From NCBI RefSeq assembly GCF_016097555.1, contig NC_054713.1, forward strand, positions 5,042,125 through 5,106,124: DNA of 64,000 nt. Reading direction: 5' to 3'. The notes beneath the pieces are model-generated. The model saw only the letters and a list, made by a program, of their open reading frames with translations. It did not search any database and had not been told where the DNA came from. Source of the DNA: Gigantopelta aegis. Lineage: Eukaryota; Mollusca; Gastropoda; Neomphalida; Peltospiridae. This document shows, in pieces, positions 1 through 64,000 of this stretch (its first letter is position 1; each line of letters begins with the position of its first letter). Made by a program: the position numbers and the translations under genes.

Positions 1-1286
1 GTACGCAACAACCGACGTGTTGTCCGACCTCAACAAAATCCGACGATGTCGAATAACAGTCCTAAAATGGAGACAAGCGCGACGCACTGCTTCCATCTCC
101 AACAGGTTGATGTGACGACTCCTCTCTGAAGGAGTCCACACCCCTGACAGATGTTGATCCAAAAGGTGTGCACCGAACCCCTCGAGGGAAGCATCGGTAA
201 ACAGGACCAACTCTGGAGAAAGTGGGTGTAAAGGAACGGCCTGGGACATACACTTGTCCACTAGACACTCTTGGATCGGAAGAATGAACCAAGGCCCCAA
301 TGGTATCAGCAAATCCCAGCTGAGACCATCCCACACTCGGGACAAATGCCACTGAAGCGGTCTCTTGAACCGTCTGAACCGCACATTCAGTGCCGCCAGC
401 GATTCGAGATGGCCTATCAACACATGGAGCGTGCGCACTGACGCACTATGCTCCACCAGAAGACGTTGCGCCAACGTCCTGAAATTGTGAAGTCGCGAAT
501 CCGTCGGAAGAACGGACACCTCCACAAGGTTGAAAACCACCCCGAGATAAGTGAAAACCTGCGTTGGCACTAATTCCGACTTGACGCAATTGGTTAATAA
601 ACCCCAATCGGAGAATCATGTCGATCACGAACTCCACGCCCACGAGACATGCCGTCTGTGACGCCGCCGGAATTAACCAATCGTCCAGGTAATTGTGCAT
701 CCAACAGATGTACACGCCCCACCACTGCCTTTACTACCCGAGTAAAGACGTGAGGGCTTGTGGCCAATCCGAACGGCAGAACTTGAAACTCGTAAGTTCT
801 GCCGTCGTAGAGGAACCGCAAGTACTTCCAAAAATCCCGATGGATTGGAACATGCAGGTAAGCGTCCTTCAAATTGATGGACGCCGCCCATTCCCCCACC
901 TGAAGCAAAGCGCGAACAGACTGAACCGTCTCCATCTTCATAGATGGAATAACGACGAAATAATTCAGCGGCTTCAGATTTAGAATTGGTCGCCACTCGT
1001 CATTCTTCTTCTGGGTGAAGAACAGATGGGAGTAAAATCCCGGAGTGCCCAAATCCACCTCCTGGATGGCTTTCTTGTCGAGAAACTTGACAACCATCTT
1101 CTCCACCAGTACTTGTTTGTCGACAGGCGGTACTGCAGGTAACCGGGGGGAGGACGTCAGTGGAGACGGTGAAGAAAACGGAATTCTGTATCCGTTGCGG
1201 ACAACCGACAAAACCCATGGGTCCAGATCTGGCAGTTCGCACCAACTTTGAACCTCCGTAAGCAGATGTCGATTGTCCACGCACCC
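1..1286 (-). pseudogene. DIRS-type reverse transcriptase / RNase H, two frameshifts, truncated at window edge
   Basis: Reverse transcriptase and RNase H would copy element RNA into DNA. From 1286 leftwards the reading gives the RT fingers and palm: GFYSHLFF, EWRPILNLKPLN, a first Asp in INLKDAYLHVPI, and LPFGLATSPHVFTRVV. The frame then shifts near 700-706 into HNYLDDWLIPA (catalytic DD pair, about 677-694), and again near 590-605 into a third frame that stays open to position 1. The third part carries RNase H motifs LVLFTDASLEGFGAHLL (about 187-201), LLEMEAV (about 87-101) and RSDNTSVVAY at the edge. The block begins in the same frame as the preceding gag, directly after gag's TGA at 1287-1289, with no ATG of its own. 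The two shifts mean it is inactive or the assembly has small indel errors. Family assignment is confident; activity is not. Confidence 0.8.
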
Positions 1287-3581
1287 TCATCCCGGCCGCT
1301 TCCCACCCCTGGGCGCCTTGCCCCGAGCGGAACCACGAAAACGTGCCGGCTTCCCCTGAAAACGTCCCTGTTTCGATGAACCACGGGCATTACCAGACTG
1401 CACGCCCGAATCAGACACCACAGGGATCTGATAACTGTCAAGAAAAGTCGATTTCTTAACAGGTGGAGGCTTAAAAGTAGATGCCGTCTGGCGCTTACGA
1501 GCAGTTCGGGACGGAACAGCAGGGACGAATTTCGCCGCTTCTTGGTCCATGACCAAGTTAAAATTGGTCCCAAAAAGTAAGGTTTCCCTTACTGAGCGAC
1601 TACGAAAGTAGGTTTTAACCACACCCGTCGCTCTCAGTCCTGCCAGGTAGTGATCCCGACGCAGAAGTAGACTGTTGGCAAAAACACGCCCAGCAAGCTG
1701 AGCGACGTGATGAGAGGCTTTAGAAGCCGCCAACAAACAACCCTTAGCCATCGGCGGAAGACCCGTGACTGCTTTATCTAACCCAAATAGGAACGTACCT
1801 AAATGGTTATTGACTTGAAAAAGAAGTTTAGATAACCTCTCCAAAGTCTCTAAATCCGTGAGTGGCACACTGACATTAGGAGATGGGTGGCAGTCTGCCT
1901 TCACCCTAGCGGAAACGACCGCTGGATGTGAAAGGAAGGAAGCTCCCAATGTCTTATACAAAGACTTGGACAAAACCTTCGCCGCAGACAACAGTTTCCC
2001 GGTAGCTAACGCTAACGCTAACGTCGCTAAAGGCCGGTTTCCAAACGAAACACCCTTGTAAGACTGAACAGCCTCCTCCGACGGAATTGCATCCGCGCAC
2101 ACCAGTCGGACCTGTTCCCGTACAAAACCAAGAACCACCTGGTAATCATAATCGCCGTCTGGCGTACCATCGGCCAAATTGGGAATCTCGTCAAGCACCG
2201 AACCTGGTGCCAACCCTTCCCCCGAACCACACACTGATTCGGAGGGAAAATCGTCTTCCGAAGAAGAAATTTTTTCAAACGACGCGCCATGCGCTGACCG
2301 TAATGGAAACGAAACTGCATGGGCAGGACGATGCGGACCGGCCGAATCTGCAAACTGGTCCAACCCCGGTCTCGCTGGAAACCCCGGCGGTGGAGGGACT
2401 GGTGGAGGCGATTCCCCTAGCCAGGCCATGAAATTCTCAAAAAGAGAAACATAGTCCCCCCGAGTCCGCCCCTGAGGGCGACCCGAAACCATCGGACCCT
2501 GAACGAAAGGTTCCGCCCACGCAGTCGAGGGATAACGCCTGGAACCTCTACCCCGATCTGACAGGTCCGGATTGACCATCGGTGTAGACACAGGCGCACC
2601 CAAGAAAGCTGCAGTTTCCCTGATCCCTGCCGAAACAGACCACGGGACTGGTGGTGTCGGTTGAACCGAACCGTCAGGAAATTCGTACACGTACGAATCC
2701 TGCGCCGAATTCTGAACCCAACGTACCACGTGTGGATTAGCCAACCCAGTTGACGTAGCCACATGCGAACGATCTAAAAGTTGATGACGCTGTACAGGCG
2801 CCCCAACAACAGAAGGGACGCCCACTGGCGTCGCACCCGAAACAACGCCACCCGGCTCCGTGACTGAGACAACGTTGTAAGACTTCGCGATTTCGCCAAG
2901 TGGCTCGATCACCGAAGTAGCGCCGAAAGATGCGTTGGCCGAAACGGCGCCCTCGGACGCCACGACCAACCCTGCACCAGAAATCTGGTGAGCCAAACGG
3001 CGCCGCGAAGCGGACTTCATTCTAGAGCTAATCGACCTCTCCACAGAAGGACCAATAACCCTGCCCCCATCAGCAAGATGGGAGTCGGAACTGAGAGACA
3101 CAGTCATTCCTGCCACGACTGCACTCCCTCCGACTGACGCCCCCGTTACAACCGTAACCGGCGCCGCCTCCACTGACGGAGGCAAAAGCAAATCCCCAGG
3201 TCGAACGGAGCCCGACCTGGAAGAAACCTTCCGTGCTTCAGCCGAAATAGGGAGCAACAGCGCCCCCTCCGCGCCAAGCGGCACTTCGGGTTTACTGGTA
3301 TCACCATGAAGATGGCGAACAGACGAGGAGGCTCCCTTGCGCCTACCACTTGTCCGCGAGCTCTTTGAACTGGTCACCGACTTGCCGACAGCCGGCAAAT
3401 CGGTATGGAGCACGACCCCGAAGGTTGCCACTGTGCTCCGCTCGTCCCGTTCACGTCTAATCATCCTCTTTCGCTCGGCGTCTTTTGACAGCTTCTTAGC
3501 CTTCCCCCACGTGGAGGGGGACCAATTTACACAGATATGACACTGGCGTTCAAAACAACAAGAACGACATGCCCGACACAA
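1287..3581 (-). CDS. Gag-like nucleocapsid protein of the DIRS element
   Basis: A continuous 764-residue frame just upstream of the RT. It would act as the structural RNA-binding protein of the retrotransposon particle. The N-terminal ~20 residues are cysteine-rich (CRACRSCC...CHIC spacing). A charged Lys/Arg/Glu segment, long Ser/Thr/Pro/Val-rich low-complexity regions and a more ordered helical region (about residues 540-690) follow. The C terminus is RG/GKxR-rich (GSARGKAPRGGKRPG), typical of nucleic-acid-binding Gag tails. The frame opens at a TTG codon; the first ATG is at 3464, so the true start is either there or upstream of the SINE junction. It ends in TGA (1287-1289) and the RT continues in the same frame. 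The sequence alone does not name a conserved domain; the call relies on position and composition. Confidence 0.6.
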   Translation of the reverse strand: MCRACRSCCFERQCHICVNWSPSTWGKAKKLSKDAERKRMIRRERDERSTVATFGVVLHTDLPAVGKSVTSSKSSRTSGRRKGASSSVRHLHGDTSKPEVPLGAEGALLLPISAEARKVSSRSGSVRPGDLLLPPSVEAAPVTVVTGASVGGSAVVAGMTVSLSSDSHLADGGRVIGPSVERSISSRMKSASRRRLAHQISGAGLVVASEGAVSANASFGATSVIEPLGEIAKSYNVVSVTEPGGVVSGATPVGVPSVVGAPVQRHQLLDRSHVATSTGLANPHVVRWVQNSAQDSYVYEFPDGSVQPTPPVPWSVSAGIRETAAFLGAPVSTPMVNPDLSDRGRGSRRYPSTAWAEPFVQGPMVSGRPQGRTRGDYVSLFENFMAWLGESPPPVPPPPGFPARPGLDQFADSAGPHRPAHAVSFPLRSAHGASFEKISSSEDDFPSESVCGSGEGLAPGSVLDEIPNLADGTPDGDYDYQVVLGFVREQVRLVCADAIPSEEAVQSYKGVSFGNRPLATLALALATGKLLSAAKVLSKSLYKTLGASFLSHPAVVSARVKADCHPSPNVSVPLTDLETLERLSKLLFQVNNHLGTFLFGLDKAVTGLPPMAKGCLLAASKASHHVAQLAGRVFANSLLLRRDHYLAGLRATGVVKTYFRSRSVRETLLFGTNFNLVMDQEAAKFVPAVPSRTARKRQTASTFKPPPVKKSTFLDSYQIPVVSDSGVQSGNARGSSKQGRFQGKPARFRGSARGKAPRGGKRPG

Positions 3582-3707
3582 ATATCACAGAATTTTACGA
3601 ATACTGAATTTTACTCAAAACTTCAATTTTGTGCTGTATTGGCCATTCTCAAAGAGAATGTTACACCCCTGCACCACGGTGAGGTTACAGCACACGCAGG
3701 GGCCATT
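3577..3707 (-). repeat. SINE family E, truncated copy
   Basis: Closely matches the 5' half of fuller copies at 31285-31585 (+) and 46826-47113 (-). Shared landmarks are the block that reads, on this strand, GGCCATTCTCAAAGAGAATG (self-complementary CATTCTC/GAGAATG core) and ACACCCCTGCACCACGGTGA. The copy stops near the DIRS gag start, so this junction defines the DIRS boundary seen here. Confidence 0.65.
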
Positions 3708-3969
3708 CATTCCGAAGAACATATGGCAGTTATTATAAAAATGTAACAGTATGTTCTGCACATATTTCATCAATATATGAATGTTCACATGAATACATGT
3801 ATAAAATAGTATAGCAATTAATATTCAAAGCATCTGAGTTTAAGTGGATTGAATCTGTTCAGACTTCATTTGAACAATATACATCATTGGATCAACATCA
3901 TGCCCTGAGTGTGGGAACAGTTTTCCCCAGATTTGATAATATACAAAGACACCGGTGACAGATGCACCA

Positions 3970-4228
3970 AGAAGAAACTCCTCATCCTACGCAATTCCTC
4001 TCATATCCCTCCTCCTCCTCAATTCCTCATATCCCTCCTCAATTCCTCTCATATCCCTCCTCCTTCTCAATTCCTTTCTCATATCCCTCCTCCTTCTCAA
4101 TTCCTTTCTCATATCCCTCCTTCTCAATTCCTGTCTCATATCCCTCCTCGTCCTCTTCAATTCCTCTCATATCCCTCCTTCTCCTCAATTTCACCCTCCT
4201 CCTCAACGGTCTTTGTCATCCCCAGTTG
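3970..4228 (+). repeat. Minisatellite, ~27-33-bp pyrimidine-rich units
   Basis: At least seven head-to-tail variants of a unit with CTCATATCCCTCCT followed by TCTCAATTCCT. Units differ in length by a few bases and open frames on the plus strand merely read through the repeat (SYPSS, LISLL). Confidence 0.85.
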
Positions 4229-4597
4229 GCAACCTCAAGATTATCAACTGAACAATATGTGTATTGTCCCCAGCTCATTTTGAGATGCCAGGGTTGGGGT
4301 GCCCTGATTCATCGCCTCACAGAAGATTAATTAAATTATACACGCTAAATACTAGGAGTACATACACTTTGTGGTAGTATGCTGATTATAGTAATAGTAA
4401 TACTTGTTCAAATAATGTACATGGTGATATATTTAATATTAATGCATATGTACATGTAGATAGTAGTATTATAAATAGCTAGTTAATAGAAATATATTTA
4501 AATAGGCTGGTTGGTGTAATGGGGACATAAAATAAATATATATATTTAATAAATATATAATAAATATATAAGTTTAGAAAGAAAGAATGTTAAAAAG
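4229..4597. other. AT-rich non-coding stretch
   Basis: Very AT-rich, with runs of ATATATTTAAT type. No open frame, RNA gene or repeat family recognised. Confidence 0.6.
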
Positions 4598-4850
4598 AAA
4601 AGTTGTGGCAGGCTTGTATTTGTTGCATATTGAGGTTATGTCAGGTTTAGGTTTTAATATAATTAATTTGATATAATTTGATAAAGTCTAGGTTTTAATG
4701 TATATATTGAAATTGATTTTAGGCAAGTCTAACTCAAATAAAGCACAGACCGTGCATGAGCAAAGTTCACTAGCACATGAACTCTTTCTATTGTCTGAGT
4801 ATGAACTTTTCCTTTTCTTTTCTGCCTCAAATCAGTTGCTACATTCTGGA
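4598..4850 (+). repeat. Inverted repeat, left copy (partner 9107-9369)
   Basis: About 250 bp is repeated in opposite orientation at 9107-9369. Landmarks are GCAGGCTTGTATTTGTTGCA, AAGTCTAACTCAAATAAAGC and GCAAAGTTCACTAGCACATG. Between the copies lie a Ty3/gypsy pol relic and a Tc1 transposon. Its nature (inverted LTR pieces, fold-back element or dispersed repeat) is undecided. Confidence 0.75.
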
Positions 4851-6726
4851 GCCGAGGTAGGGACACAAAGACTTCGTGATTGGGACGTGTGCCCTGTGAC
4901 TCGTTCGTTGTGACAAGATGGATGCCACACCTCTCCTAGGTCGTAATCTACAGACAACTTCAGAACATTCCGGAAGTGACGTGATGTAATACAGTGATAG
5001 ATGATTCATGACTTTAAACATTTTATAGTTTAAATATTTGAATTCAAAACTTTACGGTGATGTGTATTTTGTGATTTTGTAATTTCATGAACTGGACAGA
5101 CTGAGTCATCAACAAGAACTGGACAGACTGAGTTGTGTTTTCTTAAAGGTAGGCAACTTAAACAAGAGCCTTATGTGTTGGAAAGATGCATACCCAGACC
5201 ACCAACACATACTGACACTTTAGCAAATGAAAAACGCGTAATTTTAGAGTTAATAAAAAACCACGATTATTCCTGCTAACTGGGGGCAGCCATTTTGTTT
5301 CGTTTTTGTGACGTCCTGTGGGATAGCTTGGGGCGAAGTGACGTCAGCTCCTGACCATCTCCTGTATGTACAGTGTAAACAAAAGCAGTAATTTTCGACA
5401 AGGTGCTTCTCTTTGATCAACCTGACTTGTAAAACAGCATAAATGACGTAATAATATAATAAACTATTTAACTAAATATATTTCAAGTTGCATTAATGGA
5501 ACAAATACACTCCTGCCAATTAGGAATCACAGGTAGAAGCAACTAACAGCATAGACCAATTAACTAAGAAAACACTCCGTGTATCATTTCAGTACGTATG
5601 TTAACCCATGGGCAAAACATTGTTAATTGTTTCGACTTGTTGTGTAGCCACTTTGACAATGGTATTTTATTTTGTATTGAAAAATAATATATATATATTG
5701 ATATACTTATTGCTGGCTTACTGGGATGTGTATTATTACAGAACATTGCAATGTATGACTATTTATCATCCCGCAAAAACCAGGTAGATTGTGTTTCTCT
5801 AGTTCTAAGGCTCATTCCTGACGTTACACGTTAAGTATTACGTAACCACCAGCTCGCCAGAGGGCGTACTCACTGAGATGGTACAAAATGCCTGCGCCCG
5901 TTATATATAATAGCCGTCACATTTAACCGTTTTATTAATGAACTATACGATTATACGTATTGATATTAAGCAATAATGTGCATTATATATCGTTGAATAT
6001 GCATACCAGGCCAAATGCCTTAATTGTCCTCAACTTTGACATTGATGTGTGTCTGCATGATTCTTTGGATTGTGTCAAGAACATTGTTTTTCATGAGCTG
6101 TGTTATTCACATTGACTGGACATCTTGCAAATTGACATCTGTGAATACAGAAAGAACTTGAATATTAACTTTTGATCTATATTGTGCTGGTATACCATGT
6201 TTATATTATTTTGTTTCATGTGTGTTGTGATATTCTGATTCAGTCAGGTAGGAGGTTTAAATTTTAAGTTGGTCACAAACAATGGCTGTTCATTAGATGT
6301 TATATTTCATTTTTATTTATTTATTTTAAGAAAATTGTTTTAACTCAGTGAATGATGTAGAGATGAGTGGCAGAGGTGTGAGTGAGCTATAATAAACAGG
6401 ATAAAGTTAGGAAATACCTAGATATTAGTAATTAAAATTGAAAAAAAAAGAAAATTACAAATTAAATTTGGAATAAAGGTAGGGTAGGCATATTAAGATA
6501 GTCAATAGCTTAGATGTAGTTGAATTTTTGGGGTTTGTTGATTGCAAAGTACAGTGGTTTTCAGGCATTATTTATTCTTCTCTTAAACTTTTCTATTTTC
6601 TTTCATTTCATCCCCCACACCTGCATATTTGCACTAACTAACCTACAAGAGGTTCATTGATACTTGAAGATTTAGATATTGCCCCTAGTTTGATTGCTTT
6701 TAGTAATTCTCCTAGGTTAGCAATAA
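4851..6726. other. Non-coding interval
   Basis: AT-rich sequence with a short direct repeat of AACTGGACAGACTGAGT around 5091-5133 and two TGACGTC motifs near 5308-5345 in a locally GC-richer patch. No coding region or known RNA is supported. Confidence 0.5.
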
Positions 6727-7120
6727 ATGGTCACATCTCTAATATCACTACTAGAACTGACTATTCCACCTCGTGCTACTCTTTATGAGTTACAACCAGT
6801 TAGCATTGAGGATATTCCAGAAGAGAGACATTCAGGAGATCAGGATGTAAATTATAAGATGGATTTTAAAGATGCAACTGTTGACACTGATGAACTCTGT
6901 AAGGGTAAAGCTGTTATTCAACAGTTCATAGACATTTTCTCTACTGGAGAAGATGTTGGGTTTACAGACAAAATAGTCCATCGAATTGAGCGGTCTAATG
7001 AACAACCTTTCAAACAGCGTCATCGACGAATACCACCTTCTATGTACCAGGAAGTAAAGGACCACCTTCAACAGCTGTTAACAAGTGGTATCATTAGAAA
7101 GTCATACTCACCTTCCCTAA
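6727..7120 (+). pseudogene. Ty3/gypsy pol fragment (protease-RT linker to start of RT)
   Basis: The frame from 6727 matches the segment of Ty3/gypsy polyproteins just before the RT catalytic core: a TIPPRATLYELQPV-like piece, then FIDIFSTGEDVGFTDKIVHR, then FKQRHRRIPPSMYQEVKDH and LLTSGIIRKSYSPS. In the family the next residues should enter RT motif 1. Here the homology ends at about 7120 and the frame runs into unrelated Ser-rich sequence until 7344. It is a 3'-truncated relic with no catalytic residues, no LTRs located and no integrase. Confidence 0.8.
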
Positions 7121-7401
7121 TACCATTATCGTCATTAGAAGTTGTGGAACTTCCTTACTCCTGTTGCCTCAACCCATCCTCGTCATCCTCTGCTTGGTCA
7201 ACTCCTGTGCCAGGCAATTCCTCTGATTGCTCTGACGTCTGGTCGTCACCATGGGTTTTGAGATTTGAAAGAAACACAAAAGCTGCTCAGGGTTCAAAAT
7301 TCATGTTTATTCCATGTTCGAGTCGTGTCCGAAGTAATAATTAAAGACCCTGAAATAATTAAAATAAAATACATAAACATATATCCGACCAACACTACAT
7401 A

Positions 7402-8899
7402 TACTCTTCAAAAGAAGAAACGCAAAACCACATTGTCGTAACATTTGGAGAATTGATTTAATTATTGAATGGTGAGTCCGATAATTACCAAATGTTGCAG
7501 GATTGTTCACAATTCACTCTAGTCCATTGTGAGTAAGTGATAGGACACACCACCAAGGTCAAGGTCATCTGGAGTCAATACCGGGTGTGGCTTCCGCGTG
7601 TGTTGACAACTGCCTGGCACCGCCTGCCCATTGAAGCAACCAGAGTACGGATGACGTCCCGGGGGATGGTGGCCCACTCGGCCTGCAAGGCTGCTGCCAG
7701 CTCGGGCAGGGTCTGGGGCTGTGGTTGTCGCTGTCGGAGGCGTCGGTCCAACTCGTCCCATAGATGCTCAATTGGGTTCAAATCCGGTGATATCGATGGC
7801 CAAGGAAGGACATTAATGTTGTTGTTCTGTAGGAAAGCCGTTGTGAGACGTGCTGTGTGAGGCCTGGCGTTGTCATGTTGGAACACTGCGTTGGCGTTGG
7901 CCATAACTGGAACGATGTGTGGCCGGAGGATCTGGTCAATGTAGCCCTGTGCATTCAGGTTGCCCTGCACGTGGACCAGGTCAGTTCTGCCAGTGTGTGA
8001 GATGGCTGCCCACACCATGACACTACCCCCGCCGAATCTGTCCACTTCCTGCACGCAGTTTGCCGCATAACGTTCACCACGACGCCTATACACGCGACAT
8101 CTTCCATCATGACGTCGGAGCAGAAATCGGGACTCGTCACTGAACCACACCTGTCTCCATCGCAGTTGAGGCCATTGCCGATGAATCTGGCACCACTGCA
8201 GTCGGAGTCGACGGTGTTGTGGTGTTAAGATGACACCTCGAACTGGACGTCTGGCACGAATTCCTACCTCACGTAGGCGGTTCCGTACGGTCTGGTCGGA
8301 TATCCTGCGCAAACCTGGTATTGCTGCGGCTGTGGAGGTGGCAGTAGTCAATCGTTCCCGAAGGTGGCGTACCCGGATGTAGCGGTCCTGCCCGGGGGTA
8401 GTGACCCGTGGTCGACCGGATCTAGGGAGGTCACGTGTTGATCCATGTTGCTGGTAACGGTCCCACAGTCTGGAGATGGTGCTTGGGGACACATGGAATG
8501 CCCTGGCAACGGCCGTTCTGGATTCGCCTGCGTCTAGTTGGCCGATGGCATTGTTTCTCTGCGGTTCACTGAGACGTGGCATGTCCTGGATTGTCAACTG
8601 TCGGCCAGATACAGAGGCCAGGCAAGCGAACACCCTGCACTTTTATACTGTCGGTGTTCATGTTGCACGTGCAGACAACGCACGTGCAGTGGTGACATGG
8701 TTTGCACGTGGCTGCGTTTTTGCGAATATTCACATTTTGGAACTTTATTGTACAGTAGCTGCGTTTTATCGAATGTAACCGTGGGAATGTGTTTGGGACA
8801 TGCAATGACCTTATATTCACAAAGCATGAACCGGTAGGAAACATAAACTCGGAGTTATAACCCATTTGTACCCTTTTGCGTTTCTTTTTTTGAAGAGTA
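7402..8899 (-). mobile_element. Complete Tc1-like DNA transposon (1498 bp)
   Basis: Ends are inverted repeats of about 28 bp beginning TACTCTTCAAAA and containing GAAACGCAAAA (7402-7429 and 8872-8899, a few mismatches). They are flanked by TA on both sides (7400-7401 and 8900-8901), the target duplication of Tc1/mariner elements. The interior holds one intact transposase gene on the minus strand. Length and layout fit a full-length Tc1 element; the intact gene suggests fairly recent insertion. Confidence 0.92.
7575..8582 (-). CDS. Tc1-like transposase (DD34E)
   Basis: Cut-and-paste transposase that binds the element's inverted repeats and inserts it at TA. The 335-residue protein starts at MPRLSEPQRNN (8582); the frame is open for 17 more codons upstream, but 335-340 aa is the normal Tc1 length. 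The N-terminal helix-turn-helix pair (about residues 5-110) includes STISRLWDRY and a GRPR AT-hook-like linker (56-59). The catalytic core has D149 (VWFSDESRF), D237 (QHDNARPHTA) and E272 (SPDLNPIEHLWDEL), with exactly 34 residues between the second Asp and Glu. The Gly-rich FGGGSVMVWAAI block typical of Tc1 is present. No stop or frameshift is seen, so the enzyme may be functional. Confidence 0.95.
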   Translation of the reverse strand: MPRLSEPQRNNAIGQLDAGESRTAVARAFHVSPSTISRLWDRYQQHGSTRDLPRSGRPRVTTPGQDRYIRVRHLRERLTTATSTAAAIPGLRRISDQTVRNRLREVGIRARRPVRGVILTPQHRRLRLQWCQIHRQWPQLRWRQVWFSDESRFLLRRHDGRCRVYRRRGERYAANCVQEVDRFGGGSVMVWAAISHTGRTDLVHVQGNLNAQGYIDQILRPHIVPVMANANAVFQHDNARPHTARLTTAFLQNNNINVLPWPSISPDLNPIEHLWDELDRRLRQRQPQPQTLPELAAALQAEWATIPRDVIRTLVASMGRRCQAVVNTRGSHTRY

Positions 8900-8901
8900 T
8901 A

Positions 8902-9106
8902 TATATAATAGTTTTACCTAAGTGATTGTTATATCTAACATTTACATTTAGTATTGTCTTAAGTGTAATGAAATTAATATATATTAACTACAAATAACTC
9001 ACCAAATATATGGGATCTGGGTCCAACATTAACCAGATGAAAACTCAGCTTTCAGTGTCTTCAGAACAAAATAAAGTTAAAAGCTAAAACACAACCAGCA
9101 CATCTG
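8902..9106. other. Non-coding AT-rich spacer
   Basis: Between the Tc1 element and the right copy of the inverted repeat; nothing recognised. Confidence 0.5.
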
Positions 9107-9369
9107 AAGTCAGCAAGTCAACTGAACATAGCAACTGACCTAAGGCAGAAAAGAAAAGGAAAAGCTCATGCTCAGACAATAGAAAGAGTTCATGTGCTAG
9201 TGAACTTTGCTCATGCACGGTCTGTGCTTTATTTGAGTTAGACTTGCCTAAAATCAATTTCAATAAATACATTAAAACCTAGACTTTATCAAACTATATA
9301 AAATTAATTATATTAAAACCTAAACCTGCCATAACCTCAATATGCAACAAATACAAGCCTGCCACAAAG
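9107..9369 (-). repeat. Inverted repeat, right copy (partner 4598-4850)
   Basis: Reverse-complement match of 4598-4850. Both copies contain a short shadow frame (KLILGKSNSNKAQTVHEQSS), which reflects repeat identity rather than a gene. Confidence 0.75.
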
Positions 9370-9465
9370 TTATAGTAGGTAATTATAGTGATAAGTAATA
9401 ATGTCAAAATTCATGTCATTAAATATTGATGTATTGACTTTGTTACTTGCTGTCTATCATTTTTG

Positions 9466-9570
9466 CTGCGCGGTCTGTCTGGAATCGATCCCCGTCGGTG
9501 GATCCATTGGGCTATTTCTCGTGCCAGCCAGTGCACCACGACTGGTATATCAAAGGTCGTGGTAATACTG
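9466..9570 (+). repeat. SINE family B fragment
   Basis: Contains the tRNA-like box-B region (GGAATCGATCCCCGTCGGTGG) and the family-B body (GGGCTATTTCTCGTGCCAGC). The 3' part is missing. Confidence 0.7.
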
Positions 9571-9744
9571 TACAGATAAGTAAGTTTCTAACAGAGGTTA
9601 TAGTGTTTGCTTCAAATAGTCAAGCCTGACCGAATATTTGTGTTACCTGGTTAACAGTCTTTTCAAAATACACCAGAAGAAGCAATACGTTGTTTCTCAG
9701 AATACATTCACATACACATGTAATGAATAAGTAGTGTAGGTTAT

Positions 9745-10500
9745 ATGTCTAATATACAATGAAGGTGGAGTGTATATTATATTTATTATAATGAATGGGG
9801 AGTACAAATTATATCTATAATAATGAACGGGGAGTGCAGATTATATGTATAAAATTTAATGTGGAGTATATTACATGTATTAATATGTATAATAATAGAC
9901 GTAGATTATATGTATTATAATGAGTGTGAACTGTAGTTTATATGTATATTAATGAATGTAGATTGTAGATTATGTGTGTAACAATGGATGGGGATGCGTA
10001 GACGAACTATATAATAATGATTGGGGACTGTGGTGTATACGCATAATAATGGATGGGTAGTACAGAATAGCATAGCATAGCAATGAATGACTAGTGTAGA
10101 TGATGTGTATAATAATACATGTATATTTAAAACTATAACGTGTTATTTGGCAGCATTGTCAATTGATAGTAATAAATGGGGAGTGTATATTATAGGTATA
10201 CTAATGAATGGGGAGTGCAGGTTATATGCATAGAAATTACTGGGGAGTGCAGATTATATGTGTAGTAATGAATGGGGAGTGCAGATTATACGTATATAGT
10301 AATAAATGAGGATTACAGATTATATGTATAATAATGAATTGGAAGTGTAGGTTATATGTATAGCAGTGAATGGGGAGTGCAGATTATATGAATAGTAATT
10401 AACGAGGAGTGTATATTATATGTAACATAGTGAATGGGGAGTGCATATTTTATGTATAATAATTAATGTGGAGTGCAGATTATATGTATAGTAAGGTTTT
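9745..10500 (+). repeat. Degenerate minisatellite, ~35-45-bp units
   Basis: About twenty imperfect head-to-tail units built on AATGGGGAGTGCAGATTATA followed by TGTATAATAATG. Units vary in sequence and length. No coding potential. The array ends where a SINE fragment begins. Confidence 0.85.
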
Positions 10501-10588
10501 TTATGCACCATCCCACAGACATGTTAGCACATACCGCGATCTTTGATTTACCAGTCGTGGTGTACTGGCTAGAACGAGAAATATCACA
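10497..10588 (-). repeat. SINE family B fragment
   Basis: Reverse-complement body segment: CACCATCCCACAGAC, GCACATACCGCGATCTTTGA, CCAGTCGTGGTGTACTGGCT. The tRNA head is missing. Confidence 0.7.
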
Positions 10589-12229
10589 TCAGGTAAGAAA
10601 TTTACCACTGGTCTATGTTCCACCCTTGTGCATCGAAATAATAATGAATATAAATATAAATTGTATACATGATTAGTATCGTTACTTACAGCTATAGTAT
10701 AGATCTATGGCATGTGTATATTGTTTTATACGCCGATGAACATATGTTACTAACATGCACCAAAATTAAATTATCTTTATTTAATCATCATTCTTCTGTT
10801 TTGTTAAGCATAATAATTTTGCATTTTTAACGAAAAATCGTTTGCAAGCTCGTCTAAAATTCGCTTTTCTTTGTCCTTGTAACTTCCTTTAATTAAAACA
10901 TCATGGTTGTTCATATCGGATCCCTGATGCAGGAATTCTGATTCTGATATGTAGATCTACTCATGGTCATACAAGGTGGCACTTAACTGGGGTGGGGGCG
11001 GGGGGGGGGGGGGGGTCTGAAGTAATGCTGTTTTGGTTATAAAATATGAACCTGTTTAAAACCAAGCTTTGCAATGTTATCTGCATATAATTCCTGTAAT
11101 ATTAACCAGAATAAAGGATGCAAGTGGTGGGTAACGCGCCCCTGGTACATATACTCAACACTCTCGTCTAGATTCGCCACTGAGATTTATACCAACTTTT
11201 ACAATGTGCACTGGCCATACAACTCCAAAAATATAATTATTTGAGTGTTTAAAAACGTATTATAACCTACGTGTAATGGGGAAGTCCATATTATTCAGAT
11301 GGATACCGGCAAGGTACATTAGTTCACATGGCTAGACTTATTCAATGTGGTGTGGTGATCATGATACTACCACCTGCTGATACGTTCAAAACTGCGTGCG
11401 TTTCGCATGGCTGCCACTTTTCAAGATGACTGCCGCCACATTAAAGATACAGGGGCGTAGGCGGGGGGGGGGGGGGGGGGGGGGGGGGGTCGGACGAAGC
11501 CCCCCTCCCCCCGCTGAAGCAAATGGTCCGCTTTCAGAGCTAAAACATGCAGGCTTATACATATGAAGTTTCTGGTGGTGCAAAAACAAAACCGAAAAAG
11601 GGTCCACTTGGTTCTACTTCATATTCGACTCTCCCCCCCCCCCCCCCAGGTCCAGATTACGCTACTCCCCTGAGATAGCCATATCTCTGCCATGTTTTTA
11701 CATGTTGAGGTTATCTTGGTATCAAAACAAACGTTTTAGGGGTTGAGGAATATGAAAAACATGCCTGCAGACCAATTAGATCTATTCTGAACCACTTTTC
11801 GCAAAACGTGAGCACTTATCAGTGTGTTCTTAACATACTAATATCATACTAACAGTGCTATATACAGATTTCCCTGGAACATGTAATTGATTCCATTGAA
11901 ATTTGCCATTTAGAAACTTAAACAATTCTGCCATATAATTTGAAAACAACGGGTTTACTTGAAACTTGTGTTTAAGAGTCATCTGGTAGGGTTCAAACCC
12001 AGTAATCGTAATCTGGTATATTATACAAGCCAAATTCAGTCATGTTATTTTCTGAGACGGTTCTCTCATAACTTCTGGTACATTCCTCACACCTCATTTC
12101 AATTTTGATATTCCCTGTAATTATCAATGCGTGTATGTATTCAGAGTAACTATGTCGTCTGCCAGTATGTTTAAGTATGCCACAGCCAGTATGATTAAGC
12201 CTTACAAGATGTCCCCCTTTTAAAATCAT
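10589..12229. other. Non-coding interval with G-runs and a MITE candidate
   Basis: Contains long G homopolymers (about 10990-11015 and 11463-11489) and C-runs (about 11634-11647). Short minus-strand frames at 11830-12229 resemble no family I know. The MITE candidate at 11450-11672 is listed separately. Confidence 0.5.
11450..11672. mobile_element. Short MITE candidate with CAGGGGCGTAG ends
   Basis: Left end CAGGGGCGTAG at 11450-11460; right end GCTACTCCCCTG at 11661-11672 is nearly its inverse complement. Homopolymer G and C tracts lie just inside. Ends of this style are common on hAT-like non-autonomous elements. No target duplication was identified. Confidence 0.45.
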
Positions 12230-12910
12230 ATCATGTCTCCGTGGGTGAGATATGGATCAGATTGTCTAAACCCGGATAGTTTTGGGATAACATTGCCGGG
12301 GTAGGATGGGTGCAACATTTCGACTCCAGTTTCACAGAGCAATCTTTACAACCCATGCCGTGTGAGCTGATACATTTGCGTGTGGTTGAAAGCTTCACCC
12401 GCCGTTTTCGATGGATTGACTGACGCAAACGTCTTTGCAAACCAGCGTAATATTGACGCTTAATATGGACATATGAGGCATACAGTGGATATGGATTAGT
12501 CCCTTGGCATTGTAGAGAATGCTGCACATGGTCTTGTTAGCACTGGGTTGGACATTGAATTGCTTTGGTTTTGGAGAATGTTGCTTGGACTCAGGATTAT
12601 AGTTATGAATCCATGTTTGATACCTGGTTACTAAATGCTGCTTCCATCGTCCCCAGTCCAGATTCATCAGCTCGAGATTCTCCTCCAAACACAGAATCTA
12701 CTTTCGCCTCATTTCGGAAGTTGACATTTTCTGCAGAATATGCTCATACCGAAATGTTTATGGATAGTGGATTTCATTTAGCCATAACTAAGCCTCAGAT
12801 GCCTACAATCTGCCACACTGTCACTCTACGATCCTCCACCACAATTCGTTTCACAGTCATAACGTTTTTCTGGGTTTTCGATGTCCAAAGCCTGCCAGAC
12901 CTGGGGTAGT
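12230..12910 (-). pseudogene. Degenerate mariner transposase
   Basis: Minus-strand translation gives mariner-like blocks in several frames: ENLELMNLDWGRWKQHLVTR, then TWIHNYNPESKQ, KQFNVQPSANK, AKGLIHIHCMPH, then after frame changes QYYAGLQRRLRQSIHRKRR and EMLHPSYPGN. The order matches the middle and C-terminal part of mariner transposases. The first catalytic Asp, expected just before TWIH, is replaced (YQTWIH), and the frame is broken several times. Weaker similarity extends rightwards towards 12910. Dead relic; inverted repeats were not located. Confidence 0.7.
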
Positions 12911-15694
12911 CTTTAACAGATTTCCTGCCATAATGGAATTATACAGTCAAATTCTTGACTTTGAAGGAGACTAGTCCTGGTACACATTGATCATGCCAGC
13001 ATGAATATCTGAAGGCGTGATTTTTTTTTTCTACTATTAAAATATTTAATGACAGCAATGTACTTCCTTTTGACGTTTTCAGTCCACTAAGATGTAAAGC
13101 AATAAATAGGAAACAGGTTTTACACTTAAATTACAATTCAAATTATAATACCGTTATACAGCTATAGGATTGACCCTTCTGGGTGAAGCTTGAAACCTTT
13201 TTTTGATCACATTCATTTAATATACTAGTCATGTCATATTAGGCCAATGAAAACCGTAACCCCCTCCCACTCGCCCGCTCTAAGACGAAACATATACGAT
13301 GGGGTTTTTCTGTCCTACCTTTATATAAATATAAAAACTCTGGTTTTTGCCCCCTACTAGAGACTACTAGAGATTGTGCCCACCCCATCAATATTGCTCC
13401 TACAAGCCTACATAATAATAGGGCAGAGTGATATAAAGCATTGTCGTGTTCATTGGGAAAGACTGCAAATCACTATTTTACATTTACTACCTATTCAATA
13501 TCTATTTTCTTTGTGTACACATAAAAACAAACCCAAACCCCCAGAATATTCAGTGTGTACACATGGAAACTAACCCAAACCCCAGCATATTCACATCAAT
13601 TCTGTTATTCAAACTGAAGGAGCAATTACAGTTAATATTCTTGCGACAATCATTACTAGGGTTTCTTAATCAATTACCATATCTGTAACGCCCAACTTGA
13701 GGTCGTGAAGACTGTCTACGTACGCGTAGAGGGAGCACCCGGTAATGGGTGGCTGCAGGGTCCGTGGGCATAGCAATCAGGCCGACAAGTGAGGTGGCTG
13801 AAGAGACTATTTTTAACAGGGTGGTACATTGTAGATATAGAGCCGCATGGGCAAGGGACGCCTCTGTTAGGAGTAAGGAGAGTATTGGGGACAGCTTAGT
13901 GGTGGGTGGTGCTCATTATGTTGCGATAGCTGCAGATGGTAAATGTAAGAATAGAGGAAGTTACACAACCCAGTCTACACGATGTAGAGTCCCAAACGTT
14001 TTGTCCGGGAAGGGGGTGGGGGAGAGAAACTGGATGTTCAGAGGTAGAGAGTTCTACGGATTCAACTATGTACACCAATCATCAGTGGTGAGTATTGGCC
14101 ACATATCCATGGTGCATGTATATTGTGCTGGGTTGAGTCCAGAGTAGATAGCGGATAAAATATGGTGTTGAAATTAAAACCCAAGACCATTCGGTCAATA
14201 TGGCGGGTCATGAGTTGCGAATGGGGGAATCATTGTAGACCCGGTCCGGTTGACCATGGGTAGGAGGGCTTCGAGAGTCCGTGACATCCATCAAGAACAA
14301 TATATTGTGTGGTCTCAATTTTTAGTGCTTGTGGGGTGACATTAGACTTGCACAAGGGTATGTTGACCATAGGAAAGCACATCTGAGTGGACAAAGTGAC
14401 AGTGGCGGAAGAGGTTGGGTTACCCCCGTATTCGACTGTTCGGTTTAGGTGTATTGCGAGTTGTCTCTTGATTGAGAACATAACATTGTTAGTGATCATG
14501 GTATGCCACACATAGTTCATGCTGCAGGGGACCGAGCGACGATATGTGCGGTCAACCACGGTTATATATTAGTGACCTCAGACCACAATTAATTACACTA
14601 TGTTTTCTCATATAGCCCCATTGGCTGTAGCACTTTTATTAATTTCATCAGGTCATTGGCATTGCACAAGAAACTTTACCTGCCTGGGGCCAATGAACAC
14701 TCAAAAGGATGACCTCTGTTGTCCACCTCTTTTTCACATTATATCAATGTAAACAAACACACGTGGGCTAAGGGACCGAATCACACCCATTTCTATGCAT
14801 TTTATACAAATGTTGCACAACTTCAAGGTGCTGTGGGGGACAGTATGCAGTATCCAGTGTAAACCAAGTGCACATATTCACTAACTGCATCCTCTTCCCT
14901 GTCAAACCCAGTGTAACAATTTAGCATACAAAGCAGCTCCCCGGCCATTAATCACATAACAAAAAAACTAGATTTTCTCGTATTCGTTTCCGTATTTTAA
15001 CCAAATGAGTGGATAACTCTAGTCTGATGCCTATCAGAACAAAATTGTTTTCACCATGACACTCAAACTGACCTATGGTATTTAAATACATATATCAAGT
15101 TGCATACAGGCAATAAAAAGAATATTCAATATCAAATATGGCTGTTGGAGCCTGTGAAATAGGGAACTGCAGGTGTCGGAAAAGGCGACATTCTGCATCA
15201 AATTATTCCAAATAGTGGAATGGTAATTCTGCAATAACTTTAAAGGTTACAGACATTTTTCTGAACAACAAAAATACATTTGCTCCTTATTGTGTTCTCT
15301 GCCATTGAAATATAGCAGTTTGCAGGAATATGATTTTCTTTTGTTGTTTAATTTAATTTAAATTGATACATTTTCAAAAAAGAAAATCCCACAAAGTCTT
15401 CTTTAAAAAAAAAAAAAAGTTAAACTTTAAGACTTACATTTTTGATACTGCACACAGTCAACATATGCCAATTGCAAATTAGTATTACTCGAGTGTCATT
15501 CTGGTGCGGGTAATTAGCAAGGTGCCTGTACACCGTAACAGGTCACACCTGAATGCAGAGAAAATGGCACCAGCCTGCAAAGATGCAGTTGAGAGTATAT
15601 AATGAACAAAAAAACTGTCAACTGCCACTGCATTGAAATGTTTTAATGTATTAAAAATGAAGGTGACATCACACATGGCCTGATATATATAAGT
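12911..15694. other. Non-coding interval
   Basis: Nearly 2.8 kb with no recognisable gene. A 132-codon plus frame at 13749-14147 and a 109-codon minus frame at 14230-14559 lie in a locally less AT-rich patch (13690-14580) but show no family features. The rest is AT-rich, with short poly-A/T tracts near 13021 and 15406. Confidence 0.5.
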
Positions 15695-15751
15695 GTGGAC
15701 ATGCATACCACAATAAGTATTTCACTGTTTTATACACTACAAGTGACATCC

Positions 15752-17625
15752 ATGGAAGGCAATACAAGACGAAATACACAGTTCAAGAAGGGACATACAC
15801 CTTGGAATAAGGGTAAAACTATGCCACATGAACATGCAAGTCCAGAATCGGAGACCGAGAAGTTGCAACCTGTACGCTGGATGAATATAGAGGAGTTTGT
15901 CTTGGTCACGAAGTCGAGTTTCACTTCAGCCACCATATCCACTCCAGATTGCGAAGGTGCGTCACAGCCAGTCCGGCTGCTGCGTCCCATTAAGAGTACA
16001 TGTACTGCATTTGAAATGAAAGAAGAACAACAGTGCAAAGACAAAGAAGGCATGAGAACAATGGACAATGACAGAATGGTAGATGAATGGAATGCAGCTT
16101 TCAAATACCACTCCACAGCTTCCCTCGAGTGCGACGAGCCTGAAATGCAGATATTAAAAGAGGTTAAGTGGGGTCTTTGTTGGAAAATCACATTACACTG
16201 TGTGAAATGTGACTTCACTGCTCCTGAAAGAAAGCTGTACAATGAGGTGAAAACAACTAAACCTGGCCCAAATGCAGCAAAAACTAATGTGGGTCTTGCT
16301 ATCGGTCTCCAAAATATTCCCGTCGGCAATACGAGAGCAAGAGTGCTGTTGGCAAACATGGACATTCCACCACCGTGTCGCAGCAGCATGCAGAGAACAT
16401 CATATAAGGTATCAAAAGCTGTAACAGATCTAAATGAAAAAGATATGGCAGAAAAAGTTGAGTTACTGAAAGACATTAACATGAAATGTGGAAATGAACG
16501 CGATGAAATTAGCATTGCCATGGATGGGAGATACAACTCCACGACAATAACAAGTCGGATGAAACCGGGCTAGAATGCATCACAAGCTATAGGACTTGCA
16601 GTTGAAACAATGACTGGAAGAAAATTCACCATAACTGTCCCGGTGGTCATCCTGACTGCACAGCAAACTTGCCACCATTTGCTCCGCTGTCAGAATACGA
16701 GATGGGAAAAGATATCGGAACAGACATGGCTCTACAAAGTATTCTCATAAGATACGTCGCTACAGATGGAGATTTCAGATCATCTGCTAGAGTTGATAGT
16801 GTTTTGAATCTTCTAGATCCAATGTGGAACGTGCAGCGGTTAGCCGATCCAACCCACTTAGGTCAGAGTCAGTTTCGTAAGTGTTACAAAGTTAACTTTA
16901 GTCCCACTTTAGTGGGCCCACCCGTGAAAAAAAGCGTGAAGCACAGAACATATTCAGCCAGGATATGAAAGCAAGGTGCAGTTTAATTCTTAAGGAACTA
17001 ATGAAACTACATGCTGGTAATATCAGTACACTGAAACGAAACTTACCAAAGGTTCTGTAATCGACACTTTTGTGCTACGGTGGTGACTGTTCAAAGTGTT
17101 CACGGTACTCGGTCGTCTGCATTGGAGGAATAAAGAATAACTGGTAGCATCGATCCATGTTCCTGGGTACACACCGATTCACAGAGCTGAATATGAATGA
17201 AAATGACAAAGTGTTAGTACTGGAACTTCTGAAGATTAAACTTAGTATTTCAGCTGTAGAGCAAATGAAACTGTATACATGCAGACACACAGAAATGTTA
17301 GGCTGCGAATCGTTCTCTCAGTGTTTCCTTACCTAAAAATGTGAACTATTCACGGACGATGACTGGAAGAGCTGCATCCACCATCCACAGGCTGAACAAC
17401 ACCCCGGGAACGTCGACGATAGAAAAATGCAAGTACTGTGGCATCGAACTGTCGGCTCGGGTGAGGCATTCGTTACATCAGATGGACAAAAAGTCAGACT
17501 ATCAAAAAAGATACCAAAAGAATCCACAGGTGGTTAAAAGGCACTTAGTCCAGCATGGAAGTAAAATTAGAGATCCTGAAAGAAAACTGTACAATGAGGT
17601 GAACAGCAATGGCAGCATATTTTAA
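15752..17625 (+). pseudogene. Mutator-like transposase gene, decayed
   Basis: The first frame starts at MEGNTRRNTQFKKGHTPWNK (15752), the N-terminal style of animal Mutator-like transposase-domain proteins. It continues through FTAPERKLYNEV, GLAIGLQNIPVGNTRARV and SIAMDGRYNSTTITSRMKPG. It is cut by TAG at 16571-16573 where the frame otherwise continues with NASQAIGLAVE. After a frame change the homologous reading resumes at 16669-16968 (PPFAPLSEYE, YVATDGDFRS, RLADPTHLGQSQFRKC). It continues in pieces around 17060-17300 (CYGGDCSKC-like, LGTHRFTELNMNENDK) and finally at 17341-17625 (GRAASTIHRLNNTPGTS). The whole family length is still laid out in order, but one stop and several frameshifts make it non-functional. 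PERKLYNEV occurs twice (near 16215 and 17572), suggesting internal patchwork. Confidence 0.75.
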
Positions 17626-17630
17626 ACAGT

Positions 17631-19093
17631 ATTTGATGATCGATCGACTTACTATCTCGATCGATCGACTTTCGAACTCGAGGCTTTGCGTCAAGATAGG
17701 CGACTGGAATACCGTTATAGGTTAAACTATACTATATAAAATCCCACAGACAACAACGTTAACGTTTGTGGTTAAAAACACAATATGCAATATATCAACC
17801 AAACTATGACATTCATCTAGGTAATCATCCAACACATAAATACAGGCCACGACATATACAGGTCATTTTTTTTCTTTTCCCAAATTGGAGAAGAACTATA
17901 GTGTTGTCGGAACAAAAATGATTTTTGTCAATTATTTCTTACATATTAAACAGACAAGTAAATATTTTGTAAATATCTATTTAATTATAGTCTACCTAAT
18001 TTAGCATTTACTTGTTAGGGCTTTCATTGATGTACAAGGTGGTGTTTACTCTTGAAATTAAAAGAAATATGTCAGTAAACTGGTGATTTGTGCACTTTAT
18101 TGGAACAAACTATAACACAGTTTGGTCAACATATGTCAATTTCATTGCTGTTGCAATATGTGAGGAACCCTTTCTGATGATGGTTTACCCATATTCCACT
18201 CCAAAACAAAATATTTGTAGACATTTATAAGTAACTTTTGAGCAAAACTGTCAAGAACCATTTTGAGTTTGTGATCTATTTTCCAGTATTAAAGGTGCTA
18301 TATTGACAGCTATTACAAATCATGTTTTTATTAAATTTTTCTTTAACATTTAAAGACTACACCTTTAACTATATGCCCAAAAATTATTATAGGAAATGAT
18401 TTTATCTACTAGTAGAAAATACATTTTTATTCGAAAATCTTTATCACAAATAGATGCTCATATATAACTTCTGATATAGCACCTTTAAGTGGTTGCAAAT
18501 TTCTACCGTATTTATATTGAATTTATATTCACTAAATATGCTGGTCAAAATTAATAATTTATGATGCAATTCAAAATAATCAGTTATCGTGCAGTTTGAA
18601 ATTAAAAGTTTGTTTAAGGGTAAATGAAATTGACACATAACCATCAAAATGTGTTATAGTCTGTTCCAATAAAGGTCACAAATCTCCTGTTTACTGGCAT
18701 CTTTATTTTAATTTCGAGAGTAAACACCACCTTGTACATCAATGAGAGCCCAAACAAATAAATGCTAAATTAGGTGGAGTATCAATAAATAGGTATTTAC
18801 AAAATATTTCCTTGTCAGTTTAATTTGAAAGAAATAATTGACGAAAATAATTTTTATTCTATTTCCGACACTACTTTAATCCCCATTCCCTTTACCCTAT
18901 GAATTTGGTCGGGATAATGTGAGCAGGTATGTATACACTGTACTAAAAGCCACCCACTGATGCAATAGCTACAACTACGTCTGTATCTGTAGCAGATAGC
19001 ATGATCCATACGTAGCTTTGTTGATATTCATCGAATATGGAGGGGCATGTTGAAGCCCAAAATGTCCCAATTGGGACATTTTTGGCCGGTGCT
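17631..19093 (-). repeat. Dispersed repeat split by a MITE (copy of 32571-33110)
   Basis: The outer parts, 17631-17896 and 18879-19093, together are the reverse complement of 32571-33110. Landmarks are CGATCGATCGACTTTCGAAC at the left and GAATATGGAGGGGCATGTTG with a self-complementary TGTCCCAATTGGGACA at the right. The copy carries a decayed piece of the TDTDVV-type reading described at 32667. The interruption is the element 17899-18876. Confidence 0.85.
17899..18876. mobile_element. Non-autonomous TA-target DNA transposon (978 bp, long TIRs)
   Basis: Inverted repeats of roughly 230 bp (about 17899-18125 and 18650-18876) share TGTACAAGGTGGTGTTTACT and TAATTTAGCATTTA. The ends are flanked by TA (17897-17898, 18877-18878). 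The same host repeat at 32571-33110 lacks the element and reads GAAC-TA-ATCCCC (in reverse complement) at the junction, which is the pre-insertion site. No transposase inside, so it moved in trans. TA duplication fits Tc1/mariner-like or similar enzymes. Confidence 0.9.
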
Positions 19094-19814
19094 CTAATTA
19101 ATGTATTTAATTAATATCATTTATATATCAGGCCCTGGAAGAAGGTTTCGCAAACGGGTGGGCTTCGCGGACAGGTTGCTGACGTTCCAATACCAGGAAA
19201 GTACCCAAAATTGCTGGGCCGGATTTCCATGGGTAGGGTGCGCCGGGTGTGTGGGCGGGGGAGGCTTCTCCTACCAGGCAAACCCAACGGCCGAGACCAC
19301 CTTCTCCCTAACGCCTCCTGACACGGCGTCACACCCCCACACACCCCACCCCACACCCCATCCTTCTCAGGTTATTCATACAACTGTTGTGGGCACACTA
19401 TTTATAATGTATATGAAGGAAGGTTGTTGGGATAGGTATGGGAAGGAATGATGGGGTGAGGAAGGAGAGGAATGGTGATGTTTATGAACAGTCCGCCATT
19501 CGTCCACCCAAAGGAGCAGGTGGGTGAAACGCATGATGATCTCCAGATGTTGAAGTTGTTATATTGAAGATGATGTTGTTGAACTTCCGAGGTGACTCAT
19601 AAAGTTCTTAGAGCATTCGTGAGCTTACTATCTGTGGATGGGCCACCTATACGGATGACCACTTAAGGTCATTGCTATATAAAAATCCAGCAGTACACGA
19701 AGAACCACTAATAGTTTGACGCGGTTAAGGTTGAGGACCACACAGATATTGAGAACTAAGAAACCCGCTGTCGCAACTTCATAGGCTATTCTGTTTTATT
19801 AGCAGCAATGGATC
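19094..19814. other. Non-coding interval
   Basis: GC-richer patch at 19130-19370 with CACACCCC runs, then ordinary sequence. Overlapping frames on both strands (19101-19451, 19117-19356) have biased Pro/Gly composition and no family match. Confidence 0.5.
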
Positions 19815-19906
19815 TTTTATATGCAACATTCCATAGACAGGATAGCACATACCACGGCCTTTGATGTACCAGTCGTGGTGCACTGGCTGAAGCAAGAAAT
19901 AATTAA
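19815..19906 (-). repeat. SINE family B body fragment
   Basis: Reverse-complement segment with GACAGGATAGCACATACCAC and CCAGTCGTGGTGCACTGGCT. It is directly followed by a family-C SINE. Confidence 0.75.
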
Positions 19907-19907
19907 G

Positions 19908-20145
19908 TTTCAAGCACGCTATCCTGGATACACATCTCAGATATCTGGGCTGTCTGTCCAGGACAGTGGGTTAGTTGCAAGTTGGTTTGTTAGTGGTTGG
20001 TGAGAGAGAAGAGGGTGTAGTGGCCTTACACCTATCCACTGAGACCTTAAGAACTCGCTCTGGGTTGGAGCCGGTATCGGGCTGTGAATCCTGTACCTAC
20101 CAGCCTGTAGTCCGATGGCTTAACCACTGCGCCACTGAGGCCGGT
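19908..20145 (-). repeat. SINE family C (tRNA-derived)
   Basis: Nearly full copy in reverse orientation. The tRNA-like head (GTGGCGCAGTGGTTAAGCCA on the minus strand) is at 20120-20145 and the body has GGACAGTGGGTTAGTTG. Matches 24683-24930 and 63786-64000. Confidence 0.85.
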
Positions 20146-20617
20146 TGGTAGCAACAATCAGTTCATTCAACTTACATGGCCTCTTAATTAATTACAAACA
20201 ATACAAGACTTTATATTGAGCTTGAATTTAAACAGAATCGAGAACCAGTTAAATAGTTCTTGAACGTTGGTGCTGTTCGTTGTCGCTGAACGTATCCCTA
20301 TTTTACGTGGATGACAAGAACTGTATATTTTGTTGCTGCCTATAATTTTGAATAATAATAAGGCACACAATCTGACAATATTAAACTTTATTGTTGATAG
20401 TTTGCACATTTTACAGTTACTTCGTTTAGTACTTTAAAAAATAGTGTATGTAATTGTGTACTGTTATAATATGCCAAAGGTGTAAACGAATTGGCTAATA
20501 TTACTTCAAAAAGAAACCAATCAAGCTAAATATTACGTTTATTATAATTGGCATAATATCTTTAAGGGAAGTTATAAATTACATTCACGCTTCATTGGTG
20601 TATACCTATTATGCACG

Positions 20618-20664
<47 letters not shown>

Positions 20665-20951
20665 TAAATTTGGTTTATTATCCAACTAAATATATTTAGT
20701 ATACATCTTTGAAGTAAAAACAAAAATGTAACTGAATTTGATGATATGAAATGTTTACTGTTTCATTGAATCAAAAATTATTTTACACTAAATTGCGGTT
20801 GTATTGTTTTCTGTTTGTTTTGTTTTATTTTGTGTTTGTTTGTTTGTTTGTTTGTTTCTATTGTGCACTCCTAAAAAACCGCCACAAACATTTAACACAG
20901 AGACAAAGACATTGTCTTGTTATAAAAATGCAAGTATAATTGGTAGTAATA
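20146..20951. other. Non-coding with a (CA)n microsatellite
   Basis: A (CA)n tract of about 43 bp lies at 20620-20662 and a GTTT repeat around 20833-20857. Nothing coding. Confidence 0.6.
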
Positions 20952-21792
20952 GCCCTGTCACACTATAGCGTATGAGAGAAACGTATGAGTTGCGTATGAA
21001 AATTCATAAAATAATTTTCATACGCACAAGAAACCCTTGAAAATGCAGAATTGTGCGTATACTTACCGTATTTAACCTATGCGTAGCGTATGAGTAGCGT
21101 ATGGCCAGCGTATGACCAGCGTATGTCAGCGTGTGACCAGCGTGTGACCAGCGTATGGCCAGCGTACTCTGCGTATGGCTAGCATATCAGTAGCGTATGA
21201 ACTGCGTATGTCCATCGTCTCTCGTCCGAGGTCCACGAAGAAGTGAAGAAGAGCTAGAAATGGGAACCTATATGTACACTTTCTCAAAACGCTGGCAATA
21301 CGCTGGGTATACGCTGACCAGACGCCAATCATACGCTAGTTGTACGTTAATTACGTTACTCAATCGTAAGGCATACGCCAAGATGTCTATATACGTTGCA
21401 GATACGTAAGACGTTAGAAGTACGTTATTCATGCGCTATCAATGCGCTATCAATACGCTAGCTATACGGTACACCTTCATGCCAGCGTATGTCAGCGTAC
21501 GACCAGCGTACTCGACCTAGGAGTCACGTACCTCTAGCGTATTCAGTGTCTGCCTAACGTATGCTTAGCGTATAAACCATACGTCGGAGTACGCACAAAA
21601 TTTTTAAACATGCTTAAAAATATTTTTCTACCTCGCTGTATGCCAGCGTATGCCAGCGTATGCCAGCGTGCTTCAAACGTATATAAGCTATGCCTAACGT
21701 ACCCCTAGCGTATGTCAGCGTATACCAGCGTATGAGTGATATTTTTCATACGCTGACATACGCTAGTACGATACGCTACAGTGTGACAGGGC
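20952..21792. mobile_element. Transposon-like repeat filled with AGCGTATG motifs
   Basis: The ends are inverted repeats (GCCCTGTCACACTATAGCGT at left; GTGTGACAGGGC at right). The interior is dominated by dozens of variants of a ~10-11-bp motif, CAGCGTATGNC, forward in the outer parts (for example 21061-21215 and 21640-21740) and mostly reverse-complemented (ATACGCTG) in the middle (about 21290-21470). No coding capacity. A clear target duplication was not found. Probably a non-autonomous DNA transposon. Confidence 0.7.
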
Positions 21793-22100
21793 CATAACAT
21801 GCGACACTGATTATTTGTACTATTATGTTTTATGTAGTATCAGGCACGGCGGAGCAGGGGGTGGGGGTTGGGGGTCTACTCTATCAATCCCCCCACCCAT
21901 GTCTACATTTGATATGCGGTGTACACTCGAGGTTGAAACCGGTACATGGTAAAAAAAAAAATTCTTACATGGACTGCGATTTTCAGCTAAAATGAAGGTT
22001 ACTAACAAAAATACTCTTTAAATAATCATAAATACCACGTGACACCTTATTTTGTTGCAGGTAGATTAAAACTATTATGAGGTGACATACTTTTTATGAG

Positions 22101-22338
22101 CCCATTGAGCTATTTCTTTCCAGCCAGTGCTCCACAACTGGTGTGACAACGGCCATGGTATGTGCTATCCTATATGTAAGATGTTGTCTGTATGAAAGGT
22201 CCCTTGCTGCTAATCGAAATGAATAGCTCATGGCGTGATAGCGGCGAGTTTTTTTATTCAACATTTGTGACGCCATATAACCCCCATTAGAATGTGTTGC
22301 GTGCGTCGTTAAAGAAAACAGTTTTTCTTTCCTTCAGT
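22101..22338 (+). repeat. SINE family B, 5'-truncated
   Basis: Starts inside the body (AGCCCATTGAGCTATTTCTT) and continues through CCTTGCTGCTAATCGAAA to the tail GTGCGTCGTTAAAGAAAACA. The tRNA-like head is missing. Confidence 0.8.
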
Positions 22339-22609
22339 TAGGTCTCACTTGGTTTTCTTTGGACAGTGGAGTCACCAAAAGTAGACGAACAAGTTATGAA
22401 TACGAGTAAATGCAGATGGAAACTGCGTGCTCATTGTACTCCCAGCCGTAATTTTGCGTCAGCTACCTAGTGTGTCGGGCAACATACTGGTTTATACAAA
22501 GTAGTTATGTTAGGTTACCAACATACCTGTGACGAAGACATACATTTGAAAAGGGGTGTGTGTACGGTTACTGGGCTAAGCCTTAAATGTCGACAGTGCA
22601 TTACAAATA

Positions 22610-22840
22610 TACTGATGGAAAGAAATAAGGGAACACATCAAATTGTAGACCAAATTTAATTCCTAACTAGCGTAGTAATGTCTGTATTTCATACCAAGTT
22701 GTAATGTGGGATTGAATGTCTGTAGTGTTGGATGTGCTGCCTATATGTTCCCAGTCAACTTCTGACAGTATGAATTGATTTTATTGCAGTCATTATTTCT
22801 TGTTGCTATCTGTGTGATCCTTTATTTCTTTCCATCAGTA
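22610..22840. mobile_element. Small Tc1/mariner-type MITE (231 bp)
   Basis: Inverted ends TACTGATGGAAAGAAATAA (left) and TTATTTCTTTCCATCAGTA (right), flanked by TA on both sides (22608-22609 and 22841-22842). No coding capacity. Confidence 0.85.
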
Positions 22841-23034
22841 TACTATTTGCACATTTTGTATTTTTTACATCGTTTTAGATGAAGTGACGGTCTGTTTATC
22901 ACGACTTATTTAGAACATAATAGAAGTACTGTATAGTATTAGTTATGTCTATTTTATACCTATAGAAAATGATATAATGGGAATATATACTGTAATGTTG
23001 TTGTGACCTCCCCAAAAAAATGTATGTGTGTGTG

Positions 23035-23100
23035 GGGGGGGGGGGGGGGGGGGGGATATATACACACAACACACACACGGACATACATACATACATACAT
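23035..23100 (+). repeat. Simple repeats: G-run, CA-rich and (ACAT)n
   Basis: About 21 consecutive G at 23035-23055, then ACACAC and ACATACATACAT. It immediately precedes a tRNA-like SINE. Confidence 0.9.
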
Positions 23101-23104
23101 TGAT

Positions 23105-23265
23105 GTCTGGATAGCTCAGAACGCATCGTGGTTAGTCTGCAATTGCGGGCGATTCGGTGCCACAGGTTCGAGTCCCAGCAATGGCATGGGGCAATTTGTG
23201 AGGCCAGAAAGGATTTAATTACCCCTTGCGCCAGGGCGTTAATATCTATATATGTATGTAACAGT
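23105..23265 (+). repeat. SINE family D (tRNA-derived head)
   Basis: Box-A-like GGATAGCTCAGAACGC and box-B-like AGGTTCGAGTCCC are about 60 bp apart. A family-specific 3' part follows (GCCAGGGCGTTAATATC, TATGTATGTAAC). The head will not fold into a normal tRNA with an anticodon arm, so this is a SINE and not a tRNA gene. Confidence 0.65.
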
Positions 23266-23630
23266 CATGTAACTAAACGTGCTATGGCGACACTACAGAA
23301 TTGACGTATGCATTCATAATCATAAAACAAAAAATGCTTAATAGAGCAACTAGTCATATACTAGTTGATTTTAATATAAGGATATTCCTTTTGAAAAGAC
23401 ACGGCACCATTCATTCATTTGAATATCGAGTAATGGCTGACTGGAATTAAAGTTGTGTATGCAGTTTACAAAGACACGTTGTATTAACTTTGAGATTATA
23501 TAATAAAGAGATTATTACCCTTCTGTGTTTCGGTATCGTCAATATCACATATTAGGAGTAAAAATAATGTATTATGCCAGTGGCTCACATAATACAACTT
23601 GTATTCCTAATATATGATATTCACGATATG

Positions 23631-23634
<4 letters not shown>

Positions 23635-23698
<64 letters not shown>

Positions 23699-23711
23699 CA
23701 GAGAGACAGAC
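23635..23711 (+). repeat. (GA)n microsatellite
   Basis: Uninterrupted GA dinucleotides for about 55 bp, followed by GACA variants. Confidence 0.95.
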
Positions 23712-24570
23712 GAAGAAGGGAGATATCACACACATATACCAGTGATTAAAACATATTTTTGTGAAAGAAGAATCGGTATATCATCATGTGGGATGCTAGA
23801 CAAGTACGACTTATAAATATAAGTGAAAGTCAACATTAATGTATCGCCATAAGTGAGACATAGCTAAATTATTCACTCGCAAACACATTTACGTAACCAG
23901 ATACACATACAGGCACGCATGAACACACAAACATGCATCCATCCATCCGAGACGGGAGAGACTAAATCATAGACACAGAGTCGTCAGCAAAGGAGAGTCT
24001 ACTGAATATTCATGAGCAAACGGTTGATCGGTATTTTGATGAATTTTACACCAGTGGTTACGGTTATCTAAACGTCAAAATTGTAATGCACGTCTGTACA
24101 ACTTAATTTCATAAACAAATAAACAAACAACAACAACAAAAATCATCCAACAATATATAATTTAAAATAACTACTGTATAAATGAGTACAGGTCAAACAG
24201 ATTAGAAACATTTTGTCCACTACTTTTAATTATAATTATTTGTAATAACAATTGTCCTAAACAAAAATAATAACAACAACAACACAACAATAGTTACGGT
24301 AGTTTTTTGCAAAATTATAAATTTAAGATTTCAGTAGGTTGGATTATAAATACATTATCTCACTACCAAGTACACATGAACTTATCCACTGATGTAGTTA
24401 ACAAATTACACACTTCTTGGCTAATGTCTATTTTCTCAAAGTAAAAATCTACTTTTGTAGACACAAAATTAATCAATTATCTAAGTGATCAGAGTAGATT
24501 TCTATTTCTTTATTTTTTAAAGTATGATTTTTATTAAATAGATTTGAATAAAGTACCACCTTTAATATAC
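23712..24570. other. AT-rich non-coding interval
   Basis: No coding or RNA feature recognised. Short AAC/AAT-rich tracts around 24119-24290. Confidence 0.5.
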
Positions 24571-24638
24571 ATATACATACATACATACATACATACATAC
24601 ATACATACATACATTCATACACACATACGTACGCGCGC

Positions 24639-24682
<44 letters not shown>
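24571..24682 (+). repeat. (ATAC)n and (GT)n microsatellites
   Basis: ATAC tetranucleotides to about 24614, then a GT tract at about 24641-24682 abutting the family-C SINE. Confidence 0.9.
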
Positions 24683-24684
<2 letters not shown>

Positions 24685-24930
24685 CCGGCTTCGGTGGCGC
24701 AGTGGTTAAGCCATCAGACTACAGGCTGGTAGGTACAGGGTTCGCAACCCCGTACCGGCTCCAGCCCAGAGCAAGTTCTTAAGGACTCGATGCATAGGTG
24801 TAAGGCCACTACACCTCTTCTCTCTCCCTAACTACTAACCAACTAACAACTAACCCACTGTCCTGGACAGACAGCCCAGATAGCTGAGGTGTGTGCCCAA
24901 GACAGCGTGCTTGAACCGTAATTGGATATA
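24683..24930 (+). repeat. SINE family C (tRNA-derived), near full length
   Basis: Head CGGTGGCGCAGTGGTTAAGC is a good pol III A-box (TGGCGCAGTGG). GGGTTCGCAACCCC is a B-box. The body is CACTGTCCTGGACAGACAGC, with an AT-rich tail after TAATTGGATATA. Confidence 0.9.
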
Positions 24931-24991
24931 ACCATGGAAATAAATTGAAATAAATTTGTGCGTGTGTGAAAATACATATGTATAAGTAAAC

Positions 24992-25264
24992 ACTTGTTTT
25001 GTTTAACGACACCACTAGAGCACATTGATTTATTGGATGTCAAACATCTGGTAATTCTGACATAATTAGTCTCAGAGAGGAAACCCAATATATTTTTTCA
25101 TTAGTAGCAGGTAATCTTTTATATGCACCATACCACTGCTTTAGAGACACATGTACTAGCTGTGGTGCACTGGCTGTAATAAGAAATAGAACAATGGTCC
25201 AATCAAAATGGATCGATCCCACTTTAGACCGACCATGCCTTACCACTGGGCTACCTCCGGCCCC
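24992..25264 (-). repeat. SINE family B (tRNA-derived)
   Basis: Tail first (GTTTAACGACACCACTAGAG, then GGATGTCAAACATCTGGTAA), then body, ending in a tRNA-like head with GGATCGATCC and CCACTGGGCTAC on the complement at 25207-25264. Confidence 0.85.
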
Positions 25265-25697
25265 TCCAATTTATGTAGACACTGAAAATTAAATATGAAT
25301 ATGAATATCAACTATCTAACTGATCAGGCTAGATTTCCATTTTATTACTTATGTGCATTTACATTTCCATTAAAATTATATTATTATTTTTTAAGTAGAT
25401 GTGAATAATCTTACTGTATGTTTACTACCGATGTCAGTGGTAGTTTTCAGAAACACAGACACATAACATTTCAAAAGGGTGGATTTTATGGTACTTAACT
25501 ACCGAGGGTACATGGATATCATCCACCGAGGGTACTTTTCCTTTAATATGTTATATTACATTACACTTATGTCGGCTAATGTATATTTCAGCTACGTAAA
25601 CACCTTCTAATGTAGACATGACAATTCAATATGAATGTGATGGCTTAATCTATTATTTAACTGATCAGGGTAGATTTTCTTTCCATGTGTGAAAGTT

Positions 25698-25742
<45 letters not shown>

Positions 25743-26400
25743 TAGCAAGATGTCAATAATCTTACTGCATATTTACTATCCATGTCAGGAGTGGTTTTCA
25801 GAAAAGGAGACTTAAAATTTCAAAAACGTGGATTTTACCATACTTAACTACCGAGGGTACATGGATATCATCCACCGAGGGTAGTTTTCCTTTAATATGT
25901 TATATTACATTACATATATGTTGGCTAATGTATATTTCAGTTAAGTAAACACCTTCTAATGTAGACATGACAATTAAATATGTATATGATGGATTAATCC
26001 ATTATCTAAATGATCCGAGTACATTTCCAAATTAAAAGAAATTATAATTATTATTATTATTATTATTATTTAAAAATATATCTGAATAACCTTATGGTAC
26101 ATGTATGTTTACTGTCGGTGCTAGGGATAGTTCTAGGAAAATGAGACACTTAAGATTTCAGTAGGGTGGATTTTACAGTACCCAACTACTGAGGGTACAT
26201 TATCATCCACCTTTTTCCAAAAGATGTTATATTAATTTACATATTTGTTAACTAATGTATATTTCAGCTAAGTAAACACCTTATGTAGACACTATATGTG
26301 GTAGATTAATCCATTATCTAAATGATCATGTAGATGTCTAAATTGTATGTAATGTTTTTATTTTGTGAATAACCTTACAGTATATTTACTATCCATGCTA
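25265..26400 (+). repeat. Tandem ~340-bp repeat array (forward), inside the large duplicated repeat
   Basis: Three successive units, about 25265-25620, 25621-25970 and 25971-26320, plus a partial one. Each contains TATTTCAGCTAAGTAAACAC (or a variant), GGATTAATCCATTATCTAAA, CTACCGAGGGTACATGG, GTGGATTTTA and an AT microsatellite of differing composition (poly-T at about 25699-25741; ATT at 26047-26071). The array is repeated inverted at 62150-63711. Confidence 0.85.
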
Positions 26401-28433
26401 GTAGTGGAGCGACTTAGTCGATCAATTGTGCACTTTTCTGTGAAAGCATGAACATTGGCAAATGGTTAGAGTAACCCAATACAAGGATGTTTAGTCCAGG
26501 GCCCACTGGAAATTGCACCCTGTATGGCTGCCATCTTGAAATCCAAGATGGCCACCATTGTGGACCTGTTTTGTTTAATATCTAATACTAATACACATAT
26601 CGAGAGAGTTGAAATGCCTATACCCACATGTTAGGGGACTAGGAATCCATTGGTGACAGAAGTGTTTGCAAATTGTGGCTGCCATCTTGAAATCAAAGAT
26701 GGTCGCCGTCAACATGCTATTTTGCCAATCTGATTAACATTAGCTCTACTGGGTCCGCCAGTAGATCTAACAGCATTGCGTGGACTCTCATGTCCAGGTG
26801 ACATTTCATTTATAAATAACAATTTAAATATCGACCAATTACACTTCGCCTTTTATAGCGTTATTCGGGAGCATACAAATTCTAAAAATATCGGGCGAGA
26901 CTATTTATGCAATAGGCGACTTTGTTGGTCTATTTCAACACTGAAAAAACAGGGGGGAAAGTGCAGTAATAAACTCTGGATTGTATACTAGTATAAACAG
27001 ATTTTATGGCTATACCATCACAGGGTTGTTGTTGTTTTTTGTCTTAAAAGGAATTTTATATAAAATTTTATATGGAAATTAGTTTTCGGCATACTTCGTA
27101 ATTCACCCGAATCATTTCGTATACACTCGGCATAATCCCGAATGTTTTCAAATTCTTTTCAGATCACTGGCATGATTTTGCAAGTAAGGTTTTGATTGGT
27201 CGAATGAAAGGTCAACTGGACATGAGCTCCAACGGGCTGCTGTTAGATCCACATGTAATAGTGGAGCTAATTTTAATTAGATTGCTATATTGCTCAGTAT
27301 CTCATTTAGTAGTAATTTAGATTTAACACCTAGACTGACATTTCAGGGGTCTAAAAATCCAATGGTGACATCGAATATATGGCTGTCATCTTGAAATCCA
27401 AGATAGCCACCATCCACAAGCTATTTTTCTCAATATCTCATAAAATATAAAATATATCAATACAGTTTTAACACCTATAATAACATTAATCATCGGCTAT
27501 TGTCACTATAGGTACTTGTGCGATCATACATCAAAATGGCAAATCTTGCAATAATAGTGGTCATCCTGCAGGTTATGAAATCAAAAGTCTCAAATGAGTG
27601 GCAAGCAGTGTGGACCATACCACTAACAAGTTAGCAGGTGTGCAGGCAGAATTAATGGAATTTTCTGTAAGGAGACTGGAATTTTAGGTGATGGTAAAGA
27701 TCTTGTCACAAAGGTAGTGTTGGACAGCTCAGTATTTTATATAGCGCAACTGACAGAAACAAGCGGATACTTATAAACAATGGGGAACGGGGAAAGCTAA
27801 CGAAACATGAGTGGCACCCAGAGGCATCAATGGCTTCACTATGAGAGCTGACTGATTTCTTCAAATGCCCTTGCAAATTTATGGCTCATTAATAGGAGAT
27901 GGTATAAATATAATATAAAAAAACAACCAGAATTACAGGTAGTGAAATGTTTAAGCAACACTTTGACAGCAAATTAGAATTTACATTGTCAAACCATTAA
28001 CAAACATAACTGAACACATTTTATTCTGACTGAGGACATTGAGTTCGCATCTTTTAATGTCAGGATACCAACTTTTAAGTACGTAAATACTGTCTGAGTT
28101 TCCAATAACAATTACATTGTATCTAATCACATTAACCCAGTACCTACCAACCTGTAGACCGATGGCCTAACCACTACGCCACCGAGGCCGGTCATGAGCA
28201 TGATAGAGTTTTGCCAGTTTGCAATGGAATTCAGTTTTAGCTGGTCTGTTTTGGGGGTTGTTTTTTTCACAATAATGATATTTAACACTAGGAATAAAAA
28301 GCAAGTACTTGGCCACCTAAAATAATATTACATTGCAAATTAACAAAATTACATCATGCATACTACACCACGCACAACACTACCAAATATCTTACATTCT
28401 ATTGGCCAAGAAAAGGTCACTGTAAAATAATGT
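26401..28433. repeat. Middle segment of the large duplicated repeat
   Basis: Unique-looking sequence shared, inverted, with about 60720-62150. Copy differences: 26180-26764 is absent from the 62150 copy. It holds repeated palindromic CCATCTTGAAATCCAAGATGG motifs (26532, 26686, 27387). A 71-codon frame at 26776 is conserved in the inverted copy at 61938-62135 only because the DNA is duplicated; no family match. Confidence 0.7.
28134..28193 (-). repeat. SINE family A head fragment
   Basis: Reverse complement of the family-A tRNA-like head: CCTACCAACCTGTAGACCGA and CCACCGAGGCCGG. Confidence 0.75.
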
Positions 28434-30011
28434 TACAATGCATTTTACATCTGTCAATCCATTCAGCTGACAAGCTATTGAAATCTTAAGTGTCTCAATT
28501 TCATAAAACTATCCCTAGCACTGATAGTAAATATCCAGTAAGGTTATTCACATATATTTAAAAAAACAAATAATAATAATAATAAAAATAATAATAATAA
28601 TAATTTCTTATAATTTGGAAACCTACCCTGATCATTTAGATAATGGATTAATCCATCATATACATATTTAATTATTAGTGTTTATATAAGAAGGTGTTTA
28701 CTTAGCTGAAATATATATTAGCTAACAAATAAGTAAACTAATATACCATATTTTGGGAAAAGTACCTTCGGTAGATGATCTTGTACCATCGGTAGTTCGG
28801 TACCATAAAATCCACCCTATTGAAATCTTAAGTGTCTCATTTTCCTAGAACTATCCCTAGTACTGATAGTAAACATAAAGTACGTTTATTCACAAATATT
28901 AAAAAATAGTAATAATAAAAATAGAAAAAAAATAATAACTTGTTATAATTTGAAAATCTACCCTTATTAGTTAGATAATGGATATACATATTTAATTATT
29001 AGTGTCTACATAAAGTGTTTACTTATCTGAAATATACAATAGCTAACAAATACATAAATTAATATACCATATTAAGGAAAAAGTACCCTCAGTGGATGAT
29101 CTTGTACTGTTGGTGGTTAAGGTACTCTAAAATACAGCCTATTAAATTCTTAAGTGTCTCATTTTCCTACAACTATTCCTAGCACGGATAGGAAACATAC
29201 AGTAAGGTTATTCACATACCCGGTATATTTTTTACAAAAATAAAGGAAGGACGGAAATGTTTTATTTAACGATGCACTCAACACATTTTTATTTCTGGCT
29301 ATATGGCATCAGACAGGAAGGGATCTTTCATAAGCACCATCCCACAGACAGGATAGTACATACCACGGCCTTTGTTACACCAGTTGTGGAGCCTGGCTGG
29401 AACGAGAAATAGCCCAATGGGTCCACCGACAGGGATTGATCCCAGACTTACCTCACATCAAGCGAATGCTTAATCCACTGGGATATATCCCGCCCCACTT
29501 TTACAAAAATAGAAAATGAAAATTACAAATAACAAATTGTAAATATACCCAGATCATTTAGATAATGGATTAATCCATCATATTCATATTTAATTTTCAG
29601 TGTCTGCATAAGAAGGCATTTATTTAGCTGAAATTAACATTACATATAAAATGGAAAATCTACCCTGATAAAATTGAAATCTGAAGTTTATCATTTTTGC
29701 AAAATCTACCCCAGCATATATAGTACATGTGCAGCTTTGGTGCAATCTAAAGCCCGGACATTAGCCAAATATCATGTACCACATTGTTAGGTGAGTTAGG
29801 TCATTTAACCCTCACCTTACCTGTAGGTGGTAGAAAATGAATTAACCCACGATTATATATTCATTTTTACATATACTGTAGATATATATTCATGTTTACA
29901 TATCTGATACAGACGTTAAAAAACAAAACAAAAACTATGCGATATATAATATTATTCACGTATTATTAATATGTGTCACGTTTACAAACGATTAACTTTA
30001 CAGCGTTGTTT
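28434..30011 (-). repeat. Tandem ~300-340-bp repeat array (reverse), interrupted by a SINE
   Basis: Same unit family as 25265-26400 in opposite orientation (ATTAATCCATCATATACATA, GTGTTTACTTAGCTGAAATA, TAAAATCCACCC). Unit starts are near 28440, 28800 and 29110, and a further partial unit follows 29498. The family-B SINE at 29244-29497 sits inside. Confidence 0.8.
29244..29497 (-). repeat. SINE family B, full length
   Basis: Tail GGAAATGTTTTATTTAACGA, body CCCACAGACAGGATAG, head ending TCCACTGGGATATATCCCGC. The same insertion occurs at the equivalent place in the inverted copy (59118-59369), so it predates the duplication. Confidence 0.9.
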
Positions 30012-30072
30012 GTAGTCCGATACATCTGTCATAAACTCAGTTGCCGAGTTGACGGCAGGTGTATCGGACTAC
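30012..30072. repeat. 61-bp hairpin-forming inverted repeat
   Basis: Arms GTAGTCCGATACATCTGTC and its near reverse complement ending GTGTATCGGACTAC, with AACTCAGTTGCCGAGTT in the centre. Repeated at 58478-58538 on the opposite strand and in a noisy version at about 58205-58262. Confidence 0.85.
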
Positions 30073-30194
30073 GTAGGTACGTCAAAACATCGGAAGTACA
30101 GATTAGAAGAAAAAAACACATTGAAAAACGCCCAGTTATAAAACTGATTTGTATTACTTAATATTTTATTAAATGGCTCGTTACAATAACACCA

Positions 30195-30355
30195 ATCTAA
30201 TTAAAATTTGCTCCACTATTACATGTGGATCTAACACCAGCCAGTTGGAGCTCATATCCACCAATCAAAACCTTACTTGCAGAATCATGCCAGTGATTTA
30301 AAAATAATTTGAAAACATTCCGAATTCTCCTGAGGGTATACAACATGTTTCGTAT
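30195..30355 (+). repeat. Dispersed ~160-bp repeat
   Basis: Shares TTACATGTGGATCTAACA and AATCATGCCAGTGATTT with 61630-61800 (same strand) and with 27110-27290 and 54940-55080 (opposite strand). Confidence 0.75.
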
Positions 30356-30409
30356 AAATGCAATATTATTGTACTAATATATTAAATATAGGCACTATTA
30401 AAAAAAATA

Positions 30410-30628
30410 TCGTTCCAGCCAGTGCAACACGACTGGTATGTGCCGTGGTATGTGCTATCCTGTCTGTGGGATGGTGTATATAAACGATCCCTTGCTACTA
30501 AAGGAAAAAAATAGCGGGTTTTTCTCTAAGACTAAATTTCAAAATTACCAAATGTTTGACATCCAATAGCCGATTATTAATAAATTAAAATGCTCTAGTG
30601 GTGTCGTTAAATAAAATCAAACTTTAAC
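30410..30628 (+). repeat. SINE family B, 5'-truncated, with the CCAATAGCCGAT-type tail
   Basis: Body from CGTTCCAGCCAGTGCAACAC to GATCCCTTGCTACTAA, then tail TTTGACATCCAATAGCCGAT and GTGGTGTCGTTAAATAAAAT. Confidence 0.85.
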
Positions 30629-31284
30629 TATTAAAATGTTTTACAAAAGGTTGGATCATGTAAAAAATCCTATTCTTTTTTCTATTATATATAGTATTTA
30701 TACCATTTAATATAATGCCCTAATGTAATTTAAAATAAATAAATGAAATAGTTAAAAGAAATCAAGAAATGAAAAAAAAGAAGAAAAGAGAATGATTAGA
30801 AATAAATAAAAAGAAATAAAGAAATAAAAGAACAAACAAATTTAAAACATTGACATAAAGATATATTTGTAACAAGTTGCTCACTAGATTTAAAAACGGC
30901 TATTATTGCATGTCAAGTTCTAGATAGATTTCATTAAATAGCAGGCATGCTTTTAACAAAACACAATTATACCAACATAGACCAAATAACCAGTGTTGCT
31001 AGTTAACTCTGTGCCATATTATAAAGATGCAATCAATGTGTCATTGATAAGGACCACTGACACCAGTTAAAACTATATGTATCTTGGTCTGGGTATTTGC
31101 AACGGCAAAAATTATTTGTAAAATTTCGCATTTGACTTTCTGTCGAAGTTTATCATGATGGCCTACTTTCAGCTAGGTGTTTGCTAGGTGGTGTGTGGTT
31201 ATGTGCGTGACGGTGTGAGGATTACTTCGCATTCAAGCTTTGTAAGACTGCCTGTCTGCTCGTCTGCAGTTATATCGACTACCC
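30629..31284. other. Non-coding interval
   Basis: A-rich tract at 30740-30850; nothing recognised. Confidence 0.5.
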
Positions 31285-31585
31285 CTGCGCGTGCTGTAAC
31301 CTCACCGTGGTGCAGGGGTGTAACATTCTCTTTGAGAATGGCCAATACAGCACAAATTGAAGTTTAGAGTAAAATTCGGTGTCCGTAAAATTCTGTGATA
31401 TTTGTATTTGTATTTTTGGCACAGTTCTTTACACTGTTTTTGTTTAAACCTTGAATTTTTATATTGATGTTGATCATCACTTTATTTATTTGCATTACCA
31501 TAGTTTGACACCCAATAGCCGATGTATTTTTCGTGCTGGGGTGTCGTTAAACATTCATTCATTCATTCATTCATTCATTCTTTTT
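31285..31585 (+). repeat. SINE family E, full copy with (ATTC)n tail
   Basis: Begins near CCTGCGCGTGCTGTAACCTC, includes the CATTCTCTTTGAGAATG hairpin, continues to GACACCCAATAGCCGATG and ends in repeated ATTC (about 31552-31580). A simple tetranucleotide tail and terminal position of the shared CCAATAGCCGAT module argue for a SINE. Confidence 0.75.
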
Positions 31586-32570
31586 ATATCGACTAACAAT
31601 AGAAGACAAAAAAAACATACCACGTTACTGCTATCGGCTTTCACAACTGGCCAAACAATGTATTGTCAAACGTTTTTTAGTTGGGAATTCAGACTCGTAA
31701 CAACACTGTACACGTTTTGACAGGAAACAAGATTTTGTATTTTTATTTGACAATGAATTAGGGCAGGGCGGCGATAATCAGGGGCGGTGCGGTAACAAAT
31801 ATGACAGGGCGGCGCAAAACGCGGGCAGGGCGCAGCGCCCCTCTATTTATTGCTAGCTAGAACACTGACTGTGGTATGTGCTATCAAGCCTATGGGATAG
31901 TGCATACAAAAGATTCCTTGCTACTAATGTGGGGAAAATGTAGCGGGTTTCCTCTCTAAAACTCTAGCCGATGATTAATAAACCAATTAATATGTTCTTG
32001 TGGTGTCGTTAAACAAAACAAACTTTAAACCATTCGTCGATCCATCCATACGTACGTACGTAACTACATACCAACCACCCACCCACCTGCCTACATCCAT
32101 TCATCCATACATGCATGCATATACATAGATAGTAGATACACGCACACACATGCATGTACATACAAAGTATATACATATTTACACAGCATATTTCATACTA
32201 TTTCCTATGATTTCATGAATCACTGGTTGAAATGGGAAAACTCAATAGCTTCACCCAGATAATCGACCCTTCATTGCAACCGAGCGAAAATCCCACTCGT
32301 TTGGGCACGCACAGCTGCAAAATGTCCACATGCCTTTAAATGGTGTAACCAGAGCCCCACGTCTATTATATCTTTGGGAAAGAGCATATAAAAGACCCTT
32401 TGCTGCTAATGACAAAATGTGACAGGTTTCCTCTCAAGACTACATGTCAGAATTGCCAATTGTTTGACATCTAATAGCTGATTATTAATTCAGTAATATG
32501 CTCTAGAGTTGTCGTTAAACAAAAAAACAATTTGAACGATTTACGTAAATGTAACAAACGTATATGGCAT
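31586..32570. other. Non-coding with two SINE tails
   Basis: Contains 3' parts of family-B-type SINEs at about 31866-32022 and 32372-32524 (GTTGTCGTTAAACAAA type ends), GGGCAGGGCGGCG repeats at 31760-31835 and CGTACGTACGTA near 32048. Confidence 0.65.
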
Positions 32571-33110
32571 CTCTTGGCCCAAGAAGATGTCCCATTTGGG
32601 ACATTTTGGGCTTCAATATGCCCCTCCATATTCGATGCATATCAGCAAAGCTACATATGGATCATGATATCTGCTACAGATACTGACGTAGTTGCCTTAG
32701 CTATTGCAACAGTGGGTATACTTAAGAGATGTGAACAGTGGGTGGCTTTTAAGTACAGTGTATACTTACCTGCTCACCTCATCCCGACCAAATTGGTAGG
32801 GCAAAGGGAATGGGGATTAGTTCTTCACCAATTTGAGAAAGGTAAAATGTGGTGGCCTGTATTTATGTGATGGATGAATGTTATAGTTTTGTTGATATAT
32901 TGCATATAGTGTTTTTAACCACAAACGTGGTTTTAACCTATAACGGTATCCCAGTCGCCTATCTTGACGCAAACTCGAGTTCGAAAGTCGATCGATCGAG
33001 ATAGTAAGTCAATCGAGATAGTAAGTCGATCGATCGAGATAGTAAGTCGATCGATCGAGATAGTAAGTCGATCGATCGAGATATTAAATCGATCGATCGA
33101 GAAAAATTAT
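32571..33110 (+). repeat. Dispersed repeat, uninterrupted copy, ending in a CGATCGAT array
   Basis: Reverse-complement match of 17631-17896 plus 18879-19093, without the MITE. It ends with about six ~21-bp units CGATCGATCGAGATAGTAAG (32990-33102); the other copy has only one or two units. Confidence 0.85.
32667..32870 (+). pseudogene. Fragment of a nuclease-like (PIN/XPG-type?) repeat-borne protein
   Basis: The frame reads ISATDTDVVALAIATVGILK, then EQWVAF and YLPAHLIPTKLVGQREWGL. This resembles a protein family multiplied in invertebrate genomes whose members carry a TxDTDVVVLA motif, an ELWVAFG-like strand and later a GCDT motif, as I recall it from PIN-like nuclease folds. Here the GCDT part is missing and the frame ends in TGA at 32868-32870. 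A remnant, not a gene; the family name is tentative. Confidence 0.35.
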
Positions 33111-33326
33111 TTGATGTGATGTCCTTTCCCAGCCACCGTACAATCCAGATATTTCGATTGGTGTGTTGTTTTAATGCAGACAACCATTTGGAATATTTCA
33201 GTTAATATCGATTTCTGGATCATGTATGTAATAGTAGTAAGGGCAGCACTATGGGGTATATCGATTTCACTATTGCATCATCCAAGATGGCCGCCAATCT
33301 GCGTAGTAAAGGGGATGATGCCATAC

Positions 33327-33468
33327 TGACGTCACTAGGCCCCGCCTCCAGAAGGGTGTATACAAGTTTATTTTAAGAACTGACTGATGCAATGCTGACG
33401 TCGCTAGGCCCCGCCTCTAGAAGGGTGTGGGCACATTTATTTTAAGAATTGGTGTAATACTGACGTCA
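33327..33468 (+). promoter_or_regulatory. Tandem CRE/ATF and GC-box motifs in left TIR
   Basis: TGACGTCA at 33327-33334, TGACGTCG at 33396-33403 and TGACGTCA at 33461-33468 lie in ~65-69-bp tandem units; the first two are followed by TAGGCCCCGCCTC. Adenovirus ITRs are known to carry ATF and Sp1 sites, so these may be enhancer/replication-accessory sites; function here is inference. Confidence 0.5.
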
Positions 33469-34687
33469 CTCTTACAGTGTACATTCCAGTTTTTCTTTTA
33501 AGAACCGATGTAATGCTCAATACAGTAGTTTGTCCAAATGTGTATTTGAAGACAATGGTTACTTAAAAGACGTATGTTAATTAATATCCCCCACCCCCTT
33601 TGTTATTATATAGCAGCTTATGAAAGAGACCGTTCATCGCACCCAACATTGAATACAAGTGTACGAGAGAAGAAATAAAGAAAGAATGAAGAGTTGTGAA
33701 ACGTTAATAAATGATACCTTGATATTTGTATTACACATTTATGAATGAACTGAATGCTGGAACGTTCGGAAGTCTTGCCAATGTTGTACTCACCTAAATT
33801 AGAATAATATCCATAGGAAAAATCCACATACTTGTGAGAATTATTTTAGCAACTAATCTTATACGATGTAAGGCCCCACAGTCTGGGAGTCAAATTGAAA
33901 TGTGATATCTGTCAGCTGTGAATCGTTTCGTTGATCCGCATCCCGGTAATCTAAACTAGGTGTGAGCCCACTTGAATTTTGTTTACTCCCCTCCCCCCAC
34001 ACACACACATCTCGATGACGATAAATATATATATATATATACATATATACACAGTGTTGGATGTAGGGAAGGGGGCGGATAGGGCAGGGGGAGAGCGGTG
34101 TGCCCCTAACGTACATATTTATTTATTTGAAATATGATTTTTGTTTCTTAATATAATATATACTTACTTTTGAAGATACAATACATCTTTAAGTATATCC
34201 GTGTAATGCATTTTTAATCCACTCCTCAATACACTGTTTATCACAGTACATGGCATACACTTATGCTAACAGAGAGAAAAATGCAATTGAAACATCCGAT
34301 TCTGAATGGGATCATATTATTACAGTGTTAACGTTCCAAGACGGTCGGTAATGGAGGGGGTGCTAATATACAACGTTTGTATAAGCTGAATGGGTCGTGT
34401 TTTATGATATTCATTACTGCTTGATGCTCTGGCCCTAATATCTGACCACTTAAAGAATTTGAGAACTGATTTACAGAGTGCGACTGAAACCGGATACGCA
34501 CACTTGCGTTTGAACTCTAAACTTTATAAAAACCAGAAGCAATTCTGAAGGGGAGAAAACGAAACGAAAAAAACAAAGACCCTGTGTGCCACATTGTACG
34601 TCCATGTATGTTTCTGCTATGATACAATATAAGTGTATGGGTTTTAACAGGTTATTTCGATATAAAAACCAGAAGTAATATATTGTT

Positions 34688-34718
<31 letters not shown>

Positions 34719-34892
34719 ACACACACACACGCTCACACACACACACACACACGCACACCTCCCCCATGATTTCCCCCCAAGTTGGAATTACTTGTATGAA
34801 AATTTATAATATATTCCGTCAATGAAATCACGTCTTAGTACAATGTTTGGCACCAACATTTCAAATGCAATCTGACTCCATAGTTTGTAAGT

Positions 34893-35090
34893 TTGCGGCG
34901 GGGGCGGCGGGGGCGGCGGCGCGGCGGCGCGGCGGGACGGCTCGGTAAGCGGCGCGCGGCAAGACCGATGGGATGTCGCGGCGGGACGGACGGGGCGGCT
35001 GCACGGAGGGGGACGACGCAATGGCGCGGGCGGGACGGCGGGGGCGGGACGGAGGGGGCGGGTCGTGGCGGAGGCGGAGGCGGCGATCAG
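34893..35090 (+). other. Extremely GC-rich block at the inner end of the TIR
   Basis: Nearly all G/C, with GGCGGGGG, GCGGCGCGGC and GACGG runs. Mirrored at about 37487-37672 with a ~9-bp length difference. Long shadow frames exist on both strands because stop codons are rare in such sequence. Confidence 0.7.
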
Positions 35091-35230
35091 CAAACATACA
35101 TGAGGATGAGTAAAAATAAAAAGAAAGGTAAGAGTCATATCTTGATTTTATTATTTCACAATCAGTGGACATAAGATACGCATATACAGAAGGTCACATT
35201 CAGAGGTCGTACGGCAAAATACAGTTACTG

Positions 35231-35236
35231 TTTATT
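35231..35236 (-). terminator. Polyadenylation signal overlapping the ATPase stop codon
   Basis: On the minus strand AATAAA overlaps the TAA stop (35232-35234). A second AATAAA lies at 35147-35152. Overlap of stop and poly(A) signal is a viral-style economy. Confidence 0.5.
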
Positions 35237-36548
35237 TAGTATAATTGTCATCATCAATGTCCTCATCACCACTGGTAGCATCATCATCATCGTCGTCGGC
35301 ACTGTCTGCTTCGTCCAGATATTCACTGATCCAGGAACGATATTTGTTTAATCTGGAACGAATTTGTGTTCTAACATCTGTCTTCGGATCCACCGACTGT
35401 AGAATGTTTCTCGAGTTCATGCCTTTGTCAAAGTAGTACATGTATGTCAAAACTCGAGAGTACGTTTCTTTAAACAATTTCCATTTTAGAGCCTTCAGTC
35501 GTTTTTCGATGTCATCTTGAGACATATTCCTATTTCGAAAACGTTGTTTCTTGTCTTCAAAATAGTCACGATTTATATCGTATTCACGATCGATCATCTG
35601 ACGTATGCCCTCGTTTTCGAGATCATTAGAGGTCTCTCCTTTCTCCTCGTCATTTTCACATGTATTCAAGCGCAGGTGTCGCTGCAAGTTTCTCCCGTCT
35701 TTAAAGACGACCCCACACGTATCGCAGGACTGCAGTTTCTTGACCTTTTTCAAAAATGGCTCTACATCATCGTCTTCGTCGTCAGCACTTTCGTAGGCGG
35801 GTATGCCTGGTAATTTCCTCTTAAATGCACCGTTTTGCATGATTTTGGATCCACTGTAGTAGCTGCACTCGCAGAGCTGTTTTTCCGATGCTAGTGACAA
35901 GTCGTCTGGAATGTTTGCTGTTGCGTCTACGCTTTTATATCGTTCAGGCACACAGGTTCCCGTCTCTAGGCCGTTAGGCCGAAGGCGTAACATTTCGGGC
36001 GTGGTAGGTTTGAGGTCCACCATGAGGTGTCCAAAGGGCCTACGGGTAGCTCCCTCGAAATATTTCATGAAATGACGAGTGTTTTCCGGATACATCTGTC
36101 GTGCCAATGTCAGAACGTGTTGCTTGTCGATGGGATTGTTGAACAGCGCCAGGTAATGACAATTTCTTCTCTGCGTCGGGTCTTTACTCTGATAGAGATT
36201 CTGATTGATGGCAATCACGGAGAGGTTTCTGTGATGACTCCCTTCTGTAAAAAGGTCCGTGATGCGAGAATCTTTATTGGCCGTAGACATCAGGTCATCT
36301 AACACGATGAGATTTCTAATTCTGGGATCCAAATAATGGTCGTTTTCCAAATTCGTAGGTATGCCTTGGACGAATTCCACTCGAACCGTTGCCCCAATGA
36401 TGTCGTAAAGCGGTTGCCATCTTTTGTAGAGCCAGATAATCCGTTGGGGAGGTGGATTGATTCTATCATTCTTCAGTAGTTTGTACACCAAAAATGTTTT
36501 CCCACACGACGTGGGTCCCGACACGATCATCGTGAAAGGATGTAGCAA
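35232..36548 (-). CDS. A32-like/FtsK-HerA DNA-packaging ATPase with zinc finger and acidic tail
   Basis: In Polintons and related viruses this ATPase pumps the genome into the capsid. Numbered from the leucine codon at 36548 (the open frame runs further upstream, so this is not the true start), residues 11-18 are the Walker A loop GPTSCGKT. Residues 80-85 are Walker B LIVLDD. Residues 103-119 (GSHHRNLSVIAINQNLY) carry the conserved HHRN...QNL block expected of the family. After about residue 200 comes a second region: a C2HC finger (CDTCGVVF...HLRLNTC, 275-297), a charged helical stretch (about 315-410) and an Asp-rich tail (415-434). I do not recognise that second half; it may be an accessory protein fused to the ATPase. 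The frame immediately upstream encodes a Pro-run from a (GGT)n microsatellite and links by a one-base frame difference to the zinc-finger segment at 36550-36849. It lies downstream of the small gene 36916-37239. Confidence 0.85.
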   Translation of the reverse strand: MLHPFTMIVSGPTSCGKTFLVYKLLKNDRINPPPQRIIWLYKRWQPLYDIIGATVRVEFVQGIPTNLENDHYLDPRIRNLIVLDDLMSTANKDSRITDLFTEGSHHRNLSVIAINQNLYQSKDPTQRRNCHYLALFNNPIDKQHVLTLARQMYPENTRHFMKYFEGATRRPFGHLMVDLKPTTPEMLRLRPNGLETGTCVPERYKSVDATANIPDDLSLASEKQLCECSYYSGSKIMQNGAFKRKLPGIPAYESADDEDDDVEPFLKKVKKLQSCDTCGVVFKDGRNLQRHLRLNTCENDEEKGETSNDLENEGIRQMIDREYDINRDYFEDKKQRFRNRNMSQDDIEKRLKALKWKLFKETYSRVLTYMYYFDKGMNSRNILQSVDPKTDVRTQIRSRLNKYRSWISEYLDEADSADDDDDDATSGDEDIDDDNYTK

Positions 36549-36549
36549 T

Positions 36550-36849
36550 TCAAGTGGTGGTGGTGGTGGTGGTGGTGGTGGTGGTGGTGGTGGTGGTGGT
36601 GGTGGTGGTAGTGGTGTGGTGGTGGTGGTGGGGGCAGTAGTGGTGGTGGTGGTGGTGGTGGTGGTGGTGGCAGTAGTGGTGGGGTGGTGGTGGGGGCAGT
36701 AGTGGTGGTGGTGGTGGTGGTGGTGACAGTGGTGGGGGCAGTGGTGGTGGTGGCAGTGGTGGTGGTGGATGACTGGTGTTTAGATGTCGCATCATGGCAT
36801 CTCTCCTGGAAAATATCTTTTCACACTCAGGACACGAGCTCTGATACAT
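36550..36849 (-). pseudogene. N-terminal C2H2 zinc finger of the ATPase, out of frame through a microsatellite
   Basis: ATG at 36849 (MYQSSCPECEKIF) opens a frame with a C2H2 finger (CPEC...HLNTSH), then Pro-, His- and finally Thr-runs as the CCA repeat changes phase. It stops at 36550-36552, one base out of register with the ATPase frame. C2H2 finger plus Pro-rich linker before the ATPase is a layout I associate with invertebrate Polinton-type ATPases, so this is probably the real N terminus of that gene. The offset could be a true inactivating slippage, a consensus-length error in the microsatellite, or programmed shifting. Listed as broken for that reason. Confidence 0.65.
36553..36770 (+). 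repeat. (GGT)n microsatellite within coding sequence
   Basis: About 200 bp of GGT with AGT/GGG interruptions. It encodes homopolymers on the minus strand and is the place where the ATPase frame changes. Confidence 0.95.
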
Positions 36850-36903
36850 TGTGACAGCGCCGCCGATTCAAATTGAAATGGCGATGTCCGTCTTCCGTGG
36901 CTC

Positions 36904-36911
36904 CTTTTATA
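36904..36911 (-). promoter_or_regulatory. TATA box of the ATPase gene
   Basis: TATAAAAG on the minus strand, 55 bp before the ATG at 36849 and only about 5 bp past the stop codon of the upstream gene, implying a separate promoter. Confidence 0.55.
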
Positions 36912-36915
36912 CAGT

Positions 36916-37239
36916 TTAAAATTGCCTCTGCCGTTTCGAGGCGTTACGCTTGTATCCCCCACCACTTTGTTGTTGTTGATTATGTTGCCTTTGGCGTTTG
37001 AGTTGAGCTTTAGCCTGTTCCACCACCTGTTGCGTGGGAGAAGTCATAATGACCGGAGGGTTGTTGTGTGACTCTTCGGGCTTCTTACTCTTCTTGTAAT
37101 CTTTGTCGTACAGTTCCAAGAAACTATCCACGTCCATCCTTTCACCCGTCCGAGGAGAAATCATACATTTGCCTTGAGCTTGCAACTGATAATAGCGAGT
37201 CCATTTCTCGGTGTCGGGAACGTACAGTGTGTAGTTCAT
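36916..37239 (-). CDS. Small basic Gln/Lys-rich protein of the Polinton-type element
   Basis: 107 residues from ATG at 37239 (MNYTLYVPDTEKW) to TAA. The first ~50 residues look folded (aromatic/charged, DVDSFLELYDKDY). The rest is a flexible Pro/Gln linker ending in a basic tail (KAQLKRQRQ, GGGYKRNASKRQRQF) suited to binding DNA or entering the nucleus. I recognise no named family. By position and composition a DNA-condensing core or minor virion protein is possible, but this is inference. The frame stays open upstream into the GC-rich TIR block; that extension lacks protein-like composition, and a TATA box at 37330-37337 sits about 90 bp before this ATG, so the shorter start is preferred. 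The ATPase gene follows 66 bp downstream on the same strand. Confidence 0.65.
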   Translation of the reverse strand: MNYTLYVPDTEKWTRYYQLQAQGKCMISPRTGERMDVDSFLELYDKDYKKSKKPEESHNNPPVIMTSPTQQVVEQAKAQLKRQRQHNQQQQSGGGYKRNASKRQRQF

Positions 37240-37329
37240 GACGATCAGAACCCGAAAGGCATAGGCTTGAGATGAAGTGTCACGACGACGGATCCGGCGA
37301 TAAATGAAGAAGGGTGTCCCGTGGGGCTC

Positions 37330-37337
37330 TTTATATA
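37330..37337 (-). promoter_or_regulatory. TATA box of the small basic gene
   Basis: TATATAAA on the minus strand, about 90 bp before the ATG at 37239. Confidence 0.5.
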
Positions 37338-37469
37338 GACGTGAATGACATCGGTGTTTTCTACTCTGACTGTTAGATAATGATAGTGTGGAAACACAAA
37401 AGAGCGCTCTTGCTGTATATGTCACGACACTCGCTTCTCTTGCTGACGTCCCAGTTTTCAAAAGCAATC

Positions 37470-37845
37470 TCATGTATGTTTGCTGATCGCCGCCTCCGCC
37501 TCCGCCACGACCCGCCCCCTCCGTCCCGCCCCCGCCGTCCCGCCCGCGCCATTGCGTCGTCCCCCTCCGTGCACCCGCCCCGTCCGTCCCGCCGCGACAT
37601 CCCATCGGTCTTGCCGCGCGCCGCTTACCGAGCCGTCCCGCCGCGCCGCCGCGCCGCCGCCCCCGCCGCAAACTTACAAACTATGGAGTCAGATTGCATT
37701 TGAAATGTTGGTGCCAAACATTGTACTAAGACGTGATTTCATTGACGGAATATATTATAAATTTTCATACAAGTAATTCCAACTTGGGGGGAAATCATGG
37801 GGGAGGTGTGCGTGTGTGTGTGTGTGTGAGAGCGTGTGTGTGTGT

Positions 37846-37878
<33 letters not shown>

Positions 37879-39324
37879 AACAATATATTACTTCTGGTTT
37901 TTATATCGAAATAACCTGTTAAAACCCATACACTTATATTGTATCATAGCAGAAACATACATGGACGTACAATGTGGCACACAGGGTCTTTGTTTTGTTT
38001 CGTTTTCTCCCCTTCAGAATTGCTTCTGGTTTTTATAAAGTTTAGAGTTCAAACGCAAGTGTGCGTATCCGGTTTCAGTCGCACTCTGTAAATCAGTTCT
38101 CAAATTCTTTAAGTGGTCAGATATTAGGGCCAGAGCATCAAGCAGTAATGAATATCATAAAACACGACCCATTCAGCTTATACAAACGTTGTATATTAGC
38201 ACCCCCTCCATTACCGACCGTCTTGGAACGTTAACACTGTAATAATATGATCCCATTCAGAATCGGATGTTTCAATTGCATTTTTCTCTCTGTTAGCATA
38301 AGTGTATGCCATGTACTGTGATAAACAGTGTATTGAGGAGTGGATTAAAAATGCATTACACGGATATACTTAAAGATGTATTGTATCTTCAAAAGTAAGT
38401 ATATATTATATTAAGAAACAAAAATCATATTTCAAATAAATAAATATGTACGTTAGGGGCACACCGCTCTCCCCCTGCCCTATCCGCCCCCTTCCCTACA
38501 TCCAACACTGTGTATATATGTATATATATATATATTATCGTCATCGAGATGTGTGTGTGTGGGGAGGGGAGTAAACAAAATTCAAGTGGGCTCACACCTA
38601 GTTTAGATTACCGGGATGCGGATCAACGAAACGATTCACAGCTGACAGATATCACATTTCAATTTGACTCCCAGACTGTGGGGCCTTACATCGTATAAGA
38701 TTAGTTGCTAAAATAATTCTCACAAGTATGTGGATTTTTCCTATGGATATTATTCTAATTTAGGTGAGTACAACATTGGCAAGACTTCCGAACGTTCCAG
38801 CATTCAGTTCATTCATAAATGTGTAATACAAATATCAAGGTATCATTTATTAACGTTTCACAACTCTTCATTCTTTCTTTATTTCTTCTCTCGTACACTT
38901 GTATTCAATGTTGGGTGCGATGAACGGTCTCTTTCATAAGCTGCTATATAATAACAAAGGGGGTGGGGGATATTAATTAACATACGTCTTTTAAGTAACC
39001 ATTGTCTTCAAATACACATTTGGACAAACTACTGTATTGAGCATTACATCGGTTCTTAAAAGAAAAACTGGAATGTACACTGTAAGAGTGACGTCAGTAT
39101 TACACCAATTCTTAAAATAAATGTGCCCACACCCTTCTAGAGGCGGGGCCTAGCGACGTCAGCATTGCATCAGTCAGTTCTTAAAATAAACTTGTATACA
39201 CCCTTCTGGAGGCGGGGCCTAGTGACGTCAGTATGGCATCATCCCCTTTACTACGCAGATTGGCGGCCATCTTGGATGATGCAATAGTGAAATCGATATA
39301 CCCCATAGTGCTGCCCTTACTACT
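37470..39324 (-). repeat. Right terminal inverted repeat of the Polinton-type element
   Basis: Reverse complement of 33233-35104. Small differences include one fewer ~9-bp unit in the GC block and a single C/G change beside GTGCACGGAGG. The (GT)n tract is at about 37809-37878. Confidence 0.95.
39089..39230 (-). promoter_or_regulatory. Tandem CRE/ATF and GC-box motifs in right TIR
   Basis: Mirror of 33327-33468: TGACGTCA at 39089-39096, CGACGTCA at 39154-39161, TGACGTCA at 39223-39230, with GAGGCGGGGCCTA between. Confidence 0.5.
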
Positions 39325-39330
39325 TGTAAT

Positions 39331-41255
39331 AAAGAAGTTCCGCATACTGTATTATGTACTATACACAACCAATTCACTATGGCACATTACTGGTGGTTGG
39401 ATTCGATTGAAGAACACGAGTACAAAATCAAATAAAGGTTGCTCACTTACTGTTCATACTATATACATTGTAATCAAACGTGCAAAATGGAGACTGATTA
39501 TTAAACAATGCATTACAAAATGAGCATTTCAACAGTTACGTAACGCTCTTTGATGCACCATGCGATGCGTTACAAATGTTATGGGGGAGGGGAGGGGTTG
39601 TTGGTCAAGATTTACTTACCGATAACGTCTTTAAAACAAAGTGATTTTTTAAAGCATAAAATAAATACCGGCAACCATACATGGCCATATTTTCTATTAG
39701 ATGATTTTTTAATCAATTATTTATTTAAAATAATAAATTCGAAAGAAAAAAATGCAAACCGAATAATGTTTGTTAAACTGCATAACTGTGGCAGTGAAAA
39801 TTGGAGGGGGTGTAACAAAGTGTTACATAATTTTAGAAGGGATGGTGGTCTTAACGTTACAAAATGTTATGTGGAGCAGGGTAAAAAGTAAACCTGCCAA
39901 AGTCTCCACTGTGTAATTATTGAACTGACACAAGTGTTGCGTTTGATCTCATTCCCAGTCTGGAGCTAGACGCGGTAAGACGTGTTAGTTTCGCTTGTGC
40001 ACACTGCACGTTCTTTCGCAGCTCGACTTGGGGATCCTTCACTTCGTTGTTTTTGTTAGCGAAGTGAAGTTTTCTACTGGGATGTATGCGGCCATTGGAA
40101 CTGATTGAACGCTGGAACGCTTCTCGTTTCGACAGTCTGCACCACCAAGTTGGATTCTTTTTAGCGAGATTCGTTGCCTCCACGTCATTTCTCCGTCTGA
40201 CTATGTTGACTAGTTTTTTTTCGTGACTCGTATGACGGCCATTCTACAGAACGACACGGCTGTTCGCGTTTAGTCTCTACATGTCCGAGCCTGTCCTAGC
40301 AGCACTGGAAGATTGACCGCCCCACTCTAAGAAGAAATAGGAAGCGGGGTCGGCCTCTACTACTCTTTTCTAGACTTTACTTTGTTTTATTGTGATACCA
40401 TCTCGTATCTTCCGGAGTCGGGCCCGTCCGCACCACTATACCAACCCATGACGACTGGACTATACCCTAGTCTGATTCTCTCTCTCGTTCAGACGGATCC
40501 GGCTTCTCAAGATTTCAGCACAGCACTTACGTAACACCTTCAACGTCTATTGACTGTCAATCTAGGGGTTTTCTTGACAGGATGCAACCCATCTCGTCCC
40601 TACAAGCTGTGCACCCTAACGACCTTAACGAGGCCACTCACGTGGACATATAGATCGGACTTTAAACTTTTAGACCTTCGTTTCTTTTTTTAATATTATT
40701 AAATAGTCCGATCCTCTCTTCTTTCTCTTATTTATTTTTGGACCGTCCTTCTAAAATGCTCCAAATTATATAAATATTCGACCGAGCAGTCAATTCTTTT
40801 TATTTTTGGCTTGTAACCTTTTTTTCTTTTCTTTTTAAATTCTATTAACTTTTTTACTAATTGCTATTTTCAACTCTCTCCCCCCCTCCCCCCCCCCCCC
40901 CCATCCCAAGTCAGGCCACCGATCTTATCTAATTTCTTTTTGACCACCCGATCTAATCTAGCGACCAAATTTAATGAGTAGAATTTTCTTTATTAATTAT
41001 ATTAGAGATGCGCATCAAACTTTTAACGGCCCACTATTTAATTTTTGGATGTAAATTTCAAAATTGGCCACTTAATTTTTTTCTGTCCCGGGACAAGCCC
41101 CTGGCTATCCAGAGACAGGCCCCGGGACGGACATGCTCAAAACTCTAGTGGTATATGAGCATGTAAAAATTATTCGCACTCGCACTCGCGTTTGATCTGC
41201 TAACCCATTACGTATGTTGCTACAATCGTTCAAATCGAATGCAGCCCCAGTTAGC

Positions 41256-41297
<42 letters not shown>

Positions 41298-41920
41298 CTT
41301 GCTGTGTAGATGTATGCGCTGTTTCCGCCCACCATGTAGAAGCACGGTGAAAACTTTCAAAGCGGCAAAAGGTTAAAATATTACAATTCTTTAGGAAAAC
41401 GAAAATCTAAAACTTCAAACGCTAATCAAGAAGACGAGACGGGTGAAACAAGTACTGAAAAGTTAAATGAATTAAAGCCAATCTGAGAAATCTGCAGCTG
41501 AAACCAAAACAGGGCCAGCCAACAAACGTACACAATTTTATGAAATTTCGCTTTCAGTTTCTGTGGCTTCAACATGACGATAATACTGACACAATGCACT
41601 ATACCTGTTGTAGAAAAATTAGCAAGCATGTTGCTGGCATAAATCAAATGAGGGGAGACAGTTGTTTTTGTATACTCACCACCCACAAAATAATAGCAGT
41701 CATATGAGGCATATAATTATAATTACAGTCCCTCCCACCTCCCTCATACGATCAATTCTGAAATGGACCTCATTTCAAATTCGTGTTTGAGTGAAAGCTA
41801 AACAACTTCAGCGTTTCAAGCTATTTATTTAATCCAGCAGCATAAGTCATGTATAATGTTATGATGGTTACAACACATGCATAAATGATACAAAAAGAGT
41901 AGTGTGGCTAGTAACATTTT
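39331..41920. other. Non-coding interval
   Basis: 39.9-40.7 kb is less AT-rich and looks like a repeat (for example GACGGCCATTCTACAG, CGGAGTCGGGCCCGTCCG), then a pyrimidine-rich tail with a C-run at about 40878-40902. I cannot assign it, though an old non-LTR element end is possible. (GT)n at about 41260-41294. No supported gene. Confidence 0.45.
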
Positions 41921-42880
41921 AAAGGGACATTCCTGAGTTTGCTGCCATTTTTAAGATGTTATCGACAAAGAGATACTTTTTAACGAGTGTAATAGACCTC
42001 TTTCACATTCCACTGCGCGTGTGCCCGTTGCGGGGTAATTTGAGGACGCAAACCGCGAACTCACGCGAGATCTCGCAAAAATAGACTTGTGGCCAAAGTG
42101 GGGGGGGGGGGGGGGGGGGGCATAGACAATGGGAAGCCACGCAATAGGAATGTGAATATCTCCATGATTAATTATTCTATCAGTAGGGAACCCGAAAATT
42201 CTGTTGACATCCAACAAGACTTATTGGAGACATTTGTAAATTATTGCTTATCACGAAATAAAAAATATTTGGTTGTTAACGCCCGACAAACCACCGGTTC
42301 GGATTCGTACGCAGTAAATATCGGATATAGGCTGAAATAATATTAATGTGTGCGCGCGTGTATGTATGCAGATATTTATTGTATTTAACCTGATTTAAAT
42401 ATTTATAAAGCATTATACAGATAAATCCATTCAGGATTCTTGTCGGAATTTCTTTTCACCAAAGTTATTTAAAATTTTGTTCGGTATTTGGAATAAAACT
42501 AAAAGATACATATGAAATTTGAGCTATGGTATATAACATATTAGAATCAGGCCCGTAGGAACAATATTTGGAGTTGGGGGAGGGGAGGGGGCACAATCTG
42601 TAGTGGAGGCACACAGTCTAGTTGGTGGGGTGGGGGGGGGGGAGGGCAAAAGCCATATTTTAAACCGGGTTTATAAAAGTGGGGCTAAAGTCCCCCCTCC
42701 GACGTCTCGGTTGCTACCGACCTAAGAATGGTCAGAAATGTAACTGTATTGCATATACAGCTATTTATATTCGAAGCAAGATTATTTAACCTAAGAAAGA
42801 TGTAAGTTTGATTTAGCCTATAACATATTAGACTAGCCGACAGCTTGATAATATAGCTACAAACTCAGGAATGTCTCTTC
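41921..42880. mobile_element. MITE with AAAGGGACATTCCTGAGTTT ends
   Basis: Left end AGGGACATTCCTGAGTTTGC at about 41923-41942. Right end AAACTCAGGAATGTCTCTTC at 42861-42880 is its inverse complement with one mismatch in the shared core. No coding gene inside; a ~20-bp G-run lies at 42101-42120. A lone end of the same family occurs at 48527-48546. Confidence 0.65.
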
Positions 42881-42977
42881 ATTATAAACTCATGAGGGTT
42901 TATTATGAGCAGTCATAAGGTACCAGTCATAAGATACTTCGTTTGAATGTTTGAAGCAAACATATTAAGTATCATGT

Positions 42978-43432
42978 CAGGCCCGTAGCCAGGGGACGGG
43001 ATCGGGGTATTGGACAACCCCCCACGCAGGATTGAGAGTTCCTCTCAAATGAAAAACAAATCGGATTTTACATATAAAAGTCCTTGTCCACAAATAACCG
43101 GGATAATGTCTGAGGTTCCATTTGCTGAAGGTTCGATCCTCCTCAGTGGGCCCGTTTGATTACTTCCCGTCCCAACCAATGATCCATCAAAGGACGTCGT
43201 GTATGTTGTCCTGTTTGAGGGATGTGAGAAGTATGCCATGTATCATTTATTATAAATACATTGGTACGACTGAAAACAAACGGTTTCTTGTCGTGGCTTT
43301 GTGACCAGGCGATTTTACATGCATACCACAACTTAATGTAACTTGTTAACGTATATTTCGCAACAAAAGTTCGTGTATTATTCTCGAGTGTACACCACCC
43401 CCACCCCGCTAATCATGCTGGCTACGGGCCTG
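42978..43432. mobile_element. MITE with CAGGCCCGTAGCCAG ends (455 bp)
   Basis: Left CAGGCCCGTAGCCAG (42978-42992) and right CTGGCTACGGGCCTG (43418-43432) are exact inverse complements. The interior includes a degraded SINE-B-like body around 43140-43250. No clear target duplication. Confidence 0.75.
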
Positions 43433-44376
43433 AAGTTATATACAATATTCATAAGTTAGACCAAACATCAAATTAGGATCGTATCGGGTTGCATGGGTCT
43501 ACCACTTTGGAAAAGTTGCTGAACTTTATGTTATGTATAATCATGTACGTTATAAAAACGTGTGATACTTGCATACCATATCGATATATAGGACATCTCC
43601 CTATGCTTGTAAATGTGTATCAAAGTACTGAAGGTATCGCTAACGATCTCGACCAATGTTCTCAGGTACAAAATACAAAATAGTAACCAAATACTATTGT
43701 ACATACAAATATATGTTTACTTCAAACTGATCTTCATGTAAAGAAGAAGATGTCTCTTCTAAATTCTTCAAAACAACAACGCAAACAGCCGCGTTTACTC
43801 GGTTTCTGACGTCATGCTAAGTTGTAGGTTTTCGCGTGTGACAGCTCATATTTATCTCGCCTTCATGTAAAATTCTTTAATCCCATTGGTTGTTTGCCGT
43901 TGGACAAATCCCTTATTCCCCTGTGGGCGGAGCCAAATTCTCTTATACCCCGTCTGTAATTTCCAACAGTTTCCAGCCGCCCCAGTTAATGCTAAAGCAA
44001 TAATTAGATTATAAATAACATTGATAATCAACCAAGTATACATAATTAATTTTATTTTTACTATAAAATACACTATTTCAATACTTTTAAAAGCTGCAAT
44101 GTTGAACTCGGCCACCTAATTACGGTCGTGGTGTTATTGTATTAATGCGCGATTAGCAACAGTTATTTTTTTTATTAATATTTGTTTCAGACAATTTCGT
44201 ATTACAAACATTTGAAGTTAAAAACTCGTTTATCGACGGAACTATTTTTCGTCACTGGCAAGTGGTTTCGTTCGCGTCCGCGTGGTACGGGTCCGTTAAT
44301 AAATTGTTAACAATTATTTTCTGGCGTTATTTTGATTATTTGGCTATATGGTTTAACATGTCGGCAAGATAAATTC
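43433..44376. other. Non-coding interval
   Basis: Nothing recognised. One CTGACGTCATGC motif near 43808. Confidence 0.5.
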
Positions 44377-44516
44377 GTTGTAGAAGCATCTCTCGGGGTA
44401 TATGGCTTTTTATGTACCCTCTGTGTGCTCTTTTACCCCCTCGCCTTCGGCTCGGGGTAAAAGAACACACAGAGGGTACATAAAAAGCCATATACCCCTC
44501 GTGATGCTTCTACAAC
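44377..44516. repeat. 140-bp near-perfect hairpin
   Basis: Arms of about 63 bp beginning GTTGTAGAAGCATC and ending in its inverse complement, with GGTATATGGCTTTTTATGTA inside and a short loop containing CGCCTTCGGCTCG. Only a few mismatches between arms. Could be a tiny fold-back element. Confidence 0.9.
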
Positions 44517-45670
44517 TTATAATGTTTTAAAAGTGAAGTTGTATATATCTGATATAAATGATAGTGAAAATAAAATAAAATAATAAATAAAATAAGATAA
44601 ATAAATAAGTAAATAAATAAATACATAAATAAATAATTTGTGGATGGACATGTAACATTGATTAGTAATTGTACGACTGTCTTTTTTTAATGAAACGATA
44701 AGGGGAAAATAGAGCTGTGATAAAGGTGTATGTGAGTTAGAGGTTTTGTTGGAGGTTTTAGGGGGAAGGGGAGGCATATTTTATTAAATTTTAAATACTG
44801 ATACATGTGGAGAATTAAACATCACTGGTAAATGCGTGTGAATATTTAACTATAATTCTAATTGTTCAAAGTAGCAAACACATTCCACTAAAGTTAATTT
44901 TATTGTATGAATCTTTTAATTTTGCGCTGTTAAAATACTTCGTCTAAGCTCATGTTTTACTGCTTTTGTTCTTAAACCATTCCGATGTAAACTTTAGTAG
45001 ACCGTTTTTCGCAACCATTTTAACATCTTATACGAAATATGTACGTTAGTCGCTAGAGATTCACAGCTCCTACGAAGCTACTCACAACGCTCATGACAAC
45101 TGTCGATCATGCTCCCCAATTTGTATATAGCCTCGATACCGTCCAATTCGGCAAGGGACGGTACTCTTCGCGCACATGCGAAATGGGAATGTGAAAGAGG
45201 TCTATTACATATCAAATGTACTTTTCTGCATAAAATATTAGTGGCTGTATATTAAAGGAGCTCAATCACGGATTTAGTGGGCCTTGTTTCTCTAAATATG
45301 CATTATAAATGGAAATTATATTCATTTGGAATACCAAACCTAGTTACTGTATGATCCAAAACATTTTAATTGAACTACGATCGAGGTAATTCCACGACAC
45401 GCTTCATTTTTAAAATTTGGAAGTCTTCTTGTAAAAAGTCATAAAAATACGGAAAAACAGACTCGTAGTGATGAGGCTATATATACGACAACCGTATAAT
45501 GTATTTGTGGGTTTTATATAAACGATCGCCATGTATAGAGACTTGGCAAATGAGGGCCGGCTATATACATGGCAAATAATAAAAAATATATTATTTCATG
45601 ACGAAAATAACCGCGAATACGCTGAAATAAAATAATAAAAGTCGGAGCATGAACTCACCATGTATTAATA

Positions 45671-45701
<31 letters not shown>

Positions 45702-45977
45702 TAGGCGCGTGTTCAAATTATTTTGACTGGTTTGCAAAGTGGTATTTCGGTTTTAATGTATAGCGTAAAAAAATCAGTGTACTGTTGCATGTTTTGTCGT
45801 CCAAAGGTTGGCTAATTATTACTTAGGCCTAACCCAGTTGAATTCAGTTCTACGTGCAGGGACAAGTTCAGCCTGCCGTTTGTGCGTGTGTGCACGCACG
45901 TTAATCTTGCATTTTTATAGCCAAAACTCCTCCAGATAAAACACCGCCCCTCCACCCCAAAAAGGTAGTAGTAGGCT
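44517..45977. other. AT-rich non-coding interval
   Basis: AAAT-type tracts at 44560-44640. GGGAATGTGAAAGAGGTCTATT at about 45186-45207 is the inverse of 41990-42011. ATT repeats at about 45666-45700. No gene. Confidence 0.5.
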
Positions 45978-45994
45978 AATAATAATAATAATAA

Positions 45995-46077
<83 letters not shown>

Positions 46078-46109
46078 ATAGTAGTAGTAGTAATAGTAAT
46101 AATAATTGT

Positions 46110-46144
<35 letters not shown>
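45978..46144 (+). repeat. (AAT)n, (AGT)n and (ATT)n compound microsatellite
   Basis: AGT tract of about 80 bp at 45995-46076, flanked by AAT and, after a short gap, ATT (46113-46144). Confidence 0.95.
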
Positions 46145-46146
<2 letters not shown>

Positions 46147-46290
46147 ATGTATTATAATGTTGGTAAAATCACGTCGCGGTGGGGTGGGGTGGGTGGGGCG
46201 GTTGTTACAGAAACGTTACATAAATTTAGAGGGGGACCCGGGAGTGGTTTAAGCTTTACTAGTAGCCTATAAAAAAAAAAAATTTTGAAT

Positions 46291-46451
46291 TTTATTGGCC
46301 CTTGCAATTTTGAGCATTTGAAATGTTACTAAATACAGCAAAATAACCTTTTAGTCATATTTATTTACGGTTTTATTGGCCCTTGCAATTTTGAGCATTT
46401 GAAATGTTACTAAATACAGCAAAATAACCTTTTAGTCATATTTATTTACGG
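46291..46451 (+). repeat. Exact ~81-bp tandem duplication
   Basis: Two adjacent identical copies of a unit containing TTATTGGCCCTTGCAATTTT and CCTTTTAGTCATATTTATTT. Confidence 0.9.
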
Positions 46452-46825
46452 TAAAATTATTTACGTAAGCAGCCTCAAAATTGCAATCAGTGAAAAATTA
46501 TTAAGTTCAAGCCCTGTTGTTAGTTTCTCTTTCAGTTAATCTACCTCAGCCGCTAATAATTTGTAATTGTTATTTTTATTTATTTATTTCATCATCATCA
46601 TCATCATCATCATTGTTATTATTATTATTTATTTATTATTTATTTATTTATTTATTATAATTAATTTTTTGTTAGTACTGTAGGGACACTATGACGCTAT
46701 TCATATATCTATGGAAAACGTACACAAAAGGGTCCGCTAAATTCATATACTCCCTCACCCCGTCCCTGTTCAGAAAATGCACTAGTATGTATTCCTCCTG
46801 TTCCAGATGGTTCGGTAATATGGAT

Positions 46826-47113
46826 CAATGAATGAATGAATGAATGTTTAACGACACCCCAGCACGAACAATACATCGGTTATTGGGTGTCAAACTATGG
46901 TAATGCAAACAAATAAGGTGATGATCAACATCAATATAAAAAGTCAAGATTTAAACAAAAACAGTGTAAAGAAATGTGTAAAAATACAAATATCAGAGAT
47001 AGATACTGACTTTTACTCAAATTTCAATTTGTGCTGTATTGGCCATTCTCAAAGAGAATGTTACACCCCTGTACCACAGTGAGGTTACAGCACGCGCAGG
47101 GGTGGATCAGTCA
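46826..47113 (-). repeat. SINE family E copy with (ATTC)n tail
   Basis: Starts with ATGAATGAATG (tail), then AACGACACCCCAGCACGAAC, and ends with CAGCACGCGCAGGGG. Inverse of 31285-31585. Confidence 0.8.
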
Positions 47114-47813
47114 AATACATGTACTTATTTACCGCCTATATACATTTTTGCTGTGAATATAGCTAGCCCTCGTTAGTGGAGGCTATAGACACGGCTTTCG
47201 TATATATAGTCACATCGTATATAAACACCGTCTAGTTCAGAGTATTCTTTAAAAATGTAATAATTCCTATCCCAAGTCAGCTGTTATGGCATATTTTGTA
47301 TAATAATGAATTTGACAAGGTGGAAAATGACGGTGTTTGTGATCCAAATGTTTAGAGTTTTTTGCGTACGACTAACGATAAATTTACTTATAGATGCAAA
47401 GGCCTAACTAGTCGGGATTGTCGACGTTTAACATGCTTCTGTTACTAAAATAAATTAATGTATAAGCTTAATATCATTCAGTACATGCTTTTATTAATTT
47501 TTAGTAACTTATTTTGCATTGGATTTTTTTCTTCTATTTACCCTACGTCGCAGAGGACGGTCAAGCGTTCTCGTTACACGAGCTTGGTAAATCGTTTTGG
47601 CACTGTATTTATTCGGGGAATGCCCGTCACGTGACTCAAAATAACACGTCACACCTCTGCTTTCCAAATAGCCGTTATTTTCTCAGAATTATGGACCGTA
47701 CCCATAATTCAAAAAAAATTTATATAAAATATCAATAATAAGTGTGATATGGTGGTTATGTAGATGGTTCAATAAAGTACTTTTAGGTACAAATCAAATG
47801 TATATATTGTCAT
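47114..47813. other. Non-coding interval
   Basis: A 74-codon frame at 47514-47738 shows no family features; otherwise nothing is seen. Confidence 0.45.
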
Positions 47814-47825
47814 CTAATACTTTGT

Positions 47826-48223
47826 ACCGGCCTCGGTGGCGTCGTGGCAGGCCATCGGTCTACAGGCTGGTAGGTACTGGGTTCGGATCCCAGTCGAGGC
47901 ATGGGATTTTTAATCCCGATACCGACTCCAAACCCTGAGTGAGTGCTCCGCAAGGCTCAATGGGTAGGTGTAAACCACTTGCACCGACCAGTGATCCATA
48001 ACTGGTTCAACAAAGGCTATGGTTTGTGCTATCCTGTCTGTGGGAAGCGCAAATAAAAGATCCCTTGCTGCCTGTCGTAAAAAGAGTAGCCTATGTGGCG
48101 ACAGCGGGTTTCCTCTAAAACACAGTGTCAGAATGACCATATGTTTGACGTCCAATAGCCGATGATAAGATAAAAAATCAATGTGCTCCAGTGGCGTCGT
48201 TAAATAAAACAAACTTTACTTTA
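47826..48223 (+). repeat. SINE family A, full length with 12-bp target duplication
   Basis: Flanked by CTAATACTTTGT on both sides (47814-47825 and 48224-48235), a direct sign of target-primed insertion. The tRNA-like head has GGGTTCGGATCCCAGTCGAG as B-box region. The body includes TAACTGGTTCAACAAAGGCT and GATCCCTTGCTGCC. The tail is TTTGACGTCCAATAGCCGAT and GGCGTCGTTAAATAAAACAA. Confidence 0.93.
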
Positions 48224-48235
48224 CTAATACTTTGT

Positions 48236-49233
48236 TGGGTCAATAATTAGGTCAACCATCTGTGACAGAGCGCGTTTAAACGTGTTTTTGATCGTTCTAA
48301 TATTTGTACTAGGTTAAATTTCATTTTATTTCCTAAAATATATATTTTTCGTACGTACGAAATTATTTGAAGACAAAATCCAGTTTGGGCTTCTTGCAAA
48401 TGTTAAGATGACCAGAAACACATTGAATATACAAACACTGATATTGTAAACAAGAAAACATATCTAATATGTAAGTTTAATCGTAGAAATATTTTATTAG
48501 TCGAAAACATTTTACAATGCAGCAAACTCAGGAATGTCCCTTTAAGCTTTGCGAGTAAAAAATTTGTGTCAACTAGCCAAAGAAGAATAAGTTATAAAAC
48601 CGAGGCATGTTTATTTAGGGGACTATTTGGCGTTGCGGTAAGCAATTTGGCAGGAGTGCAGCGCATGAATATTTATTTATGGTCGGGCACTTGTTGAAAT
48701 TGGTGCCGAAGCGGAAGGTAAGAAATCTCTGTGATTTTCCCCAACTTGTATCCACCAGTTTTTATTTGCAAGTGAACATAGTTCACTGTTTGTACATGTA
48801 CATGTCAGGTGGGTAGGCGGATTCTCCCCCACCTACAATAGTCAATTGTTATCAGCAGAGATGTGTTATGTGATCTTTTGAAATAGTAACACCTGTAATG
48901 TCAGGTGGCTATTACATTTTACATTTACATAATATTACATATTTTATGTCGTTTAATAAAACGGCCATTTCAATTCTATCCTGTTTTACTGGTTTTTATT
49001 TGACTGTTGTACTACATGTAGCTAGCAGTTTGACTGACTAACCTCGTGGCAACGTGACTGTTAGGTCATGTAGATTTTCTATCTAAATTCTCAACAAATG
49101 TCTGCCTATACTTGTTATTCTAATGACATAATGTTGTCACAGTAAATCATTTCCATTTACTATAGAACAGAACATGCAACGGCGTAAGATGACACACACG
49201 AACACTTTGATGGCATTTTCGCCATTTTTAGAA
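48236..49233. other. Non-coding interval
   Basis: Contains one isolated MITE end (GCAAACTCAGGAATGTCCCT, about 48527-48546), related to the element at 41921-42880. No gene. Confidence 0.5.
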
Positions 49234-49442
49234 CAGGGCCGTACCCTGACCAAAATCCATGGGGGGGGGGGGGGGGCACTAAATTTTATAAATAATTTTT
49301 AACATACTATAAAGATTAAATCTGGACATTTCTATGCTATTACTGGAGATATATAAAAAAAAAAAAAAAGGACAAGATTCTCAGGGGGGGGGCAGCTGCC
49401 CCCCCCCACCCCTGCCCCCCCCCCCCGGAGGGTACGGCCCTG
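49234..49442. mobile_element. MITE with CAGGGCCGTACCCT ends and 5-bp TSD (209 bp)
   Basis: Left CAGGGCCGTACCCT and right AGGGTACGGCCCTG are exact inverse complements, flanked by TAGAA at 49229-49233 and 49443-49447. Long G-runs and C-runs lie just inside the ends. No coding capacity. Confidence 0.85.
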
Positions 49443-49447
49443 TAGAA

Positions 49448-49983
49448 CGGATTATTTCTTCATTTAAAATGGGCGTCAAGTGCGCCAAGTGCGCCAACTC
49501 CTCAATAGGTGGCGTTACGAAACAACATGGTCAACGTGACATTATGAAAAACAAGGAAGTAAACGACTGCGTCTATAACATTTTGTAAAAAGTTCTATAA
49601 ATAATGCCTTCTTCGTGTTTTTGTGTTCCTCAATACCACGGCAGAAGGAAACTTTCCAAGTGACAAGATATTGTAAAATAAAAGACGGATTGTTGCTATG
49701 AGATACCGGTAAGACAAATGACACTTGAAAGTCGACACGATGATATGATTTTTTAAATTTTTTTGGCTTAAAGGCTCATTATCACTATCGCTGATATTAT
49801 CAGTTTGCATGTGCTATTTTTTCACCACTTTTACATTATTTAGGTCTAGCCTACTTGTCAATTATAAGTACACATTTAATTAATCAATCCTACAATTAAT
49901 CTTTGCATAATTAATGCAAGGATATCAAATTGTAATGTACAGCCAATCAAATTGTAATACGAAGCCTCTCAATATTTTATATA
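49448..49983. other. Non-coding interval
   Basis: No supported gene; short minus-strand frames only. Confidence 0.45.
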
Positions 49984-50235
49984 GAGCCAGGACATAGACC
50001 AGTGGTAAGGCAATCACCTAATGTGCGGTAGGTTTAATATTGATTTCCGCATTTTTCATTATATCCAATGCTCCACATCTGGTGTAACAAAGGCTGTGGT
50101 ATGGACCATCCTGTCTGTGGGATACTGCATATATAAAATATTGCTTGCTGCCCATCAGAAAGAATAGCCCATTGTGTGGTGGAAGCAGGTTTCCTCTCTC
50201 ATTATCTGTGTTGTCCTTAACCATATAACCTTACA
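49984..50235 (+). repeat. SINE family B, diverged copy
   Basis: Head AGGACATAGACCAGTGGTAA (A-box-like), body CCATCCTGTCTGTGGGATAC, and tail TGTTGTCCTTAACCATATAA. Confidence 0.8.
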
Positions 50236-51164
50236 TACATGTGTACCATGCATATAATAATAAAAAAAATTAAAATAATATTTGGATAGTGGGGGTGTTA
50301 TTGTGGGGTTTTTTTTCAAATTACTGGTAGGATATACATGTATTATATTTGTTTGCACAGAACCCCCCCCCCCCCCCCACACACACACACACACACCTCC
50401 TCCCAGCATCTTTATACTTATTCCAGTAATAGTATTATACTGTATAAATTATAATGTTATATTTTTATAACATCTTTTATGATGTTGTTTTGCCCTTGTT
50501 ACCCGTCATTTCACATTTTTTAAAGATTTATAAATAAGGAAAGAAAAGGAACAATAACCCAATAACACCTCTCCATCCAAATATTATTTTAATATTATTT
50601 TGTGCATATGTGATAGATGTATGGTTGTGTAAAAGCCGCAAGTTTCTTTTCTCACTAGTCCAAGTGCCAAAAATACCATACATGTATGTCAAATACTAAG
50701 TACTAAAGTACCTATACTATAGGATCTGCGGAGCCTCTTTAAACAGACATTCCTGTTGTTTCCTATTTGTTGACTTAAAAATAAGTGCAAAACATATTAA
50801 GCTTAGCTACATAAATACATTTGTATTATAATTGAATTTTGCATTTCAGGTAAAGAACTATCTACGTATACCTTTTACAATATATATGAAGTATCAATTA
50901 AATAAATTTTAAAAAATTTACCCGTTTTTAATATATTCGCAATAAAATGTCGCGTTTTTCCCATCGCTTGCCAAAAAGCCTCTGAACTACAAGAGTCAAG
51001 TCACGTGACCCCGTGACGCGCTAACCGGCATAAACATTCGCAGCCTTTCGGTCATTTTACATGGAAGTGGAACACGTGTATTTTTAAAACGCGAAAATGT
51101 TATTCTGTTGAATTGAATTGTATGTTTGGAATATTATTTTGAAGATATCTTTCAAATGTGAAAC
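50236..51164. other. Non-coding interval upstream of a THAP relic
   Basis: C-run and (CA)n at 50366-50396, then AT-rich. 50990-51070 has CACGTGACCCCGTGACGCG, perhaps the remnant of a promoter of the following THAP-like exon. Confidence 0.4.
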
Positions 51165-51374
51165 ATGGGGAACCATTGTTCGTTGTATGGATGTACAAAA
51201 GCTGCAGTTAAAGGCAAAAGACGTTTGCATATTTTTCCGAAAGACAAACCGACATTGTTTGCACGGAAGCAGTTCTTAAACTGAACACGTGCGTATTGGA
51301 AAGGACCGTCAAGATGGGATTCGATCTGCACTGACCACTTACACCTGGGGATTACGACAATTATCTAAGATGGT
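51165..51374 (+). pseudogene. THAP zinc-finger exon remnant
   Basis: From ATG at 51165 the frame reads MGNHCSLYGCTKAA, then RRLHIFPKDKP and RKQFLN, hits TGA, and continues in the same frame with TRAYWKGPSRWDSICTDHLH to TAA at 51372-51374. The spacing of C-x4-C, HIFP, W-x-GPS and SICTDH matches the C2CH THAP DNA-binding domain used by P-element-like transposases and host THAP proteins. The internal stop shows decay, and no downstream transposase or coiled coil is found. It may be the first exon of a domesticated or transposon gene. Confidence 0.7.
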
Positions 51375-51435
51375 CGATGGGAATGGCACCGAAACTTTTG
51401 TTAAAGAACTTGTCTGTTCCAAGCCTGTATCCCTC

Positions 51436-51608
51436 CTGTTAAAAAAATTAATGTAGGACAAATATTTTTAGAAAAAAAATCGCATTTTTCATGTTCGGGC
51501 TGTACATAACGATATCACGAACATCGCTCGAAAACAAAAACAGATAGGCCTACCGAATGTTAATGCGATTTTTTCTAAAAAATATTTTTCCTACATTTAT
51601 TGTTTTAA
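51436..51608. repeat. Inverted repeat (hairpin) downstream of the THAP relic
   Basis: Arms of about 50 bp (51436-51486 and 51558-51608) share AATGTAGGA, AAATATTTTT and AAAATCGCAT, separated by about 70 bp. Confidence 0.75.
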
Positions 51609-51614
51609 CATATA

Positions 51615-51894
51615 CAGTCAGACCTCGTTACAACGACCGTCGTTACTGCGACATTTACACCATCCGATCACAAATTGTCGGGAACAAACGTACATCAGTG
51701 TTATTCTGTTCATTACAACGGAATTCACACCTTCCGACACCGACAGAGCAAATTAGGAACAAACGTGCATCCGACGTCTGAAAACACCACTTTACAACGA
51801 CATTACATAATCTCAGATACCGTAGCATATTGGCTGTACACATACAACCACTTAGATTCCTTGATCTCGTAGTGAGCTGACTGTGCCACATGCT
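51615..51894 (+). repeat. pogo/Tigger-like terminal segment
   Basis: CAGTCAGACCTCGTTACAAC resembles ends of pogo-type elements. Two diverged ~85-bp units follow, each with GGAACAAACGTRCATC. The matching right end is not in the window, apparently because the MULE inserted here. Confidence 0.45.
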
Positions 51895-51902
51895 GTCCGA
51901 GC

Positions 51903-54192
51903 GGTTCACTTCCATAAGACAGACGTCCCATAAGGCAGACATGCCATTTGATAAACAAAACTCTTTATTGGGTTATGTAATGTATCCTGTACACCCCTGA
52001 CTGCGTTAATGGTATTGCTCCAATCTGCTCAGCAAGCTATGCTGCAGTGCAACAGCAGTCTTAATTAATGAGCTGATTTCATGCAAACAACAGCGAGAGC
52101 TTAATTGTAATCTTGTAAATGCAATTAATAAATGTAAAGATACAGTGCTTGGTAGATTTTCCACTGCAATATCTCCATTCAATTCATTTCATTTCAGATT
52201 GACAATGTTTTGTTTTTATATCAATGATTACCGCACAGTTATGACAGTACCTATTTAAAAAAATCGTTATATCTACCAATTCCACACAGGCAATTAGGAG
52301 AAGTTAATTGTAATCTGCTAAACAGAATTAACAAATGTAAAGATACTGTGTTTTATGATGTCCGTGTTTTTAGAGTTTAGCAACATCCGTATACAATTCA
52401 TTTCACTTCAGATAGACATTGTTTGTATATCAATGAGTATTATGTCTCTGACGACCAATGTCTTGTATTTCATTGACCATACATTTAAACCATAGCTAAG
52501 CACAGAGATAACATAAAAGTTCTTATATATTAACTGCATGTAGCTACCAAAAAACAGTCATTCAATTTTTTAGTCATGGCTGGTCTTAGAAGGATAGAAT
52601 TTGTTCAATCACAAAAAGGTTCACCACAAGTAATATTGGATGGATTTTTATTTGCAAAGAATCGCACCAGAGGGGAAAGTGTTCACTGGAGATGCGTGAC
52701 AAAAACGTATACCGGGAAATGCACCACTGTCGGCGAATTTGTACGGAACACATCGGAACACAACCATCTTCCAAGTGATCCGAATGTTGCTCGGTTTATC
52801 AGCATACTACGGAAGCGAGTAAGAGAAGAAACAACACCTATGCAGCAAATATACAATGATGAGGTTGCAAAGCAAGCATTAGAAACTGTTCCTCATTTGC
52901 CTTCCTTTCCCAGTATGAGCAGTGCACTGTACAGACAGAGACGAGTTCTGATACCTGCCCTACCACAGACTAGAGCCGATGTCATCCTAGAAGAACCATG
53001 GACACAGACAAATGACGGAAGACGCTACCTGTTATTTAGCGATGGAAATGAAGATAACATGCTTGTGTTCTCTACAGATGAGCAAATCGTAGCTCTACAG
53101 GCTGCAGAATCCATTTTTATGGACGGAACTTTCTCTTCTTGTCCAGCATTGTGGAACCAATTATACATCATCCATGCTATGGACGGAACCACTATGTATC
53201 CCCTTGTGTTTGCTCTTCTTCCCGATAAACAGAGGATAACATACATTAGACTGTTCAGTTTGTTGAAAAATGAAGTTCAACAATTATTAAACCAACCCCT
53301 TGCTCCAAGTAAAGTTCAGACTGATTTTGAGATGGCTGCAATCCAGGCAGTTGAGACGGAGTTTCCGCAAGCTGAAGTAAAAGGGTGCTTTTTTCACTTT
53401 ACACAGGCCATTTGGAGGAAAACTCAAGAACTGGGTCTTGCTGTTTTGTACAAAGAAGATCCAGCTGTACAGACATGGATTCGGAGGGCTGCTGGACTAC
53501 CACTTTTGCCCATTGCACAAGTACAGGATGCATGGTTAGAAGCCATGAATGACGGACCTGATGTTCCACAGGCGGAGGCATTTAATGATTATGTTGTTTT
53601 AACATGGGTAGACGATGACTCCAGATTCCCTTTGATTGTATGGAACCACCATCTGACCACTGGCCCAAGAACAAATAATAATCTGGAGGGATTTCATTCC
53701 AGAATGAATCGTTCAGTCCAAGTTCATCATCCAAACATATACCGATTTGTAGAATTAATCAAAGGAATAGAGACCTCCGAACGTGCTAAATTGAGACAGA
53801 TAAACTTTGGAGCTGCCCCACCACCAAGAAAGAGAGTGTATAAGCAGAATGAAAATAGAATCGTGAGATTGAAGGCGCAACTAACCCTTGAACAGAAAAC
53901 GCCCATTCAGTTCTTGGATGCCGTTGGACATCTGTTAAAATTAGTATAAATTGTGGAACAGACAGAAAATTGAATCGTGAGACATGTTAAAATGTGTATC
54001 CCGGGTATATGTATGTGTATAAATAAATCTAATTTTATATAATTTTGTTATGTGTTTTGTATTTAATTGTATCCGACTATTCCATTATTTACTACATGTA
54101 TTATTCAAGGTAAACGGCAGGTAATTAGTAATGGGTCTTGTGTTGTTTTAACGCGTCTGCGTTATGGGACGTCTGTCTTATGGGAGGACACC
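51903..54192 (+). mobile_element. Complete Mutator-like element (MULE, 2290 bp)
   Basis: The 8-bp duplication GTCCGAGC at 51895-51902 and 54193-54200 flanks ends starting GGT. Inverted repeats of about 38 bp share CCATAAGACAGACGTCCCAT. Both the target duplication length and the FLYWCH/MULE transposase inside fit the Mutator superfamily (Phantom-like branch is possible). It appears to have landed in a pogo-like repeat. Confidence 0.9.
52576..53949 (+). CDS. Mutator-like (FLYWCH + MULE domain) transposase, intact
   Basis: Single-exon 457-aa transposase. Residues ~8-64 form a FLYWCH-type zinc finger (HWRCVTK, C40, C49, HNH at 62-64) for DNA binding. The MULE catalytic core has D183 (FMDGTFSSCP), D250 (VQTDFEMAAI) followed by the C-x2-H pair (GCFFHFTQAIW, 271-274), and E371 in the conserved TNNNLEGFHSRMN. 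The ATG at 52576 is used because the upstream sequence within the element has stops. TAA at 53947-53949 is followed by AATAAA near 54020. No frameshift or stop is seen, so the gene could encode active enzyme. Confidence 0.95.
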   Translation: MAGLRRIEFVQSQKGSPQVILDGFLFAKNRTRGESVHWRCVTKTYTGKCTTVGEFVRNTSEHNHLPSDPNVARFISILRKRVREETTPMQQIYNDEVAKQALETVPHLPSFPSMSSALYRQRRVLIPALPQTRADVILEEPWTQTNDGRRYLLFSDGNEDNMLVFSTDEQIVALQAAESIFMDGTFSSCPALWNQLYIIHAMDGTTMYPLVFALLPDKQRITYIRLFSLLKNEVQQLLNQPLAPSKVQTDFEMAAIQAVETEFPQAEVKGCFFHFTQAIWRKTQELGLAVLYKEDPAVQTWIRRAAGLPLLPIAQVQDAWLEAMNDGPDVPQAEAFNDYVVLTWVDDDSRFPLIVWNHHLTTGPRTNNNLEGFHSRMNRSVQVHHPNIYRFVELIKGIETSERAKLRQINFGAAPPPRKRVYKQNENRIVRLKAQLTLEQKTPIQFLDAVGHLLKLV

Positions 54193-54200
54193 GTCCGAGC

Positions 54201-54563
54201 TGGAAACAGGGAAACTCTTTTTACGTGCCCCTATCCACAAGGGTTCAGGCACGCCCACCCCGGATTCAGCCTCTGACTACGCCAGTGACCGACTTCGGGG
54301 CGGGAGGGGGGGGGGGGAGGGAGTGTGTGAGAAAGGTGAATGGGACAATTTTTAATAGTGTGGTATGACCACTTAAAAACAAAGCCAAAGTTAAAAATAA
54401 TTTGGGATCTACCATTATATATGTTTATATTTATATTAATATAAAGCACCATAATTATAGTTAACCCTATACCATTCTATTGTTTTATAATATAATTAGT
54501 AGGTGCATAATTATAATTATATTTTCAATCGGGCTGTTCAAAAAATAATATAAAACTAATACT
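54201..54563. other. Non-coding flank before assembly gap
   Basis: A G-run at about 54306-54317, then AT-rich. No gene. Confidence 0.5.
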
Positions 54564-54763
54564 NNNNNNNNNNNNNNNNNNNNNNNNNNNNNNNNNNNNN
54601 NNNNNNNNNNNNNNNNNNNNNNNNNNNNNNNNNNNNNNNNNNNNNNNNNNNNNNNNNNNNNNNNNNNNNNNNNNNNNNNNNNNNNNNNNNNNNNNNNNNN
54701 NNNNNNNNNNNNNNNNNNNNNNNNNNNNNNNNNNNNNNNNNNNNNNNNNNNNNNNNNNNNNNN
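54564..54763. other. Assembly gap (200 N)
   Basis: Exactly 200 undetermined bases; a fixed-size scaffold gap. Confidence 0.99.
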
Positions 54764-56822
54764 ACTCTGGATTGTATTACTAGTTATAAACCATTTAATG
54801 GCTAACTACAAGGTTTTTTTTGTTTTTGTCTTGAAACAAATTTTATATAAAATTTTAATTGGCATTAGTTTTCAAATCCATACCTCGTAATTTTCCAACC
54901 CGAAATTTTTGTATAAACCCTCCGGGCCATTAATCCCCTTTTTTCAATTCTTTTCAAATCACTGGCCATGGATTTTTGCAAAGAAAGTTTTGATTGGTTT
55001 CGAATGAAAGGTCAACTGGGACTAAACTTCCCAACGGGCTGGCTGTTAACCCACATGTTAGTGGAGCTAATTTTTAATTTAGATTGATAATTTTTGCTGC
55101 TATCTCCTTTATTGATAAAGATTCAAACAGATTTAACACCTAGACTACTTTCAAGGTTCCTAAGAATCCAATGGTGACATCCGAATATTGGCTGTTCATC
55201 TTGCAATCCAAGAGGGCCCAGCCACAAACGATTTTACCTCAATTCATAAAATAAAATAAAAAAATCAATACCGTTTTTCCCCCTTTTAAACTTAATCATC
55301 CTTTGGGGTTGGGGGGGGGCGGACAACCAAAAACACCAAAATAACGAATCTTGCAATCAATCTATCATCCCTATTGAAAAACCCGGGGAAAGGGGTCCTG
55401 GAAAAATCAAAAAGTCCTTAAAATGAAGTGCCAAACATGTGGCCCCATACCACTAAACCAATTCCGGGCCAGGGTAAAAGCAATAATTTTGGTTTATCTG
55501 CTTTATTAAGGGCCCAAGCTAACCCATTTTCCCTGAATTTCCCACCATTTTTGGTCCGCCAACTTGGTCTTCAAGGTGCCCACAGGGGTTTCCTAAGAAG
55601 GGGTATTTAAAATTTCAACTTGCCCAAATTCCCAGTTAATTGGAAAATTCACTGGCCATTGGGGAAAAAATTCATTTGCCCCAATTTTCTGTTGATAAAA
55701 TTTAAAAAAACCCCTTAAAAAAAATATAACCTTTTTAATTCCCTTTTTCATACTGAGGGATCATGTTTTAAATCCAATTTTGGTCAATTTAACACAACAA
55801 TACTTCCTTGGGGCCCAAAAAACCCTTTTCCTTGGTTTGTTTTAGGGGACAAAACCTCAAAAATTTTTAAATTAATTGTTTTCCACTCCAAACCAACCCT
55901 AAGTTATAAAAATTCCAATTTTTCCGGAAATACAACAATTAAACGCCATTATTTCTTTACTTTGGAATGGGGGAACTTGCCCCCACCCCTCAAAAAAAAA
56001 AAAGGAAAGAAAAGAACATTAAAACCTTTAATTACAAAAGGTACATCATGGCAGGTTTAATAATAAAAAAATTTTTTTTACAATAATTTTTTTATAAATG
56101 AAATCTACCCTGATCATTTAGATAATGTATTAATCCATCATATCTTTATTTTTAGTTGTTATTGTCTATATAAGAGGTGTTTTACCTTTAGCTGAAATAT
56201 CTATTACTAACAAACAAGTAATTTAATATATACCATATTTTGGGAAAAGTATCCTCGTGGATGCCTTGTAACCCCGTAGTTAGGTACTAGAAAATCCACC
56301 CTGTTTGAATCTTAAGTGTGCTCATTTCCTAAAACTATCCCAGCACTGATATAAGCATATAGTAAGGTTTATCCACATATATGTTTTAAAAAAATAATAA
56401 TAATAATAAAAAAACATTAAAAAGATTCTTTAATTTGAAACCCCCTGATCATTTAGATAATTGTTAATCTCATATAAATATTTAATTATTAGTGTTTAGA
56501 TAAGAAGGTGTTTACTTAGCTGAAATATATATTAGCTAACGAACATAAGTAAACTAATATACCGCTCTTGTACCCTTGGGTAGTTTCGGTACTAAAATCC
56601 ACCCTATATTGAAATCTTGAGTTTCTCATTTTCCTAGAACTACTCAGACTGATAGTAAACGATAAAGTACGTTTATTTCACAAATATTAAAAATAGTAAT
56701 CTAAAAATAGAAAAAAATCAAACTTTTTATAATTTGAAATCTACCCTTATTTATTAGATAATGTGGTTGTACTTAGCTGAAATATATAATAGCTAAACAA
56801 TAATAAATTATATAATATAGGA

Positions 56823-57194
56823 AAAGAAAGGAAATGTTTTATTTAACGATGCACTACTCAACATATTTTATTTAAGGTTATATGGCGTCATACATATGTT
56901 AAGAGACCAACAGATTTTGAGAGAACCTGCTGTTGCTACTACATAATCTACTCTTTCGATTAGCAGCACGGGATTTTTATTTGCACTTCCCACGCAGGAT
57001 AGCACAAACCATGGGCCTTGCTGACCAGTTATGGATCACGGTGCTGTGCAAGTTTGTTTACACCTACCCATGACCTTGCTAGCACTCACGAGGTTTGGAG
57101 TTTGGTTACTGGATTAAAAATCCCATGTCTCGACTGGATCCGAACCCAGTACCTACCAGCCTGTATACTGATGGCCTAACCAAGACGCCGGTCT
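56823..57194 (-). repeat. SINE family A copy in the noisy arm
   Basis: Mirror of 59537-59917. Tail GGAAATGTTTTATTTAACGA first, head GACGCCGGTC last. Confidence 0.85.
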
Positions 57195-57366
57195 AAAGGA
57201 AAAAGTAACCCTCATGGATGATCTTGTACTGTTGGTGGTTAAGGTACTCTAAAATACAGCCTATTAAATTCTTCAAGTGTCTCATTTTTCCTACACCTAT
57301 TCCTAGCATGAGCGGAAAAATCAAGTGCGGTTATTCACATACCGGTATATTTTTACAAAAATAAAG

Positions 57367-57622
57367 GAGGGAAGGAAATGTTTTATTTAACTGAATGCAC
57401 CTCAACACTTTATTTCTGGCTGTATGGCGTCAGACAGAAGGGATCTTTTGTATATGCACCATCCCACAGACCAGGATGAACCTACCACTGCCTTTGTTAC
57501 ACCATTTGTGGAGGCAACTGTTGAACAAGAACTAGCCCAATGGGTCCACCGACAGGGATTGCTCCCAGACTTAACCTCAATCAAGCAAGCCTAATCCACT
57601 GGGCTTATCCTGCCCCACTTTT
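57367..57622 (-). repeat. SINE family B copy in the noisy arm
   Basis: Mirror of 59118-59369 and equivalent to 29244-29497. Confidence 0.85.
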
Positions 57623-58262
57623 AAACAAAAATAGAAAATGAAAATTAAATAACAAATGCAAATATACCCTGATCCTTTAGAATAATGGATTAATTCCATC
57701 ATATTTCATATTTAAATTTCCAGTGTCCTGCATACGAAGGCATTTATTTAGCTGAAATTGACATTACATATAATGGAAAATCCACCCATATAAAATTCAA
57801 TCCTGAAGTTTATAATTTTTTGCAAAATCTACCCCAGAGTACATGTGTATATAGTACATGTGCAGCTTGTGCAATCTAACAGCCCTTACATTCGCCAAAT
57901 ATCATGTACCACATGTTTAGTGCAGTTGTTTAGGTCTTTAACCCTCAACCGACCTTTAGGTGGTAGATTATGACTTAACCCCTATTATATTATTAATGTT
58001 TTACATATACTGTATACATCTTCATGTTTACATATCGATACAGACATACCCCCCCCCCCCCCACCACCCAAAAACAAACAAAAACAACAACAAACAAAAC
58101 CAACAAAACAACCAAACCAAAACAGACTGCGATTATTAACTATTAATTCACGTATTATTAATATTGTAGACGTTTACAAACGATTAACTTAACAGCGTTG
58201 TTTGGATCCCGATACATCTGTCATAACTCATTGCTGAGTTGACGCAGGTTATCGGACACGTA

Positions 58263-58477
58263 GAATGCTTGTTACAAAAATACGATCTATATTTGACATA
58301 ATTAACTAGGGAATAACCTACTCGTTCATATTTATGTTTTTTATTTCCCGGGAAACATATCAGACTGGTACCATTCTGATATTAATTAAAATATACAAAT
58401 CGTTTTATAACTGAGCGTTTTTTCATGGTTGTTTTTTTTTCTTCTAATCTGTACTTCCGATGTTTTGACATACCTAC
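58263..58477. other. Spacer at the centre of the palindrome
   Basis: Not mirrored. The right part (58384-58477) matches, in reverse complement, the sequence following the hairpin at 30072. Confidence 0.6.
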
Positions 58478-59117
58478 GTAGTCCGATACACCTGCCGTCA
58501 ACTCAGCAACTGAGTTTATGACAGATGTATCGGACTACAAACAACGCTGTAAAGTTAATCGTTTGTAAACGTTACACAATATTAATAATACGTGAATAAT
58601 ATAATATATCGCAGTCTGTTTTTGTTTTGTTTGTTTTGTTTGTTGTTGTTTTTTTGTTTTGTTTTTTGGGTGGTGGGGGGGGGGGGGTAATGTCTGTATC
58701 AGATATGTAAACATGAATATGTATACAGTATATGTAAAAATGAATATATAATCGTGGGTTAATTCATAATCTACCACCTACAGGTACGGTGAGGGTTAAA
58801 TGACCTAACAACTGACCTAACAATGTGGTACATGATATTTGGCTAATGTCAGGGCTTTAGATTGCACCAAAGCTGCACATGTACTATATACACATGTATG
58901 CTGGGGTAGATTTTGCAAAAATTATAAACTTCAGATTTGAATTTTATATGGGTGGATTTTCCATTTTATATGTAATGTCAATTTCAGCTAAATAAATGCC
59001 TTCTTATGCAGACACTGAAAATTAAATATGAATATGATGGATTAATCCATTATCTAAATGATCAGGGTATATTTACAATTTGTTATTTGTAATTTTCATT
59101 TTCTATTTTTGTAAAAG

Positions 59118-59369
59118 TGGGGCAGGATATAGCCCAGTGGATTATGCATTTGCTTGATTTGAGGTAAGTCTGGGATCAATCCCTGTCGGTGGACCCATTG
59201 GGCTATTTCTTGTTCCAACCAGTGCTCCACAACTGGTGTAACAAAGGCCGTGGTATGTTCATCCTGTCTGTGGGATGGTGCATATAAAAGATCCCTTCCT
59301 GTCTGACGCCATATAGCCAGAAATAAAGTGTTGAGTGCATCGTTAAATAAAACATTTCCTTCCCTCCTT
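59118..59369 (+). repeat. SINE family B, full length
   Basis: Head GGGGCAGGATATAGCCCAGT with A-box TAGCCCAGTGG, B-box-like GGGATCAATCCC, and tail CGTTAAATAAAACATTTCCT. Confidence 0.9.
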
Positions 59370-59536
59370 TATTTTTGTAAAAATATACCGGGTATGTGAA
59401 TAACCTCACTGTATGTTTCCCATCCATGCTAGGAATAGTTGTAGGAAAATGAGACACTTAAGAATTTAATAGGCTGTATTTTAGAGTACCTTAACCACCA
59501 ACAGTACAAGATCATCCACTGAGGGTACTTTTTCCT

Positions 59537-59917
59537 TAGACCGGCGTCGTGGTAGGCCATCAGTCCCTACAGGCTGGTAGGTACTGGGTCGGATCCCCAG
59601 TCGAGACATGGGATTTTTTAATCCAGATACCAACTCCAAACCCTGAGTGAGTGCTCTGCAAGGCTCAATGGGTAGGTGTAAACCACTTGCACCGACCAGT
59701 GATCCATAACTGGTTCAGCAAAGGCCATGGTTTGTGCTATCCTGCGTGTGGGAAGTGCAAATAAAAGATCCCTTGCTGCTAATCGAAAGAGTAGCTTATG
59801 TAGTAGCAACAGCAGGTTTCCTCTCAAAATCTGTGTGGTCCTTAACCATATGTCTGACGCCATATAACCTTAAATAAAATATGTTGAGTAGTGCATCGTT
59901 AAATAAAACATTTCTTT
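59537..59917 (+). repeat. SINE family A with 9-bp target duplication
   Basis: Flanked by CTTTTTCCT at 59528-59536 and 59918-59926. The uninterrupted target is seen in copy 1 near 29080-29092. Same head as 47826 but a different 3' tail (CATATGTCTGACGCCATATA). Confidence 0.92.
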
Positions 59918-61935
59918 CTTTTTCCTATATTATATTAATTTATGTATTGTTAGCTATTATATATTTCAGATAAGTAAACACATTATCTAACTAATAAGGG
60001 TAGATTTTCAAATTATAACAAGTTATTATTTTTTTCTATTTTTATTATTACTATTTTTTAATATTTGTGAATAAACGTACTTTATGTTTACTATCAGTAC
60101 TAGAGATAGTTCTAGGAAAATGAGACACTTAAGATTTCAATAGGGTGGATTTTATGGTACCGAACTACCAAGGGTACAAGATCGGTATATTAGTTTACTT
60201 ATTTGTTAGCTAATATATATTTCAGCTAAGTAAACACCTTCTTATATAAACACTAATAATTAAATATGTATATGATGGATTAATCCATTATCTAAATGAT
60301 CAGGGTAGGTTTCCAAATTATAAGAATTCTTTTTAATTTTTTTTTTTATTATTATTATTATTTTTTTTAAAAATATATGTGAATAACCTTACTGTATGCT
60401 TACTATCAGTGCTAGGGATAGTTTTAGGAAATTGAGACACTTAAGATTTCAACAGGGTGGATTTTATAGTACCTAACTACCGGGGTTACAAGATCATCCA
60501 CCGAGGATACTTTTCCCAAAATATGGTATATATTAATTTACTTGTTTGTTAGCTAATATATATTTCAGCTAAGTAAACACCTTCTTATATAGACACTAAC
60601 AACTAAATAAGTATATGATGGATTAATCCATTATCTAAATGATCAGGGTAGATTTCCATATTATAAGAAATTATTAAAAAAAATTTTTTTATTATTAAAC
60701 TGCAATGCATGTACACTTTATGCTAATAAAGGTTCTTAATTGTTTCTTTTCTCTTTTTGTTTTTTTGAGGGGGTGGGCAAGTTCCCATTCATAAGTAAAT
60801 GAATAATGCTGTTAATTGTTGTAATATCTCGGAAACATGGATTATTTTTTATAACTTAGGTGGTTTTAGTGGAAACAATTATTTTAAAATTATTTGCATA
60901 TTTTTCTAAACAAACCATAAAGTATGCCCAATGAGCCTATCTGTTGTGTAAATTGACAAATTGATTAAACATGATCTCAGTATGAAAAATGGACATTAAA
61001 AAGTTAATTATTTTAATTTACTGGGTTTTTTTATATTTTATCAACAGTTAAAATTGGGCAAATGAATTTTTCACCATGGCCAGTGAATTTTCAAATCTAC
61101 TGGCCCTATGGCAAGTGAATTTTAAAAATATTCTAGAAACCCTGTAGGCACCCTTGAAGATCCAAGATGGCGGACAAAATGGTGGCCAAATCAGGGAAAT
61201 GGCTATAGCTTGCTTATAAATTGACAGATAAACCAAAATTATTGCATTTACCTGCTGACTTGTTAGTGGTATGGTCCACACTGCTTGTCACTCATTTAAG
61301 ACTTTTGATTTCAGAACCTGCAGCCTGTTTTTATAATAGGATGACTACTATTATTGCAAGATTCGTCATTTTGATGTATGATCGCACAAGTACCTATAAT
61401 GACAATAGCCAATGATTAATGTTATTATAGGTGTTAAAACTGTATTGATATATTTTATATTTTATGAGATATTGAGTAAAATAGTTTGTTGATGGTGGCC
61501 ATCTTGGATTTCAAGATGACAGCCATATATTCGATGTCACCATTGGATTCTTAGACCTCTGAAATGTCAGTCTAGGTGTTAAATCTGTATTGATATCTTT
61601 ACTACTAAATGAGATATTGAGCAAAATAGCAATCTAATTAAAATTAGCTCCACTATTACATGTGGATCTAACAGCAGCCCGTTGGAGTTCATGTCCAGTT
61701 GACCTTTCATTCGACCAATCAAAACTTTACTTGCAAAATCATGCCAGTGATTTGAAAAGAATTTGAAAACATTTGGGATTATGCCGAGGGTATACAAAAT
61801 GATTCGGGTGAATTACGAAGTATGCTGAAAACTAATTTCAATATAAAATTTTATATAAAATTTGTTTCAAGACAAAAACAAAAAAAACCTTGATAGTATA
61901 GCCATAAAATCTGTTTATACTAGTATACAATCCAG

Positions 61936-63711
61936 AGTTAATTACTGCACTTTCCCCCCTGTTTTTTCAGTGTTGAAATAGACCAACAAGGTCGCCTATT
62001 GCATAAATAGTCTCGCCCGATATTTTTAGAATTTGTATGCTCCCGAATAACGCTATAAAAGGCGAAATGTAATTGGTCGATATTTAAATTGTTATTTATA
62101 GATGAAATGTCACCTGGACATGGGAGTCCACGCAATGCTGTTAGATCTGTACTGTAAAATCCACCCTACTGAAATCTTAAGTGTCTCATTTTCGTAGAAC
62201 TGTCCCTAGCACTGACAGTAAACATACATGTACCATAAGGTTATTCACATATATTTTTAAATAATAATAATAATAATTTCTTTTAATTTGGAAATGTACT
62301 CTGATCATTTAGATAATGGATTAATCCATGATATACATATTTAATTGTCATGTCTACATTAGAAGGTGTTTACTCAGCTGAAATATACATTAGCCAACAT
62401 ATGTGTAATGTAATATAACATATTAAAGGAAAACTACCCTCGGTGGATGATGTCCATGTACCCTCGGTAGTTAAGTATGGTAAAATCCACGCTTTTGAAA
62501 TTTTAAGAGTCACCTTTTCTGAAAACCATTCCTGACATGGATAGTAAATATGTAGTAAGATTATTGACATCTTGTTACAAAAAAAAAATAAAAAAATAAA
62601 AAAATTAAACTTTCACACATGAAAAGAAAATCTACCCTGATCAGTTAAATAATAGGTTAAGTCATCACATTCATATTGAATTGTCATGTCTACATGAGAA
62701 GGTGTTTACGTAGCTGAAATATACATTAGCCAACATATGTGTAATGTAATATAACATTAAAGGAAAACTACCCTCGGTGGATGATGTCCATGTACCCTCG
62801 GTAGTCAAGTATGGTAAAATGCACGCTTTTGAAATTTTAAGAGTCATTTTTTCTAAAAACCACTCCTGACATGGATAGTAAATATGCAGTAAGATTATTG
62901 ACATATTACAATTTTTTTTTTTTAAATTCAAACTTTCACAACATGAAAAGAAAATCTACCCTGATCAGTTAAATAATAGATTAAGCCATCACATTCATAT
63001 TGAATTGTCATGTCTACATTAGACGGTGTTTACGTAGCTGAAATATACATTAGCCAACATATGTGTAATGTAATATAACATATTAAAGGAAAACTACCCT
63101 TGATGGATGATATCCATGTACCTTCGGTAGTTAAGTATGGTAAAATCCATGTTTTTGAAATTTTAAGTCTCCTTTTCTGAAAACCACTCCTGACATGGAT
63201 AGTAAATATGCAGTAAGATTATTGACATCTTGTTACCAAAAAAAAATTACTATTATTATTTTTTTTTTAAATTAAACTTTCACACATGGAAAGAAAATCT
63301 ACCCTGATCAGTTAAATAATAGATTAAGCCATCACATTCATATTGAATTGTCATGTCTACATGAGAAGGTATTTACGTAGCTGAAATATACATTAGCCAA
63401 CATATGTGTAATGTAATATAACATATTAAAGGAAAACTACCCTCGGTGGATGATATCCATGTACCCTCGGTAGTTAAGTACCATAAAATCCACCCTTTTG
63501 AAATGTTATGTCTCTGGTTTTCTGAAAACTACCACTAACATAGGTAGTAAACATACAGTAAGATTATTCACATCTACTTAAAAAGTAATAATATAATTTT
63601 AATGGAAATGTAAATGCAGATATGTAATAAAATGGAAATCTACCCTGATCAGTTAGATAGTTGATGAATAATTCATATTCATATTTAATTTTCAGTGTCT
63701 ACATAAATTGG
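61936..63711 (-). repeat. Large duplicated repeat, inverted copy 2 (tandem ~340-bp array)
   Basis: Four or more units with CTACCCTCGGTGGATGATGT, ATATACATTAGCCAACATAT and CTACCCTGATCAGTTA (about 62150, 62520, 62880, 63240 onward). Inverse of 25265-26400, with one more unit than that copy. Confidence 0.85.
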
Positions 63712-63789
63712 AGGGCCGGACGTAGCCCACTGGTAAAGCATGGTTGGTCTAGGATCGATCCATTTTTATTGGACCATTGTGCTATTTCT
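63712..63789 (+). repeat. SINE family B head fragment
   Basis: GGCCGGACGTAGCCCACTGG and TAGGATCGATCC: the inverse of the head at 25207-25264. The rest of the SINE, present in copy 1, is deleted here. Confidence 0.75.
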
Positions 63790-64000
63790 TATTATATCCA
63801 ATTACGGTTCAAGCACGCTGTCTTGGGCACACACCTCAGCTATCTGGGCTGTCTGTCCAGGACAGTGGGTTAGTTGTTAGTTGGTTAGTAGTTAGGGAGA
63901 GAGAAGAGGTGTAGTGGCCTTACACCTATGCATCGAGTCCTTAAGAACTTGCTCTGGGCTGGAGCCGGCATGGGGTTGCGAACCCTGTACCTACTAGCCT
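63786..64000 (-). repeat. SINE family C, truncated by window end
   Basis: TATATCCAATTACGGTTCAA to GCGAACCCTGTACCTACTAG, the inverse of 24683-24930; the head lies past the window edge. Confidence 0.85.

Follow-up and report, generated by a model that had tools for sequence, protein, structure and literature searches.

Architecture of a compact Polinton in Gigantopelta aegis

The window analyzed here, a 64,000-nucleotide stretch of the Gigantopelta aegis genome, hosts a compact element of 6,092 bp (positions 33233-39324). It is flanked by the target-site duplication TGTAAT, read on the left at 33227-33232 and on the right at 39325-39330, and consists of a left terminal inverted repeat of 1,872 bp (33233-35104, forward strand), a 2,364-bp core with two leftward genes (35105-37468, reverse strand), and a right terminal inverted repeat of 1,856 bp (37469-39324, reverse strand). 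The two arms, which together make up 61% of the element, differ by 2 substitutions (34735 and 34999) and otherwise only in how long their simple-repeat tracts are. The termini (5'-AGTAGTAAGGGCAGCAC) are of the AG...CT type and lie on the terminal inverted repeats, as in Polintons/Mavericks. With ≤3 mismatches allowed, the window has two occurrences of the 17-base end, compared with 0.05 expected, and a 21-base version occurs 13 times genome-wide, whereas its reversed control is absent. The 17-base end also matched three viral contigs, although 17 bases may match by chance in a collection this large.

A preliminary description of this DNA had reported the same size, ends, duplication, near-identical repeats, and repeat proportion, together with a core that carries a packaging-type ATPase and a small basic gene and lacks polymerase and integrase, all of which is borne out. 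More specifically, no PolB, integrase, or protease frame was found within 33233-39324, while an Rfam search gave no match and a PHROGs search nothing useful.

The small basic gene (36919-37239, reverse strand) encodes 107 aa and has a counterpart in full-length Polintons, where it adjoins a major-capsid-type gene. The core starts with a remnant (37245-37468, reverse strand) of a gene that precedes the small gene in these putative helpers, namely its last 57 codons and an inner piece, with an inner gap. Over the 57 C-terminal amino acids (37245-37421, reverse strand), the remnant is 79% identical to its counterpart in a full-length relative, where that gene directly precedes the small one. We read it, for which Pfam offers no name, as the minor capsid (penton) gene. 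Thus, the earlier statement that capsid genes are lacking stands insofar as the element contains no complete major or minor capsid gene, but it has to make room for this remnant. By eye, TATA-like stretches can be seen 5' of both genes (~37330 and ~36906), the former falling within the remnant; we make no claim for them. The small protein has a close relative on a 6,163-bp contig from another data set. Among prokaryote genome contigs there was one match, a contig titled as a Bathymodiolus symbiont, from which only the gene order was taken and which is probably host DNA.

The packaging-type ATPase and its zinc fingers

The ATPase (35232-36551, reverse strand) comprises 439 aa plus a stop codon, with a C-terminal C2H2 finger and a helical tail, and is open in the window copy, where its open frame spans 35232-36779 (reverse strand). 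In its relatives, the protein begins with an N-terminal C2H2 finger followed by a proline tract. The corresponding finger of the window copy (36760-36849, reverse strand; ATG at 36849; Pfam zf-C2H2, 1.7e-06) lies in a different frame from the ATPase, and between them is a (GGT)n tract (36554-36768, reverse strand) that forms the proline linker in relatives and whose flanking frames differ here. In copy L016, the N-terminal finger and the ATPase start share one frame.

An initial model of the entire 439-aa protein was weak (pLDDT 59), whereas the ATPase domain was modeled with a pLDDT of 92. The best PDB match of the domain model is STIV B204 (E = 2e-06, TM = 0.64), and its viral matches include IVa2 and A32-type packaging ATPases. 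In the model, the domain has the P-loop motor fold that characterizes viral packaging ATPases of the A32/FtsK-HerA type. By sequence, it stayed under the Pfam cut-offs, a search of solved structures returned low-complexity and zinc-finger matches only, and searches of viral contigs with the ATPase and with a 13-member alignment yielded no confirmed relative.

Copies and short derivatives in the genome

Elements of this compact kind, 5.8-6.2 kb long, stand at no fewer than nine different genomic sites. All nine long copies have perfect 6-bp target duplications, every one of them different, and all nine carry the same two genes; the eight further cores align to that of the window copy and likewise have no PolB or integrase frame. 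Since nine separate insertions have their own duplications and the same two genes, the compact form itself moves, and several independent insertions of a shortened form are what is expected of a non-autonomous element mobilized in trans. All nine copies have an open small gene; six have a complete, open ATPase stretch, and in the other three this stretch is damaged. Arm divergence ranges from 0.11 to 1.39%, and most copies are young. Each of the eight further copies is 1 to 21 substitutions away from the window copy, too few to gauge constraint on the ATPase by dN/dS with any force, and the pairing of the window copy with L016 is uninformative for this purpose because L016 is broken.

The preliminary description would have been refuted by a unique copy with an unconstrained ATPase or by a misassembled internal region; the element is not unique, and the recurrence of one core at nine independent insertion sites means that it is no local misassembly. 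A collapse or chimera at the long inverted repeats could conceal the middle of a full-length element, and such repeats, simple-repeat tracts, and runs of N (in 4 of 30 end loci and 4 of 13 region loci) are indeed present. However, a similar size and different perfect duplications recur at all nine places, L013 and seven other compact cores are free of N, and the small protein has its close relative in another data set, so we give an assembly artefact hardly any credence.

Gene-free derivatives of 148 bp and 1.8 kb also exist, each with a proper duplication. Provided that they were already this short when they moved, they suggest that movement requires no gene in cis. The C8 copy, which had been considered as a full-length element with window-type ends, turned out to be the 1.8-kb derivative, with GGTGGG as its duplication by eye; next to it is a separate Polinton that has its own inverted repeats.

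Full-length Polintons and the ATPase lineage

The preliminary description had also proposed looking for full-length relatives that share the terminal repeat and encode PolB and integrase. We found one, a decayed Polinton of ~16.6 kb (C7), whose left terminus is incomplete and which contains PolB, integrase, capsid-type genes, and a protease; in Pfam, its PolB and PC4 score above the cut-offs, as does the chromodomain of its integrase frame, but not rve. C7 and the window element have the 21-base terminus in common (88.6% identity over 272 bp), and their small genes are 84% identical in amino acids and 88% in nucleotides. PolB is plentiful in the genome, with at least 124 hits (91 of 211 candidates scored), many of them open frames of >1,000 aa.

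The ATPase tells a different story. Its identity to the window protein is 37-39% for C7, 40% for C15, and 44% for C8, compared with 85% over the domain for a second compact element, C9. In a tree of 124 ATPase domains, the window ATPase, P0001, and C9 form one clade (support 100/99). The compact ATPase is thus of a different lineage from those of C7, C15, and C8, the three longer elements examined. The C9 element measures 7.9 kb, has ends unlike those of the window element, and carries a small gene that is 92% identical in amino acids to that of C15, another helper; in addition, this second compact form encodes PC4 and a BIR protein of apoptosis-inhibitor type. There are many related ATPases in the genome; those read in context were 9 of 20 loci at ≥92% identity and, out of C9 and 75 further loci at 71-75%, C9 alone. 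The C9 ends occur at two genomic places only (7.9 kb and 1.2 kb) and were rejected as a marker of the 71-75% class, whose other loci must have other or diverged ends.

A simple internal deletion of C7 is thus rejected as the origin of the ATPase. Because the one end-sharing full-length Polinton examined encodes an ATPase from a different lineage, either the gene was acquired or the true parent is a Polinton outside those found. Zinc-finger ATPases do occur in fuller elements, namely L004 (adjoining PolB), P0050 (with a protease-like end, Peptidase_C5 in one member), and C8; a full-length parent of the window ATPase may therefore exist. Of at least 96 ATPase loci compared with at least 85 PolB loci, one lies <20 kb from PolB (C15:9470963 and C15:9483684, 11.5 kb), with 0.28 expected by chance.

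These data bear on whether the family arose passively, i.e., whether a full-length Polinton with a zinc-finger ATPase lost its middle, leaving two bystander genes while helper proteins act on the ends only. The inner gap in the capsid-gene remnant, the gene-free derivatives, the zinc-finger ATPases of fuller elements, and the three damaged ATPase copies are all in keeping with this scenario. We regard it as possible but rather unlikely, because C7 matches the window element far better in the small gene than in the ATPase, one ATPase clade is common to two compact elements with differing ends and small genes, and the small gene is open in every copy, though most copies are young.

A probable satellite-type Polinton family

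We consider it fairly probable that the window element belongs to a satellite-type, non-autonomous Polinton family in which a virion gene derived from a helper has been combined with a packaging ATPase from a different lineage. Its dependence on helper Polintons is well supported. Helper PolB would copy the satellite, starting from the satellite ends, helper integrase would insert it, and helper capsid proteins would enclose its DNA. The small protein, which is helper-like and encoded beside a capsid-type gene there, may fit the satellite to the helper capsid, and the satellite's own zinc-finger ATPase may favor the loading of satellite DNA, so that packaging would be hijacked. As to origin, a C7-like Polinton may have lost almost everything by deletion, with its PolB-side end region coming to both ends and giving the long repeats; the ATPase gene may have come by recombination or by descent from a helper outside those found. 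The preliminary view of a satellite-like, helper-served element that retains its own ATPase is therefore partly supported: the form is compact, of Polinton type, mobilized as such, and, given the plentiful PolB and C7, probably helper-served, but the ATPase was not simply kept while the remainder of a helper was lost.

Alternatively, the copies might be retained in a domesticated or defence-like role, the ATPase or small protein hindering helper Polintons, from which the host would profit. A slightly different packaging ATPase and a virion-type protein could poison helper assembly, and Polinton-like viruses are reported to lower giant-virus progeny in protists (PMC12220804). The nine or more recent insertions, whose arms have diverged so little, look instead like selfish spread, and we judge this role very improbable.

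Should the satellite's packaging role prove true, satellites equipped with a packaging motor of their own occur in eukaryotes as well, particle formation by animal Polintons becomes testable via their satellites, and short Polintons, usually dismissed as incomplete, merit re-examination. Integrated Polintons are abundant in animals, and to our knowledge, no animal satellite that parasitizes them has been described.

Comparison with known systems

Polintons/Mavericks (polintoviruses, adintoviruses) are usually 15-20 kb. The window element shares with them the AG...CT ends, 6-bp duplication, terminal inverted repeats, and packaging ATPase, and its ends, capsid-gene remnant, and small gene are shared with C7, a full-length Polinton from this genome. 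It differs from them in its 6-kb size, in having no PolB, integrase, or protease frames and a capsid-gene remnant only, and in an ATPase lineage unlike that of C7. Virophages and Polinton-like viruses likewise rely on another virus-like element, and the ATPase domain model resembles the packaging ATPase of Sputnik V3 and of a Yellowstone Lake virophage; virophages, however, encode their own capsid genes according to PMC11071308, whereas the compact family has only the remnant. Like deletion derivatives and MITEs, the family has kept its ends and presumably moves in trans, and derivatives of 148 bp, 1.2 kb, and 1.8 kb exist here, but it has kept two genes, one of them foreign to the end-sharing full-length relative read.

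Capsid-hijacking phage satellites (PICI, P4-like) have small genomes without capsid genes and bring their own packaging function. The compact Polinton would work alike, although there is no common descent and a whole ATPase motor stands here in place of the small terminase there. We tentatively propose, as a reading with somewhat less than even chances, that a compact Polinton lineage united by one zinc-finger packaging ATPase, with ends and a small virion-type protein from each member's own helper, may load its own short genome into helper capsids and would thus be a eukaryotic counterpart of these phage satellites.

Copies of the compact element in the genome

A search of the G. aegis genome (1.149 Gb, 5,216 contigs) with the outer 400 bp of the inverted repeat returned at least 46 matches (best 40 of 158 candidates scored). 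The matches listed include at least nine inverted pairs of 5.8-6.2 kb and three of ~2.2-2.8 kb; the others are ends with no listed partner. Each of the nine long pairs is flanked by a perfect 6-bp duplication, and no two of these are alike (TGTAAT, GTGGTG, GGTGAA, AACATT, AATGTG, GTTAAT, TATCAC, CGCAAC, and GGTATC). The preliminary description had called for such an assembly-wide search and had left room for a unique copy; at least nine long insertions exist, the window's included, and the compact form moves as such.

The two arms of a long copy differ by 0.11-1.39%, and both the small basic gene and the ATPase are present in all nine (the window and the genome stretches L013 and L056-L062). 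The small gene is open in every copy, and six copies have a complete, open ATPase stretch; one further copy has a 225-bp deletion that leaves the frame open, and the remaining two, which also have the most diverged arms, carry stops and frame changes. Compared with the window element, the eight other copies differ by 0.08-1.62% in the ATPase stretch and by 0.60-3.63% in the left arm. In three copies, the small gene is 2.2-5.0% different from that of the window, though the ATPase differs by at most 0.3%, and the copy in L059 appears to be a mosaic built from two alleles of the small gene. Given these discordant divergences and the apparent mosaic, the sequences point to a core and ends that evolve apart and to element variants that have recombined with each other.

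MITE-like elements with Polinton-type ends were also found, namely short derivatives of 148 bp (G000:C10:5307438-5307585, duplication CATATG) and 1.8 kb (G000:C8:80562408-80564226, duplication GGTGGG) and a very short element of 1.2 kb (G000:C8:11456015-11457210). An older relative of the window element (L016:154-2933, G000:C1) has a broken small gene and, upstream of it, a PC4-like frame (2e-4, below the cut-off).

Layout of the window element

The window element (33233-39324; 6,092 bp) has the long, near-identical inverted repeats first ascribed to it, with arms of 1,872 and 1,856 bp that differ by 2 substitutions and otherwise by length changes in simple-repeat tracts, and perfect copies of TGTAAT do lie beside both ends. 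The core (35105-37468) is read leftward (-), as are the small gene (107 aa, 36919-37239) and the ATPase stretch (439 aa, 35235-36551). The protein order in relatives is a C2H2 finger, a proline-rich linker, the ATPase, a second C2H2 finger, and a helical, acidic tail. In the window copy, the frame of the first finger differs from that of the ATPase; a one-protein layout is natural in this genome, since L016, in which the ATPase domain is deleted, has the finger and linker in a single frame with the start of the ATPase.

Elsewhere in the window, 21-bp tandem arrays rich in GATCGATC occur at 32985-33102, ~120 bp left of the insertion, and at 17638-17681, and further arrays at 62292-63573 (unit 343 bp, 3.9 copies) and 46290-46452 (unit 81 bp, 2 identical copies). 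Judged by eye, three frames resemble a retroelement (594-3584, -), a Tc1/mariner-type transposase (7575-8642, -), and a MULE-type transposase (52534-53949, +). Similar frames (MEGNTRR.TQFKKGH.PWNKG...) lie at 15647-16573 (+) and at L022:2417-4287 (-), and they therefore represent a repeated element or a gene family.

A full-length relative and the origin of the core

PolB gave at least 124 matches in this genome (best 91 of 211 candidates scored) and none in 14 control genomes. A compact-type ATPase lies within 7 kb of 10 of the 29 loci matching the repeat's outer end, and a listed PolB locus within 20 kb of one of them (0.09 expected). This locus, C7 (about 11794467-11811106), is the one full-length relative with shared ends recovered by the search that had been suggested. 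It encodes PC4 (7e-14), an integrase frame whose chromodomain passes the cut-off (7.6e-8) and whose rve match does not (4e-6), a minor-capsid-type gene, the small gene, a major-capsid-type gene (both capsid labels are readings from sequence and gene order), a protease-like stretch, and PolB (1.4e-16) split over several frames. At the right end, C7 carries the 21-base terminus and is 88.6% identical over 272 bp, with patches of similarity reaching ~1.7 kb inward; at the left end, it matches repeat positions 16-219 only, the first 15 bases being absent. This copy is decayed.

In longer Polintons of this genome, the small gene is regular and adjoins the gene read as that for the major capsid, although Pfam gave no name to the capsid-type frames L021:736-1962, L066:1555-2973, and L068:3769-4248. 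A single-sequence search found 2 relatives of the small gene, and a profile from 4 sequences found 41, including one from Mytilus coruscus and one from Gigantopelta with a BIR domain. The window's small gene is 29% identical to that of C8, 53% to that of C15, and 84% to that of C7 (over 88 aa; 88% over 254 nt). Read in the coding direction, the window sequence 37468-36919 aligns with C7 as two blocks, of 55 bp (83.6%) and 429 bp (88.3%). These comprise an internal segment of the minor-capsid-type gene and its 3' end, followed by the small gene. The finger and linker stretch (36918-36550) has no DNA match in L068, no DNA piece of the ATPase or the small gene matches L067, and C7's own ATPase belongs to another lineage, with pieces 37-39% identical to the compact one. 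From these DNA comparisons, the small-gene part of the core appears to have arisen by deletion from a C7-like Polinton, unlike the ATPase part. The long repeat mainly resembles C7's PolB-side end, so the arms may derive from that end placed on both sides.

A second compact element and other Polintons

The C9 element (7,883 bp; G000:C9:9880412-9888294, in L063:3913-7201, L069, and L064:1-3365) has ends AGTAGTACGTGCG... and a duplication, ATTATC, read by eye. It carries PC4 (6e-23), BIR (2e-21), a zinc-finger ATPase, and a small gene; among its long frames, none for PolB, an integrase, a protease, or a capsid protein was seen. Over 89 residues, its small gene shares 92% amino acid identity with that of C15, a Polinton that has a 1,614-aa PolB frame and capsid-type genes together with a protease (Peptidase_C5, 1e-5). 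The C15 ATPase shares 40% identity with that of the window, and the C9 ends have no match in the C15 stretches.

Among the best 96 of 1,930 candidates scored, ATPase loci match the window's at ≥92% identity (at least 20), 85% (at least 1), and 71-75% (at least 75). The last class, in which the C9 locus is counted as the one member read in its context here, lacks internal stops in 66 of 75 listed loci. A listed PolB lies within 20 kb of 1 of the 96 loci (0.28 expected), a hint that most of those listed are without PolB. A ~10-kb Polinton on C8 (L020:2392 to L021:5260; inverted repeats 94% over 278 bp) has zinc-finger ATPase, protease-like, major-capsid-type, small, and integrase-like frames, and no PolB frame was seen in it. 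It directly adjoins the 1.8-kb derivative of the window family.

A putative satellite and its packaging ATPase

Besides many open PolB frames, the genome contains a relative of full length, though decayed, whose ends and small gene match those of the compact form. We postulate that a helper, i.e., a complete Polinton, would supply the PolB that replicates the satellite from its ends, the integrase that integrates it, and the capsids that enclose it, and that the satellite's own ATPase would give preference to satellite DNA. The small gene and the ATPase may instead be bystanders; two elements whose ends differ both pair a helper-like small gene with a non-helper ATPase, a pattern that favors a role over chance retention. 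Among the titles and abstract beginnings covered in the polinton, maverick, and adintovirus literature, with subscription papers and repeat libraries outside that coverage, none names such a satellite.

The window ATPase matches 524 proteins. Among the 120 listed, those with a species name are from bivalves (Pecten, Mizuhopecten, Mytilus, Solemya, Mya, Mercenaria, Ruditapes, and Pinctada), except for one from a Sedimenticola MAG, which is probably contamination. A tree built from 124 ATPase domains places the window, C9, and the metagenome protein P0001 in one clade (support 100/99), and the C15 and C8 ATPases fall outside it on long branches. Pfam matched the window protein, taken on its own, to IVa2 and A32, both below the cut-offs, and matched A32 at E 0.01 or better in 9 of 13 aligned members, the window's included. 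The predicted structure of the 200-aa ATPase domain (pLDDT 92) most closely resembled, in the PDB, B204, the STIV packaging ATPase, followed by HerA and RecA-type proteins, and its viral structure matches include IVa2, A32-type packaging ATPases, an adintovirus FtsK-like protein, and Sputnik V3.
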